64,000 nucleotides of DNA from Cymbomonas tetramitiformis (taxonomy: Eukaryota > Chlorophyta > Pyramimonadophyceae > Pyramimonadales > Pyramimonadaceae), in the NCBI GenBank assembly GCA_001247695.2, contig LGRX02035431.1:62001-126000 (forward strand). Reading direction: 5' to 3'. A program made the position numbers and the translations under genes. The notes below the pieces were generated by a model. The model did no database searches. It saw only the letters and a list, made by a program, of their open reading frames with translations, and had not been told where the DNA came from. This document shows positions 1 through 64,000 of this stretch, piece after piece. Position 1 is the stretch's first letter. Each line of letters starts with the position of its first letter.

Positions 1-3000
1 CAACTACGCACGGAAGGTGACACCACCTACTGCTACGAGCCGGAGGGAGGCCTTATAGGCACGCTGAGCACAGTAAAAGTTAGAGAATTGTACGACAGAT
101 ATGCCGAGGCGGTGGGGGACAGCACGGCACAAAGGCCAACAGAAAAACAACTGGCCAAAAGGCTGAAACTAAGTGTAGAACACAAAATACATGTAAACAC
201 TTTTGAGGAGGAAATAGCACAGCTGCTGATAAGGTACTCCAGCAAAGCGGAGATGAAACACAGAAAAAGGAACCTCCAAAACCACTGGACCTTCCCCCCG
301 GAAATGATGGAGGCGGTACACACAGCCATGGGAGTCCAAACAGAGGTGTTCGCCTCCCCACTTAATGTACACAAAGACACCAGAACGTACTACTCGCAAT
401 ACCCACGAGACTCGGTATTTGGGGCTGTAGGCTCGGCATGGGAAGAGCAATGGGAAAAACTGGGGTCATACCAATTCAACCCAGAATACACAGCAGGAGA
501 CCTCTACAAAGCACTGAAAAAGGCAATTAACTCCACAAAAACGGCCGAACCCGTTCTGGGGGTAGGAATATACCCCACATATGCCAAGAGCCCGTATAGA
601 AAACTGCTGAATAAGCACGTGGGATACAGGGTACACGAGTTACTGGAGATAAAGGAAGGGCAGTTCACCTTCCTGCCACCTGACCACTGGATGCAAGGGA
701 ACCTACAGAAACCCAAACAATGCAACTGGAACATGAGAATACTGGTAGTAGCGAATGCGGCAGGATGGAGAAAATACTGCCCGGACGCACTCAAAACCCA
801 CGACATATTCAGCAAGGCCCTTCTCAAGTGCCCGCAAAGCAAAGTCAGGACGATAGGCAGAGCATGCTACATACACAGGCCTCTTACCCTCAAGGATGCG
901 GACAGGCGACCTAGGTCAATTACAGAATGGGAGAAGGATTGCGTCATAGACTCCGCGCCATGGATGAACCATGAACTACCGGTCATGCAAGCACTGCCAG
1001 GCGGCCACCTGGAAAACCACACAGAGGAGATAATTGACCGGTGGATGGAAGACAGGAAAAAAGAAGGGGAGCACAGAGGAGGGGACAGGGGGCCGAGGCC
1101 AACAACTATGGACGTACTAAGAGCTAACACCACATGGAGTAGGGAGGAAATAAACAGAGACGCCCTAAGAAGATGGGCACTACAATTTACGGGCCCAGAC
1201 ACAACGGAAGAGGACATAAACGGAGACCAATGGCTGCAGTGGGAAAGGGGTGAAATGGAGAAAGCAGAACCACCACCAGAAAGCAGGTGGGACAACCAAG
1301 GAAAAGGATACCCAGAGCCCCACAGGAAGCATAACAGAAACAATATGGTCTACACAGATGGAAGCCAAAGAAAAGTCAAAAAGGAAAACGGGGAAGTCGA
1401 GGAAGTAACGGCGGCAGGAGTCTGGGACCCAAGAGGGGAACGGGCAATGAACCACGTGCAAAGATGGGTCGGACGCTGCCAAACTGTTAACAGGGCGGAG
1501 CTCACTGCCATATATATGGCACTGACACTAGACTCAAACTCGGGAGAAGAAAAAGTCAGCATATGCACGGATAGTCTAACCTCCCTCTACCAAATACAAA
1601 ACATGAAAAGAAGGCCGCACACGCTGGAAAGGCATGTACACAGGGACATGCTGTGGAAAATAATGAAACAAATACAAATGCTAAATAAGGAAGGAACAAA
1701 AGTGGCCCTATATAAGGTTAAAGCGCATGTGGGAATACATGGGAATGAAATGGCGGACGAGGTGGCAAAAAGGGCCTGTGAAGAAGGGGAATACGGCCTT
1801 AACCACGACAACACGGATACAGTGATGCTACTGGCAATATGCGAGACCACAGGTAGACAACTGGAAGGACACCAAGCAATACTCAACCACGTAACAAAAA
1901 AGGTGAGGGAGGCAAAAATGACGGGAAAAACAAACATAATACAAAGACTAAAAAGGAAACTAGAAACCGGGCCAGAAGAATGGGAGACCAAAAGACAACG
2001 CATTGAGAGGACGGAGGCAGAATACGCACAAAAAAACCGGGAGCCTACTGAAATAGAAACAGCCTGGGCAGACACCTGGCCCGACGAACCAGAATGGCAA
2101 CAGGAACAGGAAGAGGAATTGGAACTCCAGAGGATGGAACGACAAGAGGAGGAGGCATTAATACAGGAGCAGCAAGTACAAACAGCACAACAAGCTAAAC
2201 AAAAGAGGGGGCAAGGGCGAGAGAGCACACGGGAAGTAGAAATGAATAAGGAAGAGGCATGGAAGACAAGAACAATACAGAAAGAGGAGGCATTAGAACA
2301 GGGAGAAAGACAAAAACGAAGAAGAACCCAAAGCCAGGCAGAACCCGACCAACCAGCCCTACGGGAAGCTGAAGGGCCGAGGGAAGCCCAAGGAGAAACT
2401 GCACAAGGGTCAACTCAGAAACTGAAGCTACCGGAAACACAGAATATGGACATGACAACACAGCAGGACACCGCAGCCGAGCTCAGAGAAATGGCCCAAC
2501 AACAGGAGGAAGCACAGGAAGAATGGAGAGCACTCCAGGAAATGGTACAGGACCAGGAAGCAGCGCAAAAGGAAGTACACCAAGTGAAGGAATGGAGAAG
2601 GGCCTCGAGGGAAAAAATACTGACAGCAACACGAGAAAAGCCAGAAAAATACATGCAGCACCTGAAAGGTGATAAAGCCATGCATAAGCTCTCCAATGCA
2701 TACTGGAAGAAGGGAACAGAATACCTAAACGAGCATGACGTGACAGTCCTGCTAAGATGCCGGGCGAACAAACTACCAGCAGGACCATACAAAAAGCAGC
2801 AAGGAGGGAGAAGGCCGCAAAAATGCAAATGCTGCGGGATGCCCAGACAAGTAAACGCGGGAGGATTCATACGCACAGCCCATGTGCTGGGAGGATGCAC
2901 AGAGAGGGAGATAAAGAACATGGTAATAAGCAGGTCGGATGAGACCACCAAAATGATAGCAAAAGCAATTAGCAAAGGCAGGAAAGGAGGATGCGTAATA

Positions 3001-3537
3001 AGAACCCATGCGGGGAAAAAAGGGAAAGGAATGAACAACGGAAGGCCAATAGAAGACTTCCTCCTCACGAGGGGGCAATGCAGACTGGACGGACGAAACA
3101 CACCGGCACCAGAGCACGGAAAGGACACCATACCACACTACGTGGACATAGTAATGCTTGAGGGAACTGAAAAGGGGAATGAGCAGCCTGGGTACACACA
3201 CCAAAAGGCAATGACGGAAGCGGGCCACATACACCTGATAGAGGTAACATACACAGACGAAATGAGTTGGGAGGAAGCACTAAAGACGAAGTACACAAAA
3301 TACACACCGCTGGTAAAGTTACTGGAATTATATGGCTACAAGGTAACGCTACACGTGATGGTATTCGGCAACACGGGAACGATATACGAACACACGGAGA
3401 AAATACTGACCAAACATTTAGGATTCGATAAACAAGAAGCCCTACACCTACTCAGGAAAATACACGACCTAGCGACAGGATTTGCAGTAAGCCTAAACAG
3501 ACTATATAGAACAAAAGTAGACAAGGAACCAAACTAA
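1..3537 (+). CDS. Non-LTR retrotransposon ORF, C-terminal part (PCIF1-like, RNase H, REL-like)
   Basis: The reading frame is open from base 1 and ends at TAA 3535-3537, so the N-terminus (probably the reverse transcriptase) lies outside the window. Counting codons from base 1: residues about 95-290 resemble the PCIF1/CAPAM adenosine methyltransferase fold (FASPLN near 117, FGAVGS, GSYQFNPEY near 160). The catalytic NPPF is replaced by NPEY, so activity is doubtful. Residues about 445-600 are RNase HI with YTDGS, RAELTA, CTDS and HGNEMADE, giving all four acidic residues. Residues about 640-890 are Q/E/K-rich coiled coil. C942/C944/C945 with H961 and C966 form a zinc-type cluster of the kind seen near the end of algal LINE proteins. 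The C-terminus (VDIVMLE and HLIEVTY, about 1048-1083) looks like a PD-(D/E)xK nuclease. Domain calls are by eye; RNase H is the firmest. Confidence 0.8.
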   Translation, partial: QLRTEGDTTYCYEPEGGLIGTLSTVKVRELYDRYAEAVGDSTAQRPTEKQLAKRLKLSVEHKIHVNTFEEEIAQLLIRYSSKAEMKHRKRNLQNHWTFPPEMMEAVHTAMGVQTEVFASPLNVHKDTRTYYSQYPRDSVFGAVGSAWEEQWEKLGSYQFNPEYTAGDLYKALKKAINSTKTAEPVLGVGIYPTYAKSPYRKLLNKHVGYRVHELLEIKEGQFTFLPPDHWMQGNLQKPKQCNWNMRILVVANAAGWRKYCPDALKTHDIFSKALLKCPQSKVRTIGRACYIHRPLTLKDADRRPRSITEWEKDCVIDSAPWMNHELPVMQALPGGHLENHTEEIIDRWMEDRKKEGEHRGGDRGPRPTTMDVLRANTTWSREEINRDALRRWALQFTGPDTTEEDINGDQWLQWERGEMEKAEPPPESRWDNQGKGYPEPHRKHNRNNMVYTDGSQRKVKKENGEVEEVTAAGVWDPRGERAMNHVQRWVGRCQTVNRAELTAIYMALTLDSNSGEEKVSICTDSLTSLYQIQNMKRRPHTLERHVHRDMLWKIMKQIQMLNKEGTKVALYKVKAHVGIHGNEMADEVAKRACEEGEYGLNHDNTDTVMLLAICETTGRQLEGHQAILNHVTKKVREAKMTGKTNIIQRLKRKLETGPEEWETKRQRIERTEAEYAQKNREPTEIETAWADTWPDEPEWQQEQEEELELQRMERQEEEALIQEQQVQTAQQAKQKRGQGRESTREVEMNKEEAWKTRTIQKEEALEQGERQKRRRTQSQAEPDQPALREAEGPREAQGETAQGSTQKLKLPETQNMDMTTQQDTAAELREMAQQQEEAQEEWRALQEMVQDQEAAQKEVHQVKEWRRASREKILTATREKPEKYMQHLKGDKAMHKLSNAYWKKGTEYLNEHDVTVLLRCRANKLPAGPYKKQQGGRRPQKCKCCGMPRQVNAGGFIRTAHVLGGCTEREIKNMVISRSDETTKMIAKAISKGRKGGCVIRTHAGKKGKGMNNGRPIEDFLLTRGQCRLDGRNTPAPEHGKDTIPHYVDIVMLEGTEKGNEQPGYTHQKAMTEAGHIHLIEVTYTDEMSWEEALKTKYTKYTPLVKLLELYGYKVTLHVMVFGNTGTIYEHTEKILTKHLGFDKQEALHLLRKIHDLATGFAVSLNRLYRTKVDKEPN

Positions 3538-3596
3538 GGGACAAAGAAGAAAGAGTCAAGGGGACTCACAAAGCCCCACACCCCGTCCAAGGGTGT

Positions 3597-3625
3597 CTCT
3601 TTTTCTTTTTCTTTTCTTTTTTGGC
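3597..3625 (+). repeat. T/C-rich tract after the LINE ORF
   Basis: A pyrimidine-rich TTTTCTTTTT-type run lies about 60 bases after the retrotransposon stop codon and just before the first copy of a short motif (GGCACCATCGGCCTTACACC, 3623-3642). That motif occurs again at 4923-4942, beyond the 203-bp array. The two copies therefore bracket the array, which suggests the array is part of the element's 3' region rather than host sequence. Confidence 0.45.
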
Positions 3626-3640
3626 ACCATCGGCCTTACA

Positions 3641-4830
3641 CCGACCTTGTCTACAACTCTACACCCCCCTCCAACTGACGACGGCCACACGACAAACGAC
3701 TCTCCCTCCCATGACCTCACATCATCCGCCCCTCCCACGAGCTGCGTACACAGGCTGGGTGTGATCCCATAAGTGCAGAGCTGGCGCGGGTAAACTAGAG
3801 GGTGCGCCTGCGCATGACGTGCGTGAGCCGAACGCCCACCAACCCGACCTTGTCTACAACTCTACACCCCCCTCCAACTGACGACGGCCACACGACAAAC
3901 GACTCTCCCTCCCATGACCTCACATCATCCGCCCCTCCCACGAGCTGCGTACACAGGCTGGGTGTGATCCCATAAGTGCAGAGCTGGCGCGGGTAAACTA
4001 GAGGGTGCGCCTGCGCATGACGTGTGTGAGCCGAACGCCCACCAACCCGACCTTGTCTACAACTCTACACCCCCTCCAACTGACGACGGCCACACGACAA
4101 ACGACTCTCCCTCCCATGACCTCACATCATCCGCCCCTCCCACGAGCTGTGTACACAGGCTGGGTGTGATCCCATAAGTGCAGAGCTGGCGCGGGTAAAC
4201 TAGAGGGTGCGCCTGCGCATGACGTGCGTGAGCCGAACGCCCACCAACCCGACCTTGTCTACAACTCTACACCCCCCTCCAACTGACGACGGCCACACGA
4301 CAAACGACTCTCCCTCCCATGACCTCACATCATCCGCCCCTCCCACGAGCTGCGTACACAGGCTGGGTGTGATCCCATAAGTGCAATGCTGGCGCGGGTA
4401 AACTAGAGGGTGCGCCTGCGCATGACGTGCGTGAGCCGAACGCCCACCAACCCGACCTTGTCTACAACTCTACACCCCCCTCCAACTGACGACGGCCACA
4501 CGACAAACGACTCTCCCTCCCATGACCTCACATCATCCGCCCCTCCCACGAGCTGCGTACACAGGCTGGGTGTGATCCCATAAGTGCAGAGCTGGCGCGG
4601 GTAAACTAGAGGGTGCGCCTGCGCATGACGTGCGTGAGCCGAACGCCCACCAACACACGACAAACGACTCTCCCTCCCATAACCTCACATCATCCGCCCC
4701 TCCCACGAGCTGCGTACACAGGCTGGGTGTGATCCCATTCGTGCAGAGCTGGCGCGGGTAAACTAGAGGGTGCGCCTGCGCATGACGTGCGTGAGCCGAA
4801 CGCCCACCAACCCGACCTTGTCTGATTCGA
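3641..4830. repeat. 203-bp tandem repeat array
   Basis: Units start with CCGACCTTGTCTACAACTC at 3641, 3844, 4047, 4249 and 4452, giving a period of 202-203 bp. A shortened unit starts near 4652 and lacks the first 40-odd bases, and a last one at 4812 diverges after a few bases. The copies differ by only isolated substitutions or single-base length changes in a C run, so the array is young. Short open frames inside it are repeat artefacts. It sits directly downstream of the LINE ORF and probably belongs to its 3' untranslated region. Confidence 0.9.
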
Positions 4831-4843
4831 CCATACACCATTG

Positions 4844-5112
4844 CACGACGAGCCAAGAGACATGCCCGTGGTAAACACGCGCACGCTTGGCTCAAGTCGA
4901 CAACCCTGTTGAGGGGACACCATGGCACCATCGGCCTTACACCAAAGACGGAGTAAGTTGTAAACACTTTAGTGTCTACAACTTACCCACCACCCGACCC
5001 TACACCGGTGGCGGATCAAAGACACAATGAATAGCACGACGAGCCAAAAGACATGCCAGTGGTAAACACGCGCACGCTTGGCTACAAGTCGAGCTATTCA
5101 TTGTGTCTTTGA
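4844..5112. repeat. Duplicated cassette with hairpins
   Basis: A roughly 57-bp segment starting GCACGACGAGCCAA and ending near CTTGGCT.CAAGTCGA occurs at about 4844-4901 and again at 5035-5093. The second copy is enclosed by a perfect 20-bp inverted repeat (5016-5035, TCAAAGACACAATGAATAGC, against 5093-5112). Between the copies lies another near-perfect hairpin (4953-4967 against 4972-4986). No protein is encoded. This looks like the end of a mobile element or a foldback structure. Confidence 0.7.
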
Positions 5113-5316
5113 CTGTCCTTGTTCGATGTCTTTGCTTTTCGTACTCACATTTAAAGATCACGCTAAGAGGGTGCTCTATAGACTTGACAACCTACTCAAA
5201 CAAAAAATTCAAGATTCCTAATAGATCCATGCAATTGTCATTAGAAGGCGAAATGTTGTCACGGGGATCATGGCCACCATGAATGCTACTATGGCACGTG
5301 CCCCTTTAAGGACAAC

Positions 5317-5420
5317 GATTCCTACAAATCAAGTGAGTCGCTAACCACTTGAATAATACGTGACTACGGATTCCTACAAATCAAGTGAGTCGCTAACCAC
5401 TTGAATAATACGTGACTACG
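5317..5420. repeat. 52-bp tandem duplication
   Basis: Bases 5317-5368 and 5369-5420 are near-identical copies of a 52-bp unit. Each unit contains CAAGTG...CACTTG arms able to form a small hairpin. The surrounding stretch 5113-5970 is AT-rich with only short unremarkable open frames, and I see no recognisable gene in it. Confidence 0.85.
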
Positions 5421-6021
5421 CATGTCAAAAGAACTTCGAAAGCAAAGGAGAAAGAAAGACGCATCGGACACACAAGTGCGATATGGAAGAGCGAGTATGG
5501 GGAACACGTCCGTATGCAAATTTCGCAAACTGTTATTGTTTTTGCCTAAAGTTGTTACCTTCTCATTATGACTTTCATGAGAGGCTTCAAGAATGCTTGG
5601 CACTACACGAGAGATCCACGGTTTTGGCACTGCACAAGAGTTCAGGCATGGCTAGCACAACTTCGGGTGAGTAACACGCAAGTTCTCAAAGTTTGAAAGG
5701 AGAAGGCTCTCTCCATTCATGCACACATAAAAAATTGTTACTAGTTTTTCAAGGGATAACAACTCCATAAAAAGGCTGCAAAGCTTCCATTTCGAAAGAA
5801 GGTTCGTTTCTCGTCATTCCCATCCACAGGATGGATACCTTCTGCAAAAATAGATCGTCTACAAATCTACAAAGAGCCTGGTCAACAGGTTCGCATGCGT
5901 TGCTACATACCTCGAAATCGCGGCAACATTCACGAAGGGCACCTGGTGGCACCCCAAACAAAAGCTTTCAGCTTTCGCCTCCAAACAAAAGGGGTACGAG
6001 AAAGATAGCGCACCTTTAATG

Positions 6022-6094
6022 TGTGGCACCTCGGACTTGCACCGAGATCTCCAAACCAAGATGGTTTGGTGCTCTACCTTTGAGCTAATGCCAC
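6022..6094 (-). tRNA. tRNA-like sequence, copy 1 (probable pseudo-tRNA)
   Basis: On the minus strand this 73-base segment can fold as a cloverleaf: a 7-bp acceptor stem (GTGGCAT with GTGCCAC), TA at positions 8-9, a 4-bp D stem (GCTC/GAGC), and a 5-bp T stem (CTCGG/CCGAG) with loop TGCAAGT, then discriminator A. TAGCTCAAAGG resembles the Pol III A box and GGTGCAAGTCC the B box (one change from the consensus). The anticodon arm is abnormal: 19 bases with a 7-bp stem and a 5-base loop, so no anticodon can be read. No CCA is encoded. A tRNA-derived repeat or pseudogene is likelier than a working tRNA. Confidence 0.45.
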
Positions 6095-6532
6095 AAAATT
6101 CTGTTGGGTTTGAAGATTTTCTGTACCCAAGTAAGGTGGGGTTCCTAGGTGACAACACATCTTTTCAAAGAAAAACTCAAACGCAAATGTAAAACGTACC
6201 ACATGTCCTAATGTTTCACGGGGAACTTCGTCGTGAAGTTAGAATTCACGTCCGGTCAACCGTCGTTCCGGAAAACGCACCTCTGCAAAAACTGTGACCA
6301 AAGGCATGACCTACCCAAGGGAATACGCAACTTTCGGAAAAAATGTCCGATGAACGCAAATGAAAACGCAATTCGGGGTAGTTCTTCGCAAGGAAAGCGC
6401 CTGTTGCGTCACAATTGCCGGCAGGTTTCTCGTTTTCCCGCCAGCAAAAGGTCTGCGAATCTTGGCAGAAAATAAAAGAAGGCTTTCGCCTCCAAACAAA
6501 AGGGGTACGAGAAAGATAGCGCACCTTTAATG

Positions 6533-6605
6533 TGTGGCACCTCGGACTTGCACCGAGATCTCCAAACCAAGATGGTTTGGTGCTCTACCTTTGAGCTAAT
6601 GCCAC
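6533..6605 (-). tRNA. tRNA-like sequence, copy 2 (probable pseudo-tRNA)
   Basis: Second copy of the tRNA-like cloverleaf, exactly 511 bp from the first, with the same acceptor wobble pair and the same abnormal anticodon arm. Confidence 0.45.
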
Positions 6606-7043
6606 AAAATTCTGTTGGGTTTGAAGATTTTCTGTACCCAAGTAAGGTGGGGTTCCTAGGTGACAACACATCTTTTCAAAGAAAAACTCAAACGCAAATG
6701 TAAAACGTACCACATGTCCTAATTTTTCACGGGGAACTTCGTCGTGAAGTTAGAATTCACGTCCGGTCAACCGTCGTTCCGGAAAACGCACCTCTGCAAA
6801 AACTGTGACCAAAGGCATGACCTACCCAAGGGAATACGCAACTTTCGGAAAAAATGTCCGATGAACGCAAATGAAAACGCAATTCGGGGTAGTTCTTCGC
6901 AAGGAAAGCGCCTGTTGCGTCACAATTGCCGGCAGGTTTCTCGTTTTCCCGCCAGCAAAAGGTCTGCGAATCTTGGCAGAAAATAAAAGAAGGCTTTCGC
7001 CTCCAAACAAAAGGGGTACGAGAAAGATAGCGCACCTTTAATG

Positions 7044-7116
7044 TGTGGCACCTCGGACTTGCACCGAGATCTCCAAACCAAGATGGTTTGGTGCTCTACC
7101 TTTGAGCTAGTGCCAC
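7044..7116 (-). tRNA. tRNA-like sequence, copy 3 (probable pseudo-tRNA)
   Basis: Third copy. One base change turns the acceptor 5' strand into GTGGCAC, which pairs perfectly with GTGCCAC over all 7 bp, so this copy fits the cloverleaf best. The anticodon arm is still abnormal. Confidence 0.45.
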
Positions 7117-7618
7117 AAAATTCTGTTGGGTTTGAAGATTTTCTGTACCCAAGTAAGGTAGGGTTCCTAGGTGACAACACACCTCCTTTGCCTCTTCGAA
7201 GAAAGACCGCTGTCTCCCGTTTTCTCCATTGCAGCTTGCTGCTTTTTTTTAAAACTCTCTTGCGAGAGTCAACCGCTCGTTTTCAAATCGTAAAGAACTT
7301 CAAGTCAAACACGACTTGGTGTGGCGCAGGCAACAGGCGGGATATCTCGCCTTGCATATCATCATCGTGCGCAATCGATCGCAAGCGCCATCGACTCGTC
7401 GTGATGACGGCCATGGCCATGCATGCGATTTCGCTATCTTATTATCTTAGTTTATATTCATGCACTCATCACCTGCTTGCCATGGAATTTCTATCATTTA
7501 TACCGCGACTGTATGCCTTCCCCCATGTTCTCGCAATTTATACACGTCGATTAGCCTTTCTTTAAATTTATACAAGCGTTTAGGCTCTCGATCTCAGATT
7601 CTCGCCTGTCTCCGCGGC

Positions 7619-7659
7619 TTTTAGGGGCTTTTAGGGGCTTTTAGGGGCTTTTAGGGGCG
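7619..7659 (+). repeat. Telomere-like decamer run
   Basis: Four tandem copies of CTTTTAGGGG, followed by looser TTTAGG-type motifs to about 7720. TTTTAGGG is the telomere repeat of Chlamydomonas-type green algae, so this could be a degenerate interstitial telomeric run. The decamer period does not match a telomere exactly. Confidence 0.5.
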
Positions 7660-7719
7660 TGTTTAGGACACCAAATCCCAATTACCCAGCTTTAGGAGGC
7701 ATTTTGACACTTTAGGACC

Positions 7720-9590
7720 ATTCTCGATTTTTTAGTAAAACTTAGTGAATTTTAGTTAGAATCCTTGTTCAAGTGTAACATGCAGCATACACCAACATGC
7801 AGCATCTGAGTATATGCAGCATTACATCATGTATACATTCTATACTGAGTGACTGCAATATTGTAAGTTGTGCATGCATCATGTTAGCAGATGTTATGTA
7901 TAAACCAGCTTGATCACGGTAGCAGCTGGAATATATGGCATCATATCACAATGCATCAGACATGCACAAAAGCATACCTGCTGTGCATGTTAACTATATT
8001 CGAACCCATATAGTGTAAGGTGCCTATTCAGTGGTCTTAACACAATAATTAGCTCGTTATGTCCCGGTGGAGTCGAGATACTCTTCGGACCACATATCGT
8101 TCTATTGTGGATCACTGAAAAGATTGCTCACCGGAACTATATGTGAAATAGACCAGCAACTCATTATTGTGAATGAGATTATCTTAGGATTACAATAACC
8201 CCTAATCTAATATATATCATGCTAGATTCATTCAGTACATGGTATGCTGATTATCATCCTGCATGATAAACTGTCTGGGAATATTGTAATATCCAGAACT
8301 TATCTTCCTGTAAGTGTGTAAAAGTGAGCACACACACACACACTGGCAAAAAGTACTAATCAATAAGTACTATACATGCACATACACTGGCATTACTGTA
8401 TGTATTGATATTCACTGACTCATAGTGAATTGACCAACTTTAATATCTATCATGTATATGATAATATGGATAACACTCCACAAACACATGTGCGTGTGGA
8501 GTGTCAGTGATGGCGATAGATATGGGAACAGAATAATCCAACATGTTGTAGGGCTGGATGGAGAAATCTCCAGACCCGAAGGCATTATACAATGCTCAAA
8601 TAAGCAGCTGGTCACTGCTGAGCATTGTCCATTCGTCTCACATATCATCGCTGGAGCAACAACAACAAGTACATTGCATTATGACAATTGATTCAGAATT
8701 GATCAGCTCAAATTGCATGTACACTCTCAGATCAGTAACTATATATTGAACTGACAGAGGTTGTTGAGGACAAGCACACACATATATATACTGGAATATC
8801 CTAGTTCACTAGATATCAGAAACTCCCGAACTGTGTGGATAAACTCTTAAGATAAATAAACCCTAAGCTAGATATACCCGGAACGGTCTCGGACGGTTTC
8901 GGAGTCTAGCCTACCTGTGACACAGCGTGTGTCACAGCACGAACCTATAGATCAGTCAGCAGTCCAATGGTGGCCTAGGAGTCTGTCATAGGGGCCTGAC
9001 CGGGACTCCCAGTCAGGGCTGCCTATACAGATTTCAGCAATATATGTGTTGTGTCAAACTGCTTTGATTATATAATCAAGCTATGTCCTGATATGTTTAA
9101 AACAAGAGATATCATTTTTTATATATCTTAGAGCACAGTCATATGCTCAAAACATATCATAGATTGATAAATTATCACTGAAGTGGATAATCCGCTCATA
9201 GTTGGTAAATCTAAATATCATCAGGAAGTACATTTACTTCCATGGGTTTCAATCAGTAAAACCCACAAATATGATCAACCTCAGATGTTGATATGCAGAA
9301 TAATTCACTTTTATGCCATGAAAATTGTCATGTGCAAAGGTGAAGTGAGATGCAGTGCTTCTGTACTTTGCAGTCCACACACACACACAGAGATGTGTTA
9401 TTATGGAAACAATAATCAAGCCGAAAAACGGCCAAAATAGGTAAAATCCGTTTGCGATAGATTTGAAAATTAAAAATCGGACCCTATTTTATTTGATAAT
9501 ATGATTTTATACCTATTGAGGTATGAGAAAATCATAATGACTATAGTCATATCTCGTGTAACACCCTAGATAGCAGGTGTTGAATATCTA
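7720..9590. other. AT-rich non-coding stretch, no gene seen
   Basis: About 1.9 kb of AT-rich sequence with a short CA run (8330-8344), small palindromes such as the GTGACACA/TGTGTCAC hairpin near 8918-8936, and no open frame with protein-like composition. It separates the tandem repeats from the virus-derived fragment and may be viral intergenic sequence, but nothing in it shows this. Confidence 0.5.
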
Positions 9591-9626
9591 GGGGTGTGCA
9601 TATTGGCTGTAACGAAATGTGTAAAA

Positions 9627-10517
9627 ATGTTTTATACCAACAAATTGTACCCAATCGAAATTACTCCACAAAACTTTCCGTTTCCTAAGACACTAGACGA
9701 CACACAAATCCTAGCCGCTATAGACGATGCCATCAACACACAATTAAATGATGCAGGGTCCGCCGTTACCATAACATCAAGTGAATCAACCGGTGCCGAT
9801 GCAAATCTGAAATTGATAGAATTGACATTTAATACCGCATTGGAAGACCAATTTGAGTTATATTCTTTCTCTACCAAAAGTATAGCTCGATGCACGGGAA
9901 CTTTGCAAGCAGCTTTAAGTCATCCATTTACTAGCACCTTGAATGATGCACTCAACAATGATTCTAGTGAACTATTAGGCGGAAATCCTGTTCGAGAAAG
10001 AGACCTCACAGGGAAATCTGAATTGAGTCAATTAGAGCCCATGTTTCGGAAAGTATCGGGCACGGTTATGCAAGGCTATTTTCCCTATTGTGTGAACACC
10101 ATCAGGGAACTGTATCTTCGAACACAATCGTTGGTATCTAGCTCAGCTTTAGAAGTAGTCAATTTATCTCAGGCTAGTGATGACCAAGTCGGTGAGATGA
10201 TTTCTAGTGATATACTATTCAAAATAAGTATAGATGACTTGTCCAAATCTTCGTATACATACTTAGATGCAAATAATAACTATAGCGTCATCATTAGTCC
10301 AACTTTGTTGTCTCAAATCAACTTTGCATTGACCGATTCACGTGGCCGGCTGATATTTCAAATAGTCAAAGAAAATGGGCGCACTCCGTCAAGTTTGATA
10401 ACACAAGCACGAGCCGGAAACATATATTTTAGTTTTTCTTTAAAGGTTGACGTCATTAGTCACGATTCTCAATACTTTTTATATGTAATATATATTATAT
10501 ATATACAAGATGCTTGA
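9627..10517 (+). CDS. Putative minor capsid (penton-like) protein of a polinton-like virus
   Basis: 296 codons from the first ATG; an upstream in-frame GTG adds 11 unlikely residues. The protein is rich in N, S, T and beta-type segments and ends with a typical LTDSRGRL stretch (near residue 260), which resembles the C-terminal half of penton/minor capsid proteins of polinton-like viruses and virophages. The last residues (YVIYIIYIQDA) run through an AT-rich spacer and may be read-through past the original end. The stop overlaps the next ORF, a capsid-like fragment on the same strand. Composition is far more AT-rich than the neighbouring retrotransposon. The family call is by pattern only. Confidence 0.45.
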   Translation: MFYTNKLYPIEITPQNFPFPKTLDDTQILAAIDDAINTQLNDAGSAVTITSSESTGADANLKLIELTFNTALEDQFELYSFSTKSIARCTGTLQAALSHPFTSTLNDALNNDSSELLGGNPVRERDLTGKSELSQLEPMFRKVSGTVMQGYFPYCVNTIRELYLRTQSLVSSSALEVVNLSQASDDQVGEMISSDILFKISIDDLSKSSYTYLDANNNYSVIISPTLLSQINFALTDSRGRLIFQIVKENGRTPSSLITQARAGNIYFSFSLKVDVISHDSQYFLYVIYIIYIQDA

Positions 10518-10746
10518 TAGTTACTTTCCCGAATCACTTTCATACGTGACCACGCAAATGACAGACTTTAGCCAGAACCAATTTGAATTGTTAACATCAA
10601 ACTCGACCGTAGTAAATTCCGGAGGAGGCGTCATTGAGCTGAATCTCCCGGTAAATAGTTTCATTGATACTCGAAAATTTGCGATATACACGGGTCTAGA
10701 ACCAGGTCATTTTCATTTGAATATGTGCGCACTATATATTGCATAA
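10510..10746 (+). pseudogene. Truncated N-terminus of a viral major-capsid-like protein
   Basis: About 60 residues (FELLTSNSTV, GGGVIELNLP, NSFIDTRKFAIYT) look like the first strands of a polinton-like/virophage major capsid protein. After about base 10692 the frame runs into sequence that is the reverse complement of the convergent methyltransferase gene (LVLDP motif), so only the N-terminal end survives and the last 18 codons are out of context. An internal deletion has joined two viral genes tail to tail. Confidence 0.4.
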
Positions 10747-11290
10747 TATCATAAAGCTTTGCAGTTGGGTGAGTGGACTTATGATTACTTTTATTGATAT
10801 GTATAACCGACCGAGGAAACCGCTTTCCGTCTTCGTTTTCGGTATATATTCTTGGAGACTTTCCAGAATATAACTCTGTGCGTCGACCTGGCGCTCTTAT
10901 GTAAGGCTCGCCATCACTTTTTTGTGGATTATATATTGTTCGCCCTTTTGCAAATATGTATATCATTTCGTGTGCTCTTAGCTCTTGATGATTAGCGTGA
11001 TAGAACAAAGTCGACATCGATTTGACATAGCACAAGTCACGGCGGAAATATGCTTTATTGCTTGATATTAGTTCGTGTCCAAAGCGGGTAGTGCAGAAGA
11101 ATATATATGCAGTTTTCGGTTTTCCAATTCTTTTCAATTCTACCCATAGTCTTTTCAAATCGATTTTATCGTTATCAAATTTACAAGCAGTTTGATTATA
11201 TGGCAAATCGAGAATTACTAAATCGACCGAGCTTGCTTCAATGTTCGGAAATATATCAAAACAATTAGCGTGGAACAATTGGATAGTCAT
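10661..11290 (-). pseudogene. Truncated N6-adenine DNA methyltransferase
   Basis: Starting from ATG at 11288-11290 (MTIQLFHANCFDIFP), the protein shows a beta-class adenine methylase pattern. Motif IV is DLPY in VDLVILDLPYNQT near residue 30, followed by a target-recognition-like middle and STHPTAK...DLVLDP near the C-terminus, where motif I (DPFMGSGTT type) should follow. It breaks off at DPC and ends in eight unrelated residues, so the AdoMet-binding loop is missing and the enzyme is presumably dead. The open frame extends N-terminally into the flanking repeat, and those residues are spurious. Such enzymes are common in polinton-like and giant viruses of algae. Confidence 0.7.
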
Positions 11291-11359
11291 GATATAAGGA
11301 AATAAATAAATACCGAAAATGTGCGTAAAATGACGGTGAATATGCTGCGTGGTCAAAAC

Positions 11360-11578
11360 TGTCGCAAACGCGTGCATATGATGGTACGAACACTCTCGGA
11401 ATCGAGCAAACTTAACGCTCGCGGCTGGTCATAAGTTCGTCATTAATATTCACTGGTGCCGGTAACTGTTCGAGCAATTCTCACCACAACACAAGATCGT
11501 AGAGCTACAAAATTTTTAAAATTCTGTTATCCTGAGATCGAACGCTGAACTCTTACATGCAAGCCCAGATTTCCAACA
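11360..11578 (-). repeat. Repeat A (copy 1), LTR-like
   Basis: 219 bp with LTR-type ends: TGTCGCAAACG...TTTCCAACA on the plus strand, so TGTTGGAAA...TTTGCGACA on the coding strand of the gypsy element. A near copy lies at 12105-12321, and a diverged pair at 56638-59656 (split by an insertion) and 60191-60387. Repeat B lies between the two copies. Confidence 0.75.
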
Positions 11579-12104
11579 GAAAAAGTATGAAAACAGCAGT
11601 AAAATATATCCGTCAAAATTGATATTATAACCACAAAAACACGAATTATTGTGTACAAAAGCTGTGAGCAGAACTGTCTTAGCACTCTAGCACTGGCACG
11701 CGAACAGCCACCTAGTACTTGCGAAGCAAAACAATAATGAGTCCACTAGCCTGACCTCCGGTCAGAGTCTACTTATATCTCAATGCTCTGTCACATTTCC
11801 CAAAACTGTAACGGGTTCTAGCCCTTAAATCTTCATCTGGCCAATGGAAAGTCATTATTCCATGCCAGCTCTAACAATGTTACCGTTTACCGCATTCTGA
11901 CTGACACGTCAGCGGCAAAGGAGTCACTGCCATCTTCATCTTATCATTCCCTGGTCATTCGATAGTGACCATATCTTCTCTGACAAGTCTGCATCTCGCA
12001 GATGGTCATCTTCGCAAAGCCTGTCATGCTGTCACCACTGTCATGCGTGTCACTAGCTGAACAAACCCGGCGCGGTACCATGAGAAGCCGGCGTTTGTTA
12101 CAGC
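11579..12104 (-). repeat. Repeat B (left copy), LTR-type segment
   Basis: 524 bp, from GAAAAAGTATG to TTTGTTACA, plus a GC dinucleotide. The same 524 bp occur in the same orientation at 27145-27668 at the far end of the gypsy element, with about one mismatch by eye. This marks the pair as terminal or subterminal repeats of one recent insertion. A diverged copy lies at 59657-60188, again between two A repeats. Confidence 0.8.
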
Positions 12105-12321
12105 TGTCGCAAACGCGTGCATATGATGGTACGAACATTCTCGGAATCGAGCAAACTTAACACTCGCGGCTGGTCATAAGCGTCATTAATATTCACTGGT
12201 GCCGGTAACTGTTCGAGCAATTCTCAACACAGCACAAGATCGTAGAGCTACAAAATTTTTAAAATTCTGATATCCTGAGATCGAACGCTGAACTCTTACA
12301 TGCAAGCCCAGATTTCCAACA
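12105..12321 (-). repeat. Repeat A (copy 2), start of the 3' LTR of the gypsy element
   Basis: 217 bp. On the coding (minus) strand it begins TGTTGGAAATC directly after the purine tract AGATGGGGGA (12322-12331), the arrangement expected at the polypurine tract/3' LTR border of a retrotransposon. Confidence 0.7.
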
Positions 12322-12331
12322 TCCCCCATCT
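12322..12331 (-). other. Polypurine tract
   Basis: AGATGGGGGA on the minus strand lies 27 bases after the Pol stop codon and abuts the TG that opens repeat A. This is the usual plus-strand priming site of LTR retrotransposons. Confidence 0.65.
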
Positions 12332-12358
12332 GTAGCTGCTGCGTGCAGTAGCACAGAC

Positions 12359-15300
12359 TCAAATATGGGCTTGTTCAGCATACTGGGTCGTATCACCATC
12401 TGTCATGAACTTGCCCAAACTGAAAGTGAACATACCAATGCCTTCACCTTCTCCACCCTGTAACATCCTGGCTCTGACTAGCGGATTCTTGAACACCAAG
12501 ACCCACATACATCTGCGGCCAATGGGTCTATGTTCCAGATGCCCAATCACATGCAAGCGTCCCGTCTGACTCAATCGTCTGAAGTACGCAGCCCTGCTCT
12601 CGGTCATGTCTGTCAAGTAATAAGATGGAACGTGGACACACGCCACCACACGACTGGCCATTACTGCCAACGGAAACGCGATATCCAGCGCTGCAAACCA
12701 AGGTGAAGTCACCACTGCGTCACAGACGCCATACTTCTCCTTCCATATGCGATAGTTACCTGGCTGAAGTGCGTCATGCGCCTCAGACCAACCCAACTGA
12801 GAGTCCCAGTCATTATTCATAAATCTCAACTGCGGCCATTGCTCCACCATCACCTCACTGATGACCCCAGTGCCTGCCCATGGGTCCCACACGCCATCGA
12901 CGGACTTCCAGTCCACCTCTGTCGCCAAACGCCTCACCTCAGAGGGCACTGTGATGACCAGTTCAAGCCCCCACTGCAGTGCGCTAGCTTCTCTCACCTG
13001 AGCCTTAGTCGTGTGTCTCAATTCCCCTCGTCTTTCAACTTCTTCTTCAGCCAACGCAGGCACAAGGGGTGCATCCCTCAGCTGCCTTGCCATGGCCTTC
13101 TGTTCCCGATATTTCTTGCTCAGCACCGTGCGATGCCCCTCATTCCAGTGCCCTGGCATGAAGATCTGCACAGCCTCAGAGAGCTTGTCCTGTCTTCCCC
13201 AATCAATCTGATCTGGCATGCCCAAGAACATGTCCTTCTCTTTCAACAGCATCTCCCTTGATGAGATGGCGTGCCATGGCTGAAATTTGTCTCCCTTCAC
13301 CACGCGACGGGGACCCACGTCTGCTGGCAACAGGCGCATCTCCGCAGACAGCTTCTCATTCAATTGCTGCTCCTTCATGCCCAGTCTGTCCTCTAGGACA
13401 CCAGAGCTCTCGTCTTTCTGGGTCTGCACCTCAGCGTTGGCAGCTTGCATCCCCGTGCCTGAGCACCTGGGACATAGCCACTCGCCTTCTGGTACTCCAT
13501 CCAGTGCTGGGGTCAGACACCACAAGTGGTACCCCCTGTTGCATGCGTCGCACAACAACATCTCTGCTTCCCCATCAGTCTTCCTGCACACTTCACATGC
13601 TAGGTGCTTGCTGGGAACGGCTGCACTGCAGTCATACTGGTCCTTCACCTGTAGGTGACATGGCGCGATGCTCTGCACGGTGCTCTTCTCTCTTAACTTG
13701 GTGGCGTCCTCAAGCACCACCACACCATCTCGCTGTATCTTGACCAGCTTCAGAATGGCAGATTTGGTCGCGACTTCCATGCCGCTGCGAGGCTTCTGCC
13801 TGATGTAGACGAAATCGCCCACCTTAAACTGGTGTGGACTAGGCTCATAGCCCCCACCTCTTCTCCCTTCATAATGTAGTGTATCACGATGCTGTGCGAC
13901 CTCCAGGCTGCAACCAGCGTGTACCATCAGTCGCCTCACCACCTGTGCTCTCCGGTGGAGGTCCTTGACTCTGGCATCCTTCTCATCTTCGACCTCAGCA
14001 CCGAAATCTATGCTGGGTGCCTGTTTCAAATCAGGCGGCACTACTGCCTCTTGGGCAAACAACATGGTGAACGGCGCCACCCCCGTGGACTCCTGGCGTG
14101 CTGCATTATAGCTCAGCACTAGTGGCCAGAGCTGCTCATCCCACTCATAATCGAGACCCTTCTCCAAGGCAAGCTTCTTAAAGCAAAACTTCATAGTGCG
14201 TACCACTCGCTCGGTCAGCCCATTGCCTTCTGGTGAGTCTGGCGAGGTGACTCGTCGGTCGATCAGGCAGTCTCTGCACAGCTGCTTGAACTCGCCTTCA
14301 AACTCCTTACCTCCATCCACCAAGCACTCTGCTGGCGCACCAAACACAGCCAGGACATGACTGCGAAATGCCGCTGCGATGGTGCTCGCCTCCTTGTCGG
14401 GAATGGGCACGCAGACTATGAACCTGGTGTAGTGCTCGGTCATGATGAGCACTCGGTTGTTGCCAGACTTGGTCTCTCTCCTCGAAGGCCATGCCAAATC
14501 CAGCGACCAGCGATACATGAACGACACGATCTCGAGGGGGGATAAACATGCCTCCTCTCTCGCATAATGAGTTTTCACACGCTGACAGGTCTCACACTGC
14601 GTGACCACAGCCTCGACGTCTTTCTTCAAATCGGCCCACCAATGGCGCTGCCACAAAAGATGCTGCGTCCGTCTTATGCCCCAATGTCCAGTTCTGGAGT
14701 GGTATTCCTTAACCAACGCGAGACGGTCAGCAGGCTTAGGTATTCTCACCTCCTTGCCCGACAGAGTGACCATGTAGATCTCGTCCGTAGCCTCATCCCA
14801 TCGATGTCGTGCTGCTCGTCTCCTCACTCGACGAACTTCCTCTTCTGGCAACCTCACTCTACCATTGGACTTCAACCATCTGAGGCACCATGCATCATCG
14901 TGTACATCTCGATGCTTGTCACGGTCTACCTGCTGCTCGGCCACGCTGGCCATCAGGTCCTCGAATCTGGTGGTGCACGCCAACCTGGGGAGTCTCATCT
15001 CTGAATCTTTGGCAGGCGGACTCCAGGCAGGCACATCCACGCGCGCTGCTGGGGTTGCGCCCTCCTTCACGAAGTGGTTCTCATGCCTCTGGCGATACTG
15101 CGCCATGGTGTAGAGCTGCCACTCTTTCTTCTTCTTCTTCTTGGTTCCAGCCTTCTGTCGCTGGGCCCCAATTCCTTCTGCACCTTTCTGCCCTTGCGAG
15201 CACATTACCCGCAGCTTCTCCTCCCAGTCACGGTGGGTCATAGTCTTCGCCACCTGCTGAGTATATGCATTCGAATTCTCAACCCATTCCGCCAGCAAAG

Positions 15301-18300
15301 CTTGCCTCTGCTGAAGGTCCGACCTCTCGTGGTCTGCCCAGTTGTTGTCTACAGCGATGGGCTGTCCTGGGGAATTCTCTGCCTCTGGGGATTCCTCGCT
15401 GTGAGGGAGCCCCTTCCTGCTCGCTTCTGCGACCGCCATCAGCAGCTCCATTGCCCTGCGATCCATGGCCAGGCCCAGAATGCTTGCCAATTCTACGTCG
15501 TTCAGGCCATCGGCCATGCGTAGCTCACTTGCGCTGTAGCCCATGGCTCGCGCCTTTTCGTCGAGGTTCACTTCTCGAGATTCTTCCTCGGCGTCTTCAT
15601 CGTCCTGGTTGCGCACCACGGTGCCCATTCTCGCTCTTCTGAACGCTCTTGACCCTTGCGTCGCCATGATGGTGGGAAGTGCCCTCAATGGTTCTCCCAC
15701 CACGTTCACCACGCAGTGAGGCGCGCGGTCTGTCCTTATCACTGGCCTGGGATGCCAGCCCTTGCATATGACTGACGATACGATTCGTCCTTCTGGTCTC
15801 ACCACCTTGCTCATGACGGAGCGAAACTGGTGGCTCTGGAACAAGTTGCTCCAATACGCTCGCAATCGGTGTGCGTAAGCGCCTGCTTGTGCTGCATCAA
15901 AGGACACTGGTCGGCCAATGACGCTGGCAATGTACGGGAACACCTCGTCCCTGATCTTGGTTCCAGGTCTGTGTGACAACGGAGAAACGTTCTCCAGGAT
16001 ATAGCCTGGAGGCCTCTGCTGCTGCAGCTGCTGGAGTGTGGACAGAAGCCTGACCACTTCATAAAATAGTTTGCTGTGCCTGCCATCCAGGCCTGTGAGT
16101 GTTCCAGCAGGAGAGAGATCCTGGCATGGGAACCCACATACCATGACCCACTGGCGTCCTTGAAGAGCTCCTGCTCGTATAAAGTCGGCACTGGTGGTGT
16201 CGCGCAGATCTTGGGGTAGAGCCCCAAACTCTATTGCACGGGGCGAAATGAGGTCAGGATATCGTCTTAGCAACGCCGTGCACCTGGCCCTGGCAACTGT
16301 TCGACTGCTCGGGGATATGTCCTGATACAGGTAGCGATCCACCTTCATCCCACTGCGGAGCAACATCTCTAGCCCAGCACAGAGGCCTCCACATGGCTCG
16401 TAGCACACCACGCCTTCCTCCCGAGCTTGCGAGAAGAACCGCCTGCCCAGCACCCTGGTGTCCACCTTCTCAGGCTTCAAGATGCGCTCGCCTTCAAAGT
16501 ACTCATTGCTGTACACAGCAGGGCTTCCCTCGCCGTGCGTGCCTCGCGTAGGCCTGACCAGGCTCAGCGCCTTCCAAGCTGCTCTGGCTAGCCTTCCAGA
16601 GTCGGTCACCAGCTCAGGTAAGTCAGTGTCAAACATGTCCCCATGATTGCATTCTAATTCCTCGCGGTAGTGCAAGTCGAACAAACGATGCACTGGTCCC
16701 GTGCCCAGCTGCTCCATGGCAGCCATCCTGCAGTAGTTGGCAACCTGCACCTCTGGCGTGGCCTCTTCCCCTGGGAAAGCATCCCCAGCCAACATAAAGC
16801 ACAAGTGGTCACAGAAGTCCTTCGTGTGAACTTCCCCCACGCCTGCGTGTAACGCAGTCACCTTCTCCCTCTCATGCCTCGCTCCAGTCTCATCTGTCGT
16901 GGACGGCAGTGGGTAGCGAGACGGCACGTCAGCGTTGCTGTTCTTGGCACCTGGACGATACTTCACAGTGAAGTCGAACTCCTGCAAACTGATTGCCCAG
17001 CGTAGGTGTTGCCCTTGGAGATCGGCCTTCTCCATCAGGGTGGTGAGCGGTGAGTGGTCGGTCACCAAAGTGAAGTGAACTCCATGCAAGTACTGCCTCA
17101 GTGTGCGCACTGCCCATACCACTGCGAGCATCTCCCCCTTGAAGCTGGCGTACTGTCTCTCCGTTTTACTCAGGGATCGGCTGATTGCCATACAAATGTA
17201 CTCCTTCCCATCATCGTCCTTCTGGCCCAGCACTGCGCCAATGCCATAGGTGCTCCAATCGGTGTACAATATGAGGGGTCTGTCATAATCGATAGGCCTC
17301 AGGCACCTCCCAGAACAGAGAGCATCCTTCAGTTCTTGAAGTGCTCGATCTTGCTCCTTCCCCCAGGCTCCCTTGATGTCAGTGACCTCCTTTTTGAGCA
17401 GGTCATTGAGAGGGCGGGCCATCTCAGAGTAGTTTGGCCCCCCTGGCTCACCCACCAAGCCCTTGTAGTAGTTCATCATGCCCAAGATCGAGCGGAGCCC
17501 AGTCTTGTCCTGGGGGCTTGGAAGCTCCTGGATGGCCTTGCATTTAGCTTCTTGCGCGCCAATGGAGTTGTGACCAATGCGATAGCCCAGAAAGTCCACC
17601 GTGGCTGCACCAAAGGTACTCTTGCCTGCATGCAAACGGATGCCAGCGTCCCCCAAGGTGCGCAGTACGTCCTCAACGTCCTTCAAATGCTGCTCAGGCG
17701 TGGAATCCGTGTAGACCACTACGTCGTCGACGTATGCCACCGTGCAATGCTGCAAGTGACGTAACTCGTAGTCCATGATTCTTACGAACGCAGAAGTAGC
17801 TCCAGCTGCACCAAAAGGCATCGAGGTGTACTGGTACAGCTGATTCTTCCACCAAAACGCCGTCTTGCTCCTGTCCTCTTCCGTGGCCATGGGAATCTGG
17901 TGGAAGGCTTTGGTGGCATCCATCGTGGTCTTGAACTTGGCCTTCGCCACCTTCTGGTAGAGCTCCTCTGGTCGGTGTGGCAGCGTATTGTCTTTGAGGG
18001 AGTGCCGGTTGACACCCCTGAGGTCCACGCAGAACCTCGTCTGGGTCCACATGCCAGTCTCATGATCTTTCTTGCCAGCCACGACCACGTTGCTCGCATG
18101 CCTGCAATGCTTGGCTGCTGGCTCTATGAAGCCATACTCCAAAAGTTCCTTGCAATGAATATCGATGATTACCTGCTCGCCCGGACTGTACTTCCTGGGT
18201 CTCTGGTAGGCGGCCTTGGATTCGTCTACAAAAGGAATGGAGAACGTGTTGTGCTCCGCCTTGCCCTTGTAGCCTGTCAGATCGTGAGGACTGTTGGCAA

Positions 18301-19600
18301 AGGTGGTCTTGCACCTGCGAAGAACATTCCGCATTTCCTCCCAGTGCTCCTCCTTGAAGTCAGGATGTCCTCCAAACGTGGCATTGAGCTCAGTGTCGAG
18401 CCACGCTGCCTCGTCCTTGGTCACTGTCGTGTCACCTAGAGGTTGAAGCTCGTCCAGCACGGTGTACGGCAAGACCTCATCCTGCTTCGCGACGTTGGCC
18501 ACCCAGCCCGGCTCCCATTGCCTTGAGGATTGCTGAGCCTCCCAAGAAGTGCAGGGGGACGAACCCCAGGCGCTGCGTGTGGGTGACGTGACATCATACG
18601 TAAGCACACACTCGGTCAGCTTGCCAGCGACCCACAAGATTCCGCACAAAAGCAGAAAAAATCGCAAAATTCGATTGAAATGCACTGCGGCTACCGGCGA
18701 GTTCGAAGCGAAGAAGCACGCCATTACTCTCCACCCCCCGTGCGCCAAGCGAGTACTCCCACCAGCGGCGGTGAAGACCACGACCGCAAGGACAAGCGCC
18801 ATGTAGGCGGCTTGCGCGACACGGTGAAGGCGGAGATTGCGTCGAAGCTGCGTCCAGCGCGCCGCGAAGCGAGGCTTGTCCAACCTGGCCGGCAGAGCGG
18901 GCAGGCGTACGCGGCCCAACAAGAAGACTTGGGACCAACGCAGGGACGGAATAGTCCATCCACGGCCACGTCGAATGTGACCTGCGTCCAGCGGGTCGTG
19001 CACGATACAGGAGGCGTGGCACGCCACGTCCTCAGCGTAAATGCTGGTACAAACCCAAAGCCAGGCGAGGACCACGAGGAGGAGGGCGGCCGCACACTGC
19101 GACCAGTATGCCAAGGAAACGACCACCCCCCGAAGGGGCACCACCATCCAACCCTCCGCATGCACACGGTGCACGCCAGCATAGATGCCCGTGGCGCGCA
19201 CGATAAGCAGCCCAACGTACCAAACGCAGGCGAGAGCCCATAAGATCCAGATGTCGTAAGATGCCCGAAGGGGATAACGCCGAGCAGCCGACCACCATAC
19301 TGGCAGCTGGCTCAAAAACGAGGCCACGCAGAGTCTCCACCAAACTTGAAAAGGGCACCACGACAAGTGCCAAGCCATTGCCTCCCACATCGCCCACACG
19401 GCGACCACGGGAATGGGACCGCGTCCCAGCCACCACCAAACCACTGCACTGCCCGCAAACGAGATACACGCCCGCAGGACACCTGGCCTCAAGTGGACTG
19501 CCTGTGCAGGCAGCCCACGGCCACAGCGTTGGTTGCTCACCAGGGCCACCCGCCCGCTGTGCCCGGGGAGCCCTGATGAAAATGCGTCTGTCTCTGCGCC
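12359..19600 (-). CDS. Pol polyprotein: TM segments, RT, RNase H, C5-DNMT, integrase, PHD, second MTase
   Basis: The frame is open from 19600 to the stop at 12359; there is no ATG at its start, and it lies -1 to the gag frame. Residues are counted from 19549. About 1-330: tryptophan-rich with four or five hydrophobic segments. 430-690: RT with YVDD near 605. 755-880: RNase H (YTDWSTYGIGAVLG, TDHSP). 1040-1360: C5 cytosine methyltransferase with motif I EPCGGLCAGLEM, motif IV GFPCQDLSP near 1135 carrying the catalytic Cys, and motif VI ENV near 1185. 1610-1800: integrase with an HHCC zinc finger and D,D-35-E residues (SLDLAW, LVDGG, NGLTERV). 1983-2030: PHD finger (CEVC...CDAC...H..C...CPRC). 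2215-2370: Rossmann methyltransferase-like, with WDPWAGTGVI and VVTSPWF. No nonsense codons interrupt it, so it may be functional. Confidence 0.9.
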   Translation of the reverse strand, partial: GAETDAFSSGLPGHSGRVALVSNQRCGRGLPAQAVHLRPGVLRACISFAGSAVVWWWLGRGPIPVVAVWAMWEAMAWHLSWCPFQVWWRLCVASFLSQLPVWWSAARRYPLRASYDIWILWALACVWYVGLLIVRATGIYAGVHRVHAEGWMVVPLRGVVVSLAYWSQCAAALLLVVLAWLWVCTSIYAEDVACHASCIVHDPLDAGHIRRGRGWTIPSLRWSQVFLLGRVRLPALPARLDKPRFAARWTQLRRNLRLHRVAQAAYMALVLAVVVFTAAGGSTRLAHGGWRVMACFFASNSPVAAVHFNRILRFFLLLCGILWVAGKLTECVLTYDVTSPTRSAWGSSPCTSWEAQQSSRQWEPGWVANVAKQDEVLPYTVLDELQPLGDTTVTKDEAAWLDTELNATFGGHPDFKEEHWEEMRNVLRRCKTTFANSPHDLTGYKGKAEHNTFSIPFVDESKAAYQRPRKYSPGEQVIIDIHCKELLEYGFIEPAAKHCRHASNVVVAGKKDHETGMWTQTRFCVDLRGVNRHSLKDNTLPHRPEELYQKVAKAKFKTTMDATKAFHQIPMATEEDRSKTAFWWKNQLYQYTSMPFGAAGATSAFVRIMDYELRHLQHCTVAYVDDVVVYTDSTPEQHLKDVEDVLRTLGDAGIRLHAGKSTFGAATVDFLGYRIGHNSIGAQEAKCKAIQELPSPQDKTGLRSILGMMNYYKGLVGEPGGPNYSEMARPLNDLLKKEVTDIKGAWGKEQDRALQELKDALCSGRCLRPIDYDRPLILYTDWSTYGIGAVLGQKDDDGKEYICMAISRSLSKTERQYASFKGEMLAVVWAVRTLRQYLHGVHFTLVTDHSPLTTLMEKADLQGQHLRWAISLQEFDFTVKYRPGAKNSNADVPSRYPLPSTTDETGARHEREKVTALHAGVGEVHTKDFCDHLCFMLAGDAFPGEEATPEVQVANYCRMAAMEQLGTGPVHRLFDLHYREELECNHGDMFDTDLPELVTDSGRLARAAWKALSLVRPTRGTHGEGSPAVYSNEYFEGERILKPEKVDTRVLGRRFFSQAREEGVVCYEPCGGLCAGLEMLLRSGMKVDRYLYQDISPSSRTVARARCTALLRRYPDLISPRAIEFGALPQDLRDTTSADFIRAGALQGRQWVMVCGFPCQDLSPAGTLTGLDGRHSKLFYEVVRLLSTLQQLQQQRPPGYILENVSPLSHRPGTKIRDEVFPYIASVIGRPVSFDAAQAGAYAHRLRAYWSNLFQSHQFRSVMSKVVRPEGRIVSSVICKGWHPRPVIRTDRAPHCVVNVVGEPLRALPTIMATQGSRAFRRARMGTVVRNQDDEDAEEESREVNLDEKARAMGYSASELRMADGLNDVELASILGLAMDRRAMELLMAVAEASRKGLPHSEESPEAENSPGQPIAVDNNWADHERSDLQQRQALLAEWVENSNAYTQQVAKTMTHRDWEEKLRVMCSQGQKGAEGIGAQRQKAGTKKKKKKEWQLYTMAQYRQRHENHFVKEGATPAARVDVPAWSPPAKDSEMRLPRLACTTRFEDLMASVAEQQVDRDKHRDVHDDAWCLRWLKSNGRVRLPEEEVRRVRRRAARHRWDEATDEIYMVTLSGKEVRIPKPADRLALVKEYHSRTGHWGIRRTQHLLWQRHWWADLKKDVEAVVTQCETCQRVKTHYAREEACLSPLEIVSFMYRWSLDLAWPSRRETKSGNNRVLIMTEHYTRFIVCVPIPDKEASTIAAAFRSHVLAVFGAPAECLVDGGKEFEGEFKQLCRDCLIDRRVTSPDSPEGNGLTERVVRTMKFCFKKLALEKGLDYEWDEQLWPLVLSYNAARQESTGVAPFTMLFAQEAVVPPDLKQAPSIDFGAEVEDEKDARVKDLHRRAQVVRRLMVHAGCSLEVAQHRDTLHYEGRRGGGYEPSPHQFKVGDFVYIRQKPRSGMEVATKSAILKLVKIQRDGVVVLEDATKLREKSTVQSIAPCHLQVKDQYDCSAAVPSKHLACEVCRKTDGEAEMLLCDACNRGYHLWCLTPALDGVPEGEWLCPRCSGTGMQAANAEVQTQKDESSGVLEDRLGMKEQQLNEKLSAEMRLLPADVGPRRVVKGDKFQPWHAISSREMLLKEKDMFLGMPDQIDWGRQDKLSEAVQIFMPGHWNEGHRTVLSKKYREQKAMARQLRDAPLVPALAEEEVERRGELRHTTKAQVREASALQWGLELVITVPSEVRRLATEVDWKSVDGVWDPWAGTGVISEVMVEQWPQLRFMNNDWDSQLGWSEAHDALQPGNYRIWKEKYGVCDAVVTSPWFAALDIAFPLAVMASRVVACVHVPSYYLTDMTESRAAYFRRLSQTGRLHVIGHLEHRPIGRRCMWVLVFKNPLVRARMLQGGEGEGIGMFTFSLGKFMTDGDTTQYAEQAHI

Positions 19601-20448
19601 TCACGTTGTTCGTCTGTATGGCGCTCGAACGCCTCCGTCACTTCGCTGCATATCGAAACAGCTGGAGAAGGAGGACACCGCGAGGTAAGACCGGCCGGCA
19701 TCCTAGACGCCCTTGGCGCATGGACGACATGGGTAGCAGTCCCATGGCGACCGACAGAAGGGGCAGATGAGCGCGCAGCACCGCCCGCGCCCGGCTGATG
19801 CTCATACGTTCGGCCGGAAGGCTGGCCCTGACGACGTGCAGGGGGGTCGCGAACCTCGTGCACATTCCTCCGCCAGGCCGTATCCACGTGCTCGGATCTC
19901 TCGGCCACGAGAGCCTGATGGGCGGGTGGCGGCGGCGGCGGCGGCGGCGGGAGACGAAGCGCCTCCAAGGCCCCCAGGGCTGGCAGCAATCACGGCGCGG
20001 CCGATTCCCTGGTTCCCCACTGCAAGCCTGTGAACTTCCGGTCGTCCTGTTCGAAATACTCGTTCGTGAACTCAGCGTGCCAAGTAAGACATCGCGCGTC
20101 CTCCAAGAAGATGTAGTACACGGGTGTGGCATTTGGGTGCGCCATGCAGCGCAGCACGTGTGCCGCCCCAATCTCCACGTAGGTACACAGCGAGTACGCA
20201 ATGTTCCTCGCATGACCCCCCGGCAACTTGTGCCCTGAGTCACGGTGCGACAGATCAGCGTAGGCTGAAATCATGGCCTCCAGGAGGTTGGAAGACGTTG
20301 TCTGTCCCCCAAGAGGGAGACGCCAGCCACGGTTCCCGCACGCGATGGTCTTGTTATGCTTCTTTTCAACTTTGCTGGTGATACCCGGATGTCTCCGCAG
20401 CCTGAGACCCCGCTCCTGGTTGCACACGCCAAGCTGGTACATGACTCG
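19537..20448 (-). CDS. Gag-frame extension between Gag-protease and Pol
   Basis: This stretch continues in the same frame as Gag after its UAG (20449-20451). It runs 152 codons to an in-frame UGA (19990-19992), then about 150 more to 19537. The first part has ordinary protein composition (LLEAMISAYADL, AEFTNEYFEQDD). The second contains a polyproline run (about 19925-19955) and is R/A/P-rich. It therefore looks like part of one polyprotein interrupted by two stops, either read through or acquired as nonsense mutations. Bases around the stops do not match the strongest known read-through contexts. No domain was recognised. Confidence 0.5.
19561..19567 (-). promoter_or_regulatory. Candidate -1 frameshift heptamer
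   Basis: On the minus strand CCCGGGC lies in phase C CCG GGC with the gag frame, inside the 64-base overlap (19537-19600) between the end of the gag frame and the opening of the pol frame. Pol is in the -1 frame. It fits the X XXY YYZ rule formally, but this exact heptamer is not a well-known eukaryotic site and the region is GC-rich. Confidence 0.35.
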
Positions 20449-23400
20449 CTAGCCTCTGCACCGGTCATAGAACGTCACGCCAAACCGTATCATGAAGACA
20501 GTGAGGTTGCGGCGGTCCTTCAAGGCGCTCACCTCCTCCACGGACAGAAATCTGCATACTGAACTGGCGGATGTGGTGGCCATTCGTGCGGCATCCCAAT
20601 CCGACCCCGCTGGAGATGGAGGCGCCCTCGCAGGGGACCGAGACAGGCGACTCGCCCGCGGTGGACTCGGAGGCGTAGGAGGCGGGCCCCCCGAAGAAGG
20701 TGATCGGGAATCACGTGCGACACGGATCGAGTTTGCCCATGAGCCAGCGTTGGTCAAGGCGGGCGATGCAGGGGGCGACCTCCCGCGAGGAGGGCTGTTG
20801 TCAGGATCTGACGGACAAGCCGCGGTGGCGCAAACGAATCGAGGTGACACCAAGTCCTCGGGCCCATGGCTGCTGGATGACGGCGACGGCGTACGGCAGT
20901 GCGCGATGTGCGACAAGTGCGGTGGCGAGTGGCCGCTGGACCTGGCTCGAGATGGCCCCGCGACAGCTTGAGATGGTCGTGCGATGTGCGACAAGCGCGG
21001 TGGCGAGCGGCTGCTGGACCTGGCTCGAGATGGCCCTGCGACAGCCCGGGATGGGCCTGCGCCTGCGGCAGGAGCAGGTGGCTGCGCAGGGGCTCGCTTC
21101 GTGAGCCTCATGTTGACCATGTTGTTGGGCGGTGGCGGCCTACGCTCTGCATCTGCCTCGAGTGCATCGCGGCCCTGCTGCCTGGTGTTGACCGCCTTGA
21201 GCATTTTCCTCATTTCCCCCAGGCGCACGTACTCCTGGGCAGCGGCATTCTCGGAGAACACCCTGCCAGCCCCCCCAAGACCATCCCCCACCGGGTAGTA
21301 CTTGGTGCTCGAACCCAGGGAGACGAGCTCCAGAGGTGGCGCCTCGCTGCCATGTCGATTGTACTGTCGGAGGATGCCAACCGAGAGGGACTCCATGTCC
21401 ACCGGGCAAAGGTACCTGAGCAGCTGGTACGTCCAGACACCAGTGCTCTCGTACCAGTGAGGGAGTTGAAGCTCGTCCAGCAACTCCTCACTGTTGTACA
21501 CGAGTGCATGATCCAGCGTGCAGCGCATCAGCTCGAGGTACTGCGTGGCTGCGCTCGGTTGTACACAGAGGACACGCTCCTTCAGATCCCACATGAGGGT
21601 GCCAGCGACCTCACCACTGGGGTATTTGAACAACTCCTGGAGCGTGTGCTGCAGTCGCTGGATTGGGTTGAGGCTGTCGAGCGCTCTGCCTTGCTCCCTG
21701 GGCTTGACGACGTCCTGCTTGTTGGCAGAGGATGGCACGTGTGTCATATAGCTCCCCTTGAGCACCCAGCGGTCCTTCTCCTCATCGTGATCCAGCTTCT
21801 GGTCCACATACAGCCAGTTAGGGGGCATCAGCTGGTCCACCGTCACCCACTGCTGCTCGAGACAACGGACGAACTCCACGCAGACATGTTCTTGGGAAGG
21901 TTTGGCTGGCATGTCCTCGGGAAGGTCTTGAAGGATGCGGCAAAGACGTGCAACATGGTGCCGGTCCAGGTACAGTCTCTGATCCGCCCAGTTGTGGTCA
22001 AGACGGACATCCAGAGACGGACGACCCCCAGCCACCTGGCCCTCAGTGACCCACCTCGCGCGTCCACCCACCCAGGGGTTCGGTTCTGCGTAGAGTTGTG
22101 CGAGCATGCGCTCCGACACTGCCCGTGCGGCGGGCGCCAGTAACGCCAGGTCGCTCCTTCGACCTCCTTCAAGAGAACATGTGTGACTGCGACACCTCTC
22201 CTCGATCTCCGCGCGTGTGGCGACTCGGGGTCTAGGGAGCTCAGCAGGTGGCCCTGACGAAGACGCTGGTGACCCCACTGGTGAATCGTAGCCGTCATAG
22301 ATGTGCTCAGACTGAATCCCAGAGGCAGCAAACCTCTCCTCCCTCGTGCTCAGAGGTGGGTGCCCTAGCCATTCGCACTCCGTCCCCTGCCCAAAGATCT
22401 CCGACTGCAAACACACCACTGGGTCCACCCTCCTGGGCTGGTGAGGACGCCTGGGTGTTGTCATGTCAACCAACGGAAGAACCACCTGAGCGTCCATGCC
22501 CAAAATCGTCGGCGCATGCGACACGGCCACGCAACTTCCAAGCTTGATGTCGATCATCAGGGAATTCTTCAGTGGCCCGGTGCCTATCAGCAGGTCCCAA
22601 GAGTTCTCGGGCTCGAAGGTCACGAAGGCGTATAGCCGGTGAAGCGTCATGTGCGGCGTGCCCGCAGCCAGTATGACGTCCACGTAGCAGTAATGCGTGA
22701 ACTTCGTGGGGCTGTTGTCACACCTGGTGACCTTGGCGCCGGTGCTGGCCTCATAAACCGTGAGGCCCAGCCGCCTTACGACAGCGATGGAGATGATGTT
22801 GCAGTTGGCGCCGGTGTCCATGAGGATCGCCCGGTATAGCATAAGCTCACCACCAGATGACACCAACGCCAGTCCCTCATACAGGGTGGCATTCCGCAAC
22901 TTGCAGATGGGCTGCACCTGAGTCATCAGTAACACCTGCTCGTCGGTCAGGTGCTGCTTCATCTTTGCCCTCAGCGCGTCGTAGGCGAGGGTCTTGATGG
23001 TGCCAGCTCGTACATGTCCATGGTCGCTGAAGTCAACCACCCCCAGGTCGTCCACGCAGGCAGCGGCTGCACATCGAGCGGCGGCGCTGTCGACCACACC
23101 GTTGGGCATCTCGTCCAATGGCACCTCCTTGATCGCGCGGTGTTCTGCACCATCTGCCTCTCCTCTTACCCCTTGCGTCACTGTGGCGTGCGTGTCCTCC
23201 AGCTCATGCTCGTTGACCTCGGTGGGTTGCTTGATTGCATCATTCGGAACGTTGCCCATGAGCTCCTCCAGCGCCAAGAGGTTCTCGATGTCCTTCGGGA
23301 GGTCGATGGCGTGCTGGGATATCAGGATGGCCGCAATCTGCGAGCAAGTGCGCACGGAGCTGCGAAGATTGGATGCCAGCAGGTGGAATTTCCTGCTGAG

Positions 23401-25374
23401 GACGTTGGGAGGAACGGCTCTGGGCACCTGAGCGGCCCTGTCGAACTCCTCCGGCGTCTTGACCTGGAAGCTCTGCATCTTCTGAGTGCTGCCCAAGGCG
23501 ACAGCGGCACTGGCCTGAAGACTCGGTGCGTGACCGATGCCGACATCATGACTGTCTTCCAGCCCATCATCAGCAGGGCAGTCCTTCTCATCCTCCTCGT
23601 ATTCAGCCTGTTGGTTGAAGTGGGAGTCGTACTCAGTCTCCGCATCGCTGACCTCTGACCGGGCCTGTGCATCGGCGCCCTTGTCACCCTTTGGAGGTGC
23701 CCCTGTCTGGAGACCTGTCAATTCTGCAGCGAGCTTCTCCTTAACCTCGGCACTGGCCGCCACTTGCTGCTGCTGCTGCTGCTGCGGCTGCTTCTGCTTG
23801 GCCTCTGGGAGCTTAAGCCACTCCTTGGTGGTGATCCCCATCTTGTGGTTCTCGAAGCGGTGCGCGATGTTGTAAGCACGCATCTGTGCATTCTTGACCT
23901 CATCCGGCCACTTGGAGTTCTGCCTGTCCTTGTGGAAGTTTGGCGGCACCCGGGCCTCACGACACCCCGTGTAGCAGCGCTCTGGAGAGTGGGGCAGGCG
24001 CGTGAAGCACCAATCACACTGGAACTTCTTTGAAGCATCAGGTGGTGGCACCTTGCTGTAGGTAGGCTTCTGACGCTCAGCATTGTTCACTTCCCTCGAA
24101 GGCTTCTTGGCGTCGTCGCCACCATGCTGTGCTTGCTCCTTCTTCTTGGGGTCCCTGCGTCTGTCCCCAGTCTTGGAGGCAGAACCCGAGCGCCTCATGG
24201 CTGACACTAGTGCAGCCAGGTCAAGCCCCAGCTGCCTGGCCTCGTAGCAGGAGTACACGCAGTTGAGTCTGCGAACCAGCTCCTGCTGCAGTGTGAGAGC
24301 CCAAGCCTCCGCATCGTTCTTCAGCTTGTCCTGCACCTCCACGATTACCTCCAGGTCCTCCCATGTGACCTTGTTGGGGGCAGGATGGCTGACACGTAGC
24401 TGCTCGGACACGCGATCTCGGTATTCTTTGATGCGCAGGCCCTTGATGCACTCCTCGATGTCCTGCCTGACGACGGGGTCCTCCACCCTCTTGCCGGTGT
24501 TGAGCGCTGCCTCCCTGCGACGACAGCTTTTCACGTAAGCGAGGCCGTCCTGCTCGGTGGTCTGCGGCTTGGCTATCAACAGATCCTCCTTCTCTTTGGT
24601 GCCCTTCATCAGGAATTTAGCTTCGAGCTCTGCAATGAAAGCCCTCAAGGCCCAAAAGTAGTGAGAATCTTCAGTGCCATCTGGCCCCGTGAGACCCTTA
24701 GTGGAGGTTCCCTCGCCTGCCCACTCATCAGACTCTTCGCCATCAGCATCACCTTCCTCGAACACCTTACAGACTGCCCAGGTTGATCCTGGCGCCAGCT
24801 CATGGAAAGGAGGCTGTGCGCAACGCACTGATCCCTGGAAAGCGTCTCTCATGGTGAGATCCTTCAGGACATGACAAGCGTGTGAGGCCATGACGCCATC
24901 CTTCAGGTATGCAGCGCACCACCAGTCGTAAGCGACTGAGGTTGAATGATTGTCCCCTGCTAGAAACGAGGGCAGGCTATCCCACAACGATCTGAGGTCT
25001 GGCTTGGAGTCAGCGAAAGCCTTCTTCTGCTGCTGACTGAGCGCGTGGAAAGACGCTGACTTCATGTGCCTACGCTTCTTGGCCTCAAAAGCCCGCTGTA
25101 CTTTCGCTACCATGTCAACGAAACGCCTGATGAAGAGCGCTCTATCCTCATTCTTGCCACCAGTGTACTGGAGCTTGACATCTTCCTTGTCAAGTGCGTG
25201 ACTATCCCTGTCATAGTAATCCATCTCGTCTACGTCGTCAAGCGCAAAGAGGAACTGATTTGCAGGCGCTGAGGCTGCTACTGCTGCTGCAAGTGCTGTC
25301 GCTGCGAGCGCTGTTGCTGCTGGTGATGCCGGTGCGGAGGGAGTGGTTTCTGAGCCCGACCCCTCTGCGCTCAT
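20449..25374 (-). CDS. Gag-protease polyprotein of the gypsy element
   Basis: 1641 codons from ATG at 25374. The N-terminus is Ala-rich, followed by an alpha-helical region (about 50-420) of the kind found in retrotransposon Gag. A cysteine cluster FQCDWC...CYTGC near 480-500 replaces the usual CCHC knuckle, and a glutamine run lies near 560. The aspartic protease domain starts at ILMDTGANCNII (Asp near 853) and continues to WDLLIGTGPL. The C-terminal third is a long linker ending in a proline/serine-rich part with repeats of AGPSRA and RSPPRLSHIA (about 1440-1620). Protease fused to Gag rather than to Pol is an accepted Ty3/gypsy variation. The frame is intact until UAG at 20449-20451. Confidence 0.85.
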   Translation of the reverse strand: MSAEGSGSETTPSAPASPAATALAATALAAAVAASAPANQFLFALDDVDEMDYYDRDSHALDKEDVKLQYTGGKNEDRALFIRRFVDMVAKVQRAFEAKKRRHMKSASFHALSQQQKKAFADSKPDLRSLWDSLPSFLAGDNHSTSVAYDWWCAAYLKDGVMASHACHVLKDLTMRDAFQGSVRCAQPPFHELAPGSTWAVCKVFEEGDADGEESDEWAGEGTSTKGLTGPDGTEDSHYFWALRAFIAELEAKFLMKGTKEKEDLLIAKPQTTEQDGLAYVKSCRRREAALNTGKRVEDPVVRQDIEECIKGLRIKEYRDRVSEQLRVSHPAPNKVTWEDLEVIVEVQDKLKNDAEAWALTLQQELVRRLNCVYSCYEARQLGLDLAALVSAMRRSGSASKTGDRRRDPKKKEQAQHGGDDAKKPSREVNNAERQKPTYSKVPPPDASKKFQCDWCFTRLPHSPERCYTGCREARVPPNFHKDRQNSKWPDEVKNAQMRAYNIAHRFENHKMGITTKEWLKLPEAKQKQPQQQQQQQVAASAEVKEKLAAELTGLQTGAPPKGDKGADAQARSEVSDAETEYDSHFNQQAEYEEDEKDCPADDGLEDSHDVGIGHAPSLQASAAVALGSTQKMQSFQVKTPEEFDRAAQVPRAVPPNVLSRKFHLLASNLRSSVRTCSQIAAILISQHAIDLPKDIENLLALEELMGNVPNDAIKQPTEVNEHELEDTHATVTQGVRGEADGAEHRAIKEVPLDEMPNGVVDSAAARCAAAACVDDLGVVDFSDHGHVRAGTIKTLAYDALRAKMKQHLTDEQVLLMTQVQPICKLRNATLYEGLALVSSGGELMLYRAILMDTGANCNIISIAVVRRLGLTVYEASTGAKVTRCDNSPTKFTHYCYVDVILAAGTPHMTLHRLYAFVTFEPENSWDLLIGTGPLKNSLMIDIKLGSCVAVSHAPTILGMDAQVVLPLVDMTTPRRPHQPRRVDPVVCLQSEIFGQGTECEWLGHPPLSTREERFAASGIQSEHIYDGYDSPVGSPASSSGPPAELPRPRVATRAEIEERCRSHTCSLEGGRRSDLALLAPAARAVSERMLAQLYAEPNPWVGGRARWVTEGQVAGGRPSLDVRLDHNWADQRLYLDRHHVARLCRILQDLPEDMPAKPSQEHVCVEFVRCLEQQWVTVDQLMPPNWLYVDQKLDHDEEKDRWVLKGSYMTHVPSSANKQDVVKPREQGRALDSLNPIQRLQHTLQELFKYPSGEVAGTLMWDLKERVLCVQPSAATQYLELMRCTLDHALVYNSEELLDELQLPHWYESTGVWTYQLLRYLCPVDMESLSVGILRQYNRHGSEAPPLELVSLGSSTKYYPVGDGLGGAGRVFSENAAAQEYVRLGEMRKMLKAVNTRQQGRDALEADAERRPPPPNNMVNMRLTKRAPAQPPAPAAGAGPSRAVAGPSRARSSSRSPPRLSHIARPSQAVAGPSRARSSGHSPPHLSHIAHCRTPSPSSSSHGPEDLVSPRFVCATAACPSDPDNSPPRGRSPPASPALTNAGSWANSIRVARDSRSPSSGGPPPTPPSPPRASRLSRSPARAPPSPAGSDWDAARMATTSASSVCRFLSVEEVSALKDRRNLTVFMIRFGVTFYDRCRG

Positions 25375-25588
25375 ATATCCCGTGTCAAGGTCCTGACTGA
25401 CCCGCTCTCGCGCCAGTCGTCGTGCCTCACGTTCTCTGGACTGGGCAGAGGCAGCGCTTGGCTCTGCCTCACCCTCCGTGGTAAAGTACTGTGTTAATGC
25501 TCAGCTAATGGGACCAAGGAAGAGTCCCCTCTCTCAGCGCAAAGCTCGTTCACCAGTAGACTGGAGGCTTGATTCAGACTGGCTTAGG

Positions 25589-27030
25589 CCAGTGCACTGA
25601 GTGCCCCTGGATTCACCTCGCTGAACAAGCGGAAGAACGAAACGCGTGCGGCCAGCGAACGCCTAAAGGTCCAGCACTATGCTTCAGCGCTCTGAATCCG
25701 CAGCAGATGCAGAATATTCGTGCGAGGAGGACTTAAAGCTGGGCCAGTGTGCTGAGCACTTCTGGATTAGCTGGGCCAGAGTTCATCAGGAGCACAGTGA
25801 ACATGAGGGCAACTCCACGGCACCAAGAATAGCACTGATACGCAGCGGTGTGAGCTAGGCCAGTGTGCTGAGCACCCCTGGATTCACAACACCACTGCTA
25901 ATCAAGGGCACCGTAGCTGGCATGGAAGCTCACTCCCCAGTCCAGTAAGCAAGTGTAAGGTCGCTGTGCAGAGTTGGGAGCTAAGCCAGTGTGCTGAGCA
26001 CCCCTGGATTCGCAACACCACTGCTAATTCAGAAGGTGGCCGGTGATATGAGGGCCTCACCAGCTGACCAATACCGTAGAAAAGATAGAAGAATTCTCCC
26101 ACACATTATGATAAAGCACTAGAAGGTCACTCCAGTAGTAAGCAGCACTCCAGGCTGGTCAGGTAATTAACTCTGAATCCACCAGATAACCGTATCACAC
26201 CAGTGAATATCGCTTAAAAAAGACCACTCACTTGTCGCCTTCAGGGCTGATGTCGCTGTCAGTCCTCTGGCAAGCTCTTCCCTACTTCGGGCTTAGGCCA
26301 GTACACCAGGGGTGTCCCTGGATTAACCGTCAGACAGGGTGGAGCTGCCCAAGAAACCGTAAGTTGCAGTTCCAGACATAGAGCAGTGACTCACTGCTGA
26401 TCCGCTTCTTTGCTGGTAAGTCCAAGCAGATGCCGCCGCCAATTAGCTCCCAGGCCAAGCACACCTGCCTTTCAGTTAGGCCAGTACACCAGGGGTGTCC
26501 CTGGATTCACTTCAGACAAGGTGGCCAGCTGGAGAACCCACTGGAAGGTAGTTCATCAAGGTGCACATTAACTGCTGATCCACTCTTAGCCGGTAGTCCA
26601 GGCAGATGCCGCTGCTGATTAGCTTCCAGGTGACACACACTTGCTTTTCAGTTAAGCCAGTGCACCAGGGGTGCCCCTGGATTCACTTCAAACAAGGTGG
26701 CCAGCTGAAGGAACCACTGAGAGGTGCTCATCCAGGTGTACATTCACTGCTGATTGACTCTGTCGCCGCCGCCGCCCAAGCTCATGCCGTGCTGATTAGC
26801 TCAAAAACTGAAGAACACCTGTCAGCAGTTAGGCCAGTGCACCAGGGGTGCCCCTGGATTCACTGCAGAACAAGGTGCTGAGCATATCACCGGGTAGAAG
26901 GAGGCCGCTCATGACTAGTGAATTCAAAGCTGATCCGTTGCCGCCGTCGCTGGTAGCTCTTTCAGTGCAAGTACCACCAAGTTCAGGGAAGAAGAAGGGT
27001 CCGCCAGTGCACTGTGGGTGCCCCTGGAGT
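25589..27030 (-). repeat. Nine spaced hairpin motifs in the retrotransposon leader
   Basis: A motif of about 30 bases (plus strand GCCAGTGCACCAGGGG then TGCCCCTGGATTCAC) recurs near 25589, 25743, 25857, 25985, 26294, 26480, 26654, 26831 and 27003. Its core CCAGGGG-TG-CCCCTGG is a perfect hairpin in the later copies and is partly compensated in the earlier ones (GTGCTGAGCAC). Between 26400 and 26900 whole units of about 175 bp are repeated. The interval 25375-27144 has no gene and is the 5' leader of the gypsy transcript. A role in packaging, dimerisation or translation is possible but only inferred. Confidence 0.75.
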
Positions 27031-27144
27031 CGCCTGACTTCCGAATCCGCTCTTGCAAACTGCTGCTGACTTCTCGCCAAAGGGCCTTTACTTCTGGATT
27101 AACACTGAAATAAAAAGCCGCTCCGCGCAGGACATTATTGTTTT

Positions 27145-27668
27145 GAAAAAGTATGAAAACAGCAGTAAAATATATCCGTCAAAATTGATATTATAACCAC
27201 AAAAACACGAATTATTGTGTACAAAAGCTGTGAGCAGAACTGTCTTAGCACTCTAGCACTGGCACGCGAACAGCCACCTAGTACTTGCGAAGCAAAACAA
27301 TAATGAGTCCACTAGCCTGACCTCCGGTCAGAGTCTACTTATATCTCAATGCTCTGTCACATTTCCCAAAACTGTAACGGGTTCTAGCCCTTAAATCTTC
27401 ATCTGGCCAATGGAAAGTCATTATTCCATGCCAGCTCTAACAATGTTACCGTTTACCGCATTCTGACTGACACGTCAGCGGCAAAGGAGTCACTGCCATC
27501 TTCATCTTATCATTCCCTGGTCATTCGATAGTGACCATATCTTCTCTGACAAGTCTGCATCTCGCAGATGGTCATCTTCGCAAAGCCTGTCATGCTGTCA
27601 CCACTGTCATGCGTGTCACCAGCTGAACAAACCCGGCGCGGTACCATGAGAAGCCGGCGTTTGTTACA
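27145..27668 (-). repeat. Repeat B (right copy), 5' end of the gypsy element
   Basis: 524 bp, nearly identical to 11579-12102, in the same orientation. It begins and ends exactly where the left copy meets its A repeats, but here the flanks are unrelated (TTGTTTT before, AAAACAA after). I see no canonical TGG-type primer-binding site directly inside it. Confidence 0.75.
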
Positions 27669-27744
27669 AAACAAATCATTAGTGTGTGATTTACTTATCA
27701 TTTACTTACATCTTCTTACATCTTCTTACTTTCCCATTTTTCGT

Positions 27745-27883
27745 AAAAAGGGAGGTTGGGCGGTGGGCGGTGCTACTTTTCGGAAAAGTTTTTCATATGA
27801 CAATATAATGTAATGATATATTTATGTGAATTCTAAAATACTTTTTGAAATTACCCAACCTCCACCTCCCACCTCCCTTTTCT
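27745..27883. mobile_element. MITE-like foldback element 1
   Basis: About 139 bp bounded by AAAAGGGAGGTTGGGCGG and its imperfect complement ACCCAACCTCCACCTCCC...CCCTTTT, with an AT-rich interior and no ORF. A relative with the same ends and the shared interior TTCTAAAATACTTT lies at 28077-28217. Target-site duplications are not resolvable in the T-rich surroundings. Confidence 0.55.
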
Positions 27884-28076
27884 ACTTTTTTTTTGTTAAA
27901 AAATGATAGATATATTAATAGACTACGCCATTCCGCACACCGATTATTTTTAATATTAATTTTTCATTTTTATTGAATTTATTTTTCATTTTTTGAATTT
28001 ATTTTTCATTTTTATTGAATTTACTTTTCATTTTTATCGAATTTATTTTTTCATTTTCATTAAATCTATTTTTTTA

Positions 28077-28217
28077 AAAAAAGGGGAGGTTGGGTGGTGG
28101 GAGGTGCTACTGTTTGAAAACTTTTTTATAATGAAAATGAAATATATTAGATTATTTATTTAATTTCTAAAATACTTTCTGAAAACGGCAACCTCCCACC
28201 TCCCACCTCCCTTTTTA
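28077..28217. mobile_element. MITE-like foldback element 2
   Basis: About 141 bp with ends AAAAGGGGAGGTTGGGTGG and CAACCTCCCACCTCCC...CCCTTTTT, related to the element at 27745. The sequence between the two (27884-28076) is T-rich low complexity with repeated TTTTTCATTTTTATTGAATT. Confidence 0.55.
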
Positions 28218-28219
28218 AA

Positions 28220-29890
28220 TTTTATTAAATGAAAAAAATATATGTATATATAAATATAGTAATTTAAGGCCGCGCCGTTTCTTATAGCACGCCCATATTT
28301 AACACATAAGACATATTCAAATTCCACAGTCACCGGCACCGGCGGCGGCGTAGCCGCCACTATGACACATTCTGACGTAATTCTGACATAATTCTGACAT
28401 AATTCTGCCAAACCTAAACCCTAAACCCTGAATGCACACAAAAAATTAGGGGGGTCACGATAGGGGGGCCTCCACGGCCGATTAAAACGGCCAAAACTGA
28501 TTTTCAGACCCCCTGGCGGCCCTTACAGACCCCCGCTGCCACCCCTGTCATAATTTAATATCAAATATGACAGATAGTCAAAGTTAGTCATAGTTAACCA
28601 ATGATAGTTAAACATTAGAGTCTTGTACGGAGACGGCGATGCAGGACAGCGATCTAGAACAACGGTCTGAGAAATATCGAAGCGCAGACACTCGCGATGG
28701 CTCGATTCTGTCGTTTATACCACAGATGAATTTGTCGCGCGTCTGTACGCTATTTAAAGAAATCGTGCGCTATTTTGAGGGGGTTCTTCGTGATAGAAAG
28801 GCGCATGCATGCGGACAAAGAATATACTGTGTATATAAATAATTATATTTAAAATCTCGGTGTCCCCAAGATTTCACCCCTGTGTTCGCTGAAATATTCT
28901 TGAAATCGGTGTCCTTAAATATGCAAATTGTCATAAAATCGATGCAGTACAGTACAGCGCAAGCGGTGCAGTACAGTACAGCGACGGTAATTCCCCTAAA
29001 CCTCCGGGCTGTACTGTACTGTCGCGCGACTGCCACGTCGGCGTAAATTCCCCCCAAAACGACAGTACAGTACAGAAAAATGACAGGACAGTACAGCGGA
29101 GGTTTCCTCGGTGCAACCCGGGGTTAGGTCCTCACAATCGTACCTTGGGGATTTGCGTGAATCCAATTTCTCGCAAAGATTTGGCATGCTACTTCTTTAC
29201 ATAATCTCTAGAGATGTACGAATGCAGCTGTTCCCATCGGTTTCTCGCAACGCCTCAAGTAACGTTTGTTCAACAGCCCATATGGACGTACTTGCTGCGT
29301 TGGTTTGCGTATTTAGTAACTTACACGCGCCATCCCGGATGTGCCGCGGGGCTCGAAGCGTGTGAACCAAATGACCAAATGAAACACAGATGCACACATA
29401 CAGCGTTGAAAATATGTTTAAGTCGTTGTTATCACTATTTCTTAGCGTTCCCTTCGGCAGGATACCGAAGGGAATGCCGTTTTGCGGATGCCGGTTCCCG
29501 CTTCCGCCACACGAAGCGGGGAATCCGGGATCTGCTTCCAGTCACCGAATCTGTGCGGGGATGCTTCCTAGCGTTCATAATAGCTTATAATAAACATTAT
29601 TCGCTTCTAATATATCGCGAAGAGTTATCAATCTCTTCATTAATCTACCCTGCTGCACTAGGTTTTCACAGTGTAAAGCGCTTAAGAAGCGCGAACGGAA
29701 GCGGACAGATTCCAGAAAGATACCGGTGCGATTTCGATAACGGTTTAGATGTCCTTCTGATTTAATCGAACGGCTGTTCGGAATTTGTAAACAATGAAAA
29801 ATATAATTCGCATCTGAGGAATCGAAAAGGAATCCGTCGCGCTTTTCATTACACTCTTAATACGCCGTATCCCGGTCCGGATTCGACTAC
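28220..29890. other. Intergenic stretch with short inverted motifs
   Basis: No convincing gene. It holds two CCTAAA-type units at 28412-28428, a G/C-rich patch near 28450-28545, a cluster of CAGTACAGTACAG motifs in both orientations (28945-29102), and two consecutive hairpins at 29448-29523. A 67-codon open frame at 28639-28842 has plausible composition but nothing I recognise. Confidence 0.45.
29448..29523. repeat. Two consecutive perfect or near-perfect hairpins
   Basis: TTCCCTTCGG (29448-29457) pairs perfectly with CCGAAGGGAA (29465-29474). Twenty bases on, TTCCCGCTTC (29495-29504) pairs with GAAGCGGGGAA (29513-29523), with one bulge. Side-by-side stems of similar sequence suggest a structured RNA or foldback element. 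Confidence 0.5.
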
Positions 29891-29899
29891 CCTCCTTGT

Positions 29900-30247
29900 C
29901 GGACGATGCTAGCGACGATAGCAACGACAAGGGTTCCAACAAGCGTATCAAGCATTTCTATTGGAGCGACAACATGACGAAGTACTTCTGATTCATTGAT
30001 TGCGTGGGGAAGGAGCCTAAAATCATCGGCCACGAGAAGTGCGGAAATGTCACGGAGAAGACGAAACGCACTTGGGAAAAGTCGTCGAGTTGATGAGGGC
30101 GAAATTTCTGAGCACCCCCAACGAAACTCAACTCAAGACCAAGTGGACCTCCTTGAAAAACGTCTACAAAAAAGTTCTCGATGCCACCAACCCCAAGAAG
30201 AAGTACACCACCGGTACTGGCAGGTGTGTACATTCTCGCGCATTCTT
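29900..30247 (+). pseudogene. Trihelix/MADF-like DNA-binding fragment, broken
   Basis: Plus-strand frames read RIKHFYWSDNMTKYF, stop, then FIDCVGKEPKIIGHEK, then in another frame TWEKVVELMRAKFL and LKTKWTSLKNVYKK. The spaced tryptophans and the order of helices suggest a Myb/SANT-like trihelix domain of the sort attached to transposases or transcription factors. A stop and a frameshift break it, and the LTR at 30248 cuts it off. Confidence 0.4.
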
Positions 30248-30431
30248 TGCAAGAAACAGTGCAGCAGCCAAGGGGAGAACGCTCCCGGCGAGATAAATAA
30301 TTAGACAGACACAAGCAGAGTCACCGAAGATGATACACCGGAAATGACACGTGACAATACGAACATATCCGCACAGTGCCAATTCCAACACACCGCCTCA
30401 TCTGAGGTGGCTCTACAGCTTGTGCAAGTCA
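30248..30431 (-). repeat. Left (3') LTR of the split LTR element
   Basis: 184 bp, TGCAAGAAACAG...GTGCAAGTCA. It contains the palindrome CCGCCTCA-TC-TGAGGTGG, the point at which the right LTR was later interrupted. Confidence 0.65.
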
Positions 30432-30867
30432 CCACCCTAGCTAGCTACTCGTAGAGTTTCGTACATCTAATGAGAATGTCAAAGTTTCGTAGCTAGCAGA
30501 TCACAAGTGCAAAGAAATTAACAGAGGATGCCGGATAAACATACAGCTAGTCAGCTCAGCTCACATGGGAAAGATTTCTAAGTCAAATTCCTGCCGGCTA
30601 GTGGTCAGCAGCTAGTACCTGTGCCGCCCCTGTCTGCTCATGGGGGGAAAATGTCTGCAGGATCGGAGCTGCCTGTCGGCTTAGCTGGGCATTGATCGCG
30701 AACTGAATAAAAAGAGGTCCGTAACTGCCTGAAGAATTCGACTTACTGATACCAGCTGTCCGCGAGTGGTCAACACTCTAATCACAAAACACATCGGAGA
30801 GATCCCCATCGCCCAGCTAGTGGTCGAAACACGAAATAAAAGCTCTTCCTGTCCGTTTAGAAATTAA

Positions 30868-31803
30868 GATGACCCAGAAGAATAACCCTCGTAGGGGTCG
30901 CTGCTAGCACCACCAGACCCAGAGGCGTAGGGGTCTCCAGAATCGTAATAATCGGAGTGGTCAGCCTCGTCCTCGTAAGCACCACCAGAGTCGTGCTCCT
31001 CGTGATCGTCGGAGTGATTGGTGTAGGACTCATCGTCGCCGTCTTCGTCAACTGGGCCATCGCACTCCCCGAACAGAGTCGCGTTGCCAGTTGAAATAAT
31101 GGTTGGCGGAAAAAATCTGTTGCTGCAACGTCCAAAATACCGCCATGAGACTCCCCCTGAGAATCTGTGCCCAGGGTAGGAGCTAGATCAGGCTGCGAGG
31201 CATAAAATTCCGGAGATGCCAAGTGGCCACCAGCCTCCTCACAATCGTCGTCAGATTCATCGCAATACTGTACCCAAGGGGTACCCCGATTCATCCTCAC
31301 TCTCACTATCCTCATAAATTGTATGGACGAATGTCCCGCTCAGAGCCAACGATAGAAGAACGGTAATCCACAGAATGATGAAAGTGACGCTCAACGCGAA
31401 CAGGAGGGGCCTGCGGCGTGAGCCTGCGCGAACTGGATGGCCCAGCTGCGGGTCTGGTGGTGGTGATCTGGGAAGAGACAGATCGGGTGGAAGCAAGCAC
31501 CGGCGCATCGCCAACGCCCTTCTCACTGAAAGAAACAGCCGAGGCCCCACAATCATCGGAAACAACACCAACTCCTGTGGCATCTGAAACGTTGGCCTGT
31601 AAAATAATCGGTCCATCGGAGTCCTCAGGCTGCGACAAAGTGCGTGTGATGTACCGAAAATGGGCAACAAGAGCCTTGGCCTGGGTGCGACGTAAAGAAA
31701 GCAGCTGCACGCGCTTGAGACTGTCCGCCCTTTCTATCTTCTCATCAGTAGACACCAAAAGAGCAAGGAGCTCCTCATCGGATAAAACATGTGCGAGAGC
31801 CAT
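30868..31803 (-). pseudogene. Frameshifted element protein: N-terminal domain, TM helix, acidic tail
   Basis: Three minus-strand frames must be joined to read one protein. The N-terminus starts at ATG 31803 (MALAHVLSDEELLALLV) with a helical domain. In a second frame a clear transmembrane helix (FALSVTFIILWITVLLSLAL, near 31360) is followed by an acidic stretch YEDSESEDES. A third frame ends with DEDGDDESYTNHSDDH and a Gly/Ser/Asp/Tyr-rich tail that stops at 30868. A gag-like protein or a membrane protein is possible. I recognise no family, and the frameshifts suggest decay. Confidence 0.4.
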
Positions 31804-32019
31804 CGCGGAATAAAGTAGATCCGTAAAATAAAGTGAACGCGCGAACCAACGAATAAATGCCGATACCACTCTGCCGTAAATTCCCGAAGCTGCGGACTGC
31901 CCAAGCGAGAGCGAGAATCCGATTCCGTAGGCCGCGAAAAAAATGGGCACGCTCAAAATGAAGAGAGAGCAATAACGAAATGAAATTCAAGCTAAAAAAT
32001 CACAACACGCAGACGTGAA

Positions 32020-32033
32020 GTGGGTCCATAACC
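32020..32033 (-). other. Primer-binding-site candidate
   Basis: GGTTATGGACCCAC on the minus strand directly follows the LTR end (...TCTAACA). The equivalent position of the element at 56659-59453 reads GGTTATGGGCCCAC. Conservation at the same place in two otherwise different elements supports a priming function. Confidence 0.5.
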
Positions 32034-32217
32034 TGTTAGAAACAGTGCAGCAGCCAAGGGGAGAACGCTCCCGGCGAGATAGAACGAACTCAAGAATTGA
32101 TAAACAGACGAGATAAATAGTTAGACTGACACAAGCAGAGTCGCCGAAGATGATACACCGGAAATGACACGTGACAGTACGAACATGTCACAGTGCCAAT
32201 TCCAACACACCACCTCA
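32034..32217 (-). repeat. Right (5') LTR, first part
   Basis: TGTTAGAAACAG...CACCTCA. The remaining 31 bases of this LTR resume at 38030, beyond the inserted DNA transposon. Confidence 0.65.
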
Positions 32218-32853
32218 TCACATGGCACCCAGGGGGGGGGGGTCGAAATGACCATCTAGGGTATTTGGGTATTGGACGGGGAGTTAACCGATGTATGGTA
32301 CCGATGTCATCAATAGCTATATTACCCATTTCGATGTTGCTGAAAACGATGATGAAGTCCATTTTGGCCGGTTCGATTCGGTTGGGGGTGAAAATCCGTG
32401 TCAAAGTTAAGGGGTACAGGCAAAATAGTTAGGGTTCCATCATATAAATGCACTTAAGGGTGATATGTGACATCCCATGACATGTCAGATCGATGTCGAA
32501 TCGATATCGAGTCGATATCCAACTGTTTCAAGTTCGTGATGACCACATATAAGGCCAGACACTCACTATTTAAGCTCATTTTTCACAATTCGCTTAGGGT
32601 ATGCAGCAGCACTGAAAACACCAAAATTATCATTAAGTTCAATTCTATGACCCAATATTACATTTTAGAATGGGATTCAAGAAAGGAAACAGACATGGTA
32701 AAAGTCCCAGAAGCAAGTGCATCTGCTATTGATGTGCAAGAGCCTATAGTGAGCCTGTGGCAGACAATGCTGAGCCTTGCTGAGCAATGCTTCCAGTAGG
32801 AAGAGTCACATTTTCTTTTCTTTTCTGAGCCCCCACCACAGAGAGCCACACGC

Positions 32854-33659
32854 GTGCGCGCACCACCTGCGAGCAACCGGGACACAACCAGGACAGAGCG
32901 TCTGAAAGAGCACTTAGATATTGCTGATAAACAAATAGAAGCACTTTCCAAGAAACTTGCAGAGTTGCAGGAGCAGCTAAAAAACGAGCAAGAGAAATCT
33001 CACAATTTCAAGACTATGGCGCGCGCCTGGAAGAAAAGGGCGCAAGAGCCTGGACCGAAAGAAAAACAGCGAATAGTCAGGCGCAACAAGCTAGGCACTT
33101 ATACTACAAAACCAAAGCTCAGGAAAAAGCAGTTGCGCCGTATGGTGGCTGACCTAGACAAATACATCAAGGTTAAATTCAGAGTTTATGAAGACGGTGA
33201 GGAGGCGATGGTTAGCCTGCTCGATGACAACTCTGACTCAGAGCATGTCCAACGCCTACTCGCCAGACTTATGAATAAGTTGCCGCACCTGAAAAAAGCA
33301 GCACAGCTTGAAGTAGTTCGCCGTATCCAAGCGCATTGGACGGCCGAGGTGGGCTTGGCCATCCGCCTGCGATGTAGATTACCCGAGCGCCCATACCAAT
33401 ACCTCATCCATGCTTTAAGTCACACGTACAATGTGGATACAGGACACTATGACAAAACTCTCATAGCTCCCGGGGTTTATATGCCCTCTCTTGGTACGAA
33501 CGCAAGTAAAAACCAAACTATCAAGCTTATGAAGCAGTATTTTGAGACAGCTGAACCCGAGGCACTCCTACTGGGTAGTATCGAGGGCATTACACTTTCA
33601 TTCAAGGAGGCCATGATAGCGTATTGCAAGGAATACTTACCTGAGGTGACCGATATCAA
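32854..33659 (+). CDS. Transposase-like gene, N-terminal part
   Basis: Open from an acceptor-like pyrimidine tract near 32830 (the first codon used here, GTG at 32854, is unlikely to be the true start; a short ATG exon may lie at 32695). There is a coiled coil near residues 18-60 (LDIADKQIEALSKKLAELQE), a basic region, then a helical domain ending EYLPEVTDI. The frame is interrupted at 33660 by a nested TIR element and resumes at 34733: deleting the insert and one TCAA copy gives VTDIKVQLAGDGAG in frame. The family is a large DDE-type transposase-like protein seen in fungi and cnidarians, recognised from the downstream catalytic blocks. Confidence 0.6.
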
Positions 33660-34728
33660 TGGCTAGTACCCGACGATCCTTCCTGAAGGACTAAACTGAA
33701 ATCTGGTCCTTGGTGAAGGACTAGCGCGGCGGAATCTTTTAGACGCTCTAACCGATGGTGGTGACCCTGGTACCGTTCAGGTATCATCTATATGACCTAA
33801 ATCAAGTCCCTTTGCCCGTCATTGATTAGGGAACCACGTATATTGATGTCGTTGGATGCACAAGTGGCATGTACCCCACATATTTCTAGTCAATCCAAGA
33901 AAACTGGTGAGCTGATTTCAGTAACTGACTTTCATGATTTTTTTGGGAGATCTCTACGTGCCAGATAGGTGCCGCAAGTGGTAATATTGCACAAGTATAG
34001 CCTACCCAATGATAGGTGGGCGTGGCGGCGAGTTGGGATTATGTCATTGGTCGCTATATGGCTACTGCTCGGTGGTACTTGTCATATTTATATCAGCGGG
34101 AACTGCTTAAGTATGGGACCACATTGCCCAAATTACAGCTTTGCATGACCCATATCATGTGGTATATGAGACATATTACCAATAGTGAGCATAGTGATGC
34201 ATAGATATGACTTCAAACTATACCTCGGTAATTTTTAGGGATTTTCCCAACCATTAGGGTGCGTGTTATTGAATATTTTGCTCGAATTTTGGGTCGAAAA
34301 ATGTCACAAAGAATTCAGCATTTTCGTCTTAGTGGTGGTGTTTACCATGCGCTGAGAGCATAATATATCGTCATTATAAGCCATTTACGGTTATGAACCT
34401 TTACATTGGGTCATAAACTTGATGTGTGGGTGGTGGTACACCACCCCCTATCCGCCATCTAATGGGCCATTATTGACGATACCGCGGCTAGTCCTTCCTG
34501 AGGGACTAGTGAAATTAATTAAATTTACAACCAAATATACCCTAAAACTGCGGCTCGATTAGGCGTACCAAATCATGGAAATACGTGTTCCTATTATGAT
34601 AGGCACCTTGCCCGGGTCCCAAATGATTTTTCCAAGCACAGGGTTGAGGTCTCGGGCCCAATATTCAAGGAGTTATGTGCATTTCCGCCTAGTCCTTTGG
34701 GAAGGACTAAAATGTCGGGTACTAGCCA
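33660..34728. mobile_element. Nested 1069-bp TIR element (MITE-like)
   Basis: It has perfect 15-bp terminal inverted repeats TGGCTAGTACCCGAC (33660-33674) and GTCGGGTACTAGCCA (34714-34728), flanked by a TCAA duplication (33656-33659 and 34729-34732). The interior carries further inverted AGTCCTT/AAGGACT motifs and no protein-like ORF. Removal restores the reading frame of the host transposase gene, which fixes both ends. Confidence 0.88.
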
Positions 34729-34732
34729 TCAA

Positions 34733-35183
34733 AGTTCAGCTTGCTGGTGACGGTGCAGGCGTTTTCCGTGGTGTTTCCCAGACCACCGTGGCGTTCAAAG
34801 TCGTTGTGCCTCGAGCTGAAACCGATCCCAACTTCCAAGCCCTCAACTCCCCATTCAGTAGTCAGTCTGTGCTAGTATTCGAGGGCAAGGAGGCCTATCA
34901 CGAGGTGAAAGATGTAATGGGTCGACTGCTAGACGAGCTAAAATATATACAACAGAACGGTATTACAGTCGGAAACAAGTGCTACACAGTGAACAAGAAG
35001 GGTGGGGGTGATATGAATTGGATTAATATAATGTGTGGATTGGCAACGTGCGCCCACACAAATGCCTGTTCCTATTGTGAGTGCCCTCGTGACGAACTGC
35101 ACCTCACAGAAAAGACTCACAAGCTCCGCACCCTCTCTTGCCACGGTCCTATACGGACTGATATGAGACGCGGCTGCTATTGA
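34733..35183 (+). CDS. Transposase-like gene, middle part with two catalytic Asp blocks
   Basis: Continues the frame from 33659. KVQLAGDGAGVFRG gives the first candidate catalytic Asp. After about 90 residues, KGGGDMNWINIMCGLATC gives the second, followed by a zinc-type insertion NACSYCEC. This D...D...CxxC order matches a widespread, poorly characterised eukaryotic family with a RAG1/Transib-like layout. The frame stops at 35181-35183; the next 500 bases contain only fragments, such as VDIVIDARMLFIHFML at about 35366-35413. There is either an intron or decay. Confidence 0.6.
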
Positions 35184-35280
35184 ACAGTAGCAAGCACGCG
35201 CAAGTATTTGGTGGGGTATGAGTGCAGCAAACTGGTAGACCAGAAGTGCTTGCTTGAGCCCAATGCTCCTCATATTACCT

Positions 35281-35338
35281 CAATGCCCTCACGCGTCATA
35301 CGCGTTACCACCATCGGGTTGTGAACCCGAGGGCATTG
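35281..35338. repeat. Three-way-junction palindrome
   Basis: A perfect 10-bp outer stem (CAATGCCCTC 35281-35290 with GAGGGCATTG 35329-35338) encloses two inner hairpins, ACGCGTCATACGCGT and CGGGTTGTGAACCCG. It lies inside the transposase region. It superficially resembles tRNA arms but has no cloverleaf. Confidence 0.6.
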
Positions 35339-35589
35339 GGTGAACTACCCGCATCGGCTGGTCGATATAGTCATTGATGCTCGCATGCTGTTCATTCATT
35401 TCATGCTTGAAGCGAAGACGCGTCTTCTCAGAACACTTTGGTTCTTCAAGACTTGTCTTGCTTCGCCATCTCGATGCCAATACCTGGCCTCTCGATGACA
35501 GATGTCACTCACCTTAAGTGGATGACAGACATTATGACTGTACATGTCATAGTCGACCGTACTGACAATACTCGACGACTGTATGTCAT

Positions 35590-35698
35590 TATGATATATG
35601 ACATGACATGACATGACATGGCATGATATGACATGACATGACATGACATAGTATGACATGTATGACATGTATGACAGGTATGACAGGTATGACACATG
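35590..35698 (+). repeat. ATGAC/TATGACATG microsatellite
   Basis: A run of ATGAC pentamers changing into TATGACATG and TATGACAGG units. It separates the middle and C-terminal transposase segments and gives spurious open frames on both strands. Confidence 0.8.
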
Positions 35699-35739
35699 TG
35701 TCATCGGTAATATCCCTGACATTTCTAGTATACACGAAG

Positions 35740-36705
35740 GCGCGCATATGTATCACGCCGGAATGAGTTTTCCCTGGACATGCCCTTACTGCTCAAAAAC
35801 GTTCGACGCACCGCAAGCACTACTAGACGAGCCTGCGCCATCTTCTGAGAAGAAACGGCAGGACTATCAGCTCGAACACAAGGGAAGTATGTGGCATCGA
35901 GGGCCGATTATTCCCGACTTACCTCCAGAAGACTACGTTGGCGACGTTCTACACTTTGCTCTTCGGGAGGTCCTCCACTGCATCGAGTGCACTGTCCGCC
36001 GCCGCTGCACAACACAAGATAAGATTGACAAACTATCAGAGTATCTCAAAACTCGTGTCAAGTGCTTTATCAAAGTAAAAAAGGTCAAGAAAAAGCAAGG
36101 CGTGAAAGAGGAGAAAACGCCGAACGTTATCGGTCGTGAGTGTAGCCTCACGATGCAGCACAGTGAGGGCATGGTCCGTACCGTTCTGGAGGAAGGCACA
36201 GAGTACTACTCGCGGGCGATGGAGGTGTGGCGTTGCCTTACTCAACTGTGGAGGGAACTCACAACACGGATGGCGTTAGACACTCCGGAGTTTCGTCAAA
36301 GAAAGGCAAACGATATTCGTAAAAAAGCAGTTGCATATGTGGCAGCAGTGTGGGCAAATGGGAGTGCACAAGATGTGCAACTTTATGCTCACGCTGCATG
36401 TGTTCATCTTCCTGCTCAGGTGCTCCGTCATGGGGACCTTCTTGATTATTCAATGCAGGGGCTTGAACACCTGCACATCCAACGGAAGACACATATGCGT
36501 CATCATGGGAACAAGCGCAAAACTGGAGACCTAAAATCTCGGACAGCGCAAAGTGCCAAACTCGAGGTGGCACACCGAATAATAAACAAGTCTCTTCGGC
36601 ATAGGAATAAATCCCGTCACCTCCAAGAGAAGCAGTTCAAAGCAGCGAAGGAAACCGCAGGCCGGCTGGCTATCTGGCAGAGGAATGAACAACGAACCAA
36701 CGTAC
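35740..36705 (+). CDS. Transposase-like gene, C-terminal part with third acidic residue
   Basis: Protein-like from about GAHMYHAGMSF. It contains FPWTCPYCSKTFDAPQALL (a CxxC motif), DLPPEDYVGDVLHFALREVLHC, a basic KKVKKKQGVKEEK patch, and near 36454-36480 DYSMQGLEHLHIQRKTH. There Glu (codon near 36463) is the likely third catalytic acid, in a Q-G-L-E setting typical of this transposase family. Protein-like composition ends near WQRNEQRTNV (about 36705), where a gene on the opposite strand begins. The open frame runs on to 36857 as a shadow of that gene. Confidence 0.55.
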
Positions 36706-37625
36706 CTTCTTGTTCTAAGGCGGCCAGTCTTTCGCTTCGACGACGTTCACTGCTGGCTTGGATCCTCTCCAGCATTGCCCTATCCTCGTCGTTGAAACCG
36801 TCGAAGGCGTGCAGCTCGGCATACTCTCTCGCCTTGATAGCCAGTGCAGCACCGTGATCCATAAACGATGGGTTGACCCCTAGATTGTTATGCCATAGCT
36901 TTCTAGGGATTTTGGAAGCTACTTCATTCCATGATGTATGCTATTGGGACGAACTCTTCTGGCATGTGCCAAGCAGCCGGAGTGCTGGGATAGTCTGTGG
37001 GTATGATAAGGTTGCCAGCTTGGTTGAAAACTAAAACTTGGTATTTGATTCTAAGTTTGTGCTCGCCATCAAAAGTAGAAATATGTTTCATTATGACTGG
37101 GGGCGCTATGAATGTTATGTCTCGACGTGGTAGGACTTTCGCTGCTCCCATGCCGTTTGTTGGGAAGAACCGCTCGAAGGAAAAAAGGGTGTCGATATTA
37201 CGCTGCTGTGTGATCACGACCGTCACGCTTTCCCCCTCTGCCCTAGTGTTCGACTCTGTGACCTTCTTGCCAAGAGGCCTTATTATTGTCTCAAATACTT
37301 GCCTGGGAAATCTACTGAGGGTTGTGAACTTATTCGCTTTGTCTGTGCCAGTCATATCAGCAAAGGTAGCCTTGACTAACTCGACTGTGAACCCCGCGTT
37401 ATCTACAATAGAAACTTGTAAATTCCTAACGGGGGCCTGACATTGGTGACACTTACGAGTGTCCCTATACCCATACTCCTTCAGTGACGCCATCCTGAGG
37501 TCCAGACCACACTCTAAGCAGAAATGGGCTATTATTCCTGTAGGGTACACAACCCCGAATTTCAGCGCGAAAACAGCCACAATAAGTGCGATAGGAACCG
37601 GGAGAAAAGGCATCGACTGAGACAC
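36706..37625 (-). CDS. Accessory protein: N-terminal membrane helix, CxxC-CxxC zinc ribbon
   Basis: Starts MSQSMPFLPVPIALIVAVFA (signal or membrane helix), then HFCLECGLDL...TRKCHQCQAP, a two-CxxC zinc ribbon, then a beta-rich region with no family I recognise, ending YIME at 36924. A shift of one base there opens a frame that continues NEVASKIPRKLWHNN... and a helical KAREYAELHAFDGFND segment to about 36706, so the true protein is probably about 305 residues with a frameshift. It lies inside the TIR transposon, convergent with the transposase, and may be cargo or a transposition accessory. Confidence 0.5.
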
Positions 37626-38029
37626 CTAACTAAAATTCGAGGACACCAGATGTTTTGAAAAATAGGCAAACTAAAAATTCACCAAAGCATTTCAACACGC
37701 TATGTTCTCATTTCTTAGCTAAATCAAGCCGCCTCACCTCTAAAACTGTCAAACTGACGCTCGTGTATGCAATACGCCGACTTATATGCGCCCAAACAAG
37801 ATACTCTGTGCTCGACAGTGCAATGAAATGCAGCCTAAAAAATGTTTTTTATTGACTAAAAAACAAAATTTTGGTCATCTGCCGCCATGCAGTGCCACGT
37901 AGGCAAGCGCCTGAGCGTGCGCGTGCCACCCTGTCCGACTCCAGTTTTTGGCGCGGCTTAACAATAAAAAATGACAGAAAAGGGCGATTCCTAGATGGTC
38001 ATTTACCGACTCTGTCAGGTGCCATATGA

Positions 38030-38060
38030 TCTGAGGTGGCTCTACAGCTTGTGCAAGTCA
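38030..38060 (-). repeat. Right LTR, second part (displaced 31 bp)
   Basis: TCTGAGGTGGCTCTACAGC... matches 30401-30431 of the left LTR. Its position here shows that the 5.8-kb transposon split the LTR. Confidence 0.75.
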
Positions 38061-38231
38061 ACATTCTTTACGTACTTTACGCACGTCGAAGCTAGCATAC
38101 TCACGCACGAGGCGCAACATCGCATGTCGCAGGCCTCCTAAGGGAGACACCAAATACCACGACCGCATGCACGAGATCCTTGGACAGGATCAAGTTTCTG
38201 CACCAGCTGTTGTTTTCGAGGGTCGGGTCTC

Positions 38232-38726
38232 GTGCGCACTGAGCGTACGGATTCCACCAAGGACGCCACTGAGGAATCTCCTGAGCTTTCAGCCCCAGCT
38301 CCTTCCACTTGCACTCCTGTTGCCAAGCAGAAGCGTGCACGCGCTGCAAAGGCAAAGGTAATGTCTAAGCTCGCCTTGTTTGCCTTGTATATACTTCCCA
38401 AAGCATACTACACTCGCATTTCTCCATCATCTAACCGTGTGCACACTTCTTATCGCATCTTTGCACGTCTGTTGCCAGGAGGTGTTTGTTTTGCCCAGCT
38501 CCAGCGACGAAGACGAGTGTGCCATGGACGGGGATGGCACCGACGCGGTTCCCCTCCTGACTCTCAAAACCCCAAGCGCCCCAAGACACGCGAGGAGAAG
38601 ACAAGGGCCAGGCAAGCTAGCAACTCCCGTCGCAAGGCCGCTGAGTTCCTCATCCCCTTGATCGAGTTGCTGAAGACCGAGGGGGAGAAGTCACGCGTCT
38701 TTCAGGCGGAACTGTTCCATATATAA
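38232..38726 (+). pseudogene. Spliced gene fragment with basic and acidic low-complexity regions
   Basis: An exon-like stretch (STKDATEESPELSAPAPSTC to AKAK, ending GCAAAG|GTAATG near 38358) and, after an intron-like 125 bases ending TTGCCAG (38480), EVFVLPSSSDEDECAMDGDG. The best continuation, REEKTRARQASNSRRKAAEF to SRVFQAELFHI, is in a different frame. No domain was recognised. It could be a host gene with further introns or a decayed copy. Confidence 0.35.
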
Positions 38727-38949
38727 GTCGGAGCAGAACCGCATGGAGCAGCAATACCTATGTTCATTAATAAGGCGTCGGGTAAGCCGTGCCCAGAACC
38801 ATTAATCATGCAGGCCGCCAGGGCCGAGGGCGTGCTCCTGGCCGAGGTCGCCAAGGCCGAGGCCGCCAAAGCCGAGGCCGCGGCCGTTGCATCAGCCTAG
38901 TTGGCTTGCGGGAGAGAGGCTTCACTAGCTTACTGTGCTCTCCGCCTTT

Positions 38950-39405
38950 TTTGATCGCTGACCTAATCCTGGCGTGGGCCGTTGGCCAAGACTTGGACAT
39001 CGTTTGGACGCCGGAGACTATTGGTCTAATGCCCCACCGTACCGACGTGATTTTCTCGCTCCTTACGAGCACAATGGCCTCATGTTATTTCTCTATGGAC
39101 GACTGGACATCGTGCCTGGAAGGAAGATGCGTCGTTGCATCTTTATGGTGCTCTTTAAAAACTGCACCATCCGTGATGCGTCCGTGCGCTCGTATGCGTC
39201 CCTACGCTCGGAACTTGTATCGTGCACCACAACAAGGCGATATGAGGGCGTGCGGGTGGGCGGCTGGCAGAGGAGGGAGAGGTCGATGCCACAAACTCCA
39301 GGGTATACAAGTCGCTCATCGAACAGGTGCGTGAAGAGTCCTTCTGGGATGCGAAGCAGGAACGTGACCCAACACAGGCGAGCATTCTGTTTATTGCCAA
39401 ATGGG
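38950..39405 (+). pseudogene. Degenerate coding region, 5' part of an interrupted gene
   Basis: Protein-like segments appear in successive frames: NAPPYRRDFLAPYEHNGLML and FMVLFKNCTIRDASVRSY (38,990-39,200), then EGEVDATNSRVYKSLIEQV and EESFWDAKQERDPTQASILF up to IAKW at 39404. There the sequence meets a palindromic insertion end. Family unknown. The Ala/Glu/Lys-rich stretch at 38,809-38,900 just upstream (AEVAKAEAAKAEAAA) belongs to a short separate frame. Confidence 0.35.
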
Positions 39406-40907
39406 TACGGTGGGTTAACCCACCGTTATGACGATTTTAACTCCTATGCGGGAATGATCCCCGAAAATGGACATTTAATTCGATCGATTTACCCTCAATA
39501 AACGCATATCTAGACCCCTTAGACACCCCCTATCAAGGCTTTCAATATCTCAAATTGTGCCTAACGATGCCAAGAAGAATTTGGTTGCAATCACGCACAC
39601 ATATGCTTTCATAATTTATGGGCTGATTAAAGCGACGGTGTAGCCAACCATACCGTGGGAAGTCCAAATGCCATTCCAGCATAGGAGTTAAACAACCCAA
39701 AGCTTCTATGTAACGGCGTATATGGTCTCAAACTTATGTTTCATGGCACTCATTAAGAGTCCCTTCGAACATGGAAAACATACTTTGCACCATTCTAAGC
39801 TGTTTTCGAAATTTTATGTAAGAGGCGCATGAAGTTGCCAAATATTATGGTGCGTTGGGAAATTTGCTTACTCCATATATTTAGTCAATACCACGCCCGG
39901 CACGCTTGATTGTGTGTACGCTTCAAACGTCTATGCCGTAAAGTGTCATGCGGGTTCTCTAGCTACAAACACACATAAAACAAATTTTTACCGGAGGGCA
40001 CTGTACCTTCATCTTCCATTGGAAATATACATCGACATGTGTGTGCGTTTTATTATGTAACCCTATATCCCCCAAAGTGGACCCATTTGTCGATATATAG
40101 TGCACATTTCATCATGTACGATGCCCACATATCTCCGGATAATCCGAGGGCGTGACCATCTAAGGCTGCACTGTCTCATTACTTGGTTTGGCACACTTGA
40201 TACAAGTGTCAGTCCCACACTGCATGCAAGTTCGGCGACAAGTGAAAATGCAAGAAAATCCCAAAAATGTTATTGTAGTTCTGTTTATCGCACTGCCCAA
40301 CTCGGAATTATTTGTCGTATAATCCGAGCAGATGACCATCAACATTTGTAAACATACTAAGAATGATATTTGATATTTGACAAGAGTTTTATTCGACTCT
40401 GTGCATTTTGCATAACAAATAAATGGGAGTTGAATTTTCAGTACTTTGCCACGGCAGTGCATACATTTAAGTGCTTCGTATCTCGAGTTGCGACAAAATA
40501 TAATCCGACGAAGTGACACTTTAAAAACCATAATGTCCAGAAAATCATTTCTAATCATTTGCCACAAATTATGCAGTGGTCAAAATATGTCCCATTTCAT
40601 TGCATACGGTACTAGGGTGTGAGTTATGCATTCCCGCTGGTGCGTGTGGGCGGGAATGGGCTGTCCAAGAGTTTGGCGGGCAATGATGCCCCAACCCCCT
40701 TGACTATAGCTTGAAGGCTCGAGTGACCGCATGTGACCCGGACAAAGCACCTAGCAATCGTACGATTCGAAGTGACGTTCGAATATGACAGAGACAAGCA
40801 CGCGAAGTCTCTCGTCTTCATCGATCATCACCGCGTATTTGCACTTGGGTGAGTATATGACAATACACATGCAAGTGTGGCAGTTGCGATACAGGAAGCG
40901 AGTTGTG

Positions 40908-40944
40908 AGCTTGTGTGTGTGTGTGTGCGCGCGCGCGCGCGCGA
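40908..40944 (+). repeat. Alternating purine-pyrimidine run
   Basis: A (TG)n run passing straight into a (CG)n run, a sequence type prone to Z-DNA. Confidence 0.85.
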
Positions 40945-40978
40945 AGGGGTATATGAATCACAGATTACTTGTGAATAA

Positions 40979-41275
40979 ACTGTACAATAATTTTCATTAA
41001 TAAATCATTAGATTGAAATGACTTCACAGCCATTTCGTGAATTATAATTATATAACATGTATATGCATCGTCATCGCATCGTCATCGCATCGGCAGTGCA
41101 TCGTCATCCACATTCAGGCATTCCAGCTTTGACACAATGAACTGTACAATAATCTTCATTGATAAATTATTAGGTTGAAATGAATTCACAGCCAGTTCGT
41201 GAATTATAATTATATAACATGTATATGCATCGTCATCGCATCGTCATCAACATTCAGGCATTCGGGCTTTGACAC
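40979..41275 (+). repeat. Imperfect tandem duplication, about 165 bp
   Basis: CTGTACAATAATTTTCATT at 40979 and a diverged copy at 41143 start two units that share TTCGTGAATTATAATTATAT and a CATCGTCATCGCATCG stretch. Confidence 0.7.
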
Positions 41276-41916
41276 ATGATTTTATAGTCGACTTAATATA
41301 CACTTGCGTTGTTTTGTGGCTTGACATCTGGCAAGCGTGCTTCAGATTTCAATGACCTTTCAAAATTCTTCATTATATATGTATACCAGAGATTTGAATC
41401 ATCGTCAATATAAATTCATACCATATATGTATACCATAGATTTGAATAATCGTCAAACTTTTGAATAATCGTGACTTTGAGGGCATATCGTGTAAGCGAT
41501 TCCCACCGGTTTTGCACGCGATGCGAAGCGGCAAGATCGCGACAAGCAAAATGCGCGATCGCGGCGATCACTGATAACCCGGCGGTCACCCCGTCGGTTT
41601 ATATTTTGAATCTCAGTGGTATATTTCCCGCGCAGCGAAAATTCGGACCCGGTTTTCGAAAATCCCATTTCATCGTGCATAAGGTACTATTATTTTCTCA
41701 CGTTTTCTCAAGTTGAGCGCGATAGGAGGCATGTTTAACAGCGTCTGCCGCCAAGTCTATTGACCCCCGAGTACTTTTAGAATATTGGTTTTAGGTGTCT
41801 AGTTGGTCACTATAATGTCACATTTCTTGCGGAACCGCGTAACGACCCCGTTACGCCCCAAAAGCGTGGGGTTGGTTTACCCACCGTAACAGCGTGTTAC
41901 GGTGGGTAAACCCACC

Positions 41917-42264
41917 GATCTGGCAATAGACAATTCACTTGCATCTACTGGAGGAAGTAATGGCAGGCTGGAACGGCCTCCCAAGGCGCTCTGGGAAGTT
42001 GAGGATTTGCTCAAGAAGATGGAGGATTTTGTCAGAGGTTCCACCTTTCACTATGGCAGGCACGTGGACATGTGTGTTGGAGAGGTGATCCGCCACTGCT
42101 TGGGAGTCTTGCACACTTGTGGACTGGCAGACTGGCAGGAGGACGAGCCTGATTTCCTTGAACGTGAAGGAGATGAAGACGTGATACTGCCTGCCACACA
42201 ATTTGGAGGTGCAGAAAATAGTGCAGAGAAGTGCATGCCGGACGGGGAAGGCACTGAGGCATGA
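41917..42264 (+). CDS. C-terminal part of an unknown protein
   Basis: 115 codons from DLAIDNSLAS to stop: GGSNGRLERP, ALWEVEDLLKKMEDFVRGST, VIRHCLGVLHTCGLADWQED, ending MPDGEGTEA. Composition is clearly protein-like, helical then acidic, and no ATG fits its start, so it continues an upstream exon or an interrupted frame (see 38950-39405). I do not recognise a family. The following 600 bases (42265-42890) are AT-rich with no gene. Confidence 0.5.
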   Translation, partial: DLAIDNSLASTGGSNGRLERPPKALWEVEDLLKKMEDFVRGSTFHYGRHVDMCVGEVIRHCLGVLHTCGLADWQEDEPDFLEREGDEDVILPATQFGGAENSAEKCMPDGEGTEA

Positions 42265-42896
42265 GCAACAGTTGGTTTTTTTGTAGTTAAAGATTAAGAA
42301 GAAGAATTGGCATGTAGAACGTTATTTTGCGTAGTGGTATGATAGAAACTGTATATGACATGATGGTGTTTTTTTAGTGAAGGCGATATAGTATCGGTTG
42401 TATGTGATTGATATTCCCATTTGTATTCCTTTGTGCCTAGCTAGTTACATTACTAATTGCATTGAAGATGCTCGAGTGTTCCTTTGCCTATCGTATGTGG
42501 TGTATTTCGCATAGCATGCTTTTGCAATACATATCCACACGTTTGTAGCACGTGTACAATAAATTGTAGCATGTCTCCAACACATGGGATAATATCATCA
42601 ACACTATTGTAGTATATTGCAACATATCCTTAGTACATATGTAATATATTGAAGTTTAATGTGCAACCCATATGCAGTATGTCCGCAGTATATATTGAAT
42701 ATGTTGAACTTTAATGTACAACACATCTGCAATACACCTGCAGCATGTATTCAACGTGCTTGCAATATGCTTATGTACTACCCTCCACATGCTTTCTGCA
42801 CGTCTGTAACACTATGTTGAACATATGTTGAAGGTATATTGAAAAAGACAATTTCAATATGTCTTCAATATACCTGCTGTGCCGGCCTACTCGGTA

Positions 42897-43990
42897 TAAA
42901 CCCTGGTATAACCCCTTGGGGGTTGTATACCCTTATAGAACCCCCTGGGGGTTGTATACCCTTATGGAACCCCCCTGGGGGTTGTATACCCTTATGGAGC
43001 CCCATTGGGGGTTGTATCCCCTTATGGAACCCCCCTGGGGGTTGTATACCCTTATGCAATCCCCCTGGGGGTTGTATACCCTTATGGAACCCCCCTGGGG
43101 GTTGTATACCCTTATGGAACCCCCCTCGGGGTTGTATACCCTTATGGAACCCCCCTCGGGGCTGTATACCCTTATGGAACCCCCCTTGAGGTTGTATACC
43201 CTTACGGAACCCCCCTCGGGGTTGTATACCCTTATGGAACCCCCCCTGGGGGTTGTACACCCTTATGTAACCCCCCCTGGGGGTTATACCCTTATGGAAC
43301 CGCCCGAGGGGTTGTGTACCTCTTATATAGCTCCCCTGAGGGGTTGTATAATTCTTATATAGCCCCCTCGGGGTTGTATGCCCTTATAGAACCCTCCCTT
43401 GGGGGTTGTATACCATTATAGACTGCCCCGGGGTTTTATACCTCATAGAACTGGGGCTGTATTCCCTTATCGACCTCCCTGGGGTTGTATTCCCTTATAA
43501 ACCCCCCTGGGGTCGTAAACCCTTATAGAAACTCTGGGGGTTGTACACCCTTATAGAGGCCCTGGGGTTGTATATCCTATACTTCTTCCCCCCTTCCCCC
43601 GGGGTTGTACACCCTATATAACTCGGGGGGTTGCATATCCTTATATATCCCCCGGGAGGGGGGTTGCATATCTCTTATATAACTCGGGGGGTTAAGGTTT
43701 CTATATAACCCCCGTGGGGGTTGTGCTCCTACATATCCGGGGTATATCTTATAACCCCCCCTTGGGGGGGGTGTATATCCTTACATAACCCCGTGGTGGA
43801 AGGGGGGTTGTATATCTCATAACCCCCGGGGGGTTGTATATCTCATCTAACCTCGGGGCTGTATATCCTTATATACTGGGGGTTGTATATCCTATATAGT
43901 CCCTGGGGGGTTGTATACCTGTATATACTCGGGGTTAGTTATATAAGTATAACCTTTGGGGTTATATAACCCCCGATATAAGGGGTATAT
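42897..43990. repeat. 30-bp palindromic minisatellite
   Basis: The unit is AACCCCCCTGGGGGTTGTAT + ACCCTTATGG. The first dozen or so units (42900-43260) are nearly exact at 30-bp spacing, and then they decay in length and sequence to about 43,990. Each unit contains AACCCCC-GGGGGTT and GTATAC palindromes. All six frames are open for long stretches because 30 is divisible by three; the MEPPWGLYTL-type repeats this gives are not evidence of a protein. Confidence 0.92.
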
Positions 43991-44351
43991 CGGCTCTCGG
44001 GGGGCTTATATATCCCTAAGGGTTATCCACACCCAAATCGATATAACCCCACAGCCCTAATGGAGTCCCGCCCGACCCGGACGGTAGCGGTAACCGGTAG
44101 GCGTAGCCGAATGAATAGTGCTCCCTGATTTGATCTTTACCGAAACCAAGAGTTCACGAGAATACCTGCACAAGTATTCACGAGAATACCTGCACCGTGC
44201 TATATCCAACAGTTATAGGTACACGCAAGTCTCATTACTACTTACGACGTCATTCGCAACACACGTCTCCTTTCCACGGAGTAATCTGACAAGGTCCCTG
44301 TGGTTTTCGTTACGCATTCATAGTATCGCCCCAACGACAAAATAAGCATCG

Positions 44352-44480
44352 ATGGGTTCAGGAAGAGACAAACGGGGAAAATCTAATGGGACCACACCCG
44401 GGAAAGGGGCTGAGAAGACAGAGCGGAAAACTGAGAAGGCCGAATTTAAACGAGAAAGACGTGCGCAGAAGGCTTCAGAA
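44352..44480 (+). CDS. KLHDC4-like kelch protein, exon 1
   Basis: ATG at 44352 starts a 43-codon exon MGSGRDKRGKSNG...KGAEKTERKTEKAEFKRERR...KASE, followed by the donor GTGCGT at 44481. A short basic N-terminus with the K(G)xEKTxxKxxKAxxKR pattern, followed in exon 2 by an acidic DDIDAIL, is characteristic of KLHDC4-type kelch-repeat proteins of plants and algae. The kelch repeats themselves are not visible in the window, so the gene either continues through very long introns or is cut off by the minisatellite. Confidence 0.6.
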
Positions 44481-44649
44481 GTGCGTGAGCTTACGGCGCC
44501 CACGCTAGTGATCCAGCTTAAGCACTTGTTGTATCTTCACAGGAATTCTCTTCGAAATAGGAAACATGAAGCGTCTCATTCACACGTCCGAATTTCTAAA
44601 CAACCGAAGGGACACTGCACGATAAAATGCCTTCGTTTCGTCCGTGTAG

Positions 44650-44731
44650 GGTGATGAGGATGACATTGATGCTATCCTGGCTGGCAGACAGAGCCGGGAG
44701 TCAGCGGCGCCACGGGGTGACCTGGACAGAG
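44650..44731 (+). CDS. KLHDC4-like kelch protein, exon 2 (end uncertain)
   Basis: After acceptor CCGTGTAG the frame reads GDEDDIDAILAGRQSRES in phase 0 with exon 1. The first GTGAGT donor is at 44732, but conservation of the family ends at DAIL (about 44679). The exon runs directly into a 38-bp minisatellite whose units each contain GTGAGT. Confidence 0.5.
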
Positions 44732-45402
44732 CCGTGAGTCAGCGGTACCACAGGGTGACCTGGACAGAGCCGTGAGCCAGCGGTGCCCCAGGGTGACCTG
44801 GACAGAGCCGAGAGTCAGCGGTGCCACAGGGTGACCTGGACAGAGCCGGGAGTCAGCGGTGCCACGGGGTGACCTGGACAGAGCCGTGAGTCAGCAGTGC
44901 CATGGGGTGACCCGGACAGAGCCGTGAGTCAGCGGTGCCACGTGGTGACCTGGACAGAGCCGTGGGTCAGCGCTACCACGGGGTGACCTGGACAGAGCCG
45001 TGAGTCAGCGGTGCCACGTGGTGACCTGGACAGAGCCGTGGGTCAGCGCTACCACGGGGTGACCTGGACAGAGCCGTGAGTCAGCGGTGCCACGGGGTGA
45101 CCCGGACAGAGCCGTGAGTCAGTGGTGCCACGGGGTGACCTGGACAGAGCCGTGAGTCAGCGGTGCCCCAGGGTGACCTGGACAGAGCCGTGAGTCAAGC
45201 GCTACCACAGAGTGACCAGGACAGAGCTGTGAGTCAGCGGAACCACGTGGTGACCTGGACAGAGCCGTGAGTCAGCGGAGCCACAGGGTGACCTGGACAG
45301 AGCCGTGAGTCAGCGGTGCCAGGGGTGACCTGGACAGAGCCGTGAGTCAGCGGTGCCACGGGGTGACCTGGGCAGAGCCTTGAGTCAGCGGTGCCACGAG
45401 GA
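44690..45402 (+). repeat. 38-bp minisatellite carrying a splice-donor-like motif
   Basis: About 18 units of GACAGAGCCGTGAGTCAGCG + GTGCCACGGGGTGACCTG, with substitutions. Nearly every unit contains CC|GTGAGT, a strong 5' splice-site consensus on the plus strand. The array starts inside or directly after the second kelch exon. Confidence 0.88.
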
Positions 45403-45522
45403 GGCATCATGCTAGTTAGCATCATATCCTCCTCTCATTAATTCATATATCTATACTGAAGTATATCTTTTCTTTTTTGCTAAGGTTGCCAAAGGGTGAC
45501 CGAATTCTTATTAGCTTTGCCC

Positions 45523-45741
45523 TCATGAGGCGGCTGAGTCATTGATTTCCATACGGGAATTTTGGGCCGAGTCACGAATTTCCCCGTTTCTGGTTGGAAT
45601 CTGCAACTTGGGGACAATTTCGAGCTGACTGGCGCTCTCCATTTTGTGCAGGAGGGCTTTCAGCAGTGCATTCGTCTCCGCTTGTCGCTCTTGGATGCTG
45701 GCTACATTCTCTTCGAGCACTGTGCGGCGCGGCCCAAGCAC
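45523..45741 (-). CDS. Coiled-coil protein fragment
   Basis: 72 codons, with VLEENVASIQERQAETNALL and LLHKMESASQLEIVPKLQIP, ending EINDSAAS. Heptad-like and protein-like, probably the last exon of a minus-strand gene. Further minus-strand coding-like sequence (GVGQRTRVKRGKRAPETKGV) lies near 45,830-45,930 in another frame. No family was recognised; such short coiled-coil stretches also occur in algal retroelement Gag proteins. The region 45,950-46,440 shows no gene. Confidence 0.35.
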   Translation of the reverse strand: MLGPRRTVLEENVASIQERQAETNALLKALLHKMESASQLEIVPKLQIPTRNGEIRDSAQNSRMEINDSAAS

Positions 45742-46460
45742 ACGGACGCAGTCAGCAACGTTTGTATTCGAGCTCGGACAAGGGCATAGACGGCACTTCC
45801 AACACCCAGGGGCACTTCCACAGCTGTGTCAATGGGTCTTAACACGCCCTTCACCGCAGAGCGCTCCTTTCACTCCCTTTGTCTCCGGCGCCCGCTTCCC
45901 CCTCTTCACTCGAGTGCGCTGCCCTACACCGAGGTCAACCGTTTTAGCAAAGGATTGAGGCTTGCAATTGGAGCCCAGTGTTCAGTCAGCCACTGCTGAA
46001 TACAACCGCGGTGCCTTGTTCCTCGCGTCAGACATCGCCGCTCACTCTTGCCCCGAACTCGTGCTCTGGGAATCGCTATAATCAGTGCGCGCAAGACAGC
46101 GAAAAGATTTGCCCCAAATGCTCAACACCACACCCGGCCATGGCTGCTGGGGCAGCCCTATAGCAAGACAAAAACAGCGCACTGTGCGGCTCTGGCTCCT
46201 AACAATGTGAGCATCCCACCTTGCATCCGCCGCTCGACGTTATTGGAAGTCTTGTGCGCGCAAGTCCCAGACTTCGCGGAGGAGCCCCCCGTGGTCGGCT
46301 CTGCTTCTCTCGCCCCGTGCTGCTCATGCGGCTGCACGTTTCCCCGCAGCCGCCTCAGCGCATCCCGGCGAGGGTCTCACTCCACACAGGGCACGCGCGT
46401 GTGAGCCCCCGCCAGCGAGATGCCGTGATGCGCATTCGGAACAAAAGGAAGCTAGGACAT

Positions 46461-46675
46461 TGGGCAGGCCTGTCCTCCATCTTCGCACATCGGGCAGGCA
46501 TGTCCTGCATTGTCGCACATCGGGCAGGCATGTCCTACATCTGGGCAGGCCTGTCCTCCATCTTCGCACATCGGGCAGGCATGTCCTGCATTGTCGCACA
46601 TCGGGCAGGCATGTCCTACATCTTCACACACCGGGCAGACATGTCCTACATCTTCACACACCGGACCTACCTCTT
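46461..46675 (-). repeat. 30-36-bp minisatellite (GGGCAGGCATGTCCT)
   Basis: Seven or eight units of CACATCGGGCAGGCATGTCC + TGCATTGTCG, with variants. On the minus strand an open frame reads repeated GHACPMCDNA and GHACPMCEDG, giving a series of CPMC zinc-knuckle-like motifs. It stays open because the unit length is a multiple of three; there is no other sign of a gene. Confidence 0.85.
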
Positions 46676-46847
46676 CTCCATTCTCGAATTTCTGTCCTTG
46701 AGACTGTGCGCCTATTTCCTGCATGCTGCGTCGCCCAACCCGCCCGCGTTCCCATCAGTGCCCACAGGCAGCCCTGGCACATAAGCTCTCTCCTCACTGG
46801 AACCTGATTACACGCTTTCACAGGCACCTGTCTGCAACGACCAGTGC

Positions 46848-47205
46848 ACATCACATCGTAGGACTGGCACGGCCTCCGTGGCAGAGCCCCGTGCAAACTT
46901 GGTGCACATCACATCGCAGGACTGGCACGGCCTCCGTGGCAGAGCCCCGTGCAAACTTGGTGCACATCACATCGCAGGACTGGCACGGCCTCCGTGGCAG
47001 AGCCGTGCAAACTTGGTGCACATCACATCGCAGGACTGGCATGGCCTCGTGGCACAGCCCCGTGTAAACTTGTGCACATCACATCGCAGGACTGGCACGG
47101 CCTCCGTGGCACAGCCCCGTGTAAACTTGGTGCACATCACATCGCAGGACTGGCACGGCCTCCGTGGCACAGCCCCGTGTAAACTTGGTGCACATCACAT
47201 CGCAG
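46848..47205 (+). repeat. 59-bp minisatellite
   Basis: Six units of GGACTGGCACGGCCTCCGTG + GCAGAGCCCCGTGCAAACTT + GGTGCACATCACATCGCA, with small deletions in units 3 and 4, trailing into a short ACATCACAG-rich low-complexity tract to about 47,320. Confidence 0.9.
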
Positions 47206-47755
47206 CGCAGCACAACTCACAGAACAACGCATCGCGGCATATCACGGCACATCACAACACATTGCATCACAGCGCAACGAATCACAACACAACGTCTCAC
47301 AGCACAACACAGCGCATCGCATGTAGCTCTCTTTCAGATCCTCTGGATCCATCTGCCTCCCTCAGCCTCCAAATGCCGTCCCTCTCATTCCTAACTCTTG
47401 GACGGGAACCCCTTCCAGCTGGGTCCTTGGATGCGGTCCCTTGGATGCGGTCCGTTGGATGCGGAAGGAGCAATGAGCTCATCCTGCCTCATCAAGATTG
47501 CCCATCAAGAACCAAGTGGGAGTCGTGGTGGTACGACCCGCAATCTCCCCCGTCAGTAGTTTACTCGGCACTTTGTGCGGTCACCGGTTGAAGTGCCTCC
47601 TCACATCGCACTTCCCTTTGAGAGTGATGGAGAGTACCATTCCGATCTGAACCTCTCAACATTCTCATCTTGATTCAATGCACCAGAAACGGCAGTAGGT
47701 AGGAGGCACGGTGCAGAAGGATCCCGGAAAGCATGCGTGGAGGGTGAGGGAGGGC

Positions 47756-47933
47756 TTACGTTTGTTGGAGCCGCGGTGGCATCGGCGTTCGCGGCGGTGA
47801 TTGGGCCAACGGGGGGGTGGAGTAGGGAACGGTTCCCGGAGGCGACGATGTGCATGGAGGTTCCATGGCAGAAGCTCCTTCGCTGTCCTCCGGTATGTCA
47901 GCTTCACTCGTATCGCTGCCTGGGTTAAGTCCT
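47756..47933 (-). CDS. Possible exon, Ser/Pro-rich
   Basis: After acceptor TTTTTGCCAG the minus strand reads GLNPGSDTSEADIPEDSEGA, then a Ser/Pro-rich tail ending PPRLQQT and TAA (or donor GTAAGC). It may be a downstream exon of the channel gene on the same strand or of a separate gene. Low-complexity composition limits certainty. A second candidate (NQDENVERFRSEWYSPSLSK) lies at about 47,612-47,680. Confidence 0.3.
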
Positions 47934-48984
47934 GGCAAAAACAGGAGGCAAGTCAGTGGTGAAAGCAAGGACGGGCGTGGGGGGAGAGCAAGGGGAGAGG
48001 GGACAAAGAGGGAGGCAGGAAGGAAAAGGCGCCCGGCAGAGCGTAGCCAGTCAAGCTCAATCACACATCAAAGCGAAGGAGCAGCATGCTTTGGAACTGA
48101 GTGAGTGAGCGGAAACGGGACTGAGGCGCGTATCGCATCTCTACCTGGCACGGCTGCGTAAGCGATCGAGGCAGAGAGAACGAAATGGCCACTAGAGGAC
48201 ACGCATTGCCACAAGGAGTGCTGGCAGAGGCCAAGAAAAAGAAATTGGGCGAGGCAGATGGTTGCCAACTGATGCTCGGAGCTGACAGAATGTGACATGG
48301 CAGAGAGCACCAGAGCGGAGACTGGCCAGGTGCGATGGCATACAGCGGCAGCATGCAAGGCAGCGGTGTGAGCTGATAAAAAGCAAGCAGAGCCGCCGCG
48401 CCAACAGCCTCGAATAGTGCGCCAGGAAGCTTTATCGGTGAAAAATTCTCTAAAGTAACCACCCCCAGGACGCAAGGCACGGGGGGTGGGAGGAGGGGTA
48501 GCATCTCATATGTGTGATGTTGAAGGTGTCACAAACGCTCCCTCGCTCTTCACAGCTCACAAGGGGTGTGGAGGCGGAAGCTGATTGCACCATTGGGGTC
48601 AGTTCCCTCCATCAGCGCCTTCTGTATGGTCTGTGCAGTCTGCGGGCATACGCACCGAATTGCTCCCCATCAGTCTCAATTCCACCCACACGCTGTCGGA
48701 GCCTTCGTCACGGCCGCCGCGCGCGGGCGCGCCCTAATCCCCCAGATGGCTGGTGCGCGCGCCGGCTGGTCGATGCACTCTGACAGCGGTCCTGGTTTCA
48801 GCAGCTTGTGAGTGGCTGCCTGTGGTGACATGGCAGTGTCCCTACGGCGGGCGACCGCGCAGCTCGGAGCACGGAGGCGCTTCCGGCGGCGCTGCGGCAC
48901 CCATCGCATCGCTGCAGTCTCCCAGCTTTTCTTCACTGCTCGTCGACACCTCCTGCGCCTGGTCTACCCCTGGCAAGCCCTCAC

Positions 48985-49080
48985 CCTGGGATACTCCTCG
49001 CAGATGGACCAAAAGATTTCCTTGGACAAAAAGTTGAAGTCGCAGAATGAGGTGGAGATGACAGTGGCCCCCTCCATGCT
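48985..49080 (-). CDS. Channel gene, exon with the end of the CNBD
   Basis: After acceptor TTTTGCAG the exon reads (S)MEGATVISTSFCDFNFLSKE then IFWSICEEYP, ending before donor GTGAGG. This matches the last strand and following helix of cyclic-nucleotide-binding domains in channels (an A-T-V...C-D...L-x(2)-E-x-F...I...Y-P pattern). The exon carrying the phosphate-binding cassette should lie between here and 51,026, but I could not locate it in this repeat-rich interval. Confidence 0.55.
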
Positions 49081-49179
49081 CTGCAAAAAAGCACTCGTCA
49101 CACATACGGGCTGTCAGCATGAACAGCAGTATTGAGTACGGGATCCCCCTCATGGTATCGATAAGGCAGCCACCCCTGA

Positions 49180-49500
49180 CATGGGAAGACCTCGTGGTAA
49201 ACCATCCCTGTGCCCCCCCCGCCCGCCCTGACCGGGGAAGACCTCGTGGTACACCATCCCTGTGCCCTGCCCCCACGCCTGACAGGGGATGACCTCGTGG
49301 TAAACCATCCCTGTGCCCTTGCCCCCACGCCCTGACAGGGAGAGGCCTCGTGGTAAACCATCCCTGTGCCCTTGCCCCTCCGCCCAACCACCCTGACAGG
49401 GGAAGGCCTCGTGGTAAACCATCCCTGTGCCCTTGCCCCTCCGCCCAACCGCCCTGACAGGGGAAGGCCCGTGGTAAACCATCCCTGTGCCCCAGCCTCA
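49180..49500 (+). repeat. About 60-bp minisatellite in a channel intron
   Basis: Six units built on CCTCGTGGTAAACCATCCCT + GTGCCCTTGCCCC plus a variable CGCCC-AACC-CCTGACAGGG spacer. It lies in the large intron between the CNBD exons, just upstream (in gene direction) of the exon at 48985-49080. Confidence 0.88.
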
Positions 49501-49800
49501 CTGGGGAAGCGCTGGGGTAGCAGAAGGGAGTGAGCGCAGAGAGAAGGGTGCTAGGGCAGGGGAGCGGTGCCCAGAGAGGCCCGCTGCTCACCTTTGTCAC
49601 CAATGCGAAGAGCCCAAAATAGTCACCCTGCGGCGCCGCAACTCCCCCGCAGCATCACTGCTCAAACGCCTTACAGCCCGGTGCCCGCAACTTGCCTTCG
49701 CCGCCACGACGCTTGGCGCACTTCACTCGATCTGGCCGTTGTCTCTGGGCCCAAGAGTTGCCACCGCAGGCGTATGCGGAGGCGAGGAGAGCCCACACAA

Positions 49801-50030
49801 CTTGCCTTCGCCGCCACGACGCTTGGCGTATGCGGAGGCGAGGAGAGCCCACACAACTTGCCTTCGCCGCCACGACGCTTGGCGTATGCGGAGGCGAGGA
49901 GAGCCCACACAACTTGCCTTCGCCGCCACGACGCTTGGCGTATGCGGAGGCGAGGAGAGCCCACACAACTTGCCTTCGCCGCCACGACGCTTGGCGTATG
50001 CGGAGGCGAGGAGAGCCCACACAACTTGCC
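49801..50030 (+). repeat. 56-bp minisatellite
   Basis: Units start CTTGCCTTCGCCGCCACGAC at 49801, 49857, 49913 and 49969, 56 bp apart and almost identical, with a degenerate earlier unit at about 49,691. Because the period is not a multiple of three, the frame rotates through the array. Confidence 0.92.
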
Positions 50031-51025
50031 GCTCGAGAATTCCGCGCGGGCTACTTCATGTCCGCTGAAGATGCGAGAACCAATTGGTGCCATCAGGGTT
50101 GGAAGAGCGGGGGAGAGAGATGAGGAGTGGGCCCCTGTACCCGGTGCAGCTTCACGACATCAGAAGTTATAGGCTCCAGCACCGGACCAGCTGCTGCCTG
50201 GGTTTGCACCTCTCCCCCATCACTCCTGCCCTGTAAGCTGCTACCGCCACTGAGGGGCATGCAGCAAGCCAGCAGCCGACCATCACCCTCAAGTCTTCGA
50301 TGCGGCGAGGCTGTGACATGATCCTACCTACCAAGCACCTCTAGTTCAACAACACACGTACAGCTTCTTGTCCCACCATTACAAATAGCAACTAGCATAT
50401 GCCGTCACGCGATAGATCTGGTGGCGTGCCGGCTTGATGGCTATAATATCATCTTCGGCAGCAGATAGCAACATGACGAGTAACATGTAAAGAATAAGCC
50501 CCTCTCGGCCACCCCACGCCCTGGGTCAGCACCAAGAAACACTGCAGAAAGCAGAAGCTCGAAACATTGCCAGTCAAAAGGCAGTCACGGTATCACCACC
50601 GCCCATTTACAAGCGACGTACAATCGAGGTGACTTACGAGCAGCGATGTGAGACGTAAGGGCATCATTGATACACGGTGTTTGGCACGCTTGGCGAGCCT
50701 GTCATTATAAACTTTCTTACGTGATAGTTTTGCCCTGGCGCTCCACATTCAGCCATTCCCCAACCTCACCACCGGCTCACCACAGGGTGATGGCCAACAC
50801 CACCCTTCTGACCACCGCCCTTCCAATACCAAAGGCAAATTCACGTCTAAAATAGTAGGATGAGTGACGCGCAGGCGATGACTTCCAGGCATGCATCACA
50901 GGCGGGTGAGTGACATGCGCGTGATGCACAGACACCGTGGCAGTTCTCGGGCGTGCAGGATGGGCTGGGTGCAGTGGAGCGGCGGGCGGGTGGGAGAGCG
51001 AATGCGGATCTATCGAGGCGCGCAC

Positions 51026-51192
51026 TGGCTGTTTGTATTGATTTCCTCGCAGGTGCCCCGGGAGATCAGGTAGAACCCATTCGAGGGGCTTTGGCGTCGG
51101 AGGATGATCTCTGCGGGAATGGCCATGCGCGTCGTCATGCCCCTCACGATGAGCTCCATTGCCTCCACGCTGAGCTTCTTGAACAGTGGCAC
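51026..51192 (-). CDS. Channel gene, CNBD exon
   Basis: In phase 0 after acceptor GGCGCAG: VPLFKKLSVEAMELIVRGMT then IPAEIILRRQSPSNGFYLIS RG, the classic opening of a cyclic-nucleotide-binding domain (VPLF...L, helix A, then P-x-E-x-I-x-R...G-x(2)-Y-x-I-x-x-G). It ends before donor GTGCGC at 51025. Confidence 0.8.
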
Positions 51193-51287
51193 CTGCGCCG
51201 GTACCATAGCCCGTCCCACTCACCTCCCCTCGCATGGCGGGCGCCAAGGAGATGAGGCGGCACCAGGCGGAAGCGCGGGCTCTCCAC

Positions 51288-51373
51288 CTGGTCCAGCAAG
51301 GAGCTGTGGTAGAAGTACTTGATGTCGAGCTGCAGGGGCTCGGGCAGCGGTTCCAAGAAGTCATCCAAACCGC
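51288..51373 (-). CDS. Channel gene, C-linker exon 2
   Basis: GGLDDFLEPLPEPLQLDIKY followed by FYHSSLLDQ, with acceptor GGCTGCAG and donor GTGGAG. The phases match both neighbours. It corresponds to the C-linker helices E'-F' of CNG/HCN/EAG channels, where LP...L..D is conserved. Confidence 0.8.
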
Positions 51374-51496
51374 CTGCAGCCACATCCCACCTCTCCAAGC
51401 ACCACGCTCAAGACCGTGCCCCTGGGATAGATCTGCACGCACCTAAGTCGCTGAGCGGGCGCCTGTGATGGCTTGATCCACGCAAGCGGCCCGCAC

Positions 51497-51608
51497 CTTT
51501 CATGTCTCTGTAGCGAAGCCACTTGTACTCGTAGAACTGGTTCACTTGGTGCTGCATTGATGCGGGCATATTTAAGTAGGTCATGACGTCATTGCGGCTT
51601 TGCAGGTC
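51497..51608 (-). CDS. Channel gene, C-linker exon 1
   Basis: DLQSRNDVMTYLNMPASMQH followed by QVNQFYEYKWLRYRDMK, with acceptor GCGCAG and donor GTGCGG (phase 1, matching the next exon). This is the C-linker A'-D' region of cyclic-nucleotide-gated-type channels. Confidence 0.8.
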
Positions 51609-52421
51609 CTGCGCAGCCACGTCATCACGGCGGCAAAGCGTCAACTCGAAGAATGCCAAGGTGGAAAGAAAGGGCGGAAATGACACACCCAACCACTCCA
51701 TGCTTTCCGGTTTATGCGAGCCCCACATTTGTCCTTCCTTTTTCTCACTCCGCTTCCCCTTCACCTTTTACAACCTTTTACAGCGCAGTGTCTCACGCAC
51801 TGCCTGCGCCGTGTTGTGCAATCTCTCTGCTGTGTGCCGGGACCTGCCTTGGCAAACTCGTGAATGACTGTAAAACACGCCCCCAGTCACGCCCCATCCT
51901 CTGTGGCGAGGCCCCGGGCAGCAGTTCATCATGGCCCCCAGTCACGCCCCATCCTCTGTGGCGAGGCCCTAGGGGTCTTTGCATTTGATTATTGTTTGTA
52001 TACGCTCTTATACTCGTACCACTGTCGGACAAACCGGTCCTTCACGAGACCTGTGGCAATCATCATCAAGCGCCACACATGCCGCAGCGCTATCCCTGTG
52101 TCCAGCGAAAAAAGGCTGCTAACTTTCTCCTTTTTCACATATTCTTGGCACCCGATCTCAGTCTCAGTCTCACTCGGGCATCCCGACGCGTGGCTCGCCT
52201 GCATGCTGCAATGTGAAAATGAATCTCAGTCTCAATCCATGCACCCCGGTGCTGTGACGCCTGCACTCTCATCCACCGATGAGGATGAGAGCATGCAAAA
52301 TGCACCAAAATTAACCCTCCAGCCACAGAGTACCCCTCGTCTGTTAGCTGGGTGGTGCCGGCACGAGCTGTGAAGCTCCCGGTGGAATTTGCTGTGCTTG
52401 CAGCGGAGGCCGCGCACTTGC

Positions 52422-52567
52422 CTGCTGAAACTGGGCGCGCTTCCAGTTGAGGGAGTTCAGCTGGTGCGCGATGGTGCCGAACATGATCGCCACAATACCG
52501 TTCCCAACAACAGTGATCCCGAGCGCAAGGACGATCTGGACGGTGGACTTTGAGTTCATCGCATCCC
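52422..52567 (-). CDS. Channel gene, S6 exon
   Basis: DAMNSKSTVQIVLALGITVV then GNGIVAIMFGTIAHQLNSLN and WKRAQFQQ: the pore-lining S6 helix with its glycine hinge. The in-phase join to the next exon requires a GC donor (CAG|GCAAGT), giving a GC-AG intron. Acceptor is CCGGCAG. Confidence 0.78.
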
Positions 52568-52589
52568 CTGCCGGAGAACCAACCGTTCC

Positions 52590-52905
52590 TTCAGGCCAAA
52601 TCTGCACCGCCAGTCACCGCCCCAGGCCAAACCTGCACCGCCAATCACGCCCAGGCCAAGTCTGCACCGCCAATCACCGCCCCAGGCCAAATCTGCGCCG
52701 CCAGTCACCGCCCCAGGCCAAGCCTGCCAGACACCGCCCCAGGTCAAATCTGCCGCCAGTCACCGCCCCAGGCCAAATCTGCACCGCCAATCACCGCCCG
52801 AGGCCAAATCTGCACCGCCAGTCACCGCCCCAGGCCAAATCTGCACCGCCAATCACCGCCCCAGGCCAAATCTGCACTGCCAGTCGCCGCCACAGCCGAA
52901 TGTCT
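52590..52905 (+). repeat. 31-bp minisatellite in a channel intron
   Basis: About ten units of CAGGCCAAATCTGCACCGCC + AATCACCGCCC, with small deletions. It lies in the intron between the S5/pore and S6 exons. Confidence 0.9.
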
Positions 52906-53071
52906 TGCGCCTTAGTGAATAAAAGCCAACATTCTTCCTGGCACATACACCTCATCATTTAGCTGGAAAAGCAACGGCGAGGGCCCCCAGCCCAGCAACG
53001 CATCATGCCAACTGCCCAAGCACAACTCCAAGCATCCACGAGGGTCGGGGCGAGGGCTGCACCCATGAAAC

Positions 53072-53252
53072 CTAGCAGCGTGCCGTACAAACTTGCAATG
53101 TACACTTCGAAAGTGTCATCTTGGTGGTTAACGCCAACTTCTCCCAAATCTTCAGTTTCATCACCATCTTCGTACCGCTTCACTGAATGCCATATGCAGG
53201 CTGCCGAGTGCATCACCACTAGCCCAGGCACCACGACCTCCAATACTTTCAC
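53072..53252 (-). CDS. Channel gene, S5/pore exon
   Basis: VKVLEVVVPGLVVMHSAACI then WHSVKRYEDGDETEDLGEVG and DDTFEVYIASLYGTLL. S5 with the conserved H-x(3)-C-I-W pattern, an acidic turret, and the start of the pore helix (YIASLY). It ends before donor GTTTCA and joins the S6 exon in phase, giving LYGTLLGDAMN. No GYG selectivity filter is seen. The exact acceptor is uncertain because the phase with the S4 exon is not resolved; a small exon may be missing. Confidence 0.72.
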
Positions 53253-53506
53253 TATCCCGGAGCCTGCCTGCGTGTTGCCGGTCCGTCTCTGGTGTTCGCC
53301 AGCCGATCCAACCACCCCAAATCACCCCACACGCAAGACCCACAGCTCTGCCTCGACCCACAGCTCTGTCTCGGTGCATTCAAAATAATAATTGAAGTGA
53401 TGCAGGGAAATTTGCACAATATGTACTGCTTAAAGCGATGCAGTTAGGAAATTATCTAGCCGCCTTAGATACATTCCTGAACAAGGCGTTGTCAAGGGAG
53501 GCATAC

Positions 53507-53550
53507 CCTGAAAATGCGCGTCAAGCGCAGCATCCGGTTGTACTGAAAAG
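53507..53550 (-). CDS. Channel gene, S4 exon
   Basis: AFQYNRMLRLTRIFR, in phase with the preceding 18-base microexon after acceptor GTCAG; donor GTATGC. Spaced arginines (R-x(2)-R-x(2)-R-x(2)-R) mark the voltage-sensor helix, though only its first part is in this exon. Confidence 0.68.
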
Positions 53551-53621
53551 CTGACGTTTGCTTTCGCGATAGCCGAGTGACGAAGATTGATATCACGAGC
53601 TCTGATCGGTCCGCAACGCAC

Positions 53622-53639
53622 CTCTCAGCCAGGGGAGCT
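53622..53639 (-). CDS. Channel gene, 18-base microexon
   Basis: AGCTCCCCTGGCTGAGAG between acceptor TATGGAAG and donor GTGCGT. Joined to its neighbours it gives FANFPLELPWLRAFQYN, which matches the S3-S4 linker of this channel class. Very short, but both phases fit. Confidence 0.55.
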
Positions 53640-53750
53640 CTTCCATAAACACCATCAAAGGCCGTGAGAGGGGCGGGGCGAGGGGCTGATACAACGTTGT
53701 GCTCACACTTGAGGTGCAGCGATGAGGGGTATGGAGCGGTGGAGGCGTAC

Positions 53751-53916
53751 CGAGTGGGAAGTTAGCAAACACATCCATCCAAAACCACAACTTGAAATAC
53801 GCGGTCTTGATGCTCTCAGGGGCGGCCACAAGCCTTCCGTAGGAGTCGAAAAACGCGGTGTAGAAATTGAGGACAATGTCTATAATGAAAAGGAAGTCGA
53901 CGAAATAGAAAAGAAC
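53751..53916 (-). CDS. Channel gene, S2-S3 exon
   Basis: VLFYFVDFLFIIDIVLNFYT then AFFDSYGRLVAAPESIKTAY and FKLWFWMDVFANFPL. S2 with I-D-I-V-L-N-F and S3 with W-x-D-x-F-x(2)-F-P are hallmarks of the CNG/HCN/EAG superfamily. Acceptor ATGCTAG, donor GTACGC, phase 0 with the S1 exon. Confidence 0.82.
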
Positions 53917-54104
53917 CTAGCATGTACGAAAGATTGTTCAGGAGCGAATTCGAAGGCACGACCGCATTGCGCACGTCAAGTGATGGAGTCGGAAATGAAA
54001 GTGGCCGGAAGTCTAACTCGAGATAAAGAAATGCACACTTGCAACCAAGAAGAGGATCGGTGTTAGCAATGTGTCCCCCAAACCCTGATGGGGTGGAAAT
54101 GCAC

Positions 54105-54264
54105 CTGGTGCCCTTCAGAAAAGTTTGGCAGAGTTTTGAAAGATGACACGTATGGAATGTTTATCGCGGTGAGGATCGCAAGAAGTCCCAAGCAAAAGTC
54201 CCAGCGTACTCGGAACGCTGAGCGTGGATCTATGAAGAAGTCGTCGGTGTCAAAACCCTCCGAC
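54105..54264 (-). CDS. Channel gene, S1 exon
   Basis: SEGFDTDDFFIDPRSAFRVR then WDFCLGLLAILTAINIPYVS SF and TLPNFSEGHQ. The IDP-x-S-x(2)-R-x-x-W-D entry to S1 is diagnostic of plasma-membrane cyclic-nucleotide-binding channels. Acceptor CTCGTGCAG, donor GTGCAT, and the phase matches the upstream exon at 54997. Confidence 0.82.
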
Positions 54265-54996
54265 CTGCACGAGTGAACCAAACCCTCTCTCGTCTCCTTA
54301 GAGCCGTAGGCGAAGTTAAGCTCAAAGTTCTACATGCAGCTTATCGAGATTACCAAGTCCCACCGTGCGGCGCCCTAAGAAACATCCGTGTGTGATTGGG
54401 TTTGATCTTGCTTTGGTAACGTATAACAAACCAAACGGAAAGGAAACCCGCATCAGAGAAGCTGCCGTCGTACCCCACTCAGAGGATCAAACCATCTCAC
54501 GCACCGTTAGTGGATGGCTGACGTTCACCCACCACCACCACTGGAAGTACTAGCCACGGATGTGTGTGTGTGTTTGTTGGTCGCCAAGCGTCGATTTCGA
54601 TGCAAGCTTGGACAACTGTGGCCGTACGTAGGTGCACCCGAAGTGAAAGTGTGTGCTTGTGAGGTTGTGCGGGAAAGTCCTGTGAGTGGAGGAATAGCCT
54701 GCCTGTCAAAGTGCTGGTGTTACTATGTTCATAGAAGCACCACAAGCTCGAGGCTGGAATATGAGGACAATAGTTTGAATTCGAAGACCTTCTATCCCCA
54801 TAACAGTTTAGCTCATTCCGGTGCGAGACAATATTCTAGAACCATGACAAAGGACAAGTAGAGTCTCTCATATTTGGCAGCCTGTAACAACAAACCCGTC
54901 CATAAAGCGGAATACACCGCACGACAACTCGGACAAGCTCACTGGCGGGTCAACCATCAGGAAGGAGTTCCGCCGAGCGGCGCGACCGTGACTCAC

Positions 54997-55238
54997 CCAT
55001 CTCGTACCGCGTCCAAGGTTACCAGCTTCAAGCGTTGCTGAATACGTTTTTTCTCCAATCGAAAACTCAACAACGGGTCAGCCGGAACGTCTGAATCATC
55101 GTCCTCGTCACTTTGAGTCACTACTTGACGAGCCTCTCGCACGTAGTCAAAGCTGATAGAACGCAGTGTGGTTCTGGTTACCGATTTCCTCGCCAATTGT
55201 TGAAAAACGTTCTTCGCCTTGCTCCAGTATGTCTTCCG
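54997..55238 (-). CDS. Channel gene, N-terminal cytoplasmic exon
   Basis: RKTYWSKAKNVFQQLARKSV, then SFDYVREARQVVTQSDEDDD and SFRLEKKRIQQRLKLVTLDA, ending AVRDG at donor GTGAGT; acceptor TTTGTCTGCAG. It joins the S1 exon in phase 2. Basic and acidic soluble sequence, as expected ahead of S1. The start codon and any earlier exons lie upstream, and I could not place them. Confidence 0.65.
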
Positions 55239-55439
55239 CTGCAGACAAAAGTGAGCCGCTATGAGCTCCCATGCATACGCGAATCTACGCTCCATGCTGT
55301 TGTCAAGAGTGCATGCACGCATGTTGCCCTGCCATGCATACGCGGATGTACACGAGTGCATTTACGCAATTTCTCTTGCTACGGCACGGTTGAAGCACTG
55401 CCTTCTGTAAGGCGTAGAGGTTGAGATGAGACAGCGACC

Positions 55440-56637
55440 GTCTCTAAAATCTCTTACTTCTTTCAAGTCTACGTACAAATCACAAATATGGCATATCTAA
55501 CATCGCAGCGCCTAAACCAAGTTAAGAACTAGAAAAATAATGCTGAGACGCGATGTGAAAGGAATGTCGTTCACCTTCAACCTGACTACCGCAGGCTGGT
55601 TGTTTGTGGTCATTCCTACAGCCTGTTGCAAACACGATTGCACACAGAAACTTTCAAGGTAGAATCTTCGGCACTGGGGAATGTAGCAAATATCATAAAT
55701 GAGAAAAGTACTTCGTCAAGATCGATCAGAACCCAAAGTACTAACTTTACATATGACACAAATGCCGTTCATTTCTTAAATAGTTGCTTAGACATCTGAA
55801 CACTCAACCAGCTCATTTTGCTGGAAAGCAAACATGCCTTCCAGCAAGGAAGTGGTACAAACAGTGGTACACGGCCGAGAGCCTCTGAGATAGTTTAGAC
55901 GCAACAATAGCTGAAAAGCGCGAAACGAAATGTAAAGGGCAGTTCAAATTTGGAAGAAGCTTCATTAAGTAAGCTTCAACTTACTTGAAGCAATTTGGAG
56001 ACATTTGACTTCGAAGACACTTGAGATTCTCTTTCAGTCTCTTCCATTGCCGGTTCTTCTGGCAACAACGTATTCATTTAATCATTTTGTGCAGATTCCA
56101 TAATTCCTGAGACGTCTCTCTTGCCTTAAAACGCCAGGACTTGCGTTTGTGGAATATTTTCTCTCTGGTGGCAATCTCCCTTAGGGCAGCTGACCAAGGC
56201 TCGGTATCGATTACACCGATAGTTAGATCTATCGGTGTATCGGCCGAAAATCGGTCACTATCATCATCGATCGATCAGCTCACACGCATAATCGGTATCG
56301 ATCGATTACGCTACATAGAAAAATCTAGCAATTAGTATTCATCGATATTTCGGGTCGTATCATCCCTATCGATCGGTTAGATGAATTCAAAATATCGGTA
56401 TCGTTCGATGAATTATGACCAGGTATCGGTTTCTCAACGATAATTTCGGTGGGACCGATCGATTGCTTCGCGCCGAAAAATGCATGAACGTCCTGTGACT
56501 TTCCCATTTCACGACCTTTCGATGTTTCGGATATCAACCGATTAATATTCTACATTGCGATAGGTCGATGATGGCCTAAAATTCAGAAACTGCATTTCAA
56601 GGGGAGTTCAAGGGACTTCAAGGGACCTTCAAGAGGT
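55440..56637. other. Intergenic stretch, no gene seen
   Basis: AT-rich. Bases 56195-56480 hold a dense cluster of ATCGAT/CGATCGAT-type palindromes (GGTATCGATCGATTACG and variants). A short run of TTCAAGGGAC-type repeats (56597-56634) directly precedes the repeat A boundary. Confidence 0.45.
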
Positions 56638-56658
56638 TGTCGCAAACGCGTGCATATG

Positions 56659-56919
56659 TGACAGGAACTGTGAAATATATATATGTAATTGACGGAGTCG
56701 GGTATATATATATATCACGGAAACCTAGAGCAAAGTTGTCAAGCAGGTGTCTCGGGTTTCACAGTGCGAAGATGATTGAATAATATACGGGAAGTGTTTT
56801 ATTCCCTGAACTGAGCAGGACCGTGCCAGGCAAGACGGCACCGCGGGTCGAGGGGTGACACAAGCGGACAGGACTGCCACCCCCTTACAGTGGGGGGGCT
56901 AAAGTCATTGTTCCCATGA
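56659..56919 (-). repeat. 3' LTR of the gag-only element
   Basis: TGACAGGAACTG...GTTCCCATGA. Just inside lies the hairpin CACCTCACC...GGTGAGGTG (56924-56950). Confidence 0.85.
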
Positions 56920-57089
56920 CACCACCTCACCCCGAAGAGGTGAGGTGCCAAGGCAGTACCCAACCCTAAACCCTAGAGATACAAATGTTATAAGTCCAGG
57001 GGACTTTAAGGTCCAGCTAACGAGAATGCCAAGCAGCTGACTCACAACAGTGGTTCTACGTAGGATTGAAGGGCAGGGGTCCCGATGCT

Positions 57090-58703
57090 CTAAGGGGTCT
57101 CTGCCGATGCACCGGACGGTGTCACGTCGGTGATCGACACCGTTGCAGCCGCGCCGCCGGAGAAAGATGGAAGCCGTACAGGAGACGAGCGGAACGCCGG
57201 CCAGTCCTCTTCGTCGCCGTCATCGTGGACGGCATGGAAAGCCGGCGGCGTCGCATCAGGCACTTCTTCGTCGGATTGCTCATCGCAGAGGTCAACGCCC
57301 GAGAAACGGACGGTCATGGCTGCCGCACCGGGCTGAGTGGAGTCGTCCAGCGGCGGGGGCTCCAATGCTTGCAAAGAGTTGGCACGGGCCGTCGTCGGTG
57401 GCGCAGGCGGCCACGCCGACATCGGAGGAGGAGGGGCCGCCGTGGGGGCGGTCGCCGGTGCCCGCCCCGGAGCGAAGGATGCCGAACAAGAGTAGGGGCA
57501 CACGCCCTCGGCGTCAAGGTGGCCCGTGGTCACCGCCCACAGGCGGAAGCAGGTGACACAAACGAGCCCGGTGCCCTCCCACTGCAGGTAGCGGGCATTG
57601 CGCACGGGTTTCCACTCACCGACGGGGGGCGCCAATTTCTTCCAGCCGAGGGCATGCATGGAGCCGACGGTGGGCTTGCCACCGCCACCACTGCCGCCAC
57701 CGCCCCTGCCACCACCGCCACCAGCACCACCGCGCCCAGCACAACCAGATGTCGGAGGGGAAGGCGCGGAGAGGCGGGCCAAGGTGAACTCGTCACGGAA
57801 CACCTTGGCGATGCGCAAGGTGAGGGCGGCGAAGGTGAAGGGGACGTTGGCCCCAAGGTCGCGCAACACCACCAGGTAAAGTGGTGCGACGTGGGGGGAG
57901 ACGGCCGCAGAAGTACGAAGGACACTGTAGAGGTCCGCGACCATGTCGGCGTCGCTGTACTGCGGGTGAATCTTCTTGTGCTTGTCGGCCAACGTGCGGA
58001 AGGCCGCAAGCTGCGGGGCGGGGTCGACGGTCTCGTCGAGAATGATCGCCCTGAGGCGGACCCAGAAGCGATGCGTGTCGGGATCCCCGATGCCCTCCGC
58101 ATGGAAACGAAGGCGCTGCAATGCGCAGCGGCCATCGCGGGGATGCACCTCCACGGACTCCTCATACAGGGTGAGGGCAGTGGAGCGGAGGACCGTGGGG
58201 AGGACGGCATACACGAGCTCGTCGAGGACGATGTGGTAGTCCATGTACTCGTTGTCCAGATCCAGAAGCTTGGCGACGTCATCACGGGAAACAGGCCCGA
58301 AAACATGGGCCATGTTGGCGAGCAAGACCGCGAAGTCCGACTCGGCTTCAGGACCGTCAAGAGTAAGGCCAACGGAACTCTTGAAGCCGTGGGTCCGAAG
58401 GAGCTTGGCCAACTCCTCGCCGTAGGAGAAGGCGTAGTCGAGCTTGTCCGCGAATTCCGTACGCTGGGAGGGCTTCACAGGCGTGGAGACCCAAACCGTA
58501 GGGTCAGCGTGAAATTCAGCAGAGGTGGCCGCCCGAGAGACTGGCGTCGGCTTGGCGGTCAACTGCGACATGCGCACAATTGAGTCCCCAGCGCCGCCAC
58601 GGTCGGGGCTAGCCGATGGAGTAGGGCTGGCGGAGGAATGCCCTCCAGGAGAACCCCTCGAAGCACGAAGGCGGCTGCCGAGGGAGATGCGGTCCGCGCT
58701 CAT
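57090..58703 (-). CDS. Gag-like protein of the gag-only LTR element
   Basis: 537 codons from ATG 58703 (MSADRISLGSRLRASRGSPG). The frame is open to 58856 and an earlier start is possible. A helical capsid-like region spans about residues 70-290 (DKLDYAFSYGEELAKLLRTH, MDYHIVLDELVYAVLPTVLR, FRTLADKHKKIHPQYSDADM), which has the layout of a Copia-type Gag. A glycine-rich linker (about 310-335) follows, then a CVTC...CPYSC cysteine motif instead of a CCHC knuckle, and a proline-rich acidic tail. The frame is intact, consistent with a recent insertion. Confidence 0.75.
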   Translation of the reverse strand: MSADRISLGSRLRASRGSPGGHSSASPTPSASPDRGGAGDSIVRMSQLTAKPTPVSRAATSAEFHADPTVWVSTPVKPSQRTEFADKLDYAFSYGEELAKLLRTHGFKSSVGLTLDGPEAESDFAVLLANMAHVFGPVSRDDVAKLLDLDNEYMDYHIVLDELVYAVLPTVLRSTALTLYEESVEVHPRDGRCALQRLRFHAEGIGDPDTHRFWVRLRAIILDETVDPAPQLAAFRTLADKHKKIHPQYSDADMVADLYSVLRTSAAVSPHVAPLYLVVLRDLGANVPFTFAALTLRIAKVFRDEFTLARLSAPSPPTSGCAGRGGAGGGGGRGGGGSGGGGKPTVGSMHALGWKKLAPPVGEWKPVRNARYLQWEGTGLVCVTCFRLWAVTTGHLDAEGVCPYSCSASFAPGRAPATAPTAAPPPPMSAWPPAPPTTARANSLQALEPPPLDDSTQPGAAAMTVRFSGVDLCDEQSDEEVPDATPPAFHAVHDDGDEEDWPAFRSSPVRLPSFSGGAAATVSITDVTPSGASAETP

Positions 58704-59178
58704 CTCTGGAAGAACGTAGCGTGGAATGACGTCGGGTTGGGAGTGCGAATGCCGCACGAAATCCGGGAGCTGGTTCCGCTCGAGGAAATGGACCGGTGCC
58801 GTAAAAAACACGCGGTTTGTGGTGAAGAAGCTGGCAATGCGCTCAGCCAGATGCAAGCAGCTTGTTTCGCTGCAAGCGGCCGCTGGTTCCGCGGGATCTC
58901 AGAGCAGCGAAAACCGAAACACCCACTAAGTGGCGATCCTGGTGCGGTACAGAGTACTGAGTCCCCACAGTGCCACGTAGGCCGGGAAGAGTGACACACA
59001 GAGGAACGCTCTGTTTTTTCCCCAATCTGCCGTTGTCGGTACCCCGCTGGATCCGCGGGGCACGCGGCTGGTTCCGCCGCGACTGTTGGGGGAAATAATT
59101 GCGTTCCCCATGACACAACCTCACTCTGAAGTGTCTACGTGGCACAACCACACAACCGCGATGCGCAGTGGAAGCGTG

Positions 59179-59192
59179 GTGGGCCCATAACC
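59179..59192 (-). other. Primer-binding-site candidate
   Basis: GGTTATGGGCCCAC on the minus strand, abutting the 5' LTR. The same site with one change adjoins the LTR at 32034. Confidence 0.5.
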
Positions 59193-59453
59193 TGACAGGA
59201 ACTGTGAAATATATATATGTAATTGACGGAGTCGGGTATATATATATATCACGGAAACCTAGAGCAAAGTTGTCAAGCAGGTGTCTCGGGTTTCACAGTG
59301 CGAAGATGATTGAATAATATACGGGAAGTGTTTTATTCCCTGAACTGAGCAGGACCGTGCCAGGCAAGACGGCACCGCGGGTCGAGGGGTGACACAAGCG
59401 GACAGGACTGCCACCCCCTTACAGTGGGGGGGCTAAAGCCATTGTTCCCATGA
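59193..59453 (-). repeat. 5' LTR of the gag-only element
   Basis: Nearly identical to 56659-56919; the one difference I saw is T/C in AAAGYCATTG. Confidence 0.85.
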
Positions 59454-60387
59454 ATATGATGGGACGAATACTGCCAGACCCAAGCAATCTCAACGCTCGC
59501 GGGTAGGTATCAAACTTGTCTTTAACATTCACATGTGTCGGTAATCATCTAGGCAAATCTTAACACAGCACAGATCGTAGAGCTACAAATTTTTTGAAAT
59601 TCTGATATTCTGAGATCACACGCTAAGCTCTTATACACAAGCCCAAATTTCCAACATGTAAAAGAATAAAAACAGCAGTAAAATATATTCATCAAAAGAT
59701 CGGCATAATAACCAAAAGTACGAATTATTGTACAACCTGTGAGCAGAATTGTTTTAGCGGTCTAGCAGTGGCAGTCTGGCACGCGAACAGCCACCTAGCA
59801 CTTGCGAAGGCAAAACAATAATGAGCCCTCTAGCCTTGACCTGCGGTCAGAGCTTACTTATATCTCAAGTCTCTGTCACATCTCCCAAAACTGTAACAGG
59901 CTTCCGCCCTGAAATCTTCATCTAGCCAATGGAAAGTCATTATTCCATGCCAGCTTTAACAATGTTACCGTTTACCACACTCTGACTGACACGTCAGTGG
60001 CAGACTCGTAACTGTCATATCCTCTTATCACTTCATGGTCACCCGATAATGACCATATCTTCTTTGGCAAGTCTATTCTTCTCGAGCAGTCATCTTACGC
60101 GAGACCTGTCATACTTGTCATATCTGTCACGCCAGTCACCAGCTGGACAAACCCGGCACGGTACCATGGGAGGCCGGCGTTTGTTACAGCTGTCGCAAAC
60201 GCGTGCATATGATGGGACGAATACTGCCAGACCCAAGCAATCTCAACGCTCGCGGGTAGGTATCAAACTTGTCTTTAACATTCACATGTGTCGGTAATCA
60301 TCCAGGCAAATCTTAACACAACACACGATCATAGAGCTACAAATTTTTTGAAATTCTGATATTCTGAGATCACACGCTAAGCTCTTA

Positions 60388-61243
60388 TGTGAGATATATT
60401 ATACTGTAATATATCGGGTGGTCACTGAATGGTTTTCATACAAGTGTAAACTGATTATAAGAGATAATTGAATATAAGCGTATCTGTGACCTAGGTTTCT
60501 GCCACCCGAGTACTGTACGAGTACTGGTACAGCTAAACGGAGTCATGCACATAATGACCTACGGTGCACTGAATCCAGCACACCACCCTGTAACTGTACG
60601 GAGTGTTGTTCAGGTGGCAGAGAGCGGAACACAGACAAATCAAAATGTTCCGAAACAACAAACAGCTAGGAGCTGGAAACTGCTAGAGGGAGGCCTGTGC
60701 TTTAGCCAGGGCGGTCCCTTTCCAAAACTGCTGCTAGGATACTCCTGCTCTCAAGCTAAGTTCCTACAGCTCAATTTTACAGATACTCAGCCACTTTCAA
60801 AGTGGTCCACAAAGTTGCAGAGTTCACCAGAGTTGAAGAAGTTGTCAGTGTCAAAGATGTCCAACCAGAACCAGAGTCCAGAAGTCATAATCCAGAACCA
60901 GAGTCCAGAGACCAGTGTCCGATACCAGAACCAGAAGCCAGGACCATAATCCAGAAGCCAAGCCAGAAGCCATAACCAGTAGAAGATTCGTAGAACAAAT
61001 TTAGAAATCCTGAAAAGTGAAAATCTGAATTCAAGCCTGCCGAAACCACAGAAGGAAAAAGAATGCCGAAAAGAAAAGTGCACGGCAAGGCAGACAGACT
61101 GTTGGCAGTCACCCCAGTGGGATGTACTGCTGCGGTGAATTCAGGGTCTCGATCGAGCACCACCGAACCCTGAACCGCTGACACACATGCAAGACACATG
61201 AGTGCCTGCCAGTCTACGAGACATCCGAATCTAAGGTGTTACA
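60388..61243 (+). repeat. LTR of a further retrotransposon, with primer-binding site
   Basis: It begins TGTGAGATATATTATACTG, where it interrupts repeat A, and ends GGTGTTACA. It is followed at once by TCGTATCAGATCGAG (61244-61258), close to the initiator-Met tRNA primer-binding site typical of LTR retrotransposons. Within it, 60870-60990 is a low-complexity run of CCAGAACCAGAGTCCAGA-type units. No gag or pol follows, so this is a 5' remnant. The second LTR is not in the window. Confidence 0.45.
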
Positions 61244-61258
61244 TCGTATCAGATCGAG

Positions 61259-63164
61259 ATATGATCGGGTCAGAGTTGAACGGTGCATCGTGACATGATA
61301 TCGGGTAGTCGGGTCGGTTGACCGGGTTGCCGTGTTACGGAGTTAAATGGAGCACTTGAGAAGTGTACGGCCTTCAGAACTCAGATCGTAACGAACGTTA
61401 GCACCTAATTAATCTGGCCCTGTTCCAGTGATATAATAAAAAAATAATACTGTACCTTTACATGTTCAAACAAAAACAACTTCTGAGTATATTAGTCTAG
61501 TGCCCCAGCACACTAAGAACCAACCTGCAGGCGGTCCACCCAGGGGGCACCTCGACAACCTCTCCACATACAACACGGTCGACACGACCACAAGGACCAA
61601 CCCAAGCCGTCAGCAAGCGGGTGCAAATACCAACAGTGCGCCAAAGCGTTTTAGACTCATAGAAATACTCGAACAAGAAGCGCGCAACCGCCTTGAACGT
61701 GGTAGACTTTAATGTCCCTATGATATCCACCTGTGTTTGTTGTTTTGTTCCTGGCGAACTTTCGCTTCGCAGTCAACACGCCTAGTTGATACAGTGGCGG
61801 TGAAGTGGAACTCGGATTGCTTTACAGTAGTTGTGGCACCTAGCGAATAGTTATCATTTCTGGTGTGTAACCGTGTAAACCGATATTGCTTTCATAAGTC
61901 ATTGCTGAAGTTTACCATTTTTGTAGAATATTATTACCCTAGATGCTCTTCCAGCTTTCAAGCAGTTTATTATTATGTCAAATAAGAGTGTTTGGGTTTA
62001 TATGAAGTTTCCAGTTTTATTATCGATTTTATGTTGGTTTCCATTCCTATGTTCATTATACGATGGCATTCGGCTTGTAGTTCTATACAGGCCTTCAGTG
62101 TGTAAACGTAAATCGCTGTGGGCGAGAATTCTGTGAGTGTACCCTTGTAGTCTGGAGTTCCGATCACGCCAATATTTGACCATATATACATATATGGAAA
62201 GATTAGGAAGCACATTAAGATTTGCAAAGATTAGGAAGAATATTAGGAAGAACATGCTTCTTGTCGTGCACGCAGGATCCGTTCAGATTTTAGGAGTCTG
62301 GACGCGGCGCGTTAGAGGGGGCGATTGACCATGCGTCGAGTCAGCGGCTCGACGCATGCCTAGCAAGGAAGCACAATAAACAGCATGAGCATATTGCACA
62401 TATTACATATGCATACTAGAAACATCGTGAGCATCTGACAGTGACAACTCTCGCGGAAACGCAGATGTCAACAAGGAATACATCCGAACAGAGCTACGCA
62501 CAATACTTAATGTGAGGAATACATATAGAAGGGTGGTGAGTAATAAGACTAATGAAATATTATAACATCTAAATATCACAGCTGCACTAGCCCTCATAAA
62601 AACTATGCCACTTTAAAGGTACATATGGTTCTCAGTTCTAGCAAACGCGATATGGCATCAGCAAAGTTTTCGCTTAGTGTACAATTACTTATACTGGCAA
62701 ATAAGCCTAGTATATCAAGAGAGCTTTTCTCTTGTTACTTTCAGTTTTACTCACCAGAGTTTCTTGTGACTTGGAAGAAGTATCTAGTACCTTGCTACCT
62801 TTTCGCAGTACTCACGCCAAAGCGCAAGTTTTACTAATTGTCTTTCAACAGTGCTAATCTTTCACTGTCTTTTTGGTAGTGGTATGAGGAGAAGAGATGC
62901 TTCCCCCCACACTTGGTCCAGCCTCTTTGTGACGTGGGACGCGGAATGGGATTTCCACGGAACTCTGCCGAACAAAAGCACCGACAGGCACTTACCGTTG
63001 CTTCACGCTGCATTTGCCCTTCAACGGGAACACTAACATACTTGACACATTGTGTGGCGCTTCAAAGATTCGGCTGTTACACTGGCCCGGAGCCTCCCGT
63101 TTCCTGCTGCTTCCCTGTGGCTCTTCCACAGAAATTGTAATATTTTTTCCCCACGAGCGACGCA
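61259..63164. other. Intergenic stretch, no confident gene
   Basis: A 71-codon plus-strand frame at 61500-61712 ends with KRFRLIEILEQEARNRLERG and may be a fragment of the retroelement starting at 60388; nothing else is recognisable. The rest is AT-rich. Confidence 0.4.
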
Positions 63165-63401
63165 TCAATCTTCATCAGCTATCATAACAACTCGTCTTGA
63201 GAGGGTTTCTATGTCCTTTTCAATTTGCACCAGCTGCTCCTCGTACTTCTCTTTTCGGGCACGCTTCGCCGGCGTGTCCAGCGTGAAAGTCATTTTTTGG
63301 TACTGCTCATTTATCTGCTGCCACTTAGCTTTCAAAGCCCCGATCAGCTCTTGCCTCTCCTCGTCTTGCATTTTGCGTACAGACTGCGAGCTTTGCTGTG
63401 C
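63165..63401 (-). CDS. ENKUR: Enkurin-like axonemal protein, last exon
   Basis: After acceptor GTCTTGCAG: AQQSSQSVRKMQDEERQELI, then GALKAKWQQINEQYQKMTFT and LDTPAKRARKEKYEEQLVQI, ending EKDIETLSRRVVMIADED and stop. The LK-x(2)-W-x(3)-N-x(2)-Y, D-T and R-K-E-x-(Y/L)-E-x(2)-L-x(2)-(L/I)-E-x-D-I pattern is the C-terminal enkurin domain. The family (FAP106 in Chlamydomonas) is a ciliary microtubule inner protein that binds calmodulin. It is the strongest host-gene call at this edge and implies a flagellated organism. Confidence 0.82.
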   Translation of the reverse strand, partial: AQQSSQSVRKMQDEERQELIGALKAKWQQINEQYQKMTFTLDTPAKRARKEKYEEQLVQIEKDIETLSRRVVMIADED

Positions 63402-63898
63402 CTGCAAGACGCGTCCAACGAATAATCATCAAGAATTTTTTGGAATGCTGTTGGGATATTCGTTCGAAATTCTGCTGCGAACGAGTAAACACTGTTAGCC
63501 AAGCAGAGAACACGGAAAAAGTTTCGTCGGCGCCGACTTCTAAAACGTGTGAATTCAGCTGCAAGGCTACCTGTGAGCAAGTCCTGGAAGGTTTGACGTG
63601 AGTGTGACGAAAAAGTTGTGACCAGCAAAAATGTGAAACGCTCACTGCAGACTGGATTCTCCACGGACTGACACCCCCTGAAACTACAAGAACTAAAATA
63701 AACGTAATGTAAGTGTACCTCAGACTAACGCAACTCGTCATCACCTCCCAGGAAGTGAGCCGAAGAAGTTCCCAGAGTACTAGACTCCTCAGCACACGCG
63801 TTCCCTGGGTATTTCCATTTATTACAGCCTACAAATATGCTGAAATTTTCACCACCACAATTCTGTCGAAGGAGATACGCACGCAGCTGTAGACTCAC

Positions 63899-64000
63899 CT
63901 GTCTGGCCATGCGTTGATTGAACTCATCAATGGTTGCCTTTTCATACTGAATCTTTGACTTTACGGTCTTCAAATATGTTGGCACCTTGCCGAAGTCAGG
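63899..64000 (-). CDS. ENKUR: Enkurin-like axonemal protein, penultimate exon (partial)
   Basis: PDFGKVPTYLKTVKSKIQYE followed by KATIDEFNQRMARQ, then donor GTGAGT. The FGKVPxYL motif opens the enkurin domain. The intron 63402-63898 has GT-AG ends, and the exon runs off the window. The two exons join as ...RMARQ-AQQSS.... in phase 0. Confidence 0.82.

Follow-up and report, generated by a model that had tools for sequence, protein, structure and literature searches.

Among the closest described systems, KnitGypsy-Dnmt3 of Klebsormidium nitens (PMC5890265) likewise contains a DNMT3-type domain in a Gypsy Pol, and the figure legend of that report states that its repeats are structured as in a DIRS element, like those of the Cymbomonas tetramitiformis element described here. 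A Ka/Ks ratio below 0.2 was reported for its DNMT. Unlike in the Cymbomonas element, the term PHD is absent from the main text on KnitGypsy-Dnmt3, which is compared here by description, and the sections on that element contain no reference to a second methylase, to a target duplication, or to a route of integration. Captured DNMTs are also present in SymbioDIRS-Dnmt3 and SymbioLINE-Dnmt (PMC5890265), but these have DIRS and LINE backbones instead. Elements of the DIRS/PAT/Ngaro group (PMC4157794) have split direct repeats in common with the Cymbomonas element and some carry a methyltransferase (MT) domain; however, the available text describes them as having a tyrosine recombinase, no integrase, and no target duplication, whereas the Cymbomonas element has a DDE integrase and target duplications. 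Some algal transposons, such as Sola1-1_Ec32 of Ectocarpus (PMC12477816), carry an N4C/N6A-type methylase and thus have an amino-methylase-type domain, as does the Cymbomonas element in its C-terminal methyltransferase domain (CT) described below, but they are DNA transposons with a ParB-methylase protein and, in the available description, no DNMT. Chromoviruses also have a chromatin reader C-terminal to the integrase; in the Cymbomonas element, this reader is a PHD finger rather than a chromodomain, and a methylase domain follows it.

For C. tetramitiformis itself, high-copy scaffolds with homology to cytosine methyltransferase, RNase H, or chromodomain were reported, and the scaffold with a cytosine methylase was among those of highest coverage (Burns 2015; PMC5741210). 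These scaffolds are probably pieces of such elements; the passages on them describe neither an element, a second methylase, nor repeats. The text of a 2023 long-read paper on Cymbomonas has no mention of methyltransferase or methylation. In the available parts of two surveys, DNMT3 was not identified in any MMETSP green alga (PMC9998398, 2023), and DNMT3 was found in Copia and DIRS elements with no mention of Cymbomonas or Gypsy (PMC12344493, 2025). A DNMT-bearing Gypsy element with DIRS-like repeats is thus already known from Klebsormidium, whereas the PHD finger, the second methylase, and the integration signature were not found described. The combination of PHD, second methylase, and target duplications with split repeats was not found in the literature searched, which concerned split repeats in Gypsy, PHD in Gypsy, DNMT-bearing or Cymbomonas elements, circle integration, and N4-methylcytosine, and included few subscription papers.

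Organization of the Element

The window, i.e., the whole 64,000-nucleotide stretch of C. tetramitiformis DNA analyzed (contig C25243 in the searched 852-Mb assembly), contains a 16.3-kb retroelement on the minus strand (Table 1). Its Pol has, in one frame and in the order assigned by Pfam, reverse transcriptase (RT), RNase H, C5 cytosine methylase, H2C2/rve integrase, and PHD finger. Together with the profiles, this bears out the preliminary description of one intact frame that also includes a second methyltransferase domain. The catalytic residues of the integrase have the spacing D-60-D-34-E, as in a DDE integrase. The frame of Pol residues 1–345 is open in all seven sequences compared (dN/dS 0.22–0.47), and this extension, with its four hydrophobic windows, is possibly a membrane segment. 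The Gag-like ORF is located upstream of the Pol frame and has a sub-threshold aspartyl-protease match (Pfam, E = 0.043) at the MDTGA stretch. Two 78-bp direct repeats are present within this frame (window positions 20903–21058).

Table 1. Coordinates of the features of the Cymbomonas retroelement in the window.
Feature	Position	Strand	Basis
Whole element, TG...CA ends, coding order B-gag-pol-A-B-A	11360..27668	-	Repeat comparison; ends and 4-bp duplication checked
Terminal repeat A (A_3 or A1; outer 3' end, coding sense)	11360..11578	-	Repeat comparison
Internal repeat B (B_int or B1), 99.8% identical to 5' B	11579..12102	-	Repeat comparison
Palindromic junction CGTTTGCGACA-GC-TGTAACAAACG, two element ends abutted with 2-bp spacer	12092..12115	-	
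Internal repeat A (A_int or A2)	12105..12321	-	Repeat comparison
Polypurine tract CAGATGGGGGA abutting A_int	12322..12332	-	
Pol ORF, 2396 aa	12359..19549	-	Stop-to-stop frame 12359-19600, 2413 codons
Second SAM-type methyltransferase domain (CT), residues 2190-2370	12440..12982	-	Profile, predicted fold
PHD finger, residues 1985-2029	13463..13597	-	Pfam
Integrase region, H2C2 and rve core, D1684-D1745-E1780	13670..14752	-	Pfam
DNMT3-type C5 cytosine methyltransferase, residues 1040-1370	15440..16432	-	Pfam, profile, predicted fold
RNase H domain	16940..17365	-	Pfam
Reverse transcriptase, YVDD at residue 606	17450..18262	-	Pfam
N-terminal extension of Pol, residues 1-345, four hydrophobic windows	18515..19549	-	
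Gag-like ORF, 1641 aa, with MDTGA	20449..25374	-	ORF list, Pfam
Primer-site candidate directly after 5' B, complementary to 27294-27305 in B	27133..27144	-	
5' terminal repeat B (B5 or B2)	27145..27668	-	Repeat comparison
Self-primer candidate CATTATTGTTTT, TATAAG at 27338-27343 about 38 nt upstream	27294..27305	-	

The RT-RNaseH-integrase order in Pol and the DDE integrase are those of Ty3/gypsy elements, as is the short target duplication (4 bp in four of six copies, with no match in two), but the ends lack identical LTRs, with B alone at the 5' end and A-B-A at the 3' end. The split direct repeats are those of the DIRS/PAT/Ngaro group; however, no tyrosine recombinase was found by Pfam in the Pol and Gag-like ORFs, which have H2C2 and rve domains instead. 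A PHD finger is present after the integrase, without the chromodomain of chromoviruses. The DNMT3-type domain in a Gypsy Pol and the DIRS-like repeats are features of the KnitGypsy-Dnmt3 kind. The element breaks the described rule by which split direct repeats go with a tyrosine recombinase and without a target duplication.

The joint explanation that we consider on balance probable is an autonomous Ty3/gypsy-type element of a DNMT/PHD clade, with self-primed reverse transcription, integration from a circle, methylation of its own DNA, and targeting by the PHD finger. The parts of this explanation that were observed are the architecture, fold assignments, purifying selection, regenerated split repeats, TG...CA ends, and target duplications, with the DNA-level work covering one subfamily of near-identical copies.

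The Methyltransferase Domains and the PHD Finger

For the cytosine methylase, a profile of 10 domain sequences has human DNMT3A as its top solved relative (E = 2.6e-16), with DRM2 (4.5e-6) and M.HhaI (6.5e-6) ranked lower. The alignment with DNMT3A spans the PC motif, the ENV motif, the DNMT3-type DA..AHR.R..W.NL stretch, and the C-terminal region. An AlphaFold2 model of the domain (pLDDT 84, pTM 0.87) was used in a structure search, and all 50 listed PDB matches belong to the DNMT3 family; given these matches and the best profile match to DNMT3A, the domain is DNMT3-like. In the methylase motif numbering used for this domain, motifs IV (PC), VI (ENV), VIII, and X accompany the fold in the DNMT3 manner. 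The C5 cytosine methyltransferase that had been proposed between RNase H and integrase was thus supported by Pfam, profile, and predicted fold, including its catalytic PC and ENV motifs. Among relatives of the element, EC replaces PC in motif IV of P0019, P0108–P0131, and others, with the Cys kept and often with ENT in motif VI. In IMG/VR, the DNMT profile has 300 relatives; the 80 that were kept are all partial matches with 24–54% identity.

Gamma-class amino-methyltransferases have motif I before motif IV and a catalytic (D/N/S)PP(Y/F/W). The predicted fold of CT resembles gamma-class adenine methylases (METTL5 and M.TaqI), with a Rossmann methylase fold and motif I ahead of motif IV. However, motif IV of CT is TSPWF, with SPPF in some relatives, and the catalytic (D/N/S)PP(Y/F/W) is absent from the window family, which has SPWF. 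CT is therefore described as folding like a gamma-class amino-methylase and not as an active member of the class. Foldseek alone on the CT model ranked O-methyltransferases and MnmM first. The best match of the CT profile to PDB sequences was a ribosomal protein (E = 0.1), and no relatives were found in IMG/VR. Of the N6/N4 amino-methylase style that had been attributed to this SAM-type domain, the methylase fold and its gamma-like character stand, but motif IV is not of the SPPF form. The check by profile and structure searches for a methylase fold at both places in Pol found one in both DNMT and CT.

The PHD finger that had been noted after the integrase was recovered by Pfam and occupies the position where chromoviruses carry a chromodomain. 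In one relative, P0157, the listed domains include a chromodomain (PF00385) as well as a PHD finger. The nearest solved relatives by sequence include the CHD4, WSTF, Lid/KDM5, KMT2C-type, ATXR5, and BAZ2A fingers. PHD readers of unmodified H3 have an acidic loop and no aromatic residue before the first Cys, and the ADD domain of DNMT3 likewise reads the unmodified H3 tail. Of 133 PHD relatives, 128 were parsed; neither of the two residues preceding the first Cys is aromatic in 116 of these, and the loop contains one or more acidic residues in 119. These residue counts, read with the sequence rules for such readers, point to the element PHD as a candidate reader of the unmodified H3 tail.

Selection Among Genomic Copies

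For comparisons within the genome, 20 copies were taken by their likeness to the last 2 kb of the window Pol, and by this choice they represent young relatives. The dN/dS ratios are based on Nei-Gojobori counts among equal-length copies, with the window included. The lowest value among the six domains was found in CT (0.039, n = 17), followed by integrase (0.058, n = 18), RT (0.065, n = 8), RNase H (0.107, n = 10), DNMT (0.185, n = 13), and PHD (0.302, n = 21, few sites). Copies in which the domain is missing, partial, or indel-bearing were excluded (of the 20, 13 for RT, 11 for RNase H, eight for DNMT, three for integrase, none for PHD, and four for CT), whereas stop-bearing copies were retained (two for RNase H and two for integrase). 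The PC motif is intact in 13 of 13 complete copies and both CT motifs are intact in 17 of 17, so a lack of these motifs in all genomic copies, which the preliminary description had named as evidence against its reading, was not seen. As far as substitution patterns can tell, the ratios for DNMT and CT say that both methylase domains are used by the element and are not passive cargo; the case for the PHD finger is weaker.

Distribution Among Relatives

The set of relatives includes at least 183 database proteins (P0004–P0186), with one source list limited to the best 120 of 131. The window Pol and these 183 proteins were scanned with six domain profiles, which were partly built from the same proteins. 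DNMT is present in 160 of the 184 proteins, CT is at least weakly present in 63, and all six domains occur in order in 53 when weak CT matches are included; these counts are not natural frequencies, because the matches were drawn by the same domains and one list holds the best 120 of 131. The named hosts among the DNMT carriers are Cymbomonas and Haematococcus lacustris (P0140 and P0141).

A FastTree phylogeny of RT, RNase H, and integrase was inferred for the 109 proteins in which all three are well covered (736 columns). All carriers of DNMT, PHD, or CT form one clade together with P0043 (support 0.999 as printed; 0.725 without P0043), which has a PHD ahead of the integrase and no DNMT. CT is found on several deep branches and is absent or degenerate in one large subclade. 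The change from PC to EC in DNMT also occurs on several branches; among the 109 tree members, 36 have EC for PC, nine more were unread by the pattern, and eight have a CT match below 60 bits. In P0185 and P0186, no DNMT was detected, and the PHD and TSPWF are kept. Loss of one methylase with retention of the other occurs in both combinations, and double cases are also present. Such relatives with EC, with lost or degenerate CT, or with no detected DNMT indicate that neither activity is required throughout the clade. By sequence comparison, this is a large clade in which Pol contains a PHD finger and, flanked by RNase H and integrase, a DNMT3-type methylase; part of the clade also has CT. This distribution suggests that captured cytosine methylases are a stable trait in a large clade of retrotransposons, whose named hosts here are green algae only, and that they are accompanied by a chromatin reader and by a second methylase under strong selection. 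The PC/EC and SPWF/SPPF/lost motifs form a natural series of contrasts in which the benefit of DNA methylation to a transposon can be studied.

Terminal Repeats and Target Duplications

In coding sense, the order B-ORFs-A-B-A corresponds to that of the split direct repeats in DIRS-type elements, an arrangement that the preliminary description had not noted, and the outer ends of the element, TGTAACAAACG and CGTTTGCGACA, are imperfect inverted repeats. A-B-A is intact in 15 of the 20 fetched copies, with the exceptions being one interrupted B, three copies without B, and one truncated copy. It is also spanned at each of the 41 best places listed for the repeat block; as scoring was confined to the top candidates among 2732 from a first look, this figure gives no frequency. 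All six element 5' ends found start directly at B, each in a different flank. A free 5' B is present at the expected place in three of 15 contigs, with a fourth match (C8678) being a tandem junction, and in two of 11 further stretches (nine searched by BLAST and two by exact strings only). An A-GC-B junction is present beyond the end of the element in C8678 and C17607, which is the arrangement that head-to-tail copies would have.

Exact 4-bp duplications flank four of the six copies: GTTT in the window (AAAC at 11356–11359 and 27669–27672), TATA in C981, AACA in C25055, and AGTT in C6448. Comparison of the flanks at both ends found no matching duplication at C25072 or C595. C25072 is probably a composite, as its two B copies differ by 1.9%. 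C595 and C6448 have a common 3' flank, and C595 is probably a related or mosaic locus.

A_int and A_3 of one copy diverge by 0.9%, compared with 3.7% for those of different copies (n = 18); the partner from the same copy is nearest or tied in 12 of the 18, and there is no fixed difference between the A_int and A_3 classes. For B5 and its own B_int, the divergence is 0.19% in the three pairs compared with matching duplications. Because divergence is lower within than between copies and the classes have no fixed difference, a single template appears to serve for rebuilding both repeats in each cycle, as it does for LTRs. A tandem arrangement of LTR elements with a deletion was rejected because 17 of 18 copies have an identical B|A_3 joint, from which the window lacks a single base.

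Reverse Transcription and the Route of Integration

The polypurine tract directly adjoins A_int in 18 of 18 copies. At the other end, the 12 nt that immediately follow B5, AAAACAATAATG, form the complement of B positions 364–375, which lie behind the TATAAG box; a 12-nt complement anywhere was reached in three of 2000 Markov shuffles. The primer-complement stretch is kept in 15 of 17 fetched internal B copies, and the primer site is intact in two of three fetched 5' ends. The distance from TATA to the primer complement is longer than usual. Tf1-type Ty3/gypsy elements are self-primed, with a primer site by the 5' repeat that is complementary to the 5' region of the RNA; the arrangement of the primer site is alike in the Cymbomonas element, in which the RNA 5' region is predicted. 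A tRNA primer site was rejected, as no TGG is present in the 40 nt after B5.

The polypurine tract beside A_int and the primer site beside B5 define A-GC-B as the LTR of ordinary reverse transcription, and the integrated ends fall inside this LTR at CA-GC-TG. Self-primed reverse transcription would produce a cDNA with an A-GC-B repeat at both ends, the cDNA ends would be joined into a two-repeat (two-LTR) circle, and integrase would cut the palindrome CA-GC-TG inside one repeat and insert there, giving B-ORFs-A-B-A. The positions of these signals suggest that joining into a two-LTR circle and integrase cleavage at the palindrome are the simplest path from the LTR to the integrated ends, and the constancy of the B|A joint is taken as support for the end joining. 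Integration from two-LTR circles is a route that was once proposed for retroviruses and then dropped. Cleavage of palindromic or two-LTR-circle DNA by HIV and foamy-virus integrases was reported (PMC1905944; PMC1180852). Circle entry, if true, would combine known mechanisms in a new way, and the occurrence of split repeats with a DDE integrase and duplications makes circle integration directly testable in a natural DDE system. A broader proposal, that the clade integrates from a two-repeat circle through a palindromic site in its own LTR while a chromatin-reading Pol writes 5mC and an amino-methyl mark on the circle or landing site, is offered as a tentative possibility.

Two other origins of the repeats may be considered. 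The A-coding-B-A-B order is the same as in DIRS, PAT, and Ngaro elements, and the split repeats might be produced by a DIRS-like path in which the internal repeat, not a two-LTR circle, templates circle closing. This path is rather unlikely given the DDE integrase, the TG...CA ends, and the 4-bp target duplications; the polypurine tract directly upstream of A_int and the primer site directly downstream of B5 also correspond to an A-GC-B LTR of retroviral-type reverse transcription. It is very improbable that this is an ordinary LTR element in which the extra A is an accident of one lineage or of the assembly. The five fetched copies without an intact A-B-A would fit such an accident, but A-B-A at all of the listed best places and the homogenization of A_int and A_3 within copies, which is unlike an inherited accident, argue against it. 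For an accident confined to one copy, these observations and the 15 intact copies led to its rejection.

Possible Roles of the Methylases and the PHD Finger

The preliminary description had proposed that the element could write two marks on its own DNA and that the PHD finger steers integration, both of which are putative roles. Under the joint explanation favored here, DNMT, perhaps together with the second methylase, would modify the cDNA or newly inserted copy of the element itself, and the PHD finger would guide the complex to nucleosomes whose H3 tail is unmodified. New copies may then land in, or at once become, quiet chromatin and escape recognition as foreign DNA. The place of the domains in Pol suggests that the methylases may act on cDNA or fresh insertions. 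For other elements, self-recognition, protection, or control of insertion-site chromatin was proposed (De Mendoza 2018; PMC5890265). Among 16 copies, singleton C>T changes occur at 31 of 298 CpG sites and at 82 of 1449 other C sites (odds ratio 1.9, p = 0.004), and shared C>T variants occur at 13 of 298 and 26 of 1449 sites, respectively (p = 0.015). No difference between CHG and CHH was found in this test. This small signal is weakly indicative of some CpG methylation of the copies and does not say whose enzyme is responsible.

Two alternatives concern the methylase domains themselves, and both are considered unlikely to a similar degree. The domains might act on host chromatin or RNA, thereby silencing defense genes or aiding the packaging of element RNA, but they reside inside Pol beside an integrase, whose substrates are cDNA and target DNA, and the PHD finger points to chromatin. 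Alternatively, one or both domains may be catalytically dead and serve as nucleic-acid-binding scaffolds in the particle. The SPWF of the window family, the replacement of PC by EC on the tree, and the low-scoring CT matches are all consistent with such a scaffold, whereas the invariance of the PC and CT motifs in complete copies of the window family and the particularly low dN/dS of CT argue against it.

Other Features of the Window

At positions 88–3537 of the plus strand, a 1149-aa ORF contains a PCIF1-like domain (Pfam, E = 9e-16) and RNase H. PCIF1 represents the cap m6Am methyltransferase family; in alignment with human PCIF1, the domain has NPEY where PCIF1 has NPPF. The ORF is perhaps a second case in this window of a mobile element that has captured a methyltransferase. 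In addition, a tRNA match (Rfam; 6022–6094, minus strand) is located inside a repeat array (6000–7321) of 511-bp spacing.
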